A DNA stretch of 64,000 nt from Tremella fuciformis (taxonomy: Eukaryota; Basidiomycota; Tremellomycetes; Tremellales; Tremellaceae): assembly GCA_032768795.1 (NCBI GenBank), contig CP136499.1, positions 434,001 to 498,000 on the forward strand, written 5' to 3'. The notes beneath the pieces were generated by a model that saw only the letters and a list, made by a program, of their open reading frames with translations, ran no database searches and had not been told where the DNA came from. Positions 1 through 64,000 of the stretch are shown in pieces. Position 1 is the first letter of the stretch, and each line of letters opens with the position of its first letter. The position numbers were made by a program, and so were the translations under genes.

Positions 1-326
1 AGCTCGCATATGACAAGGGCGATTTGGAAAAGGCTACTTGCCGTCGCTGATCTGAAGAACTGGGACTGGAGAGAGAACGATGATGTCAGTACCGTCTGAG
101 CTGGCTGTAACAGTGCTGAAAGCGACTAGGAATGGGTTCGCTGGCGGGGGAGCGAAGGCCGTTGAGCTCGGCGCATCCTACTTTGCGTCACGCACCTTCT
201 CTCGTTGGCTACCGACCGCCTCTTGTACCCAATAACTACAGTCATGCTATGCCAGCCGTATCTCGGATTGCACAAGGTCATTGCCCTTGACCGAGACAAT
301 GCACTCCATCAAGAGCCGTCATCTAC

Positions 327-806
327 TTAGCGATTACGGGGCTTTCGCACTCGTCGCGAGCTGATCCAAGCCATCTCGGACCACTGAGGGGCCTCGAAGG
401 ACTTCTTCGTAGGTGGTTGGAAGACGAAGGATGGGCCGTACGAAGCAAAAGCTGGACCGTTGGCGCCCGAGTCCGGATGGGTGACATGTGGGCGATCAAC
501 CGCTCGCACTTGCGGCTCCAGGCAGAATTGTCCTGTCTTCTGTAAGCCCGGAAAGTGGAGGGTGAGAACGACGAGGGTCGCCCGCTCGCCCTTGTATCGA
601 CCAGCCTTGAGAGCGTGTAGTACAACAGTCGTGTCTAATTCTCGGCAGAATGGGGTGAAAGGCAAGTGGCTCACTTCCCTTCCAGCCGGGTCGGCATCGC
701 GTATTGGATCCAGGACCTTTGTGAACGGCCATCTCCTTTGCAGCGCCTGCCATGCTGCCCGTTTGAGATTGCCGACGTTCGATCGCGATGGGGGACTCTG
801 GGGCAT
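327..806 (-). pseudogene. Truncated member of the local WPF-motif gene family
   Basis: A 159-codon reading frame whose N-terminal part (W-x-x-LQRRWPF, then a K-x-GRYKGERAT-like segment near residue 70) matches the two larger minus-strand genes at 1965-2789 and 3218-4064. Similarity fades after about residue 90 and the protein lacks the C-terminal half of its 274-aa neighbour, including the Cys-containing end. I read it as a 3'-truncated or decayed paralogue. No domain of known function is recognised. The match is by eye and the function is unknown. Confidence 0.45.
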
Positions 807-1172
807 GTCTATGCCTCTGTGTCGACCCCCGGTAGGACCACTTCATGTCAATATTGTGACGGGTCCAGGAGGGCAGTGAACTCGTCACCCTATTCGACAA
901 CAGCAATACTGAACATGCGTTAGGGGCGTGTTTGACTGTTTAGCACCCGTGGGCTGGGTGTGCGTGACTCGTTGTGTGCGGCGCCTTTGAGTGGTCGGGT
1001 GTCGCACCGTCGTGGAACAACATCACCGCGGTCCCATCAGATTGACGCTGGTGTCCGCGAACTGATCGGAGAGCAGGAACCCGAACGAGACTCGACCCCG
1101 AGGGAAGTGCGACAACACCACAGCAGTCGGCTCTACATGTCCTTTGGTGGACGAACCAGATACAGTCGGGTA

Positions 1173-1231
1173 CCAAAAGTCTTGCAACATTTCGGTAACA
1201 CTGCACCCTGGAATGTTGCAAGACTTTTGGT
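1173..1231. repeat. 20-bp perfect inverted repeat (hairpin)
   Basis: Positions 1173-1192 (ACCAAAAGTCTTGCAACATT) are the exact reverse complement of 1212-1231, separated by a 19-nt spacer. The stretch from 807 to 1964 around it has no convincing coding frame, so the hairpin is the only structured signal there. It could be a small foldback element or a structured RNA. There is no T-run typical of a bacterial-style terminator. Confidence 0.6.
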
Positions 1232-1964
1232 GTCCGAGTGTACACCCGCCGGGACGTCCTTGTCGACTGGTATCGCACAGCGGGCTAACAACAAATTGGA
1301 GTTTGGGCTTCGCAGCTGACTCGGTAACATTTACGCGGCCTCCGCACGAGGAAAGAGGGGTACGAATGACGGCCGAACGCACAGCTCGTGGGTGCAGCCA
1401 GAGCACACATCTGCCTTCACGCGACCGTTGGACACGACAGCTTTTCCACGCACAATCGCTTGCGGACACAGCAGCTCCGCAAGTAAGAGAGCCAGCTGTT
1501 GCTGCTTCGGCCGAAGTTCACGAAATGGACGGAATGGACGGGGGTGTACTAGACCCGTGAACTCCTTTCGAGGCTCTACAGTCTACATTGCGTGGACTTA
1601 TACTCTAAAAGACAACGCCGAGCCCTCAAGCGTTGCCCACGCGTTGTAGCTCGGTTATATTGCCGTTTGCATGTAACGTGGCGACCACGCATGGCTTTGC
1701 ATAGCCCTTTACGTCCACGAGTGAGAGAAATGGAAGTCAAGCTGAAGTTCGTGAATTGGCTATATTGTGGGCATGGAGGCTATTGAGGGGTCGTATCTAC
1801 GAGACGACAATGTCTCACAATTATCAAGTTGATAACAGAGAACACCAGCTGAAGTGGACAGGGGAGAGCAAGCGTCCATACCGCTGGCTGATATGGAGCT
1901 TCCTGCGTTTCACCCATGCTTCAGCCTGAAATCAGCTCTCGTTCAAAGCTCTGTTCCTAGATCT

Positions 1965-2789
1965 TTACCTCGTTGGAAACAACCCCGATGAACCACTGCC
2001 CGTCGAACACCTCAGCAGCTCACGCCAGCGTGCTGCTGTCATATGCTGGGGCCCCAAGTCGTGACAGGACTCGGTACATGCTTCGCCATGCGCTTTGCCA
2101 CAAGTCGTAATTGGCACTCGAAGCTCAGTACCCATGTCGACAGTAAGAGGGTATACTTTGGCGCGCTTGAGAACAGTCATACGAGTTTTGACATCTGCGC
2201 TCCTCGAGAGCGTCAGAGTGACTGGTTGGTCGTGCACGACAAGCATGCCGAAAGCGAATGAATGGGGCAAACCAAGCTCCAGAGCTTTACAGCCTGTTAT
2301 CGTCACGGTGGCATAATGCTTGTCGATCGTGCTCTGAATACGTCGCCACAGAGCAGGAGGCAGTGCCCGCCCCGGCTCGAGCATGCCAGGACGAGTGACA
2401 TTGCCGGGACCGCAAGCAACGATCTCGAAGTCCGAGCTGGATTCTGCTGATCGTCTCTGGAGACGGATGTCGATGACGTTTGCCTGCATCCTCGCCCATT
2501 CGTAGTGGGCAACATCGACACGGAGGAAAGTAGCAGGTCGGCCCTGGTACGACCCTTGTTTCACCGTCTCAAGTGTTGCCCATGTATGTGCAGCGAAGTA
2601 GGGACCGGGAAAGCAAGGATTCGTGGCGAGCAAAGGGCCTCGACCGTGTTTGTCCAGGCTACCGACTGCCGGCATCATCCTCACGAAGGGCCATGAACGC
2701 TGCAAGCGATGCCAGGGCGACTCGTCGAGGTCAGGGGCGTGAATGTCGCGGGCCTCTTCGTTCTGGTCTTTCTGGCGCCGCGAGAGCAT
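1965..2789 (-). CDS. WPF-motif family protein, intact member
   Basis: A 274-aa single-exon frame starting at an ATG at 2789. Near the N terminus it has WHRLQRSWPF, followed by a VKQGSYQGRPATF segment around residue 75 and a central stretch ending in VTRP. The C-terminal part is Cys-rich (TTCGKAHGEACTESCHDLG), with a GPQHMTAARW motif shared with the neighbour at 3218-4064 (GPEHMTAEIW). No signal peptide or membrane segment is evident and I do not recognise the family. Three adjacent same-strand relatives, only this one uninterrupted, suggest a lineage-specific tandem family that is decaying. Confidence 0.6.
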   Translation of the reverse strand: MLSRRQKDQNEEARDIHAPDLDESPWHRLQRSWPFVRMMPAVGSLDKHGRGPLLATNPCFPGPYFAAHTWATLETVKQGSYQGRPATFLRVDVAHYEWARMQANVIDIRLQRRSAESSSDFEIVACGPGNVTRPGMLEPGRALPPALWRRIQSTIDKHYATVTITGCKALELGLPHSFAFGMLVVHDQPVTLTLSRSADVKTRMTVLKRAKVYPLTVDMGTELRVPITTCGKAHGEACTESCHDLGPQHMTAARWRELLRCSTGSGSSGLFPTR

Positions 2790-3217
2790 TACGAGGAGGA
2801 GGGGTCACTACGGGGAGTCGCAGAGAGGAGCGAGGGAGAGTCTACAATAAGGCGGAGTCGGCAATGGCTGGCCAAATGCATGTCTACCTACAAGCACACG
2901 TGCACACAGCGTGTCAAGTATAAGAGAGAGTGTATCGGTGCGCAAAAATGAAGGCGTCGCTCTGGCGGCGAACGCTCACCAGGTGCTCGAGGCAGCATCA
3001 AGCATTGGCCTGAAGGGACCTGGCGAGAACTGAGACAGCGACTGGTACTGCAGGGAGCTCCATGCTTCCAGATCCCGTGCTGCGCATATGTAGGACGTCA
3101 TTCATCATTCACAGATCGTGCACCACTGGATTGACACATAAACCATTTACCCCAAGCGCGAGGGCAATGGCCCGTGCAGCAAAGGGTTTGGCCATTTGAC
3201 CCAAGCCTGTGAATGGC

Positions 3218-4064
3218 TCAGCGGAAAAAGGAGTGATGAGATAAGAGTCTCACCTCGGGCCCATCGCCCTCCATCCATGGTTCGCTCTCTCGACCGAGTT
3301 TCTTCCAGATCTCGGCAGTCATATGCTCAGGCCCGAACTCCGAGCACCGCTCTGCCAAGCCGCAATGGGTACTCCAGCCACATGTAGACGGGTAGGGGTC
3401 TCGCTCACAGTTCAACTCGATGATCAGTGGTCTGACCCAAGAGCGCCGAAGTACCCGGAGGCGTCGCCGGTCCCAGGTGGTCAGGAAGGCGGAGAGTAGA
3501 GCTGACTGGGTGTGTACAATGACGACGACGATGCTGAAAGATGGGTGGACCCCGTAGGGTACCAGGGCATTCTCGAGACTGTTTATCATAAGGCCGTGTT
3601 TGGTGGGATACACTTCAACTCGCTCCAGCTGAGCTTGCTGATCGCTCGGTATCAACTCGCCGGTCGGTAGAAATTCCGGTCTGGTGACATAGACAGGCCC
3701 GTAAGCGGCGACGATCACCTCGTTTTCGAACCTGGAGCGTTCCGAGGCTGGACCGAAGCGCAACTCGACACACGACTGCCGGACTTTCTTCTCGTCCAGT
3801 GGGTGACATGCACCGAAATCATTGTCGCAGGGGCCCCCCTGAAGGACCCCTGCTTGACAAACTCGAGACTGACCTGCCCGTCGTGCCAGTCGTGGGGACC
3901 TGGAACAGGAATCCGGCGAGTATTATGTTGTTCTCGAGGTACAGGTTCACAGGTCTTTTGACACGATTGAAGGGCCATGATCGCTCCATTCGATGCCAGA
4001 GCGAGTTCTCGGGATCGGTCGTGCTCTTACGACCTCGAGCGGGCTTTGGCGCAGCGCCCGACAT
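3218..4064 (-). pseudogene. Frameshifted WPF-motif family member
   Basis: The frame opens at an ATG at 4064 (MSGAAPKPARGRK...) and carries LWHRMERSWPF. Homology to the intact 1965-2789 protein then continues in a second frame from about 3915 (VPGPHDWHDG...VKQGSFRGAPAT) and in a third from about 3785 (CVELRFGP...VTRPEF) to the stop at 3218, including a C-terminal CGLAERCSEFGPEHMTAEIW. Two frame changes without good splice signals fit 1-nt indels, so I call a pseudogene. Unrecognised short introns are the alternative. Confidence 0.5.
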
Positions 4065-4381
4065 CCTGCAAGCACTGCTTACTTCAGACTGGGAGGGGAA
4101 CCGCTGCGAAGAGACTCGCTTGTGTAACGAGGACGCATAATCAATATGCATAATCGTTGTACGCATAATATGTGACGCCTCGTGTTGGACATCGAGGACT
4201 AAACCCACGAGGTGACAGAGACAATGTCGATTGGCTCGACGATCGCAGAATAGAAGCGGTTTGAGGACTCAAGAAAGGCGAAGGCGGCATGCTCGCTTGC
4301 ATCAGCGTAGGACAGGAGGCCAAGACCGCTGAGTCAGATCGATAAGGTGATGAGGGCATGATCGACTAGCTCAGAGCCGGA

Positions 4382-5494
4382 TCAGCCACCCGACCAGCGG
4401 ATGGATGCGACAGCAGCCTTGATCAGGTTGTCGGCAGACTTCCAGGCCTCTTTCGTCCATTCAGGTTTGGTTGTACGCAGGAGGTGGCCGAGGCGAGGCA
4501 TCAGACACACTCGGAGAATGAGGAGGGCGTGTTGGCTGGGGAGTCGTTGGAGGGCGGAAAGGGATGATCGGAGTTGAGCAGCCGATTTGGTGATCAGGCC
4601 GATGTCAGCTTCGGCGTGCCCGTCAACCGAGCCAAGGAGGCGTATGCCGTGTTGTTGGATGTCGTCCAGGGTCTGGAAGCCGCACTTGGCGGTGTTGAGT
4701 TTGAGCGACGAGTTATGGGGTAGGAGGATGTCATTGACCTTGTCCACAATGCCGGTCTCACGGGAGGGGTTGGGCATGTCGTCAAGGTAGGTCAGGACGA
4801 GACATTCGGGGCCTCGTTCGTCTACAACCGATTGGAAGTAGTCTCTGGCGCCTACGGAGAAGAAGAATGTGCCGAGGGCGTGGCCCTGTCGTTGACCCTG
4901 CGCGGACTCGATGATAGCGGCGCAGTCATCAGTGCGGACGATGAGGTGGGATGACGAGCCATATACCCAGTCGTAGAAGTCAAGGATGATCGGGCAGTGG
5001 CGACGGACTCCGAGTCTGATAGTACGGCGGCCGAGGCTGCCGAAGGCACTCGAGATGTCGGTGAGGGTAAGAAGAGTGAAGTGATGTGGGATGGCGTTGT
5101 CGGAAACTTGCTGAAGGCAGTGGAGAATGGGCTCGGTGTACCCTGGGTATCCGACGCCTAGCTGGAACGGTGCCAGGAAGTCGGGGCGGTACAGCTTGCG
5201 AAGGATGGCTTTGGTGCAGACACGGTAAATGTAACAGCAATCGGGCGAATGCCTCCGTCGGACTTGGTCATTGGCGTGAGACTGGATGCGAGGAGGATCT
5301 CTCGGCCAGGGCCCATGCCGTTCCGCATGGAGGCGGACAATTGTGTGAGGAGGTCTTGGACGTTCTTGTCCTTGGTAGCGAGTGTGAGGAGGTTCACTGT
5401 CCCGCCCGATAGACCAGATGCCGAGCCTTTGCTGAAGGAGTTGAGGATGTCGAGGATTTCTCCGGTAGTCGGTGGCTCTGGAGGACATTCGTGA
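4382..5494 (-). pseudogene. Non-LTR-type reverse transcriptase, frameshifted
   Basis: The minus-strand translation shows ordered reverse-transcriptase blocks: an N-terminal linker (ILDILNSFSKGSASGLSGG), the finger block SDGGIRPIAV, palm motif A (LTDISSAFGSL), motif B (GQRQGHALGTFFF) and motif C (YLDDM). The finger block is in a different frame from motifs A-C, with the switch near 5230, so the gene is broken by about one nucleotide. No endonuclease or RNase H region is visible. This is the LINE-like reverse-transcriptase type common in fungal and plant genomes. It is probably a dead fragment of a retroelement. Confidence 0.6.
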
Positions 5495-5716
5495 CTGCCT
5501 GCACGGTTACCCAGCCGCCAACTATCGAGGGCAAACGGAATGACGACACCGATTCATTTCGACTTTCTCCATGTCTTCCCGGCAGCCGTGTTGGCGTTCG
5601 AAGACCTCCATGCCCGTCTTCCTAACCCCTTGCTCGACGCCCTCTCCTTTTCGATGACGTAGAGAAGAATGAAGAAACAGCCGTAAGGAGAATCAGTGTG
5701 AGATGGCAAGTAGATG

Positions 5717-6562
5717 TCATGGGCATTCGAAGCCCACTTTCAATGGCGCGGAAGGTCGGGAGAGGTGGCCTGGAGGGTGATTGATGAAGGAAGATTCGGA
5801 TGATTTTATGGGCCCGCTTGTCGCTCTGAGGCTCGACGTGCCTTGCGGGCTTGGACTGCCTTCACAATCAGCTTCAAAGCTGAGAGCGTCATGCACAGCG
5901 GTCACCGCTGGGACGCGGACAGACAAGTTGCCACTGACCTCAATGAGCTTTTGATCCATGTCGTCCTCGTCCTCTCGTAGTCGCTTAGAGCTCTCCTCCA
6001 GCTTCTTCGCTCGTGCCTCATGGTGGACGGCGCTAAGTCGGAATGACTCTTTCTCCTCGCTCAACGCCGCTTGCTTCCGCTGCAGCTCCTGGTTGGCCGC
6101 TTCGAGTAGCGCCTTCTCTTTCCCTAGCGCCTGCTTCTCGGTCTCCAGCTTCCTCTTCTCCCGTGCAAGGGATTCGAGTGATTTGGCGAGCTCGCTGTTG
6201 CTATCGGCCGTGCGCCTCTCCTTCACCTTCCTCAATGACAACAAAGAGTTGCCTATCAAGGACGAGCTTGTCAGGAGAGTCTGCTCTAGGTTCTGATCCA
6301 GCTCGAGGTCGCAAAGCTGGTCGAAAGCGGTCAGTCTGTTACGGTCGAGTTTCTCCAAGATTTTCTGGATCATCGAGTACTCTCTGAGTAGATCGATTTT
6401 GCCTAAGTCGTTGACGAGGCCGAGGATGGCTTGCTCCAGGAGGTGTATCTTGTGTACCTCCTTTGAAGGCAAGGCTGTATCAAGAGAGTCGACAGACTGC
6501 TGGGAAGACGCTGACGGCTGGATGGACTCGGACATACTGGCGGTCGAGGTGGTGTCGGTCAT
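5717..6562 (-). CDS. Coiled-coil protein, function unknown
   Basis: A 281-aa frame from the ATG at 6562; the frame stays open upstream to 6631, but that extension is basic and short. Residues ~5-35 are Ser/Thr-rich. Residues ~120-210 form a long Glu/Lys/Leu heptad-rich coiled coil (LAREKRKLETEKQALGKEK and continuation). The C terminus is Ser/Pro-rich. No catalytic or DNA-binding motif is seen. The gene lies just left of the transposon complex and is the last host-like gene before it. Confidence 0.55.
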   Translation of the reverse strand: MTDTTSTASMSESIQPSASSQQSVDSLDTALPSKEVHKIHLLEQAILGLVNDLGKIDLLREYSMIQKILEKLDRNRLTAFDQLCDLELDQNLEQTLLTSSSLIGNSLLSLRKVKERRTADSNSELAKSLESLAREKRKLETEKQALGKEKALLEAANQELQRKQAALSEEKESFRLSAVHHEARAKKLEESSKRLREDEDDMDQKLIEVSGNLSVRVPAVTAVHDALSFEADCEGSPSPQGTSSLRATSGPIKSSESSFINHPPGHLSRPSAPLKVGFECP

Positions 6563-6631
6563 GATTCTGGTGTGATGGACGGTGATCAAAGGGGGATAGT
6601 CCCACATTCTACGGCGTCGAGAGCGTCCCAA

Positions 6632-7008
6632 CGACTTTTATTTCATTTCTGGCGTTTCTACCTGCTCTTTGCATCCAGCCTACTCGCTCAAATCAGAAGC
6701 TAGAGCACTCATACTTGGTATGCATAATGATGCCACCCTTCTTATCCAGCTCGCATTTCCATGTGGTGATACGGCATGCATGAACAGATTGTCAGTGGTT
6801 AGAGTATGCGGTTGCTCTTGAGTGGAGGGATTACCTAAAATTGCCTCCGTCTCGTTATGCAACTTGATGTCCATTTCACCCCACCCGGCCCGAGTCACTC
6901 TGCTCAGATCTCATTGCGCGTGTGACATTCTATGCATCTGATGACTGACATATGCTGCCTTGGGTCTCTCAGCTTGTCTGCCGAGTCTCATCCTCCAAGC
7001 TGCAGGCT
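6632..7008. other. Non-coding flank left of the transposon complex
   Basis: A short minus-strand frame (6680-6898, 72 codons) is present but has no supporting feature. The stretch ends at 7009, where the segment repeated at 13913 begins. Nothing else is supported here. Confidence 0.5.
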
Positions 7009-8223
7009 GTGATGAGATATGGGAATGTCCATTCTGACGATCGCCATACATTTATGGCGAGCCGAAAGTGCCACGCGATTTCCCCCCTCTCGCTTCGATG
7101 CGTCCACTTCATTCGTAACTATTCGACTTTCTCATTGCTCTCGCCATTATACTCATGCACACACGACCGCCCATCGCAAAGCCATCTTTGCCCATTCGCA
7201 ACTATTCGACATTGCTTTCGTGCCGAGCAAAACGTATCACAGTGCTGTTTGAGTGAATGCGGCTTCGCACATATGGTGAAGTCATAATACCGTATGTACC
7301 TGTCGCTGATCTCCTCGCAGGCCGCTCTTACCCCAATGCAGTGTCAGCAGCTGGAAGCAAACGTGACACATTACATCGCTGGAGCTGCGACTTTCCTCGA
7401 CGCCCTTCCGGAACATCAAGACGTCACTGAGCTTCCCGGACATGTTCAAAACACCTCCAACATGCTCATTGATCTTCAACAACTCGAACATCGTCTACCC
7501 CCTCCGTTCTATGGTCGCCTGCGTCTTCGATTGCATCGCATTGTCAATGAGCTACAGGACATCGAGGACTTCCTGGTCGATAGACAAGACGATCAGGCCG
7601 GACAAGCCATGGAAGGGCCAGTATGGGCTCCCCTTGCTTCAGGAGGACGACAGCTCGTGCTGCGTGAGGATACTCTTCGTCAATTGGCTGATCTTGGGTT
7701 TACGGACGAAGAGATTGGTGGATGGATGGGGTGTTCGCGTAGAACTGTTGTTCGCAGGCGGTGTCAGTGGGGAATATCAAAGCGGGACTTTGCCGATGTC
7801 AGCGATGAGGAGCTCACTCGGGTGTGTAGATTCTGCGTTTCTTCTCTTGCAGCTTGTGCTGATGGCAGTATATCGAGAGAGTCTTGACATGGGGCAGTGG
7901 AGAGGAGGGCTTGCAGGGCGTGACCTCTGGCCTGGAGGTGATGGGTATCAAGGCTCCTCGAGCTCGCCTGAGAGAACTTCTTCGGCAATTCGATCGCGGA
8001 CAACTGGGGGTTGCTCCCCCTCCAGTCGTTTGACGAGTGTATACCGTTCCTTGCATCAATGCCATGTGGCATATCGACGGGCATCACAAGCTCATTCGCT
8101 GGAAGATTGTCATACATGGGGGTATCGACGGATTCTCGCGCATGATCGTCTACTTGCGGGCCAGTGACAACAACCGAGCTGAAACGCACCTCATGGCGTT
8201 CCGAGAGGGTGTCGCTACCTTTG
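7009..8223 (+). repeat. Duplicated 1215-bp segment, copy 1
   Basis: This segment is repeated at 13913-15127 with the same length and only three mismatches that I found: two adjacent bases near 7059 and one at 8031. It holds 44 bp of flank including TACATT (7047-7052), the left end of the DNA transposon from 7053, and most of the transposase gene up to CTTTG (8219-8223), where a Copia LTR begins. It is a truncated left end with no right end of its own. Confidence 0.9.
7294..8223 (+). pseudogene. 5' fragment of the DDE integrase-core transposase (copy 1)
   Basis: The gene model matches copy 2 at 14198: a first exon with a helix-turn-helix-like segment (LGFTDEEIGGWMGCSRRTV), a 47-nt intron at 7822-7868, then a second exon reaching WHIDGHHKL. 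A C-to-T change at 8031 turns a CGA codon into TGA, and the frame is cut at 8223 by the Copia LTR, so the downstream catalytic Asp and Glu are missing. It is dead as a transposase. Confidence 0.8.
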
Positions 8224-8387
8224 TGTTACACAACGATGAGAGCGATGCATTCATCCATCTCTGCAGTTCTCTACTTATGAGCTGTCGCTCTGCTCAAGCC
8301 ATCTACATAAGGTTACTCATTTGGCCGCAAGAGGCAATTCTGACCCTATGAGGCGTCCTCGGGGTCCTCGGGGCCTATTGTTCAACA
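8224..8387 (-). repeat. Copia 3' LTR (chimeric)
   Basis: 164 bp. On the plus strand its first ~35 bases match the solo LTR at 15128 at three diagnostic positions (C, G, A at offsets 11, 20 and 31), and the remainder matches the other Copia LTR at 13749. The switch lies within about 8255-8267. Paired LTRs made by one reverse-transcription event should not differ in this patterned way. Confidence 0.85.
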
Positions 8388-11300
8388 CTCCCCCTCGAAG
8401 TCTGCAGGCTGCAGGTAGCCGCGGCGAGCCCGGTGGTGGTGCCAAGGGCCCGTTGGGCGTTCCCAAGCCTGCTGATCTTCGCACCAGGACAATATAGGCC
8501 CAAGATCGCACGTCGCGAGCGTCGCACGGTCCATAGGCCTGCCTCCTTCAGGCTGATGGGAAGGCGTCCCGCCGCTCTCCATCAATACCGACCCAAAATC
8601 GATGATCTCGGTGTCTGCCGGTAGCCCTGATTCTCCTTGATGTTCTCCAGCTCCCCCTGCATGCATACAGTCTCTCACTGCCCATGCGCATCCAGCGAAG
8701 CGTTGCTGATGAGCGAGCTGATGGGTTTGACTAGCGGCATTTCGGCGTTTTGGCTTGACCACGTGGTGTGGCAGACGATTTGGAGCGCGACTGACTTTGT
8801 CATTCAACGTCTTCTCACTACCGTCGACGTCTTCTAGATCGCTGATTGCGGCCGCTAGGTGGACGACAGCGCGCTCCGCGCCGGCAGACGGACGGCCCAG
8901 GCTCAGAGCTTCAAAATGGCGGGCGTGCGCGGCAGCCGGGAGCGACTTGGTGAGGATGTCCGCCTTCTGGTCCGCAGAGCTGACGTACCGCAGGCTGACT
9001 TTGCCTGTGTCGACAAGTTCCCGGATCAAATGATGTTTTATGTCGATATGTTTGGTCCGAGAGTGAGTTGTGGGCTGCCCTGCAAGTCTGATGGACCCCT
9101 GGTTGTCGCAGGAGAGCGGTGTTGGTGACCTCTGCTCGAATCCCAGCTCACCGAGCAGATTCCTGAGCCAAACCGCCTCCTTCGCAGCCTCGGCTACAGC
9201 GATGTATTCGGCCTCAACCGTCGATGTCGAGACCGTGGCTTGTCTGCGAGACGACCAGGTGATCGGCGAGCCTCTGAACTCCATCAACCAGCCTGTGGTT
9301 GATCGCCGAGTGTCCTTGCAACCCGCCCAGTCCGAATCTACCCAGCCCTGCAGCCCGCCGTCGCCGCCACCCAGCCTTAGCCCGACGGTCCGTGTGTGGG
9401 CTAGGTAGGTCAGGACGCCTTGTGCGAGGTCCCAGTGCTGACGGGTAGGTGCTGCGAGCGCTCGGGATAGATACGAGGCCGCGAACATGACGTCCGGGCG
9501 GGTGCAGCCTGCTAGCCATAGGAGACATCCGACAAGTTCTTGATAGGGCGTTAGGGCCGTCGACACGTCCTCTGCATCGATCTTGGCATCCTGCGGCAAC
9601 GGTGTTGATCTGGTGCGTCGCCGAGCGTGCTCTGGGAACCTCTCGAGCACCCTGTCGATGTATGCGGGCTGACTCAGCCAGATCGTCCGCCTAGCCTTGT
9701 CCTGCGATACCTTCATCCCAAGCACGGTTCCGACGTTGCCTATGACAGTGATCGTCCACTCAGCCTTTAGGGCGGTCCACAGGTCGTCTATCTCCCCCTG
9801 CGATGATGCGGCAATCACGATGTCGTCGACGTAGACCAAGACAAGCACGATTCGGCCTTGTCGGTCCTGCCGCACATACAGTCCCCAGTCACCGTTCGTC
9901 CTCAGGAAGCCCTGTCGATGTAAGACTCGTCCTAGCTCTTCCCACCAGTTCCTTGCTGACTGCTTTAGGCCGTACAGGCTCTTCAACAGCAGCAGAGCGT
10001 CGCAACCTGGTCTCCGCCGCATCCCGTCCGGATACCGAATGTAGACCTCTGTGTCGATTGGGCTGTTCAGATACGCTCCTTCGACGTCGGCCTGTGCGAC
10101 AATCATGCGGTCGGCTGCAGCGATGGCTAGCAACAGTCTCAGAGATCCGAGACGGCCTACCGGCGCGAACGTCTCTTCAAAATCGACGCCCGGCACCTGC
10201 GAGAAGCCCTGTGCGACAAGCCTAGCCTTGTGTTTGACGACGTGGCCGTCGGCATCGGTCTTGACTTTGAATACCCAACGCGATCCGACTGCCTTGCGAT
10301 CTGCAGGAAGTTTGACCTCTTGCCATGTCCCCTTACTCTCGATGTTCGCAATTTCCTTCTCCATGGCGGCAATCCACTCTCCTCTGTCATCGCTAGCCAT
10401 CGCCTCGGCTAGGTTCCTGGGATCTACAGGCATCACGGGGCCGTCGGCGGCATTGGCGGATAGGAAGGCGAAAGGGCTATGCAGCCGCTCAACGATCGCA
10501 CCGAACTTTGCGGGCGCTTTCTTCTCGCGGACGGGCCGTCCGACGGTATTGGCGGCCACGGGAGGTGCCGGCGGGGTCTCGACGACTGGTACATACGTCC
10601 ACCTGTCGGCAACGGGAATCCTGGAACGATTGGTGGCTACAGGAAGACGGGATGGACGGGGGACCCGAGGCTGCTCGGGTGTGTTGGACACGGCAACTGC
10701 GGGATCGTTGATTGTGAGCTCTTCCTCTGAGATCTCTACTCCAGCGACATTTTTCTGAGCTTGCCCCGGCTCAGGCTGATCTCCAGGTACCTCCAGATCG
10801 TCTCTATCATCATCCTGGCTTGAATGACTTGCGATCTTGCCTCCCATCGATCCAACCGGTATGAGCTGTGCTTGGTCGCTTTGGGTCACGTGACCGACAT
10901 CGGCCTCATCGTCCTCCGACATCTCAAGCACTTTGACGTCTCTTCGATGGGCAATCTCGCCCGTGGCGTCAAGCTGCACAATCCATCCGCTCTGGGTCTC
11001 ACTCTGACCGAGTATCCGACACGCCTCGCCGCGCTCTATCGTAAACGACGCCTTGCGGCGAATCTGAGACGGGATCTGCGCATGACACCTTTGCCCGAAT
11101 CGCAGGACGGAATCTAGGCCTCTCTCCCGCCCTGTAAGCGCGCTCCAAGCCGATAAGCCCGTCCTGGCTGACACAGACAGCTTCATGATGATTACTGCGG
11201 CGTAACGGGCTGCGAAAGACCAGTAGGAATGAGGCAAGCGGCTATCGGCCAGCATGGCGGCTATCATGTCTTTGACGGTGCGTATCGTTCGTTCAGCCGC

Positions 11301-13403
11301 CCCGTTGAGCTCGGGCGTGTACCTAGGCGTCATGTAATGTTGAATACCGGCTGACTGATAGAACGCTCGGGCTTCCAGGCTATCAAACTCGCCTCCGCCG
11401 TCGCTGCGAATGACTCGGACGCGATCTCCGAGCTGCCGCTCGATCTTGGCTACGAACTGCTGCAAGGCGTTGAACGCCTCTGACTTCCGGCCTATCGGGA
11501 CCACGCCAAGGATCTTGCTCGAGCGCTCGATAGCCACGAGCATGTTCTCGCATCCGTCAACGGACGTCTCGAATGGCCCGGTAATGTCGACATCAACGCC
11601 GACACCGTCGCCGCCGCCTCTGAGCAGCGGGGCGTCACCGGCCTTCGGCGGCCTGGTAATTTTGGTGCGAGCGCACACCTCGCATGCAGCGGTAACGAAC
11701 GGATCATCTTTATAGACTCGCCAGGGCTCGGTAAGTAGGTCTTTCCTACCCAGCTCTTTCAGACGCTCGATGCCTATATGACCGAGACGCTGATGTTCAG
11801 CCTCGAGCGGTGATCTAGCGTCGACTGCGGTTGCAAGCAGGATCGTAGGATGCGTCCTGCCGAGTCGCACGGTCCAGAGCGAGCCTTTCTTTCGCAGAGC
11901 TAGCCTTTCCTGCCGTCGCTCAAGCGTTCCGCCGTCACCCTTGAGATCCGCCCGCCAGCCCCATCGCAGCAGCCTTGACAGGGAGCAGAGGCTGATTCGA
12001 GCTGTCGGGACGTGGTAGACGTCTCGGAGCGTGAGGCGTTGCCCAGACGACAGGACAAGATCTATCTCGCCTACTTCGATGGCCTGCATTGTGCCGGTGT
12101 CGCTGGCTAGCCCAAAGACTCGGGGCGTCTCGAGACGGCGGACGCGTTTTAGGATCGACCTGTGCGGTGTCAAGTGGTCGGTAGCTCCGCTGTCGAGCAC
12201 CCAAACGGGCTCGACGGCCTCTGACTCGACCTGCAGAGTGTCTGCGGTGAACAGGGCGTCATTACTAGCCTCTGCAGACCCATCCTCGAACCACGGGTTG
12301 TCGAGCTGGTCAGGAAAGACGATGCAATCGTCGCTATCATCATCGAGCTCGGCCCATTCGGTGGCGGCAACAGTCAAACCGGCCCACGGATCCATGTCAA
12401 CTTCCAGGGCTGCAGCGAGCAGTCCCGAGTCGGCCTTAGGAGGAATCGTGATCCTCTTGTCGGCTGCGGCGACGACGTCCTGACGGTCTTGAACGCCCTT
12501 GCGTTCACCTCGGCCGCCTCTCTGCCGAGCAGAGCGTCCGCCGCGGCCCTGCAGGCCGCCGCGCTGCAGTTCTGCAGCCTTCTTGCGGCAATCACGCTCC
12601 CAATGACCTTTCTTGCCGCAATGTCGACATTCGTCATTGGTCTTGTCTCTATCGAATCGAGGGCGGCGTTCGACAGCCATCGCGAGCGGTTTGCCACCTC
12701 CGTTACCTTGACGGCCTTGAGGCGGCCTAGCCCGTCGTCGCGCGATCTCGGTGGTGTATTTCGAGAGCACGACGGCCCAGGACTGCTTGTCCTTGGCGAT
12801 GGGTGCCAACTCAGCCCTTACGATGTTGAAAGCTGGATCGAGGATGGTGGCGAGGAACCTTTGAGCGCGCTCGGTGTCGCTCAGGACGATCCCGACGCGC
12901 TTGCCGTCCGATATCGCCTTCGAGAACGTCTCTACATGAGCGCTCATTTCGTCCGCAGAGGCGTCCCCTCGAAGATCGAGCGTCCACAGGCGGGCGTGCA
13001 CGATCCTCTGATTCTCGAGGAGATCGGCCTCGTGCATCTTGTCGCAATACAGCCACATGTCGGCTGCAGCGAGCAGATCCTCAATGTCGAGCCGGACGGC
13101 CTCCGAAACCGTCCCCTTCAACATCGCCTGTGCCCTGCTCTCTCGGGCTTGCCACCTCTCCCAGTCCTTCTTATCTTCACCGCTCAGTCCTCCGGCTTCC
13201 GATCCTGCCGGCATGACGGAGCCAGCACGGGTTCGCCTCTCAGTGGTGCCAACTCGGCCTGGCTCGACGTCCAGGCCTAAAGCGGCGTTCCAGCAATCTC
13301 CAAGCTGCAGGGCGACTTCTACGGCCGCCCGCCACGGCGCATATGACGAAGGATCATGCGAGAGCTTTGGGATCGCGTCGATATTGACTCTGGTGGCTGA
13401 CAT
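8382..13403 (-). CDS. Copia Gag-Pol polyprotein
   Basis: A single frame of about 1673 aa from the ATG at 13403. In order it has a Gag region, a zinc knuckle (CRHCGKKGHWERDC), protease (LDSGATDHLT), integrase with an HHCC finger (HQRLGHIG...CEVCARTK) and a DDE core (DITGPF, RSDGGGEF, NGAAERT), reverse transcriptase (KARLVAQGF, SLYGLKQ, VYVDDIVIA) and RNase H (DSDWAGC, STSTVEAEYIA). About 200 residues follow RNase H with no recognised domain; their end (QPADFEGEC) is preserved in the relic at 50.9-53.1 kb. The stop codon lies inside the 3' LTR. All catalytic blocks look intact, so the element may be or recently was functional. Confidence 0.92.
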   Translation of the reverse strand: MSATRVNIDAIPKLSHDPSSYAPWRAAVEVALQLGDCWNAALGLDVEPGRVGTTERRTRAGSVMPAGSEAGGLSGEDKKDWERWQARESRAQAMLKGTVSEAVRLDIEDLLAAADMWLYCDKMHEADLLENQRIVHARLWTLDLRGDASADEMSAHVETFSKAISDGKRVGIVLSDTERAQRFLATILDPAFNIVRAELAPIAKDKQSWAVVLSKYTTEIARRRARPPQGRQGNGGGKPLAMAVERRPRFDRDKTNDECRHCGKKGHWERDCRKKAAELQRGGLQGRGGRSARQRGGRGERKGVQDRQDVVAAADKRITIPPKADSGLLAAALEVDMDPWAGLTVAATEWAELDDDSDDCIVFPDQLDNPWFEDGSAEASNDALFTADTLQVESEAVEPVWVLDSGATDHLTPHRSILKRVRRLETPRVFGLASDTGTMQAIEVGEIDLVLSSGQRLTLRDVYHVPTARISLCSLSRLLRWGWRADLKGDGGTLERRQERLALRKKGSLWTVRLGRTHPTILLATAVDARSPLEAEHQRLGHIGIERLKELGRKDLLTEPWRVYKDDPFVTAACEVCARTKITRPPKAGDAPLLRGGGDGVGVDVDITGPFETSVDGCENMLVAIERSSKILGVVPIGRKSEAFNALQQFVAKIERQLGDRVRVIRSDGGGEFDSLEARAFYQSAGIQHYMTPRYTPELNGAAERTIRTVKDMIAAMLADSRLPHSYWSFAARYAAVIIMKLSVSARTGLSAWSALTGRERGLDSVLRFGQRCHAQIPSQIRRKASFTIERGEACRILGQSETQSGWIVQLDATGEIAHRRDVKVLEMSEDDEADVGHVTQSDQAQLIPVGSMGGKIASHSSQDDDRDDLEVPGDQPEPGQAQKNVAGVEISEEELTINDPAVAVSNTPEQPRVPRPSRLPVATNRSRIPVADRWTYVPVVETPPAPPVAANTVGRPVREKKAPAKFGAIVERLHSPFAFLSANAADGPVMPVDPRNLAEAMASDDRGEWIAAMEKEIANIESKGTWQEVKLPADRKAVGSRWVFKVKTDADGHVVKHKARLVAQGFSQVPGVDFEETFAPVGRLGSLRLLLAIAAADRMIVAQADVEGAYLNSPIDTEVYIRYPDGMRRRPGCDALLLLKSLYGLKQSARNWWEELGRVLHRQGFLRTNGDWGLYVRQDRQGRIVLVLVYVDDIVIAASSQGEIDDLWTALKAEWTITVIGNVGTVLGMKVSQDKARRTIWLSQPAYIDRVLERFPEHARRRTRSTPLPQDAKIDAEDVSTALTPYQELVGCLLWLAGCTRPDVMFAASYLSRALAAPTRQHWDLAQGVLTYLAHTRTVGLRLGGGDGGLQGWVDSDWAGCKDTRRSTTGWLMEFRGSPITWSSRRQATVSTSTVEAEYIAVAEAAKEAVWLRNLLGELGFEQRSPTPLSCDNQGSIRLAGQPTTHSRTKHIDIKHHLIRELVDTGKVSLRYVSSADQKADILTKSLPAAAHARHFEALSLGRPSAGAERAVVHLAAAISDLEDVDGSEKTLNDKVSRAPNRLPHHVVKPKRRNAASQTHQLAHQQRFAGCAWAVRDCMHAGGAGEHQGESGLPADTEIIDFGSVLMESGGTPSHQPEGGRPMDRATLATCDLGPILSWCEDQQAWERPTGPWHHHRARRGYLQPADFEGEC

Positions 13404-13748
13404 CGCGATAAAGGTATGTAAGGGATGGTCTGTGCACACGCGGGGGTGCTGATTTTGATAGGTATGACGGCAGAGTGTGCGTCAGCGGAACGATACCTCG
13501 CTGGGGACGACTTTCGCGATAGAGCGCCTGTTACTAGGCCCGACGCTCTCCCTGTGTGCTTACGAGGTGTTCTCGTTATTCCTCTAGCCTTCTCTGACGG
13601 CTAGGAACTTCCTCGAGCGTCCGCGGCGATGTAGACGGCAACGGCTCGGTTTGTGGCGGTGTCTAGAGCGTCTGCGGCGACGGCGACGGCTCGATAGACA
13701 GCCCGTATGCTCTCTGTAGTCTCGGGCTGAGACTTGGGACTTTTAATC

Positions 13749-13912
13749 TGTTACACAATGATGAGAGCTATGCATTCGTCCATCTCTGCAGTTCTCTACT
13801 TATGAGCTGTCGCTCTGCTCAAGCCATCTACATAAGGTTACTCATTTGGCCGCAAGAGGCAATTCTGACCCTATGAGGCGTCCTCGGGGTCCTCGGGGCC
13901 TATTGTTCAACA
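13749..13912 (-). repeat. Copia 5' LTR
   Basis: 164 bp, TGTT...AACA. It is identical to the LTR at 8224 except at three positions near one end. The sequence immediately following on the plus strand (GTGATGAG...) is the start of duplicated segment copy 2. Confidence 0.9.
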
Positions 13913-15127
13913 GTGATGAGATATGGGAATGTCCATTCTGACGATCGCCATACATTTATGGCCCGCCGAAAGTGCCACGCGATTTCCCCCCTCTCGCTTC
14001 GATGCGTCCACTTCATTCGTAACTATTCGACTTTCTCATTGCTCTCGCCATTATACTCATGCACACACGACCGCCCATCGCAAAGCCATCTTTGCCCATT
14101 CGCAACTATTCGACATTGCTTTCGTGCCGAGCAAAACGTATCACAGTGCTGTTTGAGTGAATGCGGCTTCGCACATATGGTGAAGTCATAATACCGTATG
14201 TACCTGTCGCTGATCTCCTCGCAGGCCGCTCTTACCCCAATGCAGTGTCAGCAGCTGGAAGCAAACGTGACACATTACATCGCTGGAGCTGCGACTTTCC
14301 TCGACGCCCTTCCGGAACATCAAGACGTCACTGAGCTTCCCGGACATGTTCAAAACACCTCCAACATGCTCATTGATCTTCAACAACTCGAACATCGTCT
14401 ACCCCCTCCGTTCTATGGTCGCCTGCGTCTTCGATTGCATCGCATTGTCAATGAGCTACAGGACATCGAGGACTTCCTGGTCGATAGACAAGACGATCAG
14501 GCCGGACAAGCCATGGAAGGGCCAGTATGGGCTCCCCTTGCTTCAGGAGGACGACAGCTCGTGCTGCGTGAGGATACTCTTCGTCAATTGGCTGATCTTG
14601 GGTTTACGGACGAAGAGATTGGTGGATGGATGGGGTGTTCGCGTAGAACTGTTGTTCGCAGGCGGTGTCAGTGGGGAATATCAAAGCGGGACTTTGCCGA
14701 TGTCAGCGATGAGGAGCTCACTCGGGTGTGTAGATTCTGCGTTTCTTCTCTTGCAGCTTGTGCTGATGGCAGTATATCGAGAGAGTCTTGACATGGGGCA
14801 GTGGAGAGGAGGGCTTGCAGGGCGTGACCTCTGGCCTGGAGGTGATGGGTATCAAGGCTCCTCGAGCTCGCCTGAGAGAACTTCTTCGGCAATTCGATCG
14901 CGGACAACTGGGGGTTGCTCCCCCTCCAGTCGTTCGACGAGTGTATACCGTTCCTTGCATCAATGCCATGTGGCATATCGACGGGCATCACAAGCTCATT
15001 CGCTGGAAGATTGTCATACATGGGGGTATCGACGGATTCTCGCGCATGATCGTCTACTTGCGGGCCAGTGACAACAACCGAGCTGAAACGCACCTCATGG
15101 CGTTCCGAGAGGGTGTCGCTACCTTTG
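13913..15127 (+). repeat. Duplicated 1215-bp segment, copy 2
   Basis: Partner of 7009-8223. It contains TACATT (13951-13956), the left inverted repeat of the DNA transposon and the 5' part of its transposase gene, and ends with CTTTG directly before a solo LTR. Unlike copy 1 it is continuous with the rest of the transposon. Confidence 0.9.
13957..14068 (+). repeat. Left terminal inverted repeat of the DNA transposon
   Basis: 112 bp matching the reverse complement of 30035-30268 once the LTR there is removed. Two adjacent bases near the tip (CC instead of GA) differ from both the right end and copy 1. The repeat includes one ACTATTCGA motif that recurs across the element. Confidence 0.88.
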
Positions 15128-16015
15128 TGTTACACAACGATGAGAGCGATGCATTCATCCATCTCTGCAGCTCTCCGTATATGAGCTGTCGCTCTGCTCA
15201 AGCTATCTACATAAGGTTACTCATTTGGCCGCAAGAGGCAATTCTGACCCTATGAGGCGTTCACGGTGCTTATTGTTCAACACTTTGGACTGCCGAACAG
15301 AGTAAGAGCAGATCGTGGTGGCGAGAACTTGGGCATCAAAGTCATGATGGAGCAACAAAGAGGTGGGTCCGCTATTCGACATTATTCGATATCATTTGGC
15401 TAACAACGGAACAGGTCTACATCGAGGATCATTCATACAGGGCCGCTCTGTTCACAATCAGAGGATCGAGAGACTGTGGGTCGATCTACAGAGATGGTGC
15501 ACAAATCGGTATCGAGGCATTTTTGACTATCTCGAGCGACAACGGCTGCTCGACATCGACGATCCTTTCCATCTCTGGGCGTTGCACTTCTGCTACCTTC
15601 CAATGATCAACGGAAGCTTGATTTTCTTTGCCAACCGTTGGAACAGGCATCGGCTACGAACAGCCCAGTCTGACTCGCCAATGAAGATATGGGCGCGTTG
15701 TGGGTTATGCTATTACAGTGTTCACCTTCTTGTCTCGCTAAATTACAGGCGCAAAAGCGCTTTCTTTCGATCCCCTGGCGGAGCCTGCATGATGACCCTT
15801 ATGTTCACGTTGACCCGATCCTTGGCGGGGTTCAGGACGAGGTAGTGGAGTACATGGCATCAGCCGCTTTCCTTGATGCTATGGGTGAAGTTGCAGGTCA
15901 AGGGTGGCCGCCTCAACCCGACTTCGGTGTCGCAAGATTTGCCCGAGTGATCATCCATCTTGGTCGTCTTGTTGAAGCTCGTTTCCCGCAATATGCACCT
16001 CTTTTCCGCCCTTGA
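14198..16015 (+). pseudogene. DDE integrase-core transposase (interrupted by a solo LTR)
   Basis: Exon 1 14198-14725, intron 14726-14772, exon 2 14773-15127 continuing at 15288-15362 after removal of the LTR and one target copy, intron 15363-15414, then exon 3 from 15415. A helix-turn-helix-like segment (FTDEEIGGWMGCSRRTV) lies near residue 140-160. The catalytic triad is visible as WHIDGHH, VRADRGGEN and NQRIERLW. This is the family annotated as putative integrase core domain. After about 15700 coding signal moves to another frame (DPYVHVDPILGG... to the stop at 16015); I could not find an in-phase intron there, so a frameshift or unusual splice is possible. The LTR makes this copy non-functional unless other copies supply transposase. 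Confidence 0.82.
15128..15282 (-). repeat. Solo Copia-type LTR inside the transposase gene
   Basis: 155 bp, TGTT...AACA, flanked by the perfect 5-bp duplication CTTTG (15123-15127 and 15283-15287). It is related to the 164-bp Copia LTRs but differs by substitutions and a shorter end. Removing it with one CTTTG restores an open frame through the second catalytic Asp. Confidence 0.9.
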
Positions 16016-16189
16016 AGTATATCTTGCCCGTGCTTCTGTGTCTACCTTATATTTGCCTTCCTCATCTCGAATCAAGTATTCGAGTATGGTGGTCAGGAAC
16101 GTGCACATGTGTGTATCGCTGAGCTAAAGTCGTTGCTTGGCGACTGATATGAATGTCACTTTTACCTTTTCATCTTGAAGCTAGCTACA

Positions 16190-16549
16190 ATGGTTGCCGA
16201 TCTTGCTACCTACGATGACCTCGCATCAATTGGCTCTGAGAGCCAAGTGGACTGTCAGTGGACTCTGTCAAAGACGAACGCTTAGTCTCAGCTAACGTTA
16301 GCAGCACTTTTGTCCCACGAATCGGTGAAGACAACCTCTGACTCCGCAGCGGCTCCTTCTCAAGACCCGAGTTGTGTCTTGTCAGAGGTGCCCTGGGATT
16401 CGTACAAAGAAGTCGACAAGTCGTCCAAGTACGACATACCCGATCTAGACGCATCTACTTGTTGGCGGACGAGAGAGTTCTATCGAGTCATGGACCAGGC
16501 AATGCGTCTCTCGGACTGGAGGGACGAAGGTGGCACTACGTCCTGCTAG
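16190..16549 (+). CDS. Transposon gene 2: small acidic protein
   Basis: Exon 1 is 16190-16253, a 51-nt intron follows (16254-16304, GTCAGT donor, GCTAAC branch, GCAG acceptor), and exon 2 is 16305-16549. The product is 102 aa, acidic, with no recognised motif and a single WRTREFYRVMDQAMRLSDW-like helical stretch near the C terminus. It lies about 175 bp downstream of the transposase in the same direction and inside the inverted repeats, so it belongs to the element. Its function is unknown. Confidence 0.6.
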
Positions 16550-17024
16550 TCGCCTGTAGCTTACACACAGTGGCCGCGCAGCCGTTTCTGTACATACCTC
16601 TTTGAGTGGCGAGATCATCGATTGGTGTAGAGGGCATCTGTCTTGTAGGGATAGCTCCGCTCATGTGAATGCTACCAAATTGGCATCTCAGGGTCATTCA
16701 TTTTCCGGCATTGACTATTACGTGCGTTCCAAAATTTCTTCATACATACAATTCAACGACTTGCCTTGCTTCACTGTTCACCCCATTGCAGCTATTCGAG
16801 GCTCGAGTGAGCTCAAGCTGAGCTCCCCTTCCACGCGAGGGTCAAAGGACCCTCTGCTGATGCCACCTTGGAGTGGATCATGAAGGAACGAGATCACCGC
16901 GAAACTCCGTGGTGAGATCAACGTGATCGCAACGAGCCAACCCGTTTCTATTCGAAACTATTCGAGAATCCCTCACACTTGCATATTTCCTTGCTACAGT
17001 TCAAGAAAGGCAGCCGTTACGACG
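16550..17024 (+). other. Spacer between transposon genes 2 and 3
   Basis: About 475 bp without a convincing gene. It contains three copies of the element-wide motif CTATTCGA (near 16793, 16950 and 16960) just upstream of gene 3, a position compatible with a promoter or protein-binding region. Confidence 0.5.
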
Positions 17025-18866
17025 ATGAACGAAGGTGGTATGCAAGCGGATGCTGCGACTCGCGCGTTGGTATGCCCTTCTCTCTGCTCGGCCGATACTC
17101 CGGACTGATGCTTCAGTTCGCCGCCTTCATGAACTTTCAGGCTCAGATGCAGGCCGCCCCTGGCGCTCAGAACCAAGCAGAGGCTCACGCGCCCGCTGGC
17201 GGTCAGCCTCCCGGAATGGGGGTCCGGATGCCAGAGCCTGGCAATGATGCACTCATCGACCCTCCTCCGCCTGACATCCCGGCAGGAGCAAGGGCATAGC
17301 CCCGAGGGGGTATCATGGCGGGTGTCAATGTGGTCGATGGCCCCGTCGATGGCAATCACGGCCCTCCTCCCTACAACGCACCAGAGGTCGACATCGGTCT
17401 ACCTGCTCTACCCAGTGGGCCTGCCGTGGCGGGACCTAGGCTGCACGGTCCTCCTCGCATCGCCCGACAAGGCCATGGATATCCCAGAGGGCCTGTGCCT
17501 GCTACAGCTGGAGGAAGAGGTCAGGCTGTTGGAGGCCAAGGGATCGGCGGCCTCAATGCCAGGAAGTCCACTCAGACCAAGCCTCTCAGGCTGGGCCGAC
17601 AAGGCAAGGTAGAGTCGGCCTCCGGCTCCTGGTCATGCTGATGTGGCAGATTTGCTATATTCCGGATCGCTCGATGCTCTGGTTCCCCTCTGAGATGCCT
17701 ACGCCCGAAGCAGAGCAAGCACGTTTTGAGATGCGACACGGAGATTGCAAGAAACTGATGGCATTTTGCGATGCCCGCAACTATGTGCGATACTGTGCCA
17801 GCATCCGCAAGGAAATGACTCCCGCCGAGGTGAAGGCTTCTGTTCTTCGGGCATTTGATGGCACGGGAACACCTCGTGAGAAGCTGGCCGGAGGATTCAG
17901 GTAAAGTCGCGATCTTCGAAAGTATTCAAGCTTATTCTTTAGCTGGGCTGAAATCGTTGATTCCCCTGCGACCTTCATTTTTCGCGCCAAAAATACTCAA
18001 GGAGACGGACAGCTCATCGCAAGCCTGGCCTCCACACCGCAACCCTGCATCTTCATCTTCCCTCACCAGGACGATCATGCTTTCCGTGCCCGTCTGTTCG
18101 AGCGATTGGACCGGAAAGACACTCTCCACGCGTCAACTCCCGAGAGAAGCGAGGAAGAATCAGGTGAAGAGGACCCACGAGGCGAGAAGGGCAAGGACTT
18201 TGAGGAGTGCATCATTTGCAAAGGCAAATTCCTCTACAAGGACTTTGCAGCTCATTCGGAGAGATGTCTTGAGCAAGAGGCAAGCCTTGAAGAGTCTCGG
18301 AAAGCCTGGTCTCTGACGTACAGGACCAAAGGCTCGCTTTGGAGATGGCCGAGCAGGAAAAGAAAGACAAGGACATGGAGCAGCGCAGGCACCTGCAGTG
18401 GACCAAGCGATCAATCCAGGCTCGCCGCCATGGGGAAGACGAGCCCTTTTCCAGTGTTTTTGAGATCCTCGACCGCCCGGCTGGAGAGGAGAGAGCTCTC
18501 GAGGGCAACACTCTGCTGAGCGGTCGCAGTGGCCGTTTGCAATCCGCCGCTCCTCCTACCTCTCACCTTCTTTCCGATAGCGACAGCGACATCCTCCCCA
18601 TGCCCGTAGCCCCAAGTGGCAAGCCTACCCGCGGAAAGCGGGGGGTAAGTCTGCCCATCGAAGCCCGTGGAAGGCAGGACACTCGCGATCCCAAGCGGCG
18701 CAAGGTTGCCAAGGTCAACATAGAGGCTGATCCTCTACCCCCCTCGACCATAGGCAAGAAGCTCCGGACAACTCGGACAGCCGAGGCTGCCCGACGTGCA
18801 GCCTATGAACTCCAAGAGGAGCGAGACCTTCTGCGAGAGATGGGTGAGCTGGCTCAATCGAATTGA
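17025..18866 (+). CDS. Transposon gene 3: C2HC zinc-finger protein
   Basis: My model: exons 17025-17069, 17117-17221, 17300-17608, 17650-17900, 17943-18293 and 18332-18866, giving about 531 aa. Introns 17609-17649, 17901-17942 and 18294-18331 join different frames without a stop. The intron 17222-17299 is less certain (weak donor) and is proposed because an in-frame TAG lies at 17297. The protein has a Gly/Pro/Gln-rich N-terminal half and a C2HC finger (CIICKGKF...HSERC, spacing C-x2-C-x11-H-x3-C). A Glu/Lys-rich helical stretch (LALEMAEQEKKDKDMEQ) follows, then a basic C-terminal region. The finger suggests nucleic-acid or protein binding; a role in transposition is inferred from position only. 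Confidence 0.65.
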
Positions 18867-19345
18867 ACTGACCAACAGAGACTCGGCCAGGTTCATCGAG
18901 GCAGCAAGCTATCCGCGACCTCGTGTACGAGGACTGATTCTATGCCTGTAGACTGGGCGTCCTGGGCCACGGCTTGAGCTTGGAATGCATGATGTGACTT
19001 GGCCTGGATCTTTTTGTGTCTATGCAAGTGATCCACCGTGCTTTGACTGGAGGAAGAATTGATGAGGCCATATGCAGTCTTGGCTGATATGCGGTTTATG
19101 AAGTTACAGCTGCAGGCCATTCGACTCTATTCGAGTTTGTAGTTTGCGGGAAGTGGAGGGCAGGACGTCAGTCACGCCTTGCCATCCGTTGCCTAGCAAC
19201 GAGTGGTGATCGTCAAGCGGCATGTATCAGTGAAAGTCGCCCTCATAGAAACTATTCGAGACTAACGGGATTGTTCTTGATACTTGACCTTCTATTGTTC
19301 TCCTAAGCATCAACAACACTCACGTCTTCAACTGCTCTAGTTCTC
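18867..19345 (+). other. Spacer between transposon genes 3 and 4
   Basis: Non-coding. Two CTATTCGAG motifs occur, near 19127 and 19251, the second about 95 bp upstream of the gene 4 start codon. Confidence 0.5.
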
Positions 19346-19738
19346 ATGTTCAGCGCAATGGGCCCATTGCTCAAGTTCAACGTCCCAGACCCCAGCGCCT
19401 CGGCCAGCAACACCACGCAAGGTGGAACCGGCGACCTTGGAAGCTCCTTGAGGAAGAGGCGACGTGACGGCCCGGCGGCTGAGAGGTCCGGGGAACAAGG
19501 ACCTGTAAGGGCAAGGGCATGTCTCAAAATGCATCTCGTGTGGCTGACGTGTGCCCAGAGCCTGAGGTCGAAGAGGCGTCGGCAGCCCGCAGTACCGCAA
19601 GAGCCAGCTGAGCGGGATGTGCCCGACGACCGCAGTGCTGAGCAAGGCGGGCACGCCTTGCTCACCACGGACGTAGGAGCGGCGGCCCGCGAGGACATGG
19701 CGAGTGCGGTCAGCAGGGTAGACGAGCGTCGACCGGAT

Positions 19739-20247
19739 TGTCACGCCTGCGGGTAGTCTGCGGTAGCGAGAGGTCTGCCTTGGGTACTGAAGGGGTTTAG
19801 TCTCTGGCTCGTAGAGCTTGATGACTGCCTTAGGTACTGAGGTGACTGAAGTGCTGGGTTAAGACCAACTGAGTGACTTTGTGTGAAGAGAAGACACAAG
19901 ATCCATTGCTGAAGAAGAAGGGGGGAAGGGCCAGATGAGGCCTCCTTTTATACCCTTCACATCTAAAAGGTAGGACTAATTAAAGAGGGGTCGTGAGGGA
20001 TTTACTGACCAATCAGATAAATGCCTCACTTAGACCACCGTGGGAAACTACAAGCTAGCCAATAGGAAAAATGCCTCAAAGGTGGAGGCTGACTAAGCTC
20101 TTTGAACTAGCCAATAGGGAAAATGCCTCAGAGGTGGAGGCTTACTAAGCAAGGTGGAGGCTGACTCATCAACTGATAAACGTTCTCCAAATAACACATC
20201 ATTCCATGAGTCATGTTTTCTCCTTTTCCTCATCACGAGTCATGACA
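19739..20247. repeat. Solo LTR, 509 bp
   Basis: Begins TGTCACG and ends ATGACA, flanked by a perfect CGGAT duplication (19734-19738 and 20248-20252). Near 20050-20160 it contains two to three imperfect direct repeats built around GCCAATAGGRAAAATGCCTCA. Its sequence is unlike the 513-bp Gypsy LTR, so it comes from another, probably Gypsy-type, family. It splits exon 2 of transposon gene 4. Confidence 0.88.
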
Positions 20248-20721
20248 CGGATGGCTCGTTTGGCGACTCGGCCGCGGCCCCTATGATTGATGGGGAAGCG
20301 CTGGCGGATGTTGGAGCAGCGGGTCAGTGTTGGAAGGGCTGATGACATAGACACATGAGAGCTGATTGTCATAGACGCGTTTGAGGCTGATACGCCTCCC
20401 AGTGATTCGAGCTGCTACTGAGTCTATGCAGCCAAGCTGACGTTCTGCAGCTCCAGAGCAGATTGAAGCTCTAGCGGCGCTCGAGGCAGTGATCAAGGAC
20501 ATGCCCAACATGTCAGTTGCAACTCGCACCACCCCGCCTCCGCCAAGCCCTGGCCCCGGCGAATCGTCATCATCGCCTCTATTGAAGATTGATCCGCTGC
20601 TGGCAAGGCCTGCCACGTCCATGCATCATGTCAGTCTAGGTGGGACGGCCGGCGGAGATGTGGAAGATGGAGAAGGTGTGGTCGTCCGACCGCATGGATG
20701 TGCCGAAGAGGATGCAAGTAG

Positions 20722-21234
20722 TGTCACGACGGACGTAGGGAGAGCACATGGAAGCCACGTGGGGAGACGGAGCTCGGACTCGTTGATTCAACGCATCACT
20801 CGCCGAGCTCACCGAGGGACGACGGATACTTAGGAAGACTGGGCGCGCGATACGTTCCGTAGTCTTCTCCCAATTGTTGTTCTCTGCAGACACGTAGACT
20901 GCCTGCTCCGTCCCGTCGCTTGGCTTGCCAGTGACACCGAGTCCCCCGCCGAGTTCCCCGTCTACCTCCCTCAACTCGCTCGCGCTCGTCGAGTTCACCT
21001 TCCCGCTCGCCGAGTTCAGCGAGTCCCTCGCCGCACCCCTCGCTCAACCCGTTCACCTCCTTGAGCTCAGCGAGTCCCTCGCCGAGCCCCTCGCTCACCT
21101 CCCCGAGCTCAGCGAGTCCCTCGCCGAGCTCCTCGCCCAACTCGCTCATACCTATCGACGTCAACGACCCCCACGCCGACCGTTCGGAGTACGTGCCCGC
21201 CGGGCCCTGGACAGAGAAGGCGGTCGTCGTGACA
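20722..21234 (+). repeat. Gypsy 5' LTR
   Basis: 513 bp with 10-bp inverted ends TGTCACGACG/CGTCGTGACA. It is dense in CTCGCCGAG-like words. Positions 20859-20874 are complementary to the sequence just after the LTR, which would place the RNA 5' end near 20859 if self-priming is used. Confidence 0.93.
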
Positions 21235-21236
21235 GT

Positions 21237-21252
21237 ATTGGGAGAAGACTAC
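21237..21252 (+). promoter_or_regulatory. Candidate self-primer binding site
   Basis: ATTGGGAGAAGACTAC starts three bases after the 5' LTR and is the exact reverse complement of 20859-20874 inside the LTR (16 of 16). Tf1 of fission yeast and related chromodomain Gypsy elements prime reverse transcription by folding the RNA 5' end onto such a site. No tRNA-type site beginning TGG is evident at this position. Confidence 0.7.
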
Positions 21253-21345
21253 TACCGTCGGACACGTACCCAGACCGCTGAGTCCTGTTTCTCCTCGTTC
21301 ATCTCGTCGAGGCCTCTCTCTCTCCCTCTCTGAGCCCTCCTCATC

Positions 21346-22611
21346 ATGTTTCCTTCCGCACCTGAATCCTCTCGTCTACCCAGGAGATCCCCCAGGCTCA
21401 ATGAGCCCGAGGAGGAGCCTCCTGCACCACCCATTCCCCCTGCCGTGACCATGACTAGGGAGGAAGAAGGCGGGGCTACCCCGCCTGACACTCCCAGGGC
21501 GTCAGAGTCTCGGCGAGCTCGCCGAGGCTTGGGCCCAATGCCTACACCTCCCGCCGACATCAGTGATGCGGCGAGCATGGCGCTCTTCTTGAAAGAGCTC
21601 GAGCGGTGGAATATCCGCCGCGAAGCCTTTGAGGAAGCCCGCCTCGAGCTTCAGGAGGAAGAAGAGTTCCTCCGCCCAAGAGGGCGAGCTCCCTCGTTCA
21701 GCCCGGCGAGTTCAGCGAGCAGCGCGCCGAAGGAGCCGAAGGTCAAGGAGCCTGACACCCTCTCTGGGGAGAATCCCGCCAAGCTGAAAGGGTTCCTGTT
21801 GCAGTGCGAGCTGATGTTCAGTTTGCATGGGGGCAGGTACCAGTCGGAGGAGATCATGGTTTCGTTCATGATCTCGTACCTGCGGGGACCGGCTCTTCAG
21901 TCTGTCGAGCCGATGGTAGGTATGCGGCCGCGACCCGCCGAGCTCGCAACGGTGGACGCGTTCAAAAGGTACCTCAAGTCCGCCTTCGGCGACCCGGACG
22001 AACGGGGTACGGCAAAGCGACAACTTCGAGCGCTGCGGCAGACCAAGTCAGCTGCCGAGCACTTCGCTAAGGTCAGGGAGCTTGTTGCGGTGGCTGGTTT
22101 CACTGATCAGGTCGCGATTGTGGACTGGGCCATTCATGGGCTCAAGTCTCATCTTAAGGACGAGATCGCTAAGCGCGGCGAGTTCTACTCGCTGACCGAG
22201 CTCGTCGAGTTTATTGTGCCTCTAGACAATCGCCTCCGTCATCGCGAGGAGGAGAGGAAGCTGGAGGAGGCTGCTGCGGCGAAGGCTGAAAAGCACAAGA
22301 CGGAGTATGCCAAGGCTGAAGCGCCAGCGCGGCGCCCATGGGCTGAGCGCTTGGGCGCGTCGCTCCCGCCGGCTCGCCTCAGCGAGCAGCGCGGCGAGTC
22401 CTCGGCGAGTTCGGGCCCTTCTGGGTCAGACTTGCTGAAGTCAACGCGCAACCCCGATGGGTCTCTGACGGAGGCCGAGAGGGAGCGCCGTTTGCACAGC
22501 GGGCTCTGCTTGCGGTGCGGGCAGGGCGGCCACCAGCTGGCTAACTGCCCCACCGCTAAGCCGAGGCCGCTGCCCCCGATTCCCGCCCAGGGACAGGCCC
22601 CAAAAGCCTGA
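21346..22611 (+). CDS. gag: Gypsy Gag
   Basis: A 421-aa frame from the ATG at 21346 with a Pro/Glu-rich N terminus and a central capsid-like helical region (residues ~130-300, including FLLQCELMFSLHGGRY and LRALRQTKSAAEHF). A C-terminal zinc knuckle CLRCGQGGHQLANC (C-x2-C-x4-H-x4-C) follows. It ends at TGA 22609-22611, immediately after a slippery heptamer that leads into the pol frame. Confidence 0.9.
   Translation: MFPSAPESSRLPRRSPRLNEPEEEPPAPPIPPAVTMTREEEGGATPPDTPRASESRRARRGLGPMPTPPADISDAASMALFLKELERWNIRREAFEEARLELQEEEEFLRPRGRAPSFSPASSASSAPKEPKVKEPDTLSGENPAKLKGFLLQCELMFSLHGGRYQSEEIMVSFMISYLRGPALQSVEPMVGMRPRPAELATVDAFKRYLKSAFGDPDERGTAKRQLRALRQTKSAAEHFAKVRELVAVAGFTDQVAIVDWAIHGLKSHLKDEIAKRGEFYSLTELVEFIVPLDNRLRHREEERKLEEAAAAKAEKHKTEYAKAEAPARRPWAERLGASLPPARLSEQRGESSASSGPSGSDLLKSTRNPDGSLTEAERERRLHSGLCLRCGQGGHQLANCPTAKPRPLPPIPAQGQAPKA
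22599..22605 (+). promoter_or_regulatory. -1 ribosomal frameshift heptamer (CCCAAAA)
   Basis: In the gag frame the sequence reads C CCA AAA, a canonical X-XXY-YYZ heptamer, four bases before the gag stop. Slipping back one base enters a frame with no stop from 22605 through the pol start region, giving a Gag-Pol fusion. No ATG begins pol in this frame near 22.7 kb, which supports frameshifting over reinitiation. Confidence 0.75.
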
Positions 22612-25600
22612 GGGATGGTGGACAACAGCTCGGCGAGCATCATCCCTTTCCGCATCGACTCGCCGCGACCGTAATCTTTGACTGTTCCCGTTCTCCTTCA
22701 TCCCAGACCGATGATACCCGTATACCCGTGACTCACACTGATTCCCCACAAGGTTGGGCAGCCTCTGAGAGGCTCCTAGACAACCCCACGCACGCTGTTG
22801 TCGCAGGTCGCATCAGCGGGCATCCCGCGAAGATCCTCCTGGATTCAGGAGCCTCCGCTAACTTCCTCGCCAAGTCGTTCGCCGAGCGACACCGCATTGC
22901 CCTCAATGCGTACGACAAGCCCGTCGGACTCACCTTGTTCGACGGAGTAGAGTCGTCTGATGGCCCGCTGACTCACTTCTCTCGCGAGCGAGTCGAGGTG
23001 GGCCAGTATGCTGGCACAGCAAGGTTCGAGCTCACGCGCTTGAATGGAGCTGATGCAGTGTTGGGCTACCCGTGGCTGCGAACTCGCCGAGTTGTAATCG
23101 ACTTCGGCGAAGGAACTGTCACGGGAGCACCCTCGCAAGGTTGGGCAGAGCCCGTTCCCACTTCCAATGTCGCCGAGTCATCCCCTTCATCTCTCTCCCT
23201 CTCGCCGCCGCCGAGCTCCACCGTGTCCCCTGAATCCACCGAGTCCACCGTGTCCCCTGAAGTCGCCGAGTCTATCGAGTTCCCTACATCCGCTGTGTCC
23301 GCCGAGTCCCCTGTGTCCGCTGTTCCCCGCTCTCACCCCTGCCCCGCTGTCCCTACCGAGTCCGCTGATCCCGAGCTGCCTCCAACCTTGCCTTCCCCCT
23401 GCTTGTCGACCAAGGATGATCGAGCAGGACAGTCGCCGAGCGCTGAGCCCTCGCTGAGGAAGCAGCAGCCGGGGAAGAAGCGAGTCAGGAAGAGGCGGAT
23501 GGGAACAAAGAAACGCGCCTTCTCCCGCTCCAACTCTATTCCCGTGACCCACCCATGCCGCTGGCCATTCGTCGCGGTTGCTGAGGAGCTGAAACTATGC
23601 GCGGTCAGCACAGACTCGCCGAGCTCGCTGAGGTTCGACCAGTTGGACGAGCTCAGCTCATGGCCCTCTTTCGAGCCGCCCGCCGAACTCTCTGAGGCTG
23701 AGATTCAGCTGATTGCCGCCAGCGTTCCTGACCAGTACCTGGAGTTTCTCGACGTCTTCCACCCCAGGAAAGGCGTCGAGACCCTCGCGCCACACCGAGC
23801 GTATGACATGAAGATCGAGCTGAAGGCGGGCAGCTCGCTCAAGCTTGCCCCGCTCTACGAGGTCGCCCAAGATCAGAAGGAAGCCATGAGGCAAATCCTC
23901 GAGCGAGAAGAAGCCGCAGGCCGCATCCGGCCTAGCAACTCGCCGTACGGCTCGCCGACCTTCTGCGTGCGTAAGACTGATGGTGTGAACTGGCGAATGG
24001 TGGTGGACTACCGCCATTTGAACAGTGCCACCGTTCCTGATGCTTACCCTGTCCCGCTGATCTCTCAAGTCATCTCTGATCTCGGCGGCTCTGAGTGGTT
24101 TTCCTGCTTTGACCTAGTCTCGGCGTATCAATTGCTAAGGCTCGCCGAGGGGTTTGAGAGCCTCACCGCTTTCCGCACGCCGTTCGGCATGTACGAGTCG
24201 CTAGTCGTGCGCGATGGGCTGCGGAACGCGCCAGCCGTCTTTCAGCACTTCCTGAATGAGCTTTTCAGTGATCTCAGGCAGTGGGTCACGGTATACATCG
24301 ACGACATCATCGTCCACGCCAAGACGCTCGAAGAGCTTCGCCGAGTCACTCGGCTAGTTCTGGAGCGGGTGCGAGGAACCTCCCTGTTCTTGAAGGCGAG
24401 TAAGTGTCGGTTTGAGCAGAGATCCGTCAAGTTTCTTGGCTTCATGATCTCCAAGGACGGCGTGGCGGCTGATCCGGGCTACGTCCAAGGGGTCCAAGAG
24501 GCTTCGAGGCCCAAGGATCTCCATGAGGTGCGACGCTTTCTGGGAATGGCGAGCTACTATCGGCGGTTCGTTCCTCACTTCGCTAAGGTCGCCGGGCCGC
24601 TACACCATCTGACGAAAGCGTCGGTTGGTTTCCATTGGGGTGAGGAGCAGGAACAGGCGTTCCAGGCGTTGAAGGAGAAACTGAGCCAGGCTCCGGTGCT
24701 CGCCTTCTTCAACCCGGAGTTGCCAACGATTGTGCAGACTGACGCATCGGCCTATGGCTGGGGCTTCGTCATCTCGCAAGTCAACTCGGCGAATGAGGAG
24801 CACCCCGTGGCCATCGAGTCGGGCTCGTTCAAAGGCGCCGAGTTGAACTACACGGTGACTGAGAAGGAGTTCCTGGCTATCGTTCACGCCTTCCGGCGCA
24901 AGCGGCATCTGTTGTCTCAGGTTCATTCCACGGTCATCACTGACCACTTGAATCTTACTTACTGGATGGAGCCGCGGCAGCTGAACCCTCGCCAGGCTAG
25001 ATGGGTTGAGATCTTAGCCGGGTTCGATTACAAAATCGTGTATCGCCCTGGTAAGGAGGGCGAGCTTCCCGATGCGCTCTCCCGTGACTCGGCATATCTC
25101 CCAGGGCCATTGATGCAGCAGCCGCAGAACTTCATCCAGGCACTCCCCACCGCCGACTCTTCCTCCACGGTCTCGTCCTCCCTCGGCCATCTCCTCCGTG
25201 CAGCAACACTCGGCGAGATCGGTGTCGAGGAGGAGGAGGAGGAAGAGGTCGGCGAGGAACGCGTTGAGGTCGCTGAGTTGTCCCCGGTCCTGGCTGAGTT
25301 AACCTCTGACGCGCCTACTCTCGCCTCGACCCACCCTGTCCTGTTGGGATTTTGCCGAAGGCTCGGCTTCTCTGGGGAAGCGCTCTTGCAGCGTGACCCC
25401 GAGGGAAGGCTGCGAGTCGACGGACGACTGTACGTGGAACCGGGGCCAGAACGGGTGCAGATCCTGAAGGGACGGCACGAAGCTATCCTCGCAGGGCACC
25501 CGGGCGTTGCGAAGACTCTCGAGTTGGTGAAGCGCGACTACGCGTGGCTTGGCCTTCGGCGCGACGTGGAGGCCTTCGTCCGCGCATGCGCAGTATGTCA

Positions 25601-26810
25601 GCGGACCAAGACCGACCGACACCGGGCTCACGGCTTCCTCCAGCCACTGGAGATAGCTGAGAGGCCCTGGGCATCCATCTCCATGGACTTTATCGAGCCC
25701 CTGCCGGTCTCTAACGGTTTTGACTCGATTCTGGTGGTTGTTGACAGACTAACGAAGTGGGCGATTTTCATCCCGACGACCACTCGGCTCAACTCGGCGG
25801 GACTCGCCGAGTTGATCATTGATCACGTGGTCTGTCAACACGGGCTCCCGCAATCCATCGTCTCTGATCGAGGTTCCAAGTTCACCAGTAAGCTGTGGGC
25901 CAACCTGTGCAAGGCCTTGGGTATTAAGCTGTCCTTGTCCACGGCTTTCCATCCGCAGACTGATGGGCAAACTGAGCGGGTAAATCAAGTTCTCGAGCAG
26001 TACCTTCGGGTCTTCTCGACCTATCAGCAAGACAACTGGGCTAAGCTTTTGCCGTGCGCATCGTTCTCGTACAACAACTGGAAGCACTCGGCCATCGAGA
26101 TGTCACCGTTTGTAGCAAACTTTGGGTACTCGCCGAGGTGGACGGAGGACTTGGTGAACTCGGAGAACTCGGAGAGGGAGGGTGCGGATGCCGGTGAACG
26201 ACTGGGACTGCGGAAGGCGACGGAGCTGAGTGATCTGCATGAGCTCTGCCGGGCTAACATTGAGGCGGCGAACCGCGATTATGCGAGGCACTACAATGCT
26301 AAGCACTCGTCGCCGCCCAGCTTCAAGATCGGTGACTCGGTGCTCCTCTCGCTGAAGAACATCGAGACTCGGCGACCGATGAAGAAGCTGGACCTCAAGT
26401 TCGGTGGACCGTTCGAGATCATCGAGCAGGTCAACCCGGTAACGTATCGCCTCGCTCTCCCTCCCTCCATGAAGTGCCACGACGTCTTCCACGTCAACCT
26501 CCTGAAACCCTTCCAACAGCCTACCTTGCCCGGCCAGTCGTACGAGCCTCCCGACCCGGTGGAAGTGGACAGCGAGCTGGGAGAGAGCTGGGAGGTCGCG
26601 GCGATCCTGGATTCTCGAATACGCCGTGGACGCCTTGAGTACCTCGTTGAGTGGTTGGGCTTTGAGCTCACGGATGAGCACGCGACTTGGGAGCCGTTAG
26701 CTCATGTGAGCGAGTCGGCCGCCGAGCTCGTCGCGGACTTCCACGCCGCTCACCCAGAGAAGCCATCAAGTGCGCCGAGGCCTCGGCGAGGCGCTCGCCG
26801 AGCCGTATGA
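22605..26810 (+). CDS. pol: Gypsy Pol with C-terminal chromodomain
   Basis: The frame is open from the frameshift site to TGA at 26808-26810. Ordered blocks: protease (LLDSGASANFLA), reverse transcriptase (VVDYRHLN, FGMYESLVV, YIDDIIVH), RNase H (QTDASAYGWGF), integrase with HHCC zinc finger (HPGVAKTLELV...CAVCQRTK) and DDE core (DFIEPLP, SDRGSKFTS, GQTERVNQ). A chromodomain (WEVAAILDSRIRRGRLEYL...HATWEPL) lies near the end. A long Ser/Pro/Glu linker separates protease and reverse transcriptase. Domain order and chromodomain place it with chromoviruses. The frame looks complete and undamaged. Confidence 0.93.
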   Translation, partial: SLRDGGQQLGEHHPFPHRLAATVIFDCSRSPSSQTDDTRIPVTHTDSPQGWAASERLLDNPTHAVVAGRISGHPAKILLDSGASANFLAKSFAERHRIALNAYDKPVGLTLFDGVESSDGPLTHFSRERVEVGQYAGTARFELTRLNGADAVLGYPWLRTRRVVIDFGEGTVTGAPSQGWAEPVPTSNVAESSPSSLSLSPPPSSTVSPESTESTVSPEVAESIEFPTSAVSAESPVSAVPRSHPCPAVPTESADPELPPTLPSPCLSTKDDRAGQSPSAEPSLRKQQPGKKRVRKRRMGTKKRAFSRSNSIPVTHPCRWPFVAVAEELKLCAVSTDSPSSLRFDQLDELSSWPSFEPPAELSEAEIQLIAASVPDQYLEFLDVFHPRKGVETLAPHRAYDMKIELKAGSSLKLAPLYEVAQDQKEAMRQILEREEAAGRIRPSNSPYGSPTFCVRKTDGVNWRMVVDYRHLNSATVPDAYPVPLISQVISDLGGSEWFSCFDLVSAYQLLRLAEGFESLTAFRTPFGMYESLVVRDGLRNAPAVFQHFLNELFSDLRQWVTVYIDDIIVHAKTLEELRRVTRLVLERVRGTSLFLKASKCRFEQRSVKFLGFMISKDGVAADPGYVQGVQEASRPKDLHEVRRFLGMASYYRRFVPHFAKVAGPLHHLTKASVGFHWGEEQEQAFQALKEKLSQAPVLAFFNPELPTIVQTDASAYGWGFVISQVNSANEEHPVAIESGSFKGAELNYTVTEKEFLAIVHAFRRKRHLLSQVHSTVITDHLNLTYWMEPRQLNPRQARWVEILAGFDYKIVYRPGKEGELPDALSRDSAYLPGPLMQQPQNFIQALPTADSSSTVSSSLGHLLRAATLGEIGVEEEEEEEVGEERVEVAELSPVLAELTSDAPTLASTHPVLLGFCRRLGFSGEALLQRDPEGRLRVDGRLYVEPGPERVQILKGRHEAILAGHPGVAKTLELVKRDYAWLGLRRDVEAFVRACAVCQRTKTDRHRAHGFLQPLEIAERPWASISMDFIEPLPVSNGFDSILVVVDRLTKWAIFIPTTTRLNSAGLAELIIDHVVCQHGLPQSIVSDRGSKFTSKLWANLCKALGIKLSLSTAFHPQTDGQTERVNQVLEQYLRVFSTYQQDNWAKLLPCASFSYNNWKHSAIEMSPFVANFGYSPRWTEDLVNSENSEREGADAGERLGLRKATELSDLHELCRANIEAANRDYARHYNAKHSSPPSFKIGDSVLLSLKNIETRRPMKKLDLKFGGPFEIIEQVNPVTYRLALPPSMKCHDVFHVNLLKPFQQPTLPGQSYEPPDPVEVDSELGESWEVAAILDSRIRRGRLEYLVEWLGFELTDEHATWEPLAHVSESAAELVADFHAAHPEKPSSAPRPRRGARRAV

Positions 26811-26917
26811 ATACTGCGTATTCCTGCCTGAATGATGCGTTCACGAAGATGATGCACAGAACACTCTATAATCAACGACTATGAACACCTCTTCCCCTCT
26901 TTCCCCCCCCTCCTCTC

Positions 26918-28592
26918 CTATCGTCCTCCCGACCCACCGGGGGCCGGTCCCTCGTTGAGGTCCTCAAGACCCCACTCGCTCAGATCCTCCCCAAGCATGC
27001 GCCGCAGCTCATTGACGGCGTACTGACGCAGTCGGGGGTTGTCCGGGCTGCGCGCGAGCGCCGCGAGGCCCTGGGCGGCTGCAAAGTCGCCTGGACCGAT
27101 GTGGCGTTCCGCAGACCGCTGAGGTGTCGCGGGCGCGTCGCGCCGAGGTGTCGCCGGGGGGTCGCCGCGCAGTGGCGTCCGCTCGGCGGTCGGCGAGCTG
27201 GACGGCGCCTCCCCATCCTTCAGAGTACAGCGGCCGGTTGTGCAGGTGTAGCACTTTCGGCCTATTGTGCCCGGCGGGACGAGGCAGCGGCGTCCCTCTC
27301 GTCTACACCGACGACACGGCCGCTCGGCGTCTACCGCGTCCTTGTGGTGGTCCTGCTGATAAGTATCTACCGCTGGTTGTGACGGGTACTGACGAGGATC
27401 TTTGCTGGCGTCCGATTCTCGTGCCGCCCGGCTCGTCGCGGGGTCGCTGGAGGCGCTGCCGGTCTCCGGGAAGGTGTCGCGGCCGCCGCAGGCGTCCGCG
27501 GCGCCGCTCGCGGTGTCGGTCTCCGCGCCCCCTCCCCCTCTCCCCTCCTCTCCCCCTCCTCTCTCCCCTTGCCCTTCCAGCCCATCGCCGCCTGCAGTGC
27601 CTCCATGGAGGCCTCCATCCTCTCGGCCGCCGCCTGCAGCGCGGCCTCAGCCGCCTCCTCCGCCTCCATGTCGACGTCGTTGGCCCCGCTGACCTCCCTG
27701 ACCTCGCTCACTTCGCCGCGCGAGCCGCTTGCCTCTCCTTGCGGTCGGCGACTAGGTCGTGTGCGCGGCGGCGTGGGTAGGCGCTCGCCCAAGGGTAAGT
27801 CATGCACGACGGAGTAAACTACGTCGCACATTGGGGCCTCCGAGTCGGGTCGGTCGAAGGGGTTGAGGTAGGCGGTGGCTCCAGCCCGCCAGCTTGCCTC
27901 GGCGTCGAACACGCTATCGGTTCGTTCGATTCCTGCCCGTCAGTCTCATCTCTTCTTGATAGTGCCGCTGTGGCTTACGCCGGCGCCGCCCCATCCGCTC
28001 GCCCTCTCTTTCGTCCACCGGCAGAGCAGGCTCGAGCTCGAGCCTCTCCGCGCCGCCCTCGTCCACCTCCATCTCCTCGTCCTCCTGCTCGAGCTGCGTC
28101 AGCGGCGAGCTGCCGCCATCGCCCTCCTCCTCCTCCTCCTCCCCCTCCCCCTCCTCCTCCCCCTCCTCCTCCTCCTCCTCCCCGTCCACCACTCCCCTCA
28201 TCACCTCCCCGGCAACCTCCCCCTCGCCGAGCTCTTCGATCTCGAGCTCGTCGCTTGCCGAGCGCTCTCGACGAGTGCCGCGCCCGCGACCGAAAGTCCG
28301 CTGGGTGCCGTCGAATCCTTCCCGTCAGCTCTGCATCTCCCTCTTCTCGGCCACTCACGTCGCGCCGGCTGCTCCTCTCGCCCCTCTTCCCCCCCTCGCT
28401 CCGCCCCCTGGCCCTGCACAACCAGGGCTACCCTCGACGGCACGACGAACCGCCCGCCCCACCCTTCGCGTCAGCCACCAGTTCGCTCGCTCGGCGCGCT
28501 GCGCGCGCCGACTCACTGGTCTGCCCCTCCGCCTGGGCTCGTCGTCTCGCCGCGCTCGCCTTGCGCGTTGCCGCTGGTGTTGTTGGGGCCAT
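26918..28592 (-). CDS. Antisense spliced passenger gene in the Gypsy element: Cys-cluster protein
   Basis: Five exons on the minus strand: 28592-28517, 28463-28359, 28317-27979, 27932-27394 and 27355-26918, about 498 aa. The introns have GTGAGT, GTGAGT, GTAAGC and GTCAGT donors, three have CTGAC branch points, and all joins keep frame while bypassing stops. The N terminus is Ala/Arg-rich (MAPTTPAATRKASAARRRA). The middle has a poly-Glu tract encoded by the CT-rich run at 28130-28190 and an Ala/Glu helix. The last exon carries PCRRCRREGRRC...CYTCTTGRCTL (C-x2-C-x6-C-x10-C-x2-C-x4-C). The gene lies wholly between the pol stop and the 3' LTR. Cysteine layout and a phase-0 intron just upstream of it match transposon gene 4. 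Probably DNA-binding; role in the element unknown. Confidence 0.78.
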
Positions 28593-28853
28593 GTTGTTGC
28601 TGGCCGAGTGATGAGATAACGGAGAATGGAAAAGCTGAGTCCTCTGTCCACTTGTCCTCGGCCGTGTGTTTGGTTGCCCAGCAACTAGCGCGCCTCGCCG
28701 CATCAACATCGTACCTGAAAGGACCTCGCTGACCGCCTCGCCGAGTCCCTCACCGAGCCCCTCGCCGAGCCCCTCGTCGACCTCGCCGACTCCGCCGCCG
28801 ACTTCCACAACCACGACTATCTCGCAGGAGCTCGATCGTAAGGTTGGGCAGAG

Positions 28854-29366
28854 TGTCACGACGGACGTAGGGAGAGCACATGGAAGCCACGTGGGGAGAC
28901 GGAGCTCGGACTCGTTGATTCAACGCATCACTCGCCGAGCTCACCGAGGGACGACGGATACTTAGGAAGACTGGGCGCGCGATACGTTCCGTAGTCTTCT
29001 CCCAATTGTTGTTCTCTGCAGACACGTAGACTGCCTGCTCCGTCCCGTCGCTTGGCTTGCCAGTGACACCGAGTCCCCCGCCGAGTTCCCCGTCTACCTC
29101 CCTCAACTCGCTCGCGCTCGTCGAGTTCACCTTCCCGCTCGCCGAGTTCAGCGAGTCCCTCGCCGCACCCCTCGCTCAACCCGTTCACCTCCTTGAGCTC
29201 AGCGAGTCCCTCGCCGAGCCCCTCGCTCACCTCCCCGAGCTCAGCGAGTCCCTCGCCGAGCTCCTCGCCCAACTCGCTCATACCTATCGACGTCAACGAC
29301 CCCCACGCCGACCGTTCGGAGTACGTGCCCGCCGGGCCCTGGACAGAGAAGGCGGTCGTCGTGACA
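28854..29366 (+). repeat. Gypsy 3' LTR
   Basis: 513 bp, apparently identical to the 5' LTR with a constant offset of 8132. It is preceded by a purine-rich tract (AAGGTTGGGCAGAG) that can serve as plus-strand primer and followed by AGTAG. Confidence 0.93.
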
Positions 29367-29866
29367 AGTAGGGCCGGGCCGTCTGGGGGTCAGTTGTCCC
29401 GTATGGGTCGTGGAGAAAAGACAGATGCGGAGCTTCGGGTATGTCCCAACTGAACGAGACTGCGCAGACTATTCGAGATTCTAATGGACTTCAGAAGGCT
29501 CTGAGCAAACCGCATGTCGAATACTCGGAGCTCCGGCGTTGCTATCGTTGCCAGCTGAACGGCCTCCGCTGCATCCGAACCCGCGGTAAAGGCGGGAAAT
29601 ACAGCAAGAAGTGTGCGACCTGTAATCAAGAGTGCACCCTCACGCCCTACTCCGAGACCCTGTCACAGCTTTCACGGCTACAGGAGGTCAGTAGGTCTAT
29701 TCAAGACCACCTGCCAACATTGCTTTCAGTGGGGATGGAACCTGCTCGGCGGCAGGAGGCGGCAGACAAGATCATGGGCAACGTCCCAAAGCTTGCTGCC
29801 GTAGGTGCTTCTCTGGGTTGGTTGAGGAACAACAAAGGCGAGAAGATGTACGTCTCTCCATTTTAG

Positions 29867-30034
29867 CGGGTAACTTGTAGCTTTGTATGATCATATCAGT
29901 ACATGCACAAACATTGCGGTGAGAAATCGTCAGAGCAAGATCAGTTAAGAGTAAGACATCAAGACTATTCGAGGCTATTCGAGATTCTTGAGTGAGGGAG
30001 TCGGTGGCAGCTAAGCTCTGCAGGCGGGTGAGTT
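29867..30034 (+). other. 3' spacer of the DNA transposon
   Basis: Non-coding stretch after gene 4 with two CTATTCGAG motifs (near 29966 and 29976), ending where the right inverted repeat begins. Confidence 0.5.
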
Positions 30035-30268
30035 GTGTGTGCATGAGTATAATGGCGAGAGCAATGAGAAAGTCGAATAGTTACGAATGAAGTGGACGCA
30101 TCGAAGCGAGAGGGGGGAAATCGTGTTGACGTGAGATATGAGTCGCATCCGACATATCCTACGAGATGGTAATGGGTCCTACTAGCTGACGGAGTTTCTC
30201 GGTAATTACCCTATGACTTGAGGTGGCGGCACCGCTAACAAATCGCGTGGCACTTTCGGCTCGCCATA
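30035..30268 (-). repeat. Right terminal inverted repeat of the DNA transposon
   Basis: 112 bp after removal of a 117-bp LTR plus 5-bp duplication. It matches the reverse complement of 13957-14068. The tip reads CTTTCGGCTCGCCATA and is followed by TACATT (30269-30274), the target duplication. Confidence 0.88.
30124..30240. repeat. Small solo LTR in the right inverted repeat
   Basis: 117 bp, TGTTGAC...GCTAACA, flanked by AATCG on both sides (30119-30123 and 30241-30245). Excising it with one AATCG restores the continuous inverted repeat, which confirms that it inserted after the transposon. Confidence 0.82.
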
Positions 30269-30360
30269 TACATTCGGCGTTTGCCGCCGTTTCCAATCGG
30301 AGCTACGCCTGCTGTCCTACTCGTAGTTGGTTTCAATTCCATATACCGACTCTACTGCTC

Positions 30361-31179
30361 ATGCCAAGGCTCAAGACACCTCTCTCGGGCGCTGCCCAGT
30401 CTCGTGTACAGTTCCCATCAGACTTGGCCAGCAAAGGACGACGTAGGGTGGCAGGAAGCGGGACAGGGGCCAGGCGAGGGAGACCTCCCAAAAGACCATC
30501 GCCCTCTCCAGCTGGGTTGCAGACTGTGCCAGAGGAGGATCAAGGCGGGAGGAAGAATGTCAGGCCAGGCCCGGAGAGCCCAGCAGTCAATGACCGAGTG
30601 GTGGAAAAAAGGATCCGCGAGCATGCAGGCGGAAGAGGCGTGTCTCAGGTTAGCGAGCCCTTACAGAAATCAGACAGACCTTGTCGGGATGATGCTGACG
30701 CTGAGAACCAGGACCTCGTCGGCCCGGACAATACCGTCCATGACGAGAATGGAAATATGGAGATCCCCCGGACGCATGCTGACTCTCTTCGTCCAGATGA
30801 GAGGCAGCACGGTCATGTCGACCAAGATGGGGATCTCGACATGGTACACTTAGACAGGGATGGAGAGGTGTCATGGGAGCCCGACGAGATATGTGATTCG
30901 AGCCATCGTCTGGAAGCAGTCAAGAAACATGTCATCCATCGACAATCTGAGCCTCCCCAGCAGCATCAAGAGCCTCAAGGAGGGGAAGAGGAAGAAGGCG
31001 GCCAACAAGTGTGCGGACGAGGCGAACAAGATGACGGACTACGCCCCATTTCCGGCCTTGATCACGCACGTTTGCAAGCCTTCAACGCTGTTGTCAGCTT
31101 CTCCCCCGAAGCAGCCGTGTGCTCCCTCGGCTTCACTCCCATTGCCCCTGCATACGATATAAGCTATGAGCGAGCTTGA
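30361..31179 (+). CDS. AT-hook protein, function unknown
   Basis: A 272-aa frame from the ATG at 30361; the frame is open further upstream to 30223, inside the transposon end, so that start is unlikely. An AT-hook core (RRGRPPKRP) lies near residue 40, followed by a charged Asp/Glu/His/Gln-rich region. This fits a nuclear chromatin-associated protein. A second frame from about 30900 also looks partly coding (IKSLKEGKRKKAANKC), so an intron near 30880 is possible. The transposon inserted roughly 90 bp upstream of this start. Confidence 0.5.
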   Translation: MPRLKTPLSGAAQSRVQFPSDLASKGRRRVAGSGTGARRGRPPKRPSPSPAGLQTVPEEDQGGRKNVRPGPESPAVNDRVVEKRIREHAGGRGVSQVSEPLQKSDRPCRDDADAENQDLVGPDNTVHDENGNMEIPRTHADSLRPDERQHGHVDQDGDLDMVHLDRDGEVSWEPDEICDSSHRLEAVKKHVIHRQSEPPQQHQEPQGGEEEEGGQQVCGRGEQDDGLRPISGLDHARLQAFNAVVSFSPEAAVCSLGFTPIAPAYDISYERA

Positions 31180-31783
31180 TGAAGGTCCTGCAGCTCTGTC
31201 TCGGCCCGACCAGCTGAGACTGAGATCGGCCAAACCCTATCGACAGTCCATTGACCCAAAATCGTCCTGGGGTCTATGATCTAAGGAGTGGGGCCAGGTG
31301 CGTCGAAGGGATCAGCACCCGCCAGCTGTCTCTCTTGACAGGTCATACCCTCAGATGAGAAGGCACCTGACGCATCAGGCCTGAGCTCTCCAATATCTGA
31401 TCCGCCACTGCTCGTTCCACTCAACATCCGAGGATAGAAACAAAACTCGGATGCACGATGCAGATCGATAGCTTGGTCGGCACGCCAAAGGTCTCCGCAG
31501 GCTTCTCAGTCATCACGATGACGGTCCGCAGATGCATTTGGACTGTCAAGTCAGCTCACAACGCGCCATAAGTACATTACGTTGGCTTAATTCGAGGACG
31601 ATACAAGCCCTACACCAAGATCGACCTTTGCGCGCAGTGCCATCTCAGTCACATCTCTCTTGTCGGGGGAATGTGCCGCTTCTCGATCCTGACAAAGACT
31701 CCTTCGGAGAATCGGCCCGGGTCTACCCCCCAAGGCGGACGTGAGCGATCGCTCCCGACGCGCCCCTTGTTTTACGTTGACCG
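31180..31783. other. Non-coding stretch before the Copia relic
   Basis: Short frames only. It may include decayed 5' sequence of the Copia relic that follows, but no LTR or Gag motif could be supported. Confidence 0.4.
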
Positions 31784-33900
31784 TTGCAGTCTCATGTACC
31801 TCGTGCCTCCAAGCACCACATGCGCCATATCTCTCCCCTCCATTTGGCGTCAGCGGCCCCCACTAACGAAATGGCGCCTTCCTCCTCAAATTATTCTGGC
31901 ATGAACTTCTTCTCTACCGTCCCACCATCCGCCTTTCTTGCTACCGGCAATTCCTGCACGATTGTGGCCGATTTTGGTGCATCACACACCATAGCATATG
32001 CCTCTCGGCTCTTGTCAAACATCAAATCGCTACCGACATCAGTTCTAATTGTCCTTGGTAACGGCTCTACCATCCAAGCCACCGAGACCGGTACTCTCAC
32101 TCTTCGCATCGGGTTCAAGACCCCGGACACTCTGCTTGCGCCAGGTCTTGGTCGCAACCTCCTCTCAGCCCGAGCTACCATTCCGCCTGCTATGTCTTGG
32201 ACCCCCAACACCGGTACTGCCATTCTCTCAGATGGCAGCCATCCTGTCCTCACCGCCAAAGCGCAAGACCACCTCTTCACACTGCCCCGTCTGTCCTCTT
32301 CGGCCTACGCACACATTGCCGCCTATTCAGCAATACTGGCCCCTCAGTCTCTAGCTGAGGCTCTTCAATCGCTGCACTGGGAGCAATGGCACGCTGAAAC
32401 CAACGACCAGCTGTCAAAGACGGAGAAATGCAAGGTCTGGGAGATGGTTGACCCCCAACACGCTTCCGGTAGAACGCGCAAGGCACGCCGGGTCATCACA
32501 CGCAAGATCAATATCGTGACCGGAGAATCTGCAGTGTTCAAAGCACGATGGACAGCTAAGCAATACTCCCTGCGCTTTGGTATCGACTACAATAAGCTCT
32601 GTGCCGGTGTTGCGCACAAGGACTCCATCCGCCTGTTCTTAGCCATCACCAACTACCAGCGCTACCACTGCGATGGGGTAGACATTGTCGCAGCATTCCT
32701 CAATAGCGATCTGGACGATTTCGAGCCACCAGAAGGCAGTACCATCCCGGTCATACGCTTACCCAAGTCACTGTACGGTCTCAAGCAATCACCTCGCTAT
32801 TTCAACAAGCAGCTTGACCGATGGTTACGCTCCGAGGGATCCACATCGGCTACCGCCGACGGCTGCATCTGGCATCGCATCAAATACGTTTTCGCCTTCC
32901 TCATTGCGCTCCATGTCGATAATCAGCTGGTAGCCAGCAACTCCAGAACCGAATTTGACCGTTTCATAGCCAAGCTTCACTCCGCAATTGAGTTCAAGTA
33001 CAATGGCCCTGCGTCTTACTTCCTTGGCGTCAACATCTACCGTGACTGCACCGCCAAACACCTTGGTGTGTACCAAGAGCATTATGCCAATGCCGATCTT
33101 GACGATTATGGCATGTCCAACAGCACATCCTCTCACATTCCGCTACCATCTGGCTACCGGGCAAGCGAAGCTACCGATGCTGAGTTTGCACCTGTCAAGA
33201 ATCAGTCTACGAGTAACCCAGCTATGGTCGGCGGACTCCTGTGCACCGCTACCATAACTCGACCTGATCATGCATTTGCTACGTCCTTGTCATCCCGCAC
33301 GGCTAGCAGGTGGCCAGCGCAGCGCATTGCTGCTGAACGACATCTTATGCGGTATCTAAAGGGGACTACCGGTCTTTGCGTCGCCTATGACGCCTCCCTA
33401 CTAACAGCAAAGCCCTTAAATCCAGGACTTTCAGGCGCAGAAGGGGGGTCTCCATACCCGACGCGCTACCGATACCTCTTCTATGGTTTTGGCGGTCCCA
33501 TCAGCTGGCGCTCACAGCGACATTCCACAACAGCACTGTCTACCGCTGGAGCGGAATACATGGCTCAATCTGATGCGTCACGTCAAGCCCTCTGGCTCCG
33601 ACACCTGGTTTAAACCTTCGGTTGACAGCATAAGATGGGTGCTCATCCTCAATGACAATCAGGCGGCAACGATACGTTCCAGGAACCCAGTACAATATGA
33701 CCGGTAAAGCACATTGATATCCGCTACCACTTTATCGGAGAGAAGATTGAACATGGCGACATCAGTCTCACGCAAGTTGCTGCTGGGAACAAGTTTACCA
33801 GCCTCTTTACCAAAACACACTACCGGCTGATAGACATCATGGCCTCTCCAAGAAAATCGGGATGCGGTACCAGGAGATAGAATAGTTACACGATGAGGGG
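31784..33900 (+). pseudogene. Copia relic: protease fused to reverse transcriptase, integrase deleted
   Basis: A 609-codon frame (31784-33613) runs from a degenerate protease (VADFGASHTI instead of DSGA) straight into reverse transcriptase (FKARWTAKQ, VDIVAAFLNS, SLYGLKQSPRYF) and RNase H (ALSTAGAEYMAQ). All integrase sequence is missing. The active-site block reads LHVDNQLVAS instead of YVDD, so polymerase activity is unlikely. RNase H sequence continues in another frame to about 33890 (KHIDIRYHFIGEKIEHGDI). A purine tract GATGAGGGGGAG then precedes TGTCA at 33903, the likely start of a 3' LTR whose end I could not find. Confidence 0.8.
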
Positions 33901-33903
33901 GAG

Positions 33904-36002
33904 TGTCAAAATACATGTGGTAGCAGTGAGAGCTAACGTCCCGTGCCTTCTGAAACTAGCTCTCGGCCTCCCTTGATCACTTTCTAAAAAGCCGAGAGCT
34001 ACCAGCTACCACCGCTACCGGCTTTCTGGGCTCTGACCGCTCTCGCGACCACGTCTACCGACAGATGAGTTGCTACAGATGACGAGCTATGGTGAAGGGC
34101 AGCTGCAGATGACTTTCAAGATCGCCGAGCTACTCCCTCGCGTGCCGCCTGCAGCTTGTTCCTGTTCTACTTCAGGTAACCAATGAGCAGGATCCACCCA
34201 AGCCCATTACCTGTGGCTCTCCGAGAGTCGTGGTACTTTACCTTGTCACAGTAGCGATACGTCCTCCTGCCTGCAGAATGTCTATTTACTAGACCTTGGG
34301 CAGATCTCCCGGGCTTGAGATACTCGATGCCGTCTGCCGTCGTTCAGAGTTGCAAGGGCAGGCCCATCACGTTTCGCTTCCACTAGCTGTGCGGAGCACT
34401 CCAATTTGGTCCAAACCTCTGCAGTTGCGACAAGTCGACGACTTTAACCACGACATCCGATCATGATTAGATCCTCCAAGAGAGGCACTGCACAACGGTC
34501 CAAGGTCATAGTTTTGCTGGCGATCATGCGTACAGTACAAAAGGACCGATTGTCCGTATCCACAGCTCCACCCCCCATGTATGTAGCCGCGATCTCACTC
34601 GGGACGTCAGCGATCGCCGCGCACCTTTGGACGGAGCGACGGGACATGAGGTCATTCATCCGAAATAGTTAAGCTCAGGTCTCCCAAGCTATGAGGTAAA
34701 CAGTAAGACAAGAACCTTTTGGACGGGCGTGAACAAGTCACTGCCAGTTCAACGGGAAGCGGCAACAGCCAGAGAGACAGAGGAGAGGTACAGATGGTGG
34801 GTGGCTGAAGAGATCAATCACCCAAGCATGCCCCGGTTTGGGCTACTTATGCGCGGAGCAAAGTACAGCGAGGGACAGAATGGTCCAAAACGCTGATCAG
34901 CAGTACATGTGACTCATCTAAGCGACTATGGCTGGAAGAGTCTTGGTACCGAACCGCTGACAAGTTGTCGGCTTACACGAATTTCTACGACGCGGCCGAA
35001 GAGTCACATCCGCAAACCTTTGAGGCCGACACTAAGTGGCTGGACTTGCCAGTGGTCGAGCACAGGACTAGGAGCGATACAGCGATCTGTCACCTGCTAC
35101 ATGCACTCCCAGGCTCCTGACACGCAAGCGGTAATGAAAGGAGATTCGATTCAAAACCTCGGATAGGACGCTGGGCTAGGCAAGGAGGGAGAGCATGAGG
35201 GTAAGATCACGCGCAGACACCCAGGTCAACGTCCTCACATGTAAAGGTCTGCGGCGGTGTTCAGATTGTGACGGTCTTCTCGTCGATCTCAAGGGCGATC
35301 GAGAACGGTGCACGTTGGCTTTGGCTATGGCATTGATACTGGCAAGCTAGGCGGCAGTCGACAGCGAGATCGTGTGAGGAGCAGTGCAACTCTAAGCTCG
35401 ACTCTGACCGCCGCACAACCCTTCGATCTCAGAGCGCTCACTCAATCGGAGCACCGATAGGGCGTGAACAACGCCAAATGAACATGGCGGGCCTGTTAGA
35501 TGACATGCAAGTCAGCAGTCACGAGAGTACTACAGATCAGAGCAACCAAGTTGCGGTGTGCTCGGTACCAGAGCATCCGACGAAAGCGATGAGAAAAGAA
35601 CTGTGAAGGAGGCCGCCTTCCTTTGGACATCAAAGGAAGAACGCGTGACCGAGGGGGCCACATACAAATCCAGAAAGTCCGAAGACTGCCGTGAGGCATC
35701 TCGTCTCGCCATTGAGCTCAGCATGTAGGAAGAGGTCGGGGAATGGGGGTCGAGGTATACTACAAACAGGCGGGGAGGATCGAGGGGCATCGAGACTGTG
35801 ATCGGTCCAGCTCACAGGTGCGGCCTACAACTACAACATGACTTCTTGTCCATCCCATCAAAGTCCGAAGCGAACTTGGACGTGCCAGAGCCCAGAACGT
35901 GCTGGTAGCTACAACGACAAAAAGCAGTGATACGCCGAGCGCCTGAAGAAGCACGTGCGGACGGGAATGAACATTTGTCAATCATAGGGACACGACGCCA
36001 TA
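33904..36002. other. Long stretch without supported genes
   Basis: About 2.1 kb with only short, unsupported frames on both strands. It probably begins with a decayed Copia LTR. No RNA gene or repeat structure was recognised. Confidence 0.45.
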
Positions 36003-37735
36003 TCAGAGATGCTGCATAGACTGTATATCGTGACTCGAAAAGGTATATTGCGGGGTACTTTGGTCGTGTCTCGTGAGATCTCGTGATGCGGCATGATATA
36101 CAATGTTGAGGGAGCTATATTCGGTGCGGTAAACATGCCGTGTTTCCTTGCCTATGCCCTTGGTGGAAACGATAGGTTGTTGAGGCGCACCCTCCGCTCG
36201 AGAGAGCATCGAATTGACGGTATCCATTGACAGCGCTACTCTGTCAGGGTGGTTGAGATTCAGGTTGAAGCGTCCGCGGAGGGAACGATCACCGAGCAGG
36301 TCGGGAAGACCGAGGTTTTTGGATATGTGGTCGGGGTGGTCGAAGAGCTTTTGCGCTCGATGAACTCGACTTTGGCTCGATTTTGGGTTCATCGAGAGTG
36401 ACGGCGCAGTCCCACAAGAGGATTCCCAAGCGGAAGAGGCCTTTGGACTGCCAAACGTTCGCTTGACCTTGTCTCTGTAGGCCTCGTCTGCGCCCACCTG
36501 AAGCTGAGTGTTACCTCCGGTGTTCTGATCAGCCTCAGCCGCTTCGTCGTCTGTGTCTGGAAGTTGGTCGAGGAGACCGCCAGTGACGCCGGTGACGACG
36601 TCGTCCTCGACCTCATATGTATCGACCGTCCTTCGTCTTCGGGCTGCTCGGCGAAGTCGACTTCATCCCCATCTTCCTCGGCTTCGGATATATCGACGGG
36701 ACCCCCATCCTCGGATTGTTCCGCGAAATTGACGTCTCCACCGTCTTCATCCTCGGCCTCGTATGTGTCGACAGGGCCTTCGTCCTCGGCATTCTCGTGA
36801 TAATCCTCTTCATCATGCTCTGCGCCTTCCCCATCATCATCGACCAGTTGGGCTTCTTCTTCTTCCCCATAATCGCCCACATCTCCCTCTTCTCCGGAAT
36901 CTCCCGTATCGCTTTCTTCTTCATCCGCAACCTCTCCGTCATCGACATCGACATCCAGGATACCGGTGTTCGTATCTGCTCGAATTGGTCGAGGGCAACT
37001 GATGTCCATGCCCTCTGCGTATGCCATCTGTTCTCCCAGCTCGATGCCCTCCTCGTGAACTTCCGAGTCCTCGTTCTCTTCCTCTTCGATAAATGCGCTC
37101 TCCTCGTCCTCCCCCACCATGAGATCGTCGTCGAGGTCGGGTCGATACGCGGAGATGAATGGTGCCGAGGGGGGCTCATCGGCTTGCGGCGCAGGTTGCT
37201 GTAGGCCTCGATTGCGCTGTGCTGCTGTTTGATACTTTCTGACAACTTTCTTGGCTTTCGGACGACCAAAAATAGGGCTTTCCGCTCCGGATGCCGACTT
37301 TGGCGATGAATGACTTTGGAGCGGACGAACAGCATGAGGCCGGGTGTTCCCGACAACCGTACTTGGCTCTTCTGGTGGTTGGCTTGATCGTCCGAGACTC
37401 CAGTCGACTATCTTGCCTAAAAGTGATCGCCTGTCTTCTGTGGACGACACTGTCGGGGTGGCAGGACTGCGTGCAGCGTCGCGCGGGCCAGGGGTAGCTT
37501 GTGCAAGACCAATGACGCTTCTCAGAGAGGCGAGAACGGATGAGTTATCGTTGCCGGTCCCGCGGGCGTTAGCCTCTTTGCTTGAAATGATAGGAGGCGA
37601 AGTTTTCGGGCGCTTCGATGGCCCACCCCCGCTCCATTGAGCACTGTACGTAGAGGGACGATTGTCGCTGGGAGAGTCGGACCGTTTAGCTCGACGGGAC
37701 TGCGGAGCTGGACTGGACTTCTTTGGCGTTGGCAT
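36003..37735 (-). pseudogene. Acidic-repeat protein with a one-base frameshift
   Basis: The frame from the ATG at 37735 encodes a basic, Ser/Pro-rich N terminus, then a strongly acidic region (residues ~220-370) with repeats of the type GPVDTYEAEDEDG / GPVDISEAEEDGD and FAEQ-ED. Near 36630 the repeat phase is lost: a neighbouring frame continues the repeat (TVDTYEVEDDVVTG) and runs to the stop at 36003. One missing C in a GGACCGGT-like context would explain it. The product resembles acidic nuclear chaperone-like proteins only in composition. Sequencing error is an alternative explanation. Confidence 0.5.
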
Positions 37736-37756
37736 CGAAGCGATTTCCTGCCGTAA

Positions 37757-37881
37757 ATAATTCAGGCCATGACTTCAGCTTGTCTCAATTCGCTGCCTTC
37801 AGCTTGTCTTAATTCGCTGCCTTAATTCAGGCCATGACTTCAGCTTGTCTCAATTCGCTGCCTTAGTCATGGCCTGAATTA
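37757..37881. repeat. Nested direct and inverted repeat
   Basis: TAATTCAGGCCATGACTTCA occurs twice in the same direction (near 37757 and 37823), each followed by AGCTTGTCTCAATTCGCTGCC. A third partial copy of that second part sits between them. The tract closes with the reverse complement GTCATGGCCTGAATTA (37866-37881). It lies between the 5' end of the acidic-repeat gene and the 3' end of the next gene. Confidence 0.7.
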
Positions 37882-38654
37882 TGCGATCCCGAGAGCGACT
37901 GAGAAGGATCTGCAGAGCCGCCCGAAGCCCCGATAGGTCGAGGGGCAGGAGGAGAGGCTTGCTCCTGGTCATCGCTCGGCTCAGGCGTGGGCGGGGTCTC
38001 ATCTTGTGGTTCGGCGGCCGCCTTCGCCTTGCCCTTGGCCGCGCGGCGCTTCTCGCGCTCGTAGTCCGACATCTCCTCTTCGTCGGTCTCCCACATCTCG
38101 CTAGGCCCAGAGATGGTGGTTTGCGCTTGAGAGGAGTCCGGTTGAAACAAATGGCGTCCAGTAGGATCATCGCTGGGCCTCGTCGGGGCTGATAAGGATG
38201 AGATTCCGGCTATCTGTGATCCGCGGTGCTGCGTAGACTGAGCTTGGGGGTTGAACGAAGAGTATGACAACTCTTGTGGCGTTATCTGGGTGCCCGGTGG
38301 GAGCCGGCTCTCAGAGGTCGAGATGTTCTTCGCTGCTGCCGGCCATGGATACGCTGCGCAGGCACTGCTGGAGCAAGCGAGCCCCCATACTGTGATATCG
38401 TCGATCTCCCGTAAAGTATCGTCTGGTACCTCGAACAGCCAATCGGGAATGGCTTTGGTTGGCTTTCTGCCCTCGCCTGGAAACAGGTAGGGATGCAAGG
38501 CAGCGGAAGCAGCGCTGATTCTCAAACGACGCTGTAACCGACTAGGATTCTGCCTCGTCTTGGCTCGGGACAGATCGGTGAAAGATCTGCATATCAGCAA
38601 TCGACCTACTGTGCTCGTGTGACGACCGAGGAAACCTACTCTCCAGCCCAACAC
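37863..38654 (-). CDS. Hypothetical protein
   Basis: A 263-codon frame. The first ~60 residues are basic, the centre has a hydrophobic WGLACSSSACAAYPW segment, and the C-terminal third is rich in Ser, Pro, Glu and Ala with a KAKAAAEPQDETPPTPEP-like tract. The last codons run into the inverted repeat at 37866-37881, so the C terminus may have been altered by it. No domain is recognised. Confidence 0.4.
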   Translation of the reverse strand: MLGWRVGFLGRHTSTVGRLLICRSFTDLSRAKTRQNPSRLQRRLRISAASAALHPYLFPGEGRKPTKAIPDWLFEVPDDTLREIDDITVWGLACSSSACAAYPWPAAAKNISTSESRLPPGTQITPQELSYSSFNPQAQSTQHRGSQIAGISSLSAPTRPSDDPTGRHLFQPDSSQAQTTISGPSEMWETDEEEMSDYEREKRRAAKGKAKAAAEPQDETPPTPEPSDDQEQASPPAPRPIGASGGSADPSQSLSGSHNSGHD

Positions 38655-38805
38655 CTTCTCAGGACTTTCTGTATATCACGGTCCGATTTACCTGTTCCGA
38701 TCTCGAAGGCGTCGGGGAAGAAGACCGGATTGTGCTTGTCGCCATTGAGACGAACCACTCGGTGATTTCGAGTGAGAGTTGCAGCAGGTCCGGCGAGTCT
38801 GTATT

Positions 38806-38982
38806 TGTTGAACAATAGGCCCCGAGGACGCCTCATAGGGTCAGAATTGCCTCTTTGGGCAGGATGCGGAGCAGAACAATAAGACTATGAGCGAGCGGCC
38901 ACGCACAGGCCGCCAGAGCGATGGCTCATATATGTAGGGCTGCAGAGATGAACCAATGCATAGCTCTCATCGTTGTGTAACA
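38806..38982 (+). repeat. Solo Copia-family LTR
   Basis: 177 bp, TGTTGAACAATAGGCCCC...TTGTGTAACA, flanked by a perfect GTATT duplication (38801-38805 and 38983-38987). Both ends match the Copia LTRs at 8224 and 13749 in reverse orientation. Confidence 0.9.
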
Positions 38983-39556
38983 GTATTTCGGGGACCGGCC
39001 GGCGCTGGGGATACCAGAGAGCGGAATTGAAAGGCCTTGACTTGTATCGTTGCCCGAAGTACCAATGTTCAGTGTTTCCGCTGGAACACCATGGACCGAG
39101 CTGGAAATCAGTGTATACCCAAATCGCTGCGGCAGCAATCACGCCTCATATTCGATGGTTGCGTCTACCTCGAACGATACTAAAACCCGGTGAGTATGAT
39201 CGGTCATGACACCCTTGATTTGGGGAAGGGGCTCTTGAGGGGTGCGATATATTGTGAACTACAGCGTCAGCGCTTACACACCATGTAGGCAAGAAGCAGG
39301 GCGGTCTCAAGTAAGCGGACGACGACCTACCTTGACGATTTGGCGATAGCGGTTGCCCTCCCACGGAATGGTGAAGTTGGATCCCTGCTTCTCATCCAGC
39401 CGCCATCGTCAGCGGCCATCTCGAACGGCTACTCCGCCCTCGCAAGCTGCAGAATGCGAAGTTGACTGGTAGGAGCTCAGGCAGAATATGTCATGCTCCA
39501 GTATGTAGTTCAGATTAGGTACGCTTGTAGGGGGATCAAGCCGGTTCCTACCGAGC
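38983..39556. other. Non-coding stretch
   Basis: No supported gene. Short frames on both strands lack recognisable motifs. Confidence 0.4.
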
Positions 39557-40440
39557 TTGATATTGAGCCTTTTACAGGATGTTATGACTGCATGCCCCCT
39601 AATGTATGCTCGTGATAGAATACACCACCGCTGGCACGCTGCAGTCATGGTCAGAGCTCAAAAGAAAGAGAAGAAAGCAATGCAAAGGCTGCAGGAGCAA
39701 ACCAAAGTCGATTTTCCCCTTCCTAGGACGTTCAGGCTTCGCCTCATATCGCCCTCAAGCCCTCCTGAAGACGCCATCACCCTTCAGGCCCTCCTGGACC
39801 ACCATGAGCAACACAGCATCGTCCTATCCCATGCCAACATCAACTATGCTATCCGCCACCCATCCTACCACCGAGCCAGGGGAGCGTCCTATACCTTGAT
39901 ATGCAGCATTCCGATTTGCCCATCGCTTGAAATCAATGGATCGCACCTTCCACAGGTTCAGAGTCCGAAAGCTATGGGAGGCAAGGCTCAAATCGCACAC
40001 CAGAGCCTCCAGAGGGTCGACTTTCACCAGTGGTGGTCTGGGGTATGGTGCAGGTATGCCATGCACAGTGTCATCTCGTTGGATTCAATCCCAAACAAGC
40101 AGAAGAACCGCCAGCTTGTTCAGCTTCTCACCTCCTATGATCGAATTCTGGGAGCGCGGCCTCAGAAAGCGCTCAGAGACCTCAATCCACCAGTGGCCAA
40201 GGCAATGGGCATTGCCCATCGACGTTCTACACGATATATTCGAGCTATCTGCAAGGGAGAAGCCAGAATTCCGGCTGGGAGGCAGAAGAAGCGGCACAGT
40301 CTTAGGAGGACTCAGAAAGCGATGAAATGGTTTAGGGGCAATGCCCCCTATCGTCTTGGAGGCATGGGAACGATGCTTGCTGTCAGCTGGGGTGAAGGGA
40401 CAGACTATCATCGAGATCAGAGGGATGTAAGCACCGTGAA
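39557..40440 (+). pseudogene. TET/JBP-like 2-oxoglutarate dioxygenase fragment cut by an LTR
   Basis: The 297-codon frame has a late block (KAMKWFRGNAPYRLGGMG, then WGEGTDYHRDQRDV) that resembles the first iron-binding H-x-D region of fungal TET/JBP-type dioxygenases, preceded by a YDRILGARPQKALRDL helix. Right after HRDQRDV the sequence turns into LTR (from about 40426) and the frame closes with LTR-encoded residues. The second iron His and the 2-oxoglutarate-binding Arg are therefore lost. Family assignment rests on motif resemblance only. In basidiomycetes such genes are often linked to KDZ transposons; none is seen here. Confidence 0.4.
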
Positions 40441-40592
40441 CGCCTCATAGCCACCGGAATTGCCTCTTTGGGCAGGATGCGGAGCAGAACTATAAGAGAA
40501 CGACAGCCCAGCTGCGCAGAGGCTGTCTGACTGCATTATATATGTAGATTCGGCCCCAGGACGGCAATGCATACCGCGCTCATTCGGCGTGA
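40425..40592 (+). repeat. Degenerate Copia-family LTR
   Basis: TAAGCACCGTGAACGCCTCA followed by ATTGCCTCTTTGGGCAGGATGCGGAGCAG-type sequence matches the Copia LTR family (compare 38806 and 15128). The first ~10 bases of the LTR are missing and the far end is eroded. No target duplication was seen. Confidence 0.65.
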
Positions 40593-40884
40593 GCATTGAG
40601 CCACCTGCCCCGCATGACGACCTGACAATCAGCAACGGCTGTGAACAACTCCTGGACACCAGAGAAGGAGAAGCAGACAGTCATCCAGTCAGCAGCATGT
40701 CAATCATGTTATTGGGCGGCGGGACTCATCTGCCGCAGTGCATCCTCGAAAACAATGCACAAAGCTCAAAATAAAGTGAATGTCCCACCCCAGCCCCGCT
40801 CCACCTGCTCACCGATCCAACCAGATCACCCGCTCATTCCCTCCCTGGCCAACTATGTTCTCTCTCGTATCTCCTCATCCCCAA

Positions 40885-43590
40885 TCACACGTGCGCGTCG
40901 TCGTCGTCGTCGACGACGTGGCGTCGCACGGCTACCTTGTCGGCCGGTAACCCCGCCGCCATGCGTTCGGCCGCCTCGACGAGCCCACCAGGGCGGACCC
41001 AGTGCACGCGGACTCCGAGCAGCTCGAGCCCAGCCCAGTACATCTTGCCTGGCGTGAGAGTTCTCTGTAGCCGCATCATCGTGGCTCCGTCGGGTCGACG
41101 GCCAGCGTCTGCATTTGCCTCTGATCCCGCGTCAGTGTCCAAGTCGGACTCGGATTCAAACTCGGGCTCGGGCTCGGGCCCGAGCCACATGCCGAGGTCG
41201 TAGCAATACTTGCTCGCCACTGGGACGGTATACTGAGATTGGGCGGCGCCGTACTTGAGAGGCACTGGTTTGCCTACTGACTTTTAGCTCGTTGTGCCGG
41301 GGACGAATTGTATTTGGGTCTGCCAACTGACCAGAATTTGCGCCTGCGCCCTCGAGCCCGCGCGCGTGGAGCTTTCGCGTTGTGTAGCCGCCGCCACCTG
41401 CGCCCGACACATACCCCGCGCCCTGCCCGTTCTCGTTGCTTTTGCGACTTGGGCGACCGTCTTCGTCCTTCCGTCTCGTGTTCTTTGCGGCCTTGTCATC
41501 CTTGTCGTGGTCTCGATCAGCCCCGCGAACCCCAGATGGACCAGGACGATGATCGCGATGCCCGTTCCCCCCTCCGCCACCGCCGGCATCCTCTTGTCCT
41601 CTGCCGCGCGTCAAAGACTCGGAAGACGCCTTTCTGATACGGCCCAGGCCCCGATCAAGATCTTCGTCGCCGTCATCGTCATCGTCGTCGTCGTTGCCAG
41701 GCGCTACGGAGCTCACGACTGCTGAATCCGGAAAGAGCCTCTTCAGTGTTTGTGCGAGCTCGGGCCGACTCATTCTGCACAGCACCGCAAGGTCGTGTAG
41801 GGACTCGAGTTGTTCCGGATCGAGTTTGACAGGGGCCGACCCTGATGATGTCTGATATGCTGGCAATAAATTTGGGCGGCACGTGTTCGCGGTCAGCTTT
41901 GTTGCCAAAGACAGAGAAGTCGAAGGTATGAGGTGAAGACTGCGCGATTGCAGCGCCTGCCAGTCTAGCCGCGCGTCCAGATCGATTGGAGCGGCTATTC
42001 GGATGCACGAGACGACAAAGCGGGTCAACTGCTCGAGTGAGGGGAGGTGCACGAGGTCGGCTGGTGGCAGCTGCAGGAACCGAGGACGATGACTGTCGGG
42101 CTCAAGCGCCGTCTCCTTGTCCTTGTCCTTGTCCTTGCCTTTGCCCTTCTTTTCACGGCGGGGCTCCTGAGCCGAGCGTGGTGCTTCTGCTTCTGCCCGA
42201 TTGAGCCGGTCGAGATCGTGAGGAAGCCACGATGCTCGGACAGCACCAGCGGCTCGCCAAGCTGCCACGGCCTCGATCTGACCCCAACGCTCTTCTTGGC
42301 TCGTCTCCATGGCGATTGTGCGGTGGTCGAGTACAAGAATGGGCGTGAAGCGCGTGCGGTAAAGCAAGAGGGAAGCGCGGCTGCCGCAGGTGTCGAAGCC
42401 GATCAAGGCGTAGCACAGGGTTTGTCCGACAATCATGTCGATGTGGCATAGCTTGACTTCCAACTTGAGCGACTCTGCCGCCCAGTACGTGTCAGCCGAG
42501 TGTTGCACGAATGCCGCAAGCTGCGGGTCTCGTGCGCGTCTCTGCCGCTTGCCTTGTCCCGTCGGCGACAAATCGAATGAGCGGCGCTTCCGGGACCCTG
42601 TCGAGCTTGTACTGATGCCGGTGGTGGCCGTGCTGCTCGAGACGGTATCGGTGTTGCGTCTCGAGGCCGAGCTCGACGAACCAGCGATGGAACCATTGAG
42701 CGCAGTCTTGACCCGCAAGTCGCTCCGACCAATCAGCACAATGTCGGGCTGTTCGATGCGCCCTGTGCCAAAGTCTGCAGAGTAAGCAAAGCGAGCGAGC
42801 GTGCGATCAATCAGCTCGTCAGGGCAACGAAATGCTGCTCACCTAGCCTCTTTTTGCCCATGTCCGCTCGCGCGTGCTCTGCAAGCCAGCGGAGAACCCT
42901 GTTGACTCTCGTGTCCATGCCTGGTGTCCCGCCCGGGACGCGAATGTCGGTGACAAGAGACACGTTTTTGGAGAACAAAAAGCCAGGCATGCCGACGCTC
43001 GGTCCGTAGTTGGGCGTCAAGAGATAACGCAATGCCTCCAGGACCAAGTCTTGCACCTGCTCTTCTTTGAAGCCGTATTGTCTCGCGTGCAGGTTCCGGA
43101 CGATGATGCCAATGTTATTCCGGTACGGTAGAGGCGAGGAGCCTGCGGTCGGGATGTACAGCGTGGCAAGCGAGCTCAAGCGTGTTCCGACGGCGAGCTC
43201 GTGGTTGTGCATTTCGCTCATGGTGACGTCCTCGATGACATGGGGCATGATGGGCAGGTGTCCTTGGGTGGGCGTGATGACGCGCTCGGAAGGTCGAGAA
43301 GTGCCGGAAGACGTTGTCGCGAGGGAGAAAGCGGCAGTTGAAGTGACTCGCACCCGAGCTTCGTGAGAAGGTGGGGTTAGAGAATCAGACCCAGACCCGG
43401 ACAAGGACAAGGGGAACGTGACGGTAGAGTCTGGATGCTGCTCAAGGGTAGGTGGATGGTGCCGATGCGGGGACAGCGACTGCGTAGCCGTAGCTGCGTC
43501 ATTCTGCGGGATCTGACCTTCATGATGCTGGCGACGGCGACGGCGACGGCGAGGGTCAAAGACAGCTTTGAGGGCGTCGATCAACCCCAT
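40885..43590 (-). CDS. PD-(D/E)XK nuclease-domain protein
   Basis: Three exons: 43590-42843, 42774-41332 and 41264-40885, about 856 aa. The introns (68 and 67 nt) have GTGAGC and GTCAGT donors and keep frame. Residues ~150-250 form a conserved-looking block, then EQPDIVLIG supplies the Asp, LKLEVKLCHID the E-x-K and GQTLCYALIG the following Gln and Tyr, an order typical of PD-(D/E)XK restriction-like nucleases. The second half is a charged low-complexity linker (HDKDDKAAKNTRRKDEDGR). A C-terminal segment (VPLKYGAAQSQYTVPVASKY...) ends in an Asp run. No kinase motifs are seen. Together with the next gene it forms a nuclease-domain pair. Confidence 0.68.
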
Positions 43591-44852
43591 GTTGGTGTTT
43601 GTTGTCTCTATAGACAAAGACTAGGTAGATCGTGCAGGAAAGTGCGCGATAGGGCGTAGCTCGTTATTTCAATTCTTTTTTAGCTCTGAATTTCTAATCA
43701 GGTATTCAAGTTATTGGTTCTCAGGCAATTTGGAAAACCTAATGCAATTCCTTGTTCTTTGGTTCCGTTAGACATGGGGGGGTGGGACACCCCCCCAAGA
43801 CCCCCCCTTGCGCCTAGCGGCGCAGCCATCGCAGCCCTTACGGGTCAAGCATCCGGCAAAGCCGGATGTACTGTAGAACATTGATTAGTTGCAAGCTAAA
43901 GCACTTCATCAAGAGATGCGCAAGTGCTTGTTGGGCATGCTAGGCTGATCAGATGATCATAGGCATGCCAAGCTGGTCACAGGGGCTATGTCACAGCTGC
44001 CACCTGGCAAGCCTATTGCAGTCTTGTCAGACTTGCGCTATTGTAACCATTTTGGTGCAATGATAGGGCAGGGTATGGCAGTAGCTATGTAGGCGATTGG
44101 TTCTGCTACAGAGATCATTCCATGCATCAGCCTCATGCATAGATCTTTATTCTCTGATGAAAGGCAATTTGGCAAGGACACAATGCATATTAGGATTGTG
44201 CTGATGAAATCAGAATGGCCGGAATTTTCTTATTTAATTCCCCCATTTACCGTTTTCGTTCCAGGGACACCCGCAGAAATTCGCCCCGTAAGAGCTACGC
44301 TGAAAAAGTACTCGTATAGTTACGAGTGACCCCTACTCTAAGTGCGGAATTAAATCAAAAAATATACCCGAAAAGGAAAAAGCAGATTGGGCGGTCACGT
44401 GATGCAAGGAGTGACTTGAGGGCACCGAGCGAGGTTGAGACGGTCTCTCAACCGTCGCTGCTCGCAACCGCCAGCGGCACCTTCGTCCCCGCCGTTGCCG
44501 CCATCGTCGATCGACCACCCACCCACCCGCGATCGCCTTGGAAGGAGGAAGAAAGGGAGGTCAGGGAAGAGGGAGGTGAGGGACAAACGGAGGAGGGAAG
44601 AGAGAGAGAGGGAAGGAGAAGGAGAGAAGGAGATCAGGAAGAATACTGGAGGAACGGGAGGAGTTTTCGGAGACACGTCGTAGCGGCTCTCTCGTTGTCA
44701 CATCACATTGATGGAATAGACAAAGCCATGGAATACGACCCCTTGAGCAACGACCTACATGACGATGTCCTCCAGCGGTCTCTCTCGACGCGATTCATAC
44801 CAATGCCCTCTTCAAAGATTACCGCACCGACGTTCCTTCAGGATTCACCACC
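43591..44852. other. AT-richer intergenic tract with three consecutive GC hairpins
   Basis: Between the divergent nuclease-domain genes. At 43776-43870 three stem-loops follow each other: a G-run/C-run stem around GGTGGGACACCC, TGCGCC-TAGC-GGCGCA, and CATCCGGC-AAA-GCCGGATG. A weaker foldback (ACTCGTA-TAGT-TACGAGT) is near 44308. The open frame at 44326-44871 is basic/acidic low complexity and I do not support it as a gene. Confidence 0.5.
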
Positions 44853-47310
44853 ATGTCTCGCACCACCTTGAATCATAGTCGCCCCTCAGCCTTCATTCCG
44901 TTCACATTCACACCCTCGCTGTCTTCATCATCCCCGTTACCATCCTCGTCGTCATCTTCCGAGCCGCAACTGGTAGCCCACATCAATACGGCTCTCTGCC
45001 GATGGCTTGTATCCGACGGCCGGCCACTCGACACATCCTGTCCCCTGCTGTTCGACACTTGGGGCTATTTTGCGCGACACAATGCTCGTGTTCAGCGTTT
45101 GAACCGCAGTTCGCACGGTGGCGAGGACGCGATTCGCCCTCTTTTCTGCCAAGATGTTCTGCAAGCGTCCATCGAGCTTCTATTCGATCCCGACACGCGA
45201 TCACGAGCGCCGCCGTTGGTCGATGGCAGGATCTGGAGCATTGTCGGAGGGACGGGCGAGGGTGGTGGGAGGTCTGATTTGGTCCTACAGTTCTCTTGGC
45301 CATCGCGACCAGCAACCCGCCTGATACTGGCGCTGTGGGAGCTCAAGGCTTTTGAAAAGCTCAACTCGGCCAAAGCTGAGCAGTTGTCCTGGTTGATCTC
45401 CAACGGCCGGGTTGGTATCAATACGGATGGATCTGTCAAGTGTGTCTATGCCTCGTCAAGAAATGAGGGGGCGGTAGCCGGCAGTACCTTTCCTCGTGAG
45501 GGGGCGGGCATCACCCGGGGCGAGGTTATCTCACTTGTCGGACAGGTGAGCACGCTGCCGATTGGCGCGGTTTGCCTGAGTGGCTGACATATAGATCTGG
45601 GCACAGTTCAAAAAACATCCCCAGTCCAACATACTGGTCCTCTCCAACGGCAGCACCGTCAACCTCGTTTTCCTCCGCACCCGTTCCGCCATACGCCTCA
45701 CCCACAACATGTCCATTGCAAATCGGCCGACAGCGGATATGCCGCTGACTCATCCGTTCTTCTTTGCATTGGGACTTGCCTTGGTCCCTCTGGGCAACTT
45801 TGTCGGGAATTGGGAAGGAGCCATCAACTTGCCGGATATTGAGCCACCGCCACCCGCGGACGACAATGACGACGCGGACGAGGACGAGGACGAGGTGGAT
45901 GGGGATGGGATCGTCGATAAGGAGGATGACGATGACGACGATGCGAGTTCGAGACATGACGAGCGCGAGCATGAGAGTGAGAATGATCTCCTAGACCATG
46001 GGGATGATGGCGTTCAGGGATCCGGCTGCCGTGGAGGCCCAAGGAGACTCCCTCCAGCACATCTATTACCCCGCGCCTCTAGTGTCAGGTTCTTCATCAT
46101 CGTCCTGGGCATTACTGACACCAAACAGTCTCGCACCGACTCTTGTTCCACATCCGGAGCATGGGACGTAAGTCTCTTTCGACTCGCTGCTTGGATGTGA
46201 CTGATCAGACCTCAAGTCAACAAATACTGACTTCACATCTCCCACGTCGTCTGCCGGACCCAGCTCGGGACACTCGCTCATCGACGCCGACAAGGTGAGA
46301 GTGCGCCTCGAGACAGCATCTAAGGATGGGACAGCACAGGGCTGACTCCAGCTCCCCGCCATATTGATCGTGTCATTTGCCGAGGCCAACATATCCCCTC
46401 GCAGACGGGCCAAATGCACGCATTCCTCGACCCTCCTGACAGCCAATACAGCCTCGACCGCGAGCCTCTTCTACGGCTCGACCGTCCCTCTGCGCGACTT
46501 TCCGCTGGACTCGTGGCCCAGTCTACCAACAGCTATTCATATCTCCGATCCATTTGTCCACACCTCCGCTCTTTGTCCAAAGTTGAGTATCGACGGCTAC
46601 GTTGGCCAAGGTGCAGTATGGGACGTCTACTCGGCCCGCCAAATCGCTTACCCGATGGCTGCCGCCGTCCCTTGCGTATTCAAGGTCTGCCATCTTTCAC
46701 CGCGCATCTTCCCACATACCAGGTCAGCGTCGTCGAATTTGACGTACGATTCTTGGTGGAGCTCTTCTCGCGAAGGCGGACTGGACTACTCGACCGCCGC
46801 GGCGACCGTCAGCAATGAGATTCGCGTTCTGGCGCATGCTGCTGCACTCGGGCTGGAACGGCGAGTAGTGCCGCGCTTACATGGCGTTTATGTTGCACGG
46901 CCGTACGGCAGCGGTGGTGAGGATGCGAAAGATGGCCTTATTTGGGGAATGGTCTTGGGTGACGCCGGCAACAAGTTGGGAGCTTTCCGCGTGCGCAACG
47001 AGACAAAGTGAGTCAACGCATCATCCGTATAAATTTGTGTGCCGGGCTGATGCGCAGGTCGGCGGTGAGAGAGGCATATACATTGTTACACCAGGCGGGA
47101 ATCATCCATGGCGATCCCGAAGTTCGGCATTGGTACTTCGCGGAATCCGAATCCTTATCCTCACCCCCGTCCGAATCGTCACCCAAGCCGACGGCAACGT
47201 TGATCGATTTTGGTCTGGCGAAGATGCAGTCTCAAATGAGCGACGAGGCGTTCGTACAGGCTGCCAACATGGAGATGGAAGCGGTTCAGGGATTGCTGGA
47301 TGCCATGTAG
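44853..47310 (+). CDS. PD-(D/E)XK nuclease plus protein kinase fusion protein
   Basis: Six exons: 44853-45545, 45595-46081, 46129-46167, 46209-46294, 46352-47007 and 47058-47310, about 737 aa; all five introns (41-57 nt) keep frame. The N-terminal domain shows SDLVLQF (Asp), LALWELKAF (E-x-K) and a following AEQLSWL Gln, the PD-(D/E)XK signature. An Asp-rich linker (residues ~310-360) follows. The C-terminal domain has a glycine loop (YVGQGAVWDVYSA), the VFK lysine, a catalytic loop HGDPEVRHWYF and LIDFGLAK, so it is a kinase fold with key residues present. Nuclease-kinase combinations occur among Crinkler-type effector and conflict proteins and some fungus-specific kinases. No secretion signal is seen, so an intracellular role is equally possible. 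Confidence 0.75.
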
Positions 47311-47434
47311 ACGTAGACTCGATCGTTTGGAGCTGCATACATGATCGAATGAAAGCTTGCATATACACAAAAGCCGCAAGTCCCCAGCGATGATCCACAA
47401 ATAGATATCCGGTCCGACGGCCATGCGTTGCAAC

Positions 47435-47895
47435 TTATATGCTCCTGACGGGTCGAACTTGCTGTACCATTCGGACTTTGCGAAGTCGCCAATAACCTGT
47501 GATATAAGTGTAAGTGAGTATCTGTCTCAGACCGTGCTCGTTGAGCTTGCGGTAGTCCTCCACTCTCCTGAATTCTTCTTTGGTACGAAGAAGCTGGGCG
47601 ACATAGTGAGATTTAGAGGCACATATTCGCCCAGCTCGCTGATCTGTGTCGTGCAGCTCTCTCAAGGCCTCCATCATCTGCTCTGGGTTAAGCTCATACA
47701 GTGGGGTGTCCTGTCGGACGGGACAGATAATGTACCTACTTCGCGACGCGATGGGCTCCTTCTGTGATTGAGTCTTCGCGCCGCACCGCACCCGATATTC
47801 CAAAACGAGTAGCCCGAGCCTGGTATCATAGGCACCAATTCCGGCGGCCGAGTACTCGTAATATGCAGCGACCGCAAGGCAGTCGACGGCTCCTT
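47435..47895 (-). CDS. 3' part of a hypothetical gene
   Basis: The frame is open from about 47895 to the stop at 47435 and reads as coding (YYEYSAAGIGAYDTRLGLL, then PVRQDTPLYELNPEQMMEAL and LLRTKEEFRRVEDYRKLNEH). An upstream stop and an AG acceptor near 47896 suggest an internal or last exon; I could not connect a first exon. It is convergent with the nuclease-kinase gene. No family is recognised. Confidence 0.4.
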
Positions 47896-47978
47896 ATCGA
47901 GATGGCTGCTGCGACATGTCTGCACGTACAAGTTCGTTCTCCTCCGCGTCTTGTTGCTGAACAAGAGATCCCTTCCCG

Positions 47979-49882
47979 CATGCCTCATTCACCGCCACGC
48001 TGCTTCCGAGGCGCCGCAGGAAACGACAGTACCGCGACCTCGTTCTCGTCCGTCACTGACCCCGAAACATACTCGGACCCCCTCGAACGTCAGGACAGCG
48101 GCGAGGCGGGCGAGGTCGTAGCTTCTCTGACGGGAGATCGAGGCGGAGACGACCGTACTGAATCAGACTTGCTGCATCATGACCCAGCGCTTACCAAAAG
48201 TGGAGCATCGGCTCAGCCTCGCCGCAGGCGGCGAGGGTTTGCGCTACCTCCCACTTCAGCGATCACCCGCAGGCACCTCTCTCTGACGGGCACAGTCACT
48301 TCGATCGAGAGGCTATCTCATCTCATCGACCGCCATCATAGAGCAGAGCGAAGGCGAAGGGATCGAGTCTGAGCCCGGCAGCCATCCGTCCGGCTCGAAC
48401 AGTGAGTTGTATTACTCCTATGGCGATTACGATGTCCCCTCGGATGCGAAGAGGGCGGCGATCAGACAGATGCTCGGAAATAAAGATCGAGCTCGTTCCG
48501 CCTCATCCGCTCTCGTCCCCTGTCACCGTGTGCAGCGATTGCAACCCCGAACAGGCCTCGGCAGGAGATGGGTTCAGAGCTGACAAGGGCAGCTATCAAG
48601 AGTGGTATAACAATCTTCCCGGGATATGCTATGCCACGACCGTCCCGCAGCGTGAGTCTTGCTGCCAGTTGGCTGGGCCATTCCGCAGTCGTCTCGCACA
48701 AGGGTTGGTATTCCTCATCTGAAGAGCAGGATCCTGCAAACGTGCTACGCCTTCCTGCTCGAGCAATCCGTCGCCTTCCTCCTGACGATGCGCTATGGGA
48801 CCCCGCAGATCGGCTACATGTCATTGACCGACTGGAAATCGAGCGATCAGATCGAAACATACCCCGCTCTGGTCAAATGGCTCAAGGGGCCACGACAGGC
48901 GCCAACTCAGTGAGACTGGAATAGGCGTCGTCGTCGTTGGCCCCGATTTCACCCATGTGAAGCACAGAGTCGGCGGAGCCACCGCCCCTCCGCCTGGAGC
49001 ACTTGGCGGCAATCAAGCCCACCGAGAGGGCACTGGCACTGTCGCGCTTCCGCTGGCCACGGCTGTAGCCGAAGAGGAAACGGTCCAGCCAACGGAAGAG
49101 GCGCAGCCGCCTTTCCGGGTCAAGCGGAAACGCGTCCCCCGGTCCAATCGCGCCAAGGAATCTATCCAGCGGTTGCCTGGGCACGGCGGGAAGCATCTTC
49201 TCCCCATCTCGCTCAATGGCCCCTCCAGTCATCCAAAGCGAAGCTACTGGCCGCAGGCTGGCTTACAGCAGTATTCGGACGCAATTGGGGTTTAGGAAGG
49301 ATCGGACCGTCATATCGCGATCCGCACCACGCAAAACGATGCGAGCCAACCTGCTCCAGCACCGGCTGATACGCCTTCTCCCTTCCGCCGAATGTGAAAA
49401 GAACCTACCGAGAGGGAATGCTCTGAAACGCTCCTGCACGACCTACACCTCGCACTTGCCGACTGGTATCAAGTCTGTGAGCTGTGCCCCGTGGGCGAGC
49501 GACTCCTTGGGACCGAGAGCACTTCGTTCTACTCGGACAGCTTTCGTGAGATTTCCCCTTTCCCCTACGCCACACCGTCCTCGGGCAGGCCCCGTCCACC
49601 TCATTTTCCTTCGTTCCCTTTGACACTCGACCGGGAAGCTGGCTACGCCGGATGTTTTCATTGGTAAGTGGACTCCATTCCCTACTCCATCCCCGACCCC
49701 CATCTCACGACGAGATTGAAACAGAAAGTGATGCTGACATCCAGTCTATATGGTCCCGCGCAAGCCCACCCAAAGCGCAAGACAGGTCGGCAGGCGAGGA
49801 AGAGCCGGTTCTGATGGCGGAATGGGAAGGAGCATTGGGGCTGGGAAAGGCGGGAGATATACAAGAGAGTTTGAGCATCTGA
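47979..49882 (+). CDS. Multi-exon hypothetical protein
   Basis: Coding-like segments in changing frames are joined by good splice signals. They start with an ATG at 47979 (MPHSPPRCFRGAAGND...), then the YYSYGDYDVPSDAKRAAIRQ region, a SYQEWYNNLPGICYATTVPQ segment with a GTGAGT donor near 48651, a SHKGWYSSSEEQDPANVLRL segment, a basic VKRKRVPRSNRAKES segment, and LADWYQVCELCPVGERLLG. Across a GTAAGT intron at about 49663 it reaches DADIQSIWSRASPPKAQ and the stop at 49882. Exact exon limits before 49.4 kb are not resolved. No domain is recognised. Confidence 0.4.
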
Positions 49883-50866
49883 TCCGGACCGCCACAGTGT
49901 CGTTTTGTGCTGTCTCTGCTTCGAATGTCTATCCGTTGTATCATAGCCACGACGCATTCATGCCTATCGAATGTTCGCGACTTGCAAGAGGGCGACGAGC
50001 GCGGTCTCACACCGATGATAATCTCCCCAACACCTCTTCCTTTTCATCTGTCGATGCCCAGCTTGGCGCAAAACACACATGGCAGTTGCGCAGTCACAAA
50101 CGTTATGACCTTTACAGTGACATGTACCCGCGGTCTAGCCGCTCTGACGAGAACATCGCCTCGCCAGAATCGCCTCGTATTGCTCTCTCCCCGCCTCCAT
50201 CCACGGCTCGGTCCCGGGAAACTTTCCAGCAGCCGGGTGCCATAGGTCGGTTACACCACCGATAGCGCCTGCATCAATCAGCGTGAGCGCTGAGCTAGGG
50301 AAGGAAGCTAGATACCAGCGAGGAGACTGATCCCAGTGTTGGCTTTTGCGAGTAGCACTGCTTGCGGAAAGGCAGAACACGCCGTCTCGACATCCATGAG
50401 CGCAACGCGGCCTTGGACCTGCGGTGGAACTCAATGAGGTCGGTCGCGACGAACGAGGACAGGTTGTCGAGACCACGCAAGGTGAGGTGCTGACTGTCAG
50501 CGCGCGTCTAGGTCTGCGGAGGGGATTTGTCCCAAAGAATCGAACCACGGAATTGAGGAAGCGCTCACGGTCTTTCAAAGGACGAGGTCCACAGCCGGGG
50601 GTTCAAGTCGATCATCGCCCAGAGACAGATGCTGCGCGCGGTGAGCATTCGATCACTCTGCAAACATACGGCTACTTGCTTCGTCTTTCTTAGAGAGCCG
50701 CGAGAGCAGATCCCACTGGCCGCCAAGGCAGGTCTCGCTGCAGGCCTCTCGATGCCACGCCGCTCTGCGAACCCACCCCTCCCCCCCTCCGCGATAAAGA
50801 CTTGGTTCCGGGCTATCGCATGACCCGTCGTCTTAAGCGCCGTCGCGAGCAGCTGTCGAGATCGCC
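49883..50866. other. No supported gene
   Basis: Several short overlapping frames on both strands, none with a recognisable motif or convincing splice structure. The expected 5' LTR of the following Copia relic is not found here. Confidence 0.4.
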
Positions 50867-53086
50867 TTGCAGCCATCAGACTGCTGCAATGCCGCCTTGG
50901 GGCTCGATGTTGAGCCAGGGCGTGTAGGGTCCGAATATCGAGTCCGAGCCGAATCTGTCATGTCGACAGGATCTGAGGCTGGCTGGCTCAGCTGGGAAGA
51001 TAGGAAGGACTGGGAGCGGCGGCAAGCCCGGGAGAGCAGGGCGCAGGCGACCTTGAAGGGGACGGCCTCACAGGCCGTCAGGCTCGATATCGAAGACCTG
51101 CTCGCAGCCGTCGACATGTGGAAATACTGCGATCAGATGCACGAGGCGGATATCCTTGAGAATCAGCGCATTGTGCAGTCAAGGCTATGCAAGATGGACC
51201 AACCCGGTGACGCTTCCGCGGACGACATGAGCGCGCATGTCGAGACGTTCTCGAAGGCGATCGCAGACGGCAAGCGCGTGGGGATCGTTCGGAGCGATGG
51301 CGAGCGCGCGCAGAGGATCCTGTCGACGATCCTCGATCCCGCCTCAACATCGTCCGGTCTAAGCTAGCCCCCATCGCCAAAGACAAGCAGACGTGGTCTG
51401 TTGTCCTGTCCAAATACACCGCCGGGACCGCGCGACGGCGGCTAGGCCGCCGCACGGAGCATCGCTATATCGAGGACGGCTCGATCAGAACGGCTTGACC
51501 AAGAGGAACGGCGATTTCATGATAGCGGAGCGTCGTCGCAAGGCTAGGAAGGATGACGAGTGCTGGCGATGCGGTGAGATGGGTCATTGGAAGCGTGACT
51601 GCAAGGCTGCACGTCAGCGCAAGACCCATAGGGATCGTAGGGACCGACAGAGACATCATCGCGACCAGCAGAGCAACACCGAGGATGACGACGATAGCGA
51701 CAAGAGCTCTGATGATAGCGCTCAGTCGCAGACAAGGACAAGAGGCTTACCAAGGACAAGCGCATAACCATCCCGGCTAAGGCAAGCAAGGAAAGACGCC
51801 TGGATCGGTCTCACCGTCAGCACCGCGGAATGGGCCGATCTGCTCGGCAACCCAAGGGCCGAGAGCAAGCCCGTTGCCACCGACAAGATCGTTGAGGTCT
51901 CCGAGACCGTCGAGATAGTCGAGACGGACTAGGTGATCGATAGCGGAGCCACCCATCATTTGACCCCGCACCGATCGATTCTAAAGAGAGTGAGGACGCT
52001 CGAGACGCCCGTCCCCTTCGGACTAGCCAGCGGAGGTACAGTCGAGGCCGTCGAGGTAGGCGAGATCGACGTCATGCTTTCGGGACGACGCCTCATCCTG
52101 CAAGACGTGTATCTCGTGCCGACTGCTCGAGTCAGCGTGTGCTCGTTGTCGAGACTGCTTGCCCGAGGATGGGAAGCAGAGATCAAAGACGACGGCGGCA
52201 CGCTGCAGAGGAGGACAAGAGTTTCACCATAAGGAGGAGAGTATCCCTGTGGACCGTCGCTCTCAAGAATGCCACCAGCCCGGACGCCCAATGCTACATC
52301 GCCACCGCCGCGAAAGACGTCGAGGCCGAGATCGTCGCTGAGGACTCGGAGGGCGACGATGAGAGCAAGACGGCGTCGTTTGGTGATCATAGGGGAGCAG
52401 TGGGAGCCTGAGATGAGAAGGAGGTTCCGAATACGGGTCAGAGAACCGTCGACACCGTCAACACTGTCACCGCAGGGCTGGGGATCAGCCCAGGCTACCG
52501 GACCGAAGTCGCGCTCACCAAGTTGCCCGCCACCGCCGTCACCGCACACCATCTCAAATCCCTACGTCATAACAGTCAGTACGCGGCGCAGGAGGACGGC
52601 TACATGCGCATGTCAGCCATCACTGACGAGCAAGAGCCGAGCGACGATACAGAAACGATGTCAAGTCGTGCAGACGGGGACGACATTGGCCATATCACGT
52701 GTCCATTCCATAACGCCGAAACGCCGCCGCGCCGCTGGTTAGCCGAACCATCATCGTTATCATGAGCAACGCTTCGCTGCATCCGCACGGGGCATGAGGT
52801 ACTGCATGCATGCAGGGGGAGCTAAAGAGCATTGGGGCAAGTAGAGCTACTTCCAGACACCAAGACCACTGAGATTGGTGAAGAAATGATGGAGAACGGC
52901 AGGATCGCTTCGGAGCAACCTGAAGGAGGCAGGTCTCTGGACCGTGCGACGTCCGCTTTGGTCGTTCCCGAGCTCTATTGTGATGGTGCGAAGGTTGACT
53001 GGCTTTACAGCACTTCAAGAGAGCTCGAGGCCGTCTCAGAGACGCTCGAAGAGTTGCAGCCCGCCGACTTCGAGGGTGAGTGTTGA
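50867..53086 (+). pseudogene. Degraded Copia Gag-protease relic
   Basis: Protein fragments closely match the Copia at 8382-13403 in order: Gag (NAALGLDVEPGRVG...MHEADILENQRIV), zinc knuckle (CWRCGEMGHWKRDC), protease region (IDSGATHHLTPHRSILKRV), and finally the C-terminal tail (SEQPEGGRSLDRAT...LQPADFEGEC). They lie in shifting frames with stops. Integrase, reverse transcriptase and RNase H are absent, so a large internal deletion has occurred. The final codons run directly into the LTR at 53081, as in the intact element. Confidence 0.85.
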
Positions 53087-53215
53087 ACGATAAGCACCCA
53101 GTTAACGCCTCATAGGGTCAGAATCACCTATCTGGGTAGGATGCGGAGTAGGACAATACGTGAACAGGCCGCCTGACTGCTGAGGGCGAATACATAACAC
53201 GCCCTTTTTGTAACA
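53081..53215 (+). repeat. 3' LTR of the Copia relic
   Basis: 135 bp, TGTTGAACGATAAGCACC...TTTTTGTAACA. Matches the Copia LTR family, with divergence and internal loss. No partner LTR is present upstream. Confidence 0.8.
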
Positions 53216-54380
53216 TTCATCGCCAGGACCCCGCCCAGTTCACCGCCTCAGAGGGTTCCCACAAAATGCATCCTGAAACAACTCAGCCAACCTCATCAGT
53301 CCCCTACAGCACACATACGGCAGGGCATGCTGCACGCCCAGAGGCGAGATCTGAGGCGCCTTTGTGGAATAATATGGGGCAGCAGGGGGAAATGTTGGCG
53401 ATCTCTAGTTCGAAATGTGGATAGGATGGAGCGCAACAGGGAGGCGGCGGAGCGATAAGTAGGCCCTTGTCCGACGAAGAAGCTTAAAGAAGGTGAGCTC
53501 ATTGCATCCGTGACTCGCCCCTGATTCTCCAGGCCTTGAAACAGCGAGTCGCTTGAGCATGACGTATAGCGAGAATTGCTTCAGATTTTGATGCCCAGAG
53601 CAGGACGGGCAAAGTTGAAGACAACGCGCCACAGTCTTGTCGATAGCGAAATACAGCACTTCACAGAAATCAAGCACCCTCTCGAGGTTGTATGTATACC
53701 TGGATACCGGGTGGTTCTGAGCCTCGCCGACGAGATCAACGCTCATCATTCAGTACCGCTCAAAGCGTACTCTTACTGTGTAGATCGCACCAAGGCAATG
53801 TTCTATGGGGTAAGCGCGTGGCAGGGCCTCGTGCAAGGGCGCCTAGATATCGCCGAAATGCCGCTCAGCCTGACCTCTGCACTCGTCCTCGGGGCATCAC
53901 CTCGTCATTGCTCATCACCGACATCAACGACATCCACGATATACACCTTGTATCACGCACATTTCACGCTCAACGCTCTCACAACGTCTCCAGCTGCATC
54001 CTCATGCCCGTCTCACTGTTGTACGACACGATCTGATCGAGAACGACACCTTTCCTTCCATTCTGCCACACGTCCCCGGGTATCTCCCATCACATCGCCC
54101 CAGTCATCCATTTCGCCTTCTATCTGTCTGCCGCTTGTCTCAGGACGCTCTGAAGAGCTGTAGCAATCTGTGAGTGTGTCCATGCTGTTCAGAAGGGATC
54201 TGCTTGCTGACTTACAGCCGATCTCACTTTAACCCTTAAGGGGTTACCACCAGACCGATGTCAACATCCGCTTTACCTTGACGCAGCACCTTCTTCATCG
54301 ATGACACCCGTCCAAGAGAAGACACCCCTCTCAGAGACATCCTCTTCCTGTGCCCCGACACGGATCGTGTCGTTACCGAC
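53216..54380. other. No confident gene
   Basis: A 195-codon plus-strand frame (53576-54163) and a 114-codon minus-strand frame overlap it, neither with recognisable motifs. Possibly flanking or decayed transposon sequence. Confidence 0.35.
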
Positions 54381-55729
54381 ATGGAGGACGACATCTCACG
54401 GCTCGGTGACGATTCCGAGTCTGACCGAGACTTGAGCGATCTCGAGAACGACCTGCTCGAGCCTTCTCATGCAGCCTGGCCTGTCCTGTCCCATCCTCCG
54501 CTTGCCTTTGTGCCCCAGCCGTTCCTGCTGCCTACTCCGCAATACACACACCAGCTCGCCCTGTGCGCCGGGTTCTCTGCTGTCACTGCCCGAAGCTGCC
54601 CTGTCAATGGCCAATGTCTGGTGACCTGCGTTACGAGGCGGTTGGGCGGGCAATCATGACGCTGAAGAGACGAGGGAGATGCCGGGTCGCAGCCGCAAGT
54701 GCGACTGCGAGTGGACGGCCCTATGGAGACGCGAGACTATCGAGGCCGCCCGCAACGCCGGCACGGCTGCCTGAGTCGCCTTTGGTTCCCCTTTGTCCCT
54801 GTCCACTCCTACAACCACGAGCCCCAGCGAGATTTCGAGATCGCCCATCTCCGTCGCATTAGCCGCACACTTGAGGTCCCCGTGTCGCGATGGGTCCAGA
54901 TCGTCCGGCTCATACAGAGTGAAGACCCGGACGCCCTCATCACCCGGACCGATGTTCGTAACATCCGACATCACCTTGCCGCCTCACTTCGGGCTGGCCG
55001 GAGCGCCAATGAGGCCGCTGTCGAGATTCCCAAGGACAACTGCGACTTGTTCAAGGCCTGGAGGAACGAATTGGTCTCGCTACCCCCGAGGCCCGAGCGA
55101 TGACACACTTGTAGCCGACAGTAATCTTTGCCGATTGCACCTTTCGGACAAACCGCTATCGGCTACCCATGCTTCCTCTCTGTGGGTTCACCGTCAACTA
55201 CCAGACCTACACCGCCGCCATCGGCTTTTTATCGCGTGGAGCCGAGCATTGGTACGATCTCACCATCGCTGCTTCCCTCGACCTCATTGGGATCGACAAG
55301 ACGGAGATCGAGGTCATCTTTACCGATCGCGAGGATGCTGTCATCGATGCAATCGACACCTTTCTCCGATGTGCTGAACGTCTGTCATGTCGGTGGTACC
55401 TTCAAGAGAACATCAAGCTCGCTGCCGAGCCCTTCTTTGCTGACCTGGAGGGCTGGAAGGACAAGCTCTCGGCCTATGGCAGCTTTCAGATGGCCGACAT
55501 CGCCAATGCAGGCTCCGGACACGCCCTACACCAGGCCCTCGCTACTCTTCGACAAAGATGGGATGGCGGCCGGTATGACGGGGCCAATGGCTGTATACAG
55601 ACCATACTGGACGACACCAAAGAGCTCTTTATCGCTGCCTACATCGACCACACTTCCCATCTCGGTCAAACCTCAAGCCCTCGCCTAGGCGCTCATCGCG
55701 CATTCATTCTCTATCTTCACCATGCATGA
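54381..55729 (+). pseudogene. MULE (Mutator-like) transposase, broken
   Basis: Segments in several frames follow MULE order: an acidic start, a region like the FAR1/WRKY-type DNA-binding start (TPQYTHQLALCAGFSAV, then SRKCDCEWTALW), then VHSYNHEPQRDFEIAHLRR. The transposase core follows, with DCTFRTNRYRLPML (first Asp), YTAAIGFLSRGAEHWYDL, and VIFTDREDAVIDAI (second Asp) before CRWYLQEN. The usual C-x-W-H is C-x-W-Y here. Frame changes near 54660, 54780 and 55100 indicate frameshifts or unresolved introns. No terminal repeats were located. Confidence 0.65.
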
Positions 55730-55730
55730 C

Positions 55731-57185
55731 GCTATGCAGCAGGCAATCCGCGAGCGCACGAACAGCCGCGAGCGCACGAACAGCCCCGAGCAGAGCATAT
55801 CACAGGCTGCCCGAGAGCACGGCTTCCTCCGCATGACACTCGATCATCAAGTGACGCGGGCACGTCTCTGACCACAAGGCGCCGAATCGCATCCTCTCTG
55901 CCCTGCAGGAGGTTGCATGATCGACAAGATCAATGATCATGCGTCCCGCGGCACCCTGTTGACACCTCGACACGTCCGCAGCCATGCAGAGGGCCTGGCA
56001 GGCCGCCACGTCGACACGGCTGGGTCGGGCGCTTTGTGCGGCGACATCCCGACCGTCTCTACAGCCGGCTCACACCTATCGGGCGCTCTCATGCAAGCAG
56101 GCGGACACCGCAGAGACCCGAAGGGCTTGGTAACACCTCGTGAGTAGCCTGTGGCCAGTCTCAGAGAGGCTGCTGATGCCCGCAGGTGACAGAGGTGGAT
56201 GATTCCGACCTCTACACGCCCGTAGGGATCTTCAACATGGATGAGACGTACTTCACGCTGTCCAACATTCGCAAAGTCCGCCGTATCGGCCCTCCAGATC
56301 GACATGAAGACTGGGCTGCGCACGGCCGCTATAGAGTTGGCGGTGAGCACATCGCCGTCGTCGCGGCCGCGGGGATCGACACCGCCTGCATCCCCCCGCT
56401 CGTGATCTACAAGGGCAAGTCTCTGCAGGAGCAGTGGTTTCCAGACGGCTTGGCTGGACGCCACTCGACTGTCACGGACTCGGGCCGGAGCAACAACTAC
56501 ATTACCAAGCAGTGGCCGGAGAAATGCTTCGATCCAGCGACATGGGGCAGGGTACCGCCCGGTCGCCGCCAACTGCTCCTTCTCGATGGTGCCGACACAC
56601 TCAACGAATCGGACGCTCTTGAAGCCTGCTGGGCTCGCAACATCGTCGTCATCATCATACCGGCACGGCTGACCGACCAATTTCAGCCTCTCATCGTCGG
56701 CGTCTTCAACCACATAAAAACGTCCTATTTCAAGTGGCTCGATGACTATCCGCTCGCGACAGGCACTGAGATCGCGCCCACGGGACGTTTCTGGGACTGG
56801 TTTCATGAGGCCTGGCAAGAGGCGGCTACATCCCAGCAGATCAGAAGCGCCCGGAGACAGGCCGGTCTCTGGTCACTCAATCCCAGGATCATCATTGGCA
56901 TCGAGCCAGAGCACCCGTCACCCCGCCGCCGCAATCAGCCCAGGATCAGCAACGCCTTCAACGCTCCGCAAGCTTCGTTCATACACACGGCAGCTCCGTC
57001 GTGACGATGTCAACCCCAAGGCGGTCGCAGAGGAGTCCCTCAAGGGACTTGAGCTCAAGATCGCCGACCACAGTCTCACGCAAAGTCAGCTGACGGGCCT
57101 GCAAGACACTCAGAGGATGGACAAGGTGGCTAGGGGGAAGAGGAGGAAGGTCCCCCCCTCCTCCCCCGACAGCTGTATGACCTGA
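55731..57185 (+). pseudogene. Pogo/Fot-type DDE transposase, decayed
   Basis: An N-terminal psq-like helix-turn-helix (SISQAAREHGFLRMTLD) starts at the ATG at 55731 and ends at a stop. The DDE domain is in a frame from about 56186 with FNMDETYF (first Asp), HIAVVAAAGIDTACIPPLVIYKG, LLLDGADTLNESD (second Asp) and FQPLIVGVFNHIKTSYF. The third catalytic Asp expected in QPLD is Ile. The following frame (to 57180) has a helical SLTQSQLTGLQDTQRM segment and a basic RGKRRK tail. Loss of the third acid and the broken N terminus make it inactive. Confidence 0.75.
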
Positions 57186-59391
57186 AGCATTGAGAGAAGC
57201 ACGCCGCAGAGCTGGCGGCCCGGCGAGCAAGGGAGACAGAGGGAAAGGGACGGAGGAGGGCTGCTGCACAGGCTAGAGGCCACGGGGAGCCTCAAGAACA
57301 TCACCAGTCATTCACGCCGGCTCCATCTACAGCTATGTGAAGCCTAATAGCCTCAGCTTGCATGCATCATGACTTCTGCTCGTTGTCATCGATGGCGGTG
57401 GGGTCATGAACGGTGGACGAAAGGAGTGCGTGGACGATACGCGCTGGATCACGAGTAACTGGCGGCTGCTGCTGAATCCAATCACCTGGGACGAGACTGT
57501 GGCCGCCATCACCGCTGCGGTTACTGATGGCTTCCTTGGGGGGACTGTCGCTGTCCATCAGCTCTCAAGACCCAAATGGGAGATCGATAAGGACACCAAT
57601 GTTCATTCGCGACCCGCATCTACGGCAGAATCGCTTCCGAGCAGATCGAAGCTTCGCTGCAGCAGCGTGGCCACAGCGGTAGAGGCACTGGCTCCGACAC
57701 CGTAGGCCTGGTGCCGCCCTTCAAACGGCTAGCCAGCCCGTCCATGATGATCCATCCCTGCCGACAGCCCTGCCGACATCCCTGTCGCTACCCACACGTC
57801 CGATGATTGTCCCTTGCGAGATCGCAGTCCGAGGAGAGGGGAAAGGAGCACAGCCACCCAGGTCTTAGCCGACGTCGACAGCAACACAGGACGGCTACAT
57901 ACCCGAGCAGAGAAGCAGCTGGGAAAGAGGAAAGCGAGACGGCAATGCTGCTTCTCCCCAAGCGACACCGGCATCAGAACAACCATACCGGCCGAGAGCT
58001 CAAGAACCCGCGATGAGGACGCTTGGACCGTGAGCTGCGACGCCTGGGAGGCTAGCGAGGACGCTCAGGCCGAAGACGAACAGAGCGAGCCTGCAAACGA
58101 CTGGTCAGCCTTGAATCGACGACACTCCGGACGTTCAAGGCGGCTACGGCGGCCAATGAGACCGAGAGGACGGCGATGGAGATGGTGACGGTGACATCAG
58201 GGCTGGGGTGGTTACGAGCAGCCCATGGGTGCCGAGCACAGGGCCATGGACGGCGAGCACAGTCCAGCTAGTCGTCAGCTTGGCCCGATTCAGCTAGTTC
58301 AAGCTGGCTCACGTGTCGAGCAGCTTGTCAGAGTACGCCTCGTAGTACGCCTGGCCAGCTCTGGCGACTCCCGCACCCCACTGTGGCGTCAGCTTGAGCC
58401 TCTGCTTTCGAAGGGGAGCGTAGCTGACCTTGGCCGCTCAATCCGCATATTCGGCCACCTGTTTCTGCACCTCGGCGAGGTTGGTGTTGTCCTTGACGGC
58501 GGTGCCTTGCGCCTTGAGGAACTCGACCGACTGATCGACCAGTCCTCATATATCGCTGATGCTTGGCGAGAAACTCGGCGGGCTGTGGGTCTCTGCCACA
58601 TTACTCTGATCGCCACAGACTGGTGGCTGCTCGATGCTGATTGGCTAGGCTGCGATACCAGCAGTGGGCTCTTATGGCCTGAATCCGAGCTTCCACTCTG
58701 TCAGGAACGACAACGTCGCCAACCATGTCCCTTATGACTCGAGAACCCCGCCCCCCCCCCCCCCCCCCCCCCTTCTTGATCGCGCCTCCTGACTCCTGGC
58801 CATCTAGCTTTGCCAATGACGCAATTCTATGCAGCCGCTACCAGGGCTCTCATGAGGACCCAGCTTATAACGACAAACAATTCGGTATCCTCCGTTCTGA
58901 GGTGGGTGGGGGATCGTTTGATTTACTCGAACGCAAAGAGCCTGCGGGGTGCAGAAACCAATCTGTTTTGTCGGTTCGAATCCGCTTGGAAGTCATTTGA
59001 CCTTTTGCTCTTTGGGCGTTGGCCGCTCTGATCGTGTTGTAGATCAGGAAGCGATGGCTTAGTATAACTACCCGAGACAGTGTCACGTCTGGACGGGCTC
59101 CTCTCGCCTATCCCAACAAAGCATGTCCCATCACCGTGGACAGGTCTATGCGTGACAGAGAATTGTTGAGGCTTACTCGTAGTTGCGCATTTTCACTGGT
59201 CTGAGATTAGGACATTGATTTCCGGATTGCTAATCCTCTCAGGGACTAACACTAATCATGGGCTTGCATTCCTAATTCCGGGCGAAGCTCGATTAGGATT
59301 GACTGGTGCCTGGCGTAACGGTGTCTAGCCACAAGCCATCGCCAAGTGAAATTAGTCATTGCATAAATCGTACAATCATTCATCCTTCATC
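57186..59391. other. Region without confident genes; minus-strand coding remnant and poly-C tract
   Basis: On the minus strand at about 58556-58318 a stretch reads as coding in two adjacent frames (VEFLKAQGTAVKDNTNLAEV, AYYEAYSDKLLDT), with a stop between them that a short intron could remove; I cannot name it. A homopolymer of 22 C residues lies at 58751-58772. Otherwise only short frames are present. Confidence 0.4.
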
Positions 59392-62271
59392 ATGTACATA
59401 GTCTCAGCATCACTAGCAGCACCGGCAGCACCGGCAGCACCGGCAATATGGGAAGCATCCGCCATATCCCAACGGCAGCTTTTCCACCAAGTCGAAATCG
59501 CATCCGCAACGTCGGCCTATCTGGGACTCAATCTCCTCGATTCTTGTTCCTCGTCGCCGACACCGGGTGGTAGCATTCCCTCATCGGAGTCTCGACGATG
59601 GTTTGGGATAGCGCATCAAGGATCCAGGGCAGCAGCGGTGGCAATTCTCCGACGTATCGTCACAGACCGCGCATTGCAGTTCATCTCTGCTGCAGCCCAC
59701 GACCACGCTTGTGTCATCCCCAATTCATACCCTGTCAAAGAGATTGTCGCCCACGCTCGATTCGGCAGTTATTCCGCGTATCATCGAAAGCGATATGCAG
59801 ACTACGTTTGGACCCTCCTCACGGGAGATCATCCGGTCGACCCGGTCAATTGGCAGGGACCTTTCTGCATTCCTCTCGTGTTGCTTTTATGCTCGACATC
59901 TCCCGCCCACTTTCAACCCCTTCTCGCTCGCGCAAGCATGTTGATCGTCCGTACAGTCTCCCTCATTCGCTTCGTCCTCGCAAATATGCCCGATACCGAC
60001 TTTGCGAGCAATCTCAGCTCCAGAAGCCTGTTGGGAGGATGCTTGCACGCACTGCTGGACCCATCGACGCCGGCCCCCGCTCGTCGAATTCCGAATATCA
60101 GGTATCCGCCACATTCTTACCTTGCATCGATCGACGGCGACTCTGCCACCTCGGTCGCGCCTCTGGCAGGTTCGGAACCGACCAATGCCCTGTCTTCCCC
60201 AAGTCGTCAAAGGCGTCCTCGCAGTCCTCCGCAGCGTCGGCGCTCGAAGAAACGTCGCTTTGCCGACGCCGAATCATACAGTTCGGTCGAGCACGCGCTC
60301 GCTCCCAACCCATTGTCCAGTCCTGATACGAATAGGTCTCCTGTACCAGAGACCTCGCCTTGCCAGGATTTAAACGATGCTCTTCCGTATGATGGCCGTG
60401 CATTGCACGAAGTCGGCCAAGCCCTCCTCTCTCTGTCAGCAAGCACGAGTGGGACCACAAACTCACCCTCACGCGGTTCTTACACCTCGTCCCTCGACTC
60501 GCCCCAAACACCGCTCGTTAGCACGAGAAAGTCAATGCCGCGCTCGCTAAAGCAAGGGAAGCAAGCCACTAGGAGCCCCAGCCCAAGAACTGCCGTTGGG
60601 GGAGCAAATCATCGTCAAGCCCGCAGTGAACCTCTTCACGAGGTCACTACATCCGATGCCCTTGGTGGGCAAGAGCGATTCAGCCACCGCACAATTCTCA
60701 TCGTGGAGGAACGGCGCATCGCTAAGCGGGCCGACGTTGATCGCATCCTTGAATCTTGGTCCAAAACCGAGTCTGGCGCTCGAATGCTCGTGTGGCGCCG
60801 ACCAGTAGGGCGAAGGCGGGAGGCCATCCTCGAGGACCTGGGCTGCATACCAATCGAGACATGCATCTATGATGTGATGCGGATCGACCAATGGGGACGG
60901 GGTCATAATTTTACGCTTCGCAGTACGTCATTCTGCCATCCTCTGCGCGAAGGTCATAGGAACAATGCTGACGCATCAGACTCAGAGGGTCAGCGTATCC
61001 AGCTCGCGGGAGAAGCCGCGTATGTGGCTTTGCACGATAGATTCTCGGCATTCTACGAGACCAGCGTTCCGCATGGCGGGCAAAGCGGGCTTTGCCCCGT
61101 CAACTTGTTGACGGACGACTGGAGCGATTCTGAGCTCAGCCCGTTGTACTCCCCGCCGGCTTTCATTGCGAGGCATGATTGGCTGCATCGCTTTCATGGG
61201 CGGGCAGAGTCAATCGGCTTGAAGTTTCCGAGGTTCGGTCGTATCCTTTCGGTGAGTATCGGTTCGCAGCATGCTCCCTGCCGCCTGCCTGGCTGCGCTC
61301 ACCTATAGTTCACGAGCTCGGGTTATCAAATTGACGACCATACCGTCCGATCAGGGGGCACTGCGTGGTACTACTTGCTTTCGGGTCAAAGAGTGAGCGA
61401 TAACTCCCGATTCTCATGATCTGACTTCAGACTTTCAACTTTGCGCCATCAGAGGAGATGCTTCACTTTCAGCTCTTGGCCAAGAGCGCGGGTTGGTCGG
61501 TAACGCGGCAACGCAAGTCGCCGACATCCCCGGGCCCCCAAACTGCATCAACGATCGATTTGGGCGTAGAACACGTCCAGTCGGTCAAGTTACGGCAAGG
61601 AGAGGGCTTGTAAGCATCTCATAAAGCGTCCGCCGCCGCTGCGCTAAAGATGAAGACTTGCACCAGGCTGCTGGCCCCGTGCTATCACCACTCATGAACC
61701 GTCCGTGATGCTCTCGAGCGTCATGTACCACGATTACCAGATTCCACAGCGTCAGCCCGCTCTGATCCCTCCAAGATGCTTCAGCTCACCTAGCAGAGAT
61801 TGAGATGTGGACCCTCGAGACGGCCCATGTTGTTCCGGATCGTTTGCAATACTTTGAGATGTGAGTGGATATATCTCTTGGTCTCGACAGGGCAACTGAT
61901 GCCGTTCCAGCTTGACCTACTGGGCCATGAATGACTTGCACCGACGCTGGTCAATCCATTCTCAAGAATCGATTGAGCTGGCGACGGTATCCCCCACGCG
62001 ATTTGAGGGGCTGTCGCTTGCGGATGCCGCACCTCTGTCGCCTGCGCCAGCTCTTCGACAGACTGCGCTTGATGAAGGCAGAGAACAAGCAGAGCCTGTT
62101 GCTTTGCCTTCGGACCGGGACCTCGAGTGTCTAATTGACTTTGTTGAACAGCACGCCGAAGTCATCACTGTGCACAGTTCTGGCACCCTTACGATTGAAA
62201 CAATTCTACAGGAGTGTATGGCATTCAGGCAAGCTCTGCAGCGATCTGCCGCCGGATGTCTGTCCGGCTGA
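59392..62271 (+). CDS. JmjC-domain protein of KDM2/JHDM1 type, iron ligands substituted
   Basis: Six exons: 59392-61251, 61309-61392, 61431-61609, 61656-61750, 61794-61860 and 61911-62271, about 881 aa; introns of 38-57 nt all keep frame. The first 330 residues are unknown, followed by a basic nuclear-localisation-like stretch (RRPRSPPQRRRSKKRR). From about residue 560 the sequence follows the JHDM1 JmjC fold: NLLTDDWSDSELSPLY, DWLHRF, FTSSGYQIDDHTVRSGG, TAWYYLLSGQRTFNF, APGCWPRAI, SVMLSSVMYHDYQIP. The usual iron motif H-x-D is Q-x-D here and the second His (in GWIH/GCWH) is replaced by Pro-Arg. Demethylase activity is therefore doubtful; a binding or structural role is possible. Confidence 0.68.
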
Positions 62272-63237
62272 AGAAGCAACGGTCGATCTCGTTTCCTTGG
62301 GTTTGTGGGTCGAGAAACGTGTCTCATGATTAAGACATCTATGTGCGGAATGATACGTGTTGCAAGGGGGGTGGAGTGTGTATGCAGACGAAGAGCGGTG
62401 CAAGCCTAGAGTAGGTGACACTCTGCGACCGGGCGAGTCTGTGTTGAAGTCCAGCGATCGCAAGACGTACGTACGTCCTCACGTTGTAAGCATGTTGTGG
62501 CAATGCATGTGACCTTGCTAAGGCAGGCGGCCACCAGCCTGTTGCTCGCATTTGCTGACCTCCGTACTCCTCTCTTCGAATCTCATAGCCTCACGCTTCA
62601 GCAGGGGGTGCAGACTATGATTGTAGGTTGCCATTTCGACATGCGATCTGCGCGTGCGCATCCTTCGACGAGGTTTTACATGAGCTCTCTCGGCGTGATT
62701 GGCTGCTCCGTCTCGACCCCAAGTATGAAGATCACGGCTGCTACGGAACGCGGTGGCTGCGGGAAGATGGGAATCAGACTCGTGCGGTGGGACCGACTCA
62801 ACGGCGAGAGCCGCCGATCTCGATCACGTAGTATGAATCAAAAGGCTGGGCGGTCGCCTGACTGACCGACAAGCCGGCCAAGCGACTCGCAACGTGGCCG
62901 CAACCGTATCTTCAGCCAGAACGAGGAGAATGTAGTCGAACCCAGGCCAAAGGAAATCCGAGGAGAGCCTGCACAGGTCTCTGACTGCATTATATATGAA
63001 AACGTCACAACCGAGCACGGCGTGCGGGTACCCTATTTTGATGCCATCACAAAGGTTTTACTGCACGTGTTCGGTTGCGATCATGACGACTTGCCTCGTG
63101 TTTGCCGCTTGCTTCCCTCGATGTGCGCCAAAAGCCCAGGGCTGTTTGCATTTGGTTCCAGTCAGCTTTCTCTCGACCTCGCAGTCCAAAGTTCTCACCG
63201 GCTCTCGTCATCTACGACCCATTACATCGCGTTTGCA
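62272..63237. other. Intergenic region
   Basis: No supported gene. A ~20-bp match (TCTGACTGCATTATATATG, near 62980) to the inside of the LTR at 40425-40592 may be a small LTR scrap. Confidence 0.35.
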
Positions 63238-63335
63238 ATGGTCATGCCAACTTGCCAGTACTGCTACGAGACGAGAGACATTATTCACGTGGGCAACTAT
63301 GTGGGCTGTCGAGAATGTGAGTTTAGCGGCGAATG

Positions 63336-63388
<53 letters not shown>

Positions 63389-64000
63389 CTCTTCCTGTGT
63401 GTGTGTGTGTGTGAAGGTGGACGTTGACGGTGAGGTCAAGAGACATGCCCGCAATGCCAGGATACGGTAGGGGAGCTCATCACGCAATCCGAACCAGTCG
63501 TGGACGACCAGGGCGATCAAGTCCAAGGCTGGACGGCTTGCCGTCAATGTAAGCATCCGTCACGTCCCAGAAGCCCACTTGCCCGTAGCTCACGCAAAGG
63601 TACCGAGAGCCTTGTCCACTGCCCGGTATGCCGTGTCCAAACTCTAGAGAGCGACCTTGAGGTCGTGGACCATCTGGACTGGCGGGGTTGTCCGGAATGT
63701 GTGTATCGACATCGCCGCGTGTCGTGTGCTACCTGTGTCCATGGGAGAGCTGATCGCCAGGTTACAATGGACTAGAACATTGCGCGTGGTGTGGTCAGCG
63801 GGTTCTCGTCACAACTACCCTTGGAGACGAGTCCATATGCAAGTCCTGTCAGCACCACCATGCTTCAGACGAACACCGGCAGCTAGCTGATGACTCGCTC
63901 AACAGGCGCGACGAAATGAGGTTGCTTGGCAGGCTTGCACCAACCACGTCGAGCAGGCGATTCAGGAAAGGCGTTGAGATTCAAGATCAGGTTGGCGTTC
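63238..64000 (+). CDS. CxxC-rich (zinc-ribbon-like) protein, 5' part
   Basis: Exons 63238-63316, 63471-63548, 63600-63698 and 63761 to beyond the window end; introns of 154, 51 and 62 nt keep frame. Pairs of cysteines recur: PTCQYCYE, GCRE, WTACRQC, VHCPVCRV, GCPEC, HCAWCGQ, SICKSC. Introns two and three split a Cys TGT codon after its first base, which suggests exon duplication. The first intron contains CT and TG microsatellites. Repeated CxxC knuckles suggest zinc binding, but no named family is recognised. The frame is still open at 64000. Confidence 0.55.
63338..63413. repeat. CT and TG microsatellites
   Basis: A run of about 22 CT units (63338-63382) followed by about nine TG units (63396-63413), inside the first intron of the CxxC-rich gene. 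Confidence 0.9.

Follow-up and report, generated by a model that had tools for sequence, protein, structure and literature searches.

The window analysed here, a 64,000-nucleotide stretch of contig CP136499.1 of Tremella fuciformis, contains at positions 13957-30268 a single transposon copy of 16.3 kb, which carries a transposase gene and three further genes on the + strand. The termini read TATGGC..GCCATA, that is, TATGG..CCATA ends, and are flanked on both sides by the target-site duplication TACATT. Alignment of the inverted repeats over 115 nt gave 3 mismatches and 112 identical positions when 122 nt inserted into the right arm were disregarded. Four nested insertions, each with its own target duplication, account for 9.4 of the 16.3 kb, and the element without them measures 6,866 bp (6.87 kb). 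The main features are as follows.

7009-8223, + strand: duplicated block equivalent to 13913-15127, comprising the left flank, the left inverted repeat and the 5' part of the transposase gene, with one in-frame TGA
13951-13956: left target-site duplication, TACATT
13957-14071, + strand: left terminal inverted repeat, starting TATGGC
14240-16015, + strand: transposase gene, split by a solo LTR, with HTH_23 and PF24764 profile matches
15128-15282, + strand: solo LTR in the transposase gene, duplication CTTTG, of the LTR type of the element at 8224-13912
16190-16549, + strand: gene 2, putative, about 102 aa with one intron, an ORF reading with a similar ORF in relic cp3
17130-18866, + strand: gene 3, C2HC-finger protein, finger at about 18208-18267; start, splicing and exon borders uncertain
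19739-20247: solo LTR with the duplication CGGAT, derived from a multi-copy retrotransposon
20722-29366, + strand: LTR retrotransposon, duplication AGTAG, LTRs identical across 515 aligned bases
29441-29866, + strand: gene 4, open, 141 aa, with the Cys cluster C-x2-C-x6-C-x13-C-x2-C-x3-C
30032-30268, - strand: right terminal inverted repeat, interrupted by a 116-bp insertion at 30124-30239 with its own 6-bp duplication, AAATCG
30269-30274: right target-site duplication, TACATT

A sequence-only reading of this DNA had proposed a four-gene DNA transposon, its transposase an integrase-core DDE protein and the other three genes accessory; the ends, the duplication and matches to the Pfam profile PF24764 bear this out. 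Its 112-bp inverted repeats correspond to the 112 identical positions above, its TACATT duplication is present next to each end, subtraction of the insertions reproduces its size of about 6.9 kb, and the four genes it described as co-oriented all lie on the + strand.

The transposase gene, with exon borders drawn by eye, comprises an HTH exon (14240-14725), a DDE region from 14773, an intron at 15363-15414 and final exons to 16015. Two pieces of it matched PF24764 (rva_4) with E-values of 6e-25 and 4e-29, and the N-terminal exon matched HTH_23 at 1e-4, which is below the curated cut-off of that profile. The catalytic triad is DD34E, with the D-E spacing counted. Because the gene is split by the solo LTR, the window copy is probably dead. 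A hand-spliced transposase from a sister family has its first catalytic D at residue 237 with no HHCC pattern before it. A search with this sister protein recovered 2,077 of 7,099 candidates as relatives at E<=1e-5, fungi, a sea urchin and fish being among the 120 matches listed; no related solved structure was found up to E 10. In an unrooted FastTree tree of 17 of the 19 rows, two short rows having been dropped, the window transposase grouped with that of a 7.2-kb family bearing a C2HC gene (support 1.000).

The element belongs to the known IS3EU superfamily and is not an unclassified transposon. In the available text on rust fungi, IS3EU elements are characterised by 6-bp duplications, TIRs >30 bp and TAYGG..CCRTA ends (PMC12730594); criteria published for the superfamily include TA..TA ends, a first catalytic D located 100-300 residues from the N-terminus and absence of an HHCC motif. 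The window element combines a 6-bp duplication, TATGGC..GCCATA termini, a 115-nt TIR and a PF24764 transposase, taken as a DDE enzyme of the IS3EU/GingerRoot type, and the position of the first D and the lack of HHCC are seen in the hand-spliced sister protein. We infer from the ends and duplications that PF24764 stands for IS3EU, so that fungal PF24764 proteins gain defined ends and can be annotated as IS3EU elements. Polintons/Mavericks are characterised by a self-encoded DNA polymerase and virion-like genes. Placement in another integrase-like superfamily (Ginger1, Ginger2/TDD or Polinton/Maverick) is highly improbable: Polintons likewise make 6-bp duplications and, in the accounts available, carry a Gypsy-integrase-like protein, but PF24764 outscores rve (6e-25 vs 0.084), the ends and the sister protein have the IS3EU features just described, and no polymerase was matched in the window pieces scanned. 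The ten pieces covered by the Pfam scan likewise gave no match to a virion-like gene.

Accessory genes in IS3EU elements have precedents. Styx of Zymoseptoria, an IS3EU element of 7,927 bp, is described as having four ORFs, with CCHC and GATA among the motifs they encode (PMC10853768), and resembles the window element in its IS3EU-type DDD/E transposase, TIRs, 6-bp duplications and four ORFs including a CCHC gene, the latter being compared with gene 3 by description only. It differs in its 36-bp TIR, against 115 nt here, and in its other accessory genes (GATA and DUF3577), and the available text of PMC10853768 makes no mention of iterons. The rust-fungus elements share with the window element the 6-bp duplications, the TIR length, the ends and the possession of accessory genes, but according to the same partial source these are TET/JBP and alpha-kinase genes, the kinase lying opposite to the transposase (PMC12730594), and no such Pfam match was obtained in the window pieces scanned. 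Since the features fit IS3EU and a four-ORF fungal IS3EU element, Styx, is published, the earlier hint of novelty, which appealed to annotations that normally show this family as isolated domain proteins, is unsupported.

Searching the same genome gave 21 other transposase matches. Among 10 loci examined with 10 kb on each side, both boundaries could be fixed for five sister-family copies, whose 6-bp duplications are perfect and differ from one another (CAAGGC, CTGCGG, CGCGAC, AGGTTC and CAGCCT). Two intact ends with different duplications, part of the check named by the sequence-only reading, were seen in sister families but not in other copies of the window's own family. For that family, full-length copies with the same gene order, also anticipated, were not found in the genome; two truncated relics (cp2 and cp3) on the same contig lack most of the transposase, and the fragments of genes 2-4 that they retain are arranged as in the window element. 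Since a 4.07-kb copy was found, a shorter IS3EU form does exist in this genome. This lineage, termed lineage A, shares with the window element the PF24764-type transposase, the TATGG start and 6-bp duplications, but differs in its size, has CCGTCATA at its right end, carries an accessory gene oriented against the transposase and shows no iterons. No likeness was detected in 18 comparisons (z<=2.8) of its accessory pieces with pieces of genes 3-4 or with accessory ORFs of the 7.2-kb family.

Genes 2-4 might instead belong to the host or be remnants of other nested elements caught between the inverted repeats, the real transposon consisting of the transposase and its ends only. The shorter 4.07-kb form and the missing second full-length copy speak for this, as does the outcome of database searches, which gave 0 of 854 candidates for gene 3 and 0 of 40 for gene 4 at E<=0.01. 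Such trapping is nevertheless very unlikely, given that both other places holding gene 4 are the relics with their conserved gene order, one of which also retains the 3' end of the transposase and inner TIR sequence, that the C2HC gene recurs in the separate 7.2-kb IS3EU family inside that family's own ends, and that iterons extend from the TIRs through the intergenic stretches. Moreover, pieces of genes 3 and 4 were found at no genome place beyond the relics, in a search that also missed the remote C2HC gene of the sister family.

Coding evidence varies among these genes. Gene 2 has as its sole support relic ORFs with a similar start and end. For gene 3, whose finger motif is C-x2-C-x11-H-x3-C and of which two segments share homology with the 7.2-kb family's C2HC gene, coding support is mixed: dN/dS was 0.13 over 41 codons of the N part (against relic cp3) and 0.39 in the C part (relic cp2), the C2HC exon gave 0.88 against cp2 with no signal of constraint, and 17944-18863 gave 0.83, 0.97 and 0.46 in three frames. 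Two C2HC exons of the sister family gave 0.19 and 0.09. Gene 4 gave 0.15 and 0.16 against the two relics, with stop and gapped codons left out, vs 1.39 and 1.46 in alternative frames against cp3; its single-sequence fold prediction was poor (mean pLDDT 60). Pieces of genes 2-4 and of the sister accessory genes had no significant Pfam matches. The products of genes 3 and 4 are putative zinc-binding proteins.

The element is also dotted with short iterons, located as follows.

14015-14113, + strand: iteron pairs ATTCG-x5-ATTCGA at 14015/14025, within the left inverted repeat, and 14098/14108
15374-15389, + strand: pair within the transposase intron
16792-16965, + strand: single iteron at 16792 and pair at 16948/16958, in the interval separating gene 2 from where gene 3 presumably starts
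19119-19259, + strand: pair 19119/19129 and single iteron 19252, past gene 3
29469-29476, + strand: single iteron close to the start of gene 4
29965-29982, + strand: pair past gene 4
30073-30088, - strand: pair in the right inverted repeat, mirroring 14015/14025

The motif CTATTCGA occurs 12 times in the 6.9 kb of the element vs 2 in the remaining 40.7 kb, and the count in the window, 16 vs 1.2 expected, was reached in 0 of 100 shuffles. All six close ATTCG pairs on the + strand are spaced at exactly 10 bp. The 7.2-kb sister family contains nine copies of TGACCTGA, with four neighbouring pairs at 11 bp. Across 28.1 Mb its 19-bp pattern was met at 12 sites, all of them at the three C2HC-family loci. 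The link between iterons and accessory genes was compared across two families with the C2HC gene and three without; in the latter no 8-mer exceeded chance.

We propose that these iterons may be binding sites of the element's putative zinc proteins. In the competing explanation, which we consider only slightly less than an even prospect, they arose as by-products when stretches of 10 or 11 bp were duplicated locally, or act as signals at the RNA level, and are unrelated to the zinc proteins. In line with this, 11 of the 12 iterons in the element are on the + strand, those listed in the sister family are found downstream of genes and close to one intron, outside its TIRs, and the relics show no extra iteron conservation (97/136 iteron columns vs 1,994/2,892 other noncoding columns, p 0.64), their own CTATTCGA counts of 4 and 3 not rising above the chance maximum of 4. 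The exact one-turn phasing in both families despite unrelated core sequences, the confinement of the sister pattern to its family and the absence of iterons from the three families without the C2HC gene speak against this alternative.

Element-encoded proteins that bind many short repeats in their own element are known from En/Spm, with TNPA and its subterminal motifs; it has another transposase superfamily and duplication length and serves as an analogy only. By reference to the superfamily, the N-terminal part of the transposase would bind the inverted repeats, and the enzyme would excise the element and insert it at cuts staggered by 6 bp. The C2HC and/or Cys-cluster protein might occupy the iterons in dimeric form, along one face of the DNA, and the iteron-bound putative zinc proteins might then set the expression of element genes or help to pair the ends. 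The reading of the element as a broken, non-autonomous IS3EU cut-and-paste copy is very probable. More tentatively, and rather doubtfully, a fungal IS3EU lineage could have acquired a two-part system: an element-encoded zinc protein of the C2HC and/or Cys-cluster kind, and a family-specific operator made of helically phased iterons in ends, introns and gene borders. Protein and iteron would then change in concert from one family to the next, with ATTCGA spaced at 10 bp in the window family and TGACCTGA spaced at 11 bp in its sister, and each family would control or assemble its own copies only.

The sharing of the C2HC gene by the window family and the 7.2-kb family may be new, as may the family-specific iterons that both carry in pairs spaced 10 or 11 bp. 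What accessory genes do in eukaryotic DNA transposons is mostly unexplained. In the present case one such gene accompanies the transposase in two families, in one of them under purifying selection, and both families have a distinct, phased, element-specific DNA motif, making accessory function addressable by binding with two matched protein-site pairs. An antisense Cys-cluster ORF was also present in the nested retrotransposon, with dN/dS of 0.52 and 0.90 in the ORF frame vs 0.54-1.96 in other frames.

The element at 13957-30268 has the ends, TACATT duplication and four genes proposed by the sequence-only reading, all of which were confirmed, and subtraction of four nested insertions gave a net length of 6,866 bp, in line with the earlier estimate of about 6.9 kb. 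The left and right arms align over 115 nt with three mismatches when the right-arm insert (116 bp plus a 6-bp AAATCG repeat) is left out. The parts of the element are as follows.

13957 and 30268: inverted repeats, the left starting TATGGC and the right ending GCCATA, with TACATT outside both
15128-15282: solo LTR with its own CTTTG duplication
19739-20247: solo LTR of a multi-copy type with its own CGGAT duplication
20722-29366: LTR retrotransposon, AGTAG duplication, LTRs identical across 515 aligned bases
30124-30239: 116-bp insertion in the right inverted repeat, 6-bp AAATCG duplication, no clear inverted repeats at its ends
+ strand, after the transposase: gene 2, about 102 aa
+ strand, after gene 2: gene 3, C2HC protein
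+ strand, beyond the retrotransposon at 20722-29366: gene 4, 141 aa with a Cys cluster

The transposase core matches PF24764 (rva_4) in two pieces (6e-25 and 4e-29) and has a D-E spacing of 34 residues, counted across an intron, while an HTH-like exon matches HTH_23 at 1e-4, which is under the curated cut-off of that model. Since a solo LTR lies between the two core pieces, the window copy should not yield a working enzyme. By analogy with the IS3EU superfamily, a DD34E transposase would act on the inverted repeats in a cut-and-paste fashion and leave 6-bp duplications, which is consistent with the delimited copies in this genome (28.1 Mb in 11 contigs searched, the window being C10:434001-498000).

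A piece of the transposase core gave 23 genome matches, two of them the window element and its duplicate and the 21 others including some fragments. Ten of these 21 loci were examined with 20 kb around each, plus 1.5 kb extra for one. Perfect 6-bp duplications (CAAGGC, CTGCGG, CGCGAC, AGGTTC and CAGCCT) delimited five of the ten at both ends, with nested insertions in three of the five; a sixth showed a CGACGC duplication by eye with five extra bases at the left end, and at the remaining four no right end was found within the retrieved DNA. An unrooted tree of transposases, built from 17 of 19 rows after two short ones were removed and with the window copy as a partial row, joined a 7,201-bp sister family, represented by the AGGTTC and CAGCCT copies, with the window element in a second lineage beside lineage A (support 1.000).

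C1:3812117-3816186: lineage A copy (L033/L034), 4,070 bp, CGCGAC duplication, no nested insertions
C4:1181112-1188312: sister 7,201-bp IS3EU copy (L031/L032) with an extra + strand ORF

The lineage A length of 4.07 kb comes from the sole uninterrupted delimited copy. Its accessory gene, on the strand opposite to the transposase, gave no match in a Pfam scan, and a piece of it has 12 other matches (E<1e-9). Each of these lies no more than 20 kb from one of 11 other transposase matches and runs on the strand opposite to it.

The sister family encodes a C2HC protein, also on the strand opposite to its transposase, whose pattern, C-x2-C-x11-H-x3-C, is spaced as in window gene 3. Two collinear segments of the two proteins scored 55 and 58, above shuffle maxima of 47 and 42 (0 of 1,000 shuffles reaching either), and likeness in a third exon compared was at chance (795 of 1,000 shuffles). 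The finger exon occurs at three genome places, one per family locus. With dN/dS of 0.19 and 0.09 in two exons, the sister gene is constrained.

Searching the genome with the left-end DNA of the window family returned four places: besides the window element's own left end and the duplicate upstream of it, these were the right arm and a single diverged end. The family also has two truncated relics on the window's contig.

near 500.6-503.8 kb: first relic
near 737.1-739.5 kb: second relic

Both match parts of genes 2-4 in kept order at 69-87% identity; the second retains the last transposase part and inner TIR sequence and is missing the finger part of gene 3. The remaining transposase was not found at either relic in the retrieved DNA. 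The gene order expected of same-family copies is thus preserved in parts, but, both relics being truncated and the rest of the transposase not found, the family has yielded no second full-length copy, which was the confirmation proposed by the sequence-only reading.

Gene 4 gave dN/dS of 0.15 and 0.16 against the two relics (stop and gapped codons excluded), compared with 1.39 and 1.46 for its other two frames against the second relic, indicating that it is under constraint. For gene 3, the signal is mixed: the N part gave 0.13 against the second relic (41 codons), and against the first relic the finger exon gave 0.88 and the C part 0.39. The three frames of 17944-18863 gave 0.83, 0.97 and 0.46; the value of 0.46 belongs to the frame in which the gene 3 C part is read. 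Separately, a 242-aa antisense ORF inside the nested retrotransposon (26918-27646, minus strand) has a Cys cluster resembling the one in gene 4 (score 65, with 61 the highest in 2,000 shuffles). It occurs eight times including the window copy (97-100% identity), besides diverged copies, and selection on it could not be demonstrated.

Counting 8-mers with no prior motif revealed iterons in the window element. The top 8-mer, CTATTCGA, has 12 occurrences in the 6.9 kb that belong to the element itself versus two in 40.7 kb of the rest, and the top count did not exceed 7 when 100 random sequences of similar composition were examined. All six plus-strand ATTCG pairs lying 5-40 bp apart in the element are spaced at exactly 10 bp, and the right inverted repeat carries a mirrored pair, whereas none of the 35 ATTCG elsewhere in the window forms a pair at 10 bp. 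Genome-wide, ATTCGA-x4-ATTCGA occurs nine times (four in the window element, one in each relic and three elsewhere), against none for the backwards-pattern control. The sister family has a different iteron, TGACCTGA, present nine times in the 7.2-kb copy versus once in 12.8 kb of flank, and again nine times in a second copy, above the chance maximum of 7; four neighbouring pairs are spaced at 11 bp. The three loci of the C2HC family account, with four apiece, for all 12 genome-wide occurrences of TGACCTGA-x3-TGACCTGA, and the control pattern gave none. Between the converging ORFs of L031/L032 is a palindromic iteron cluster (TGACCTGATCAGGTCA). No 8-mer exceeded chance in three lineage A families. 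C2HC gene and iterons are found in two families and neither in three.

It is speculated that a zinc protein would bind the phased iterons in ends, introns and gene borders, serving expression control or pairing of ends. The relics argue against an iteron function, since iteron columns are no better kept there (97 of 136) than other noncoding columns (1,994 of 2,892) and their own CTATTCGA counts, 4 and 3, do not rise above chance.

While the anatomy in the sequence-only reading was right, the superfamily is already known. Published descriptions give IS3EU TA..TA ends, duplications usually of 6 bp and no HHCC (Kojima 2023, PMC10045372), and rust members 6-bp duplications, TIRs >30 bp, TAYGG..CCRTA termini and TET/JBP and alpha-kinase genes (Kojima 2025, PMC12730594). 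Styx of Zymoseptoria is IS3EU-type, 7,927 bp, with 6-bp duplications and four ORFs in which CCHC and GATA motifs occur (PMC10853768); like the window element, it is thus a fungal IS3EU with four genes including a finger protein, and this kind of element is therefore not new. None of the 35 papers found to name IS3EU also mentions subterminal motifs or iterons, and the shared C2HC gene together with family-specific, helically phased iterons may be novel.

Upstream, the stretch 7009-8223 (left end plus flank) is a second copy of 13913-15127; between the two, at 8224-13912, lies a full LTR element, putatively Copia-like going by its ORF. The first 43 bases of its 5' LTR match the solo LTR at 15128 and the remainder its own 3' LTR, and the flank at 7008/7009 reads as an unbroken site. 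On the strength of this composite match and unbroken flank, the arrangement at 7009-15284 is consistent with unequal crossover of the solo LTR with an LTR of the 8224-13912 element. Elsewhere in the window, 37758-37864 holds a perfect 42-bp direct repeat with starts 65 bp apart.
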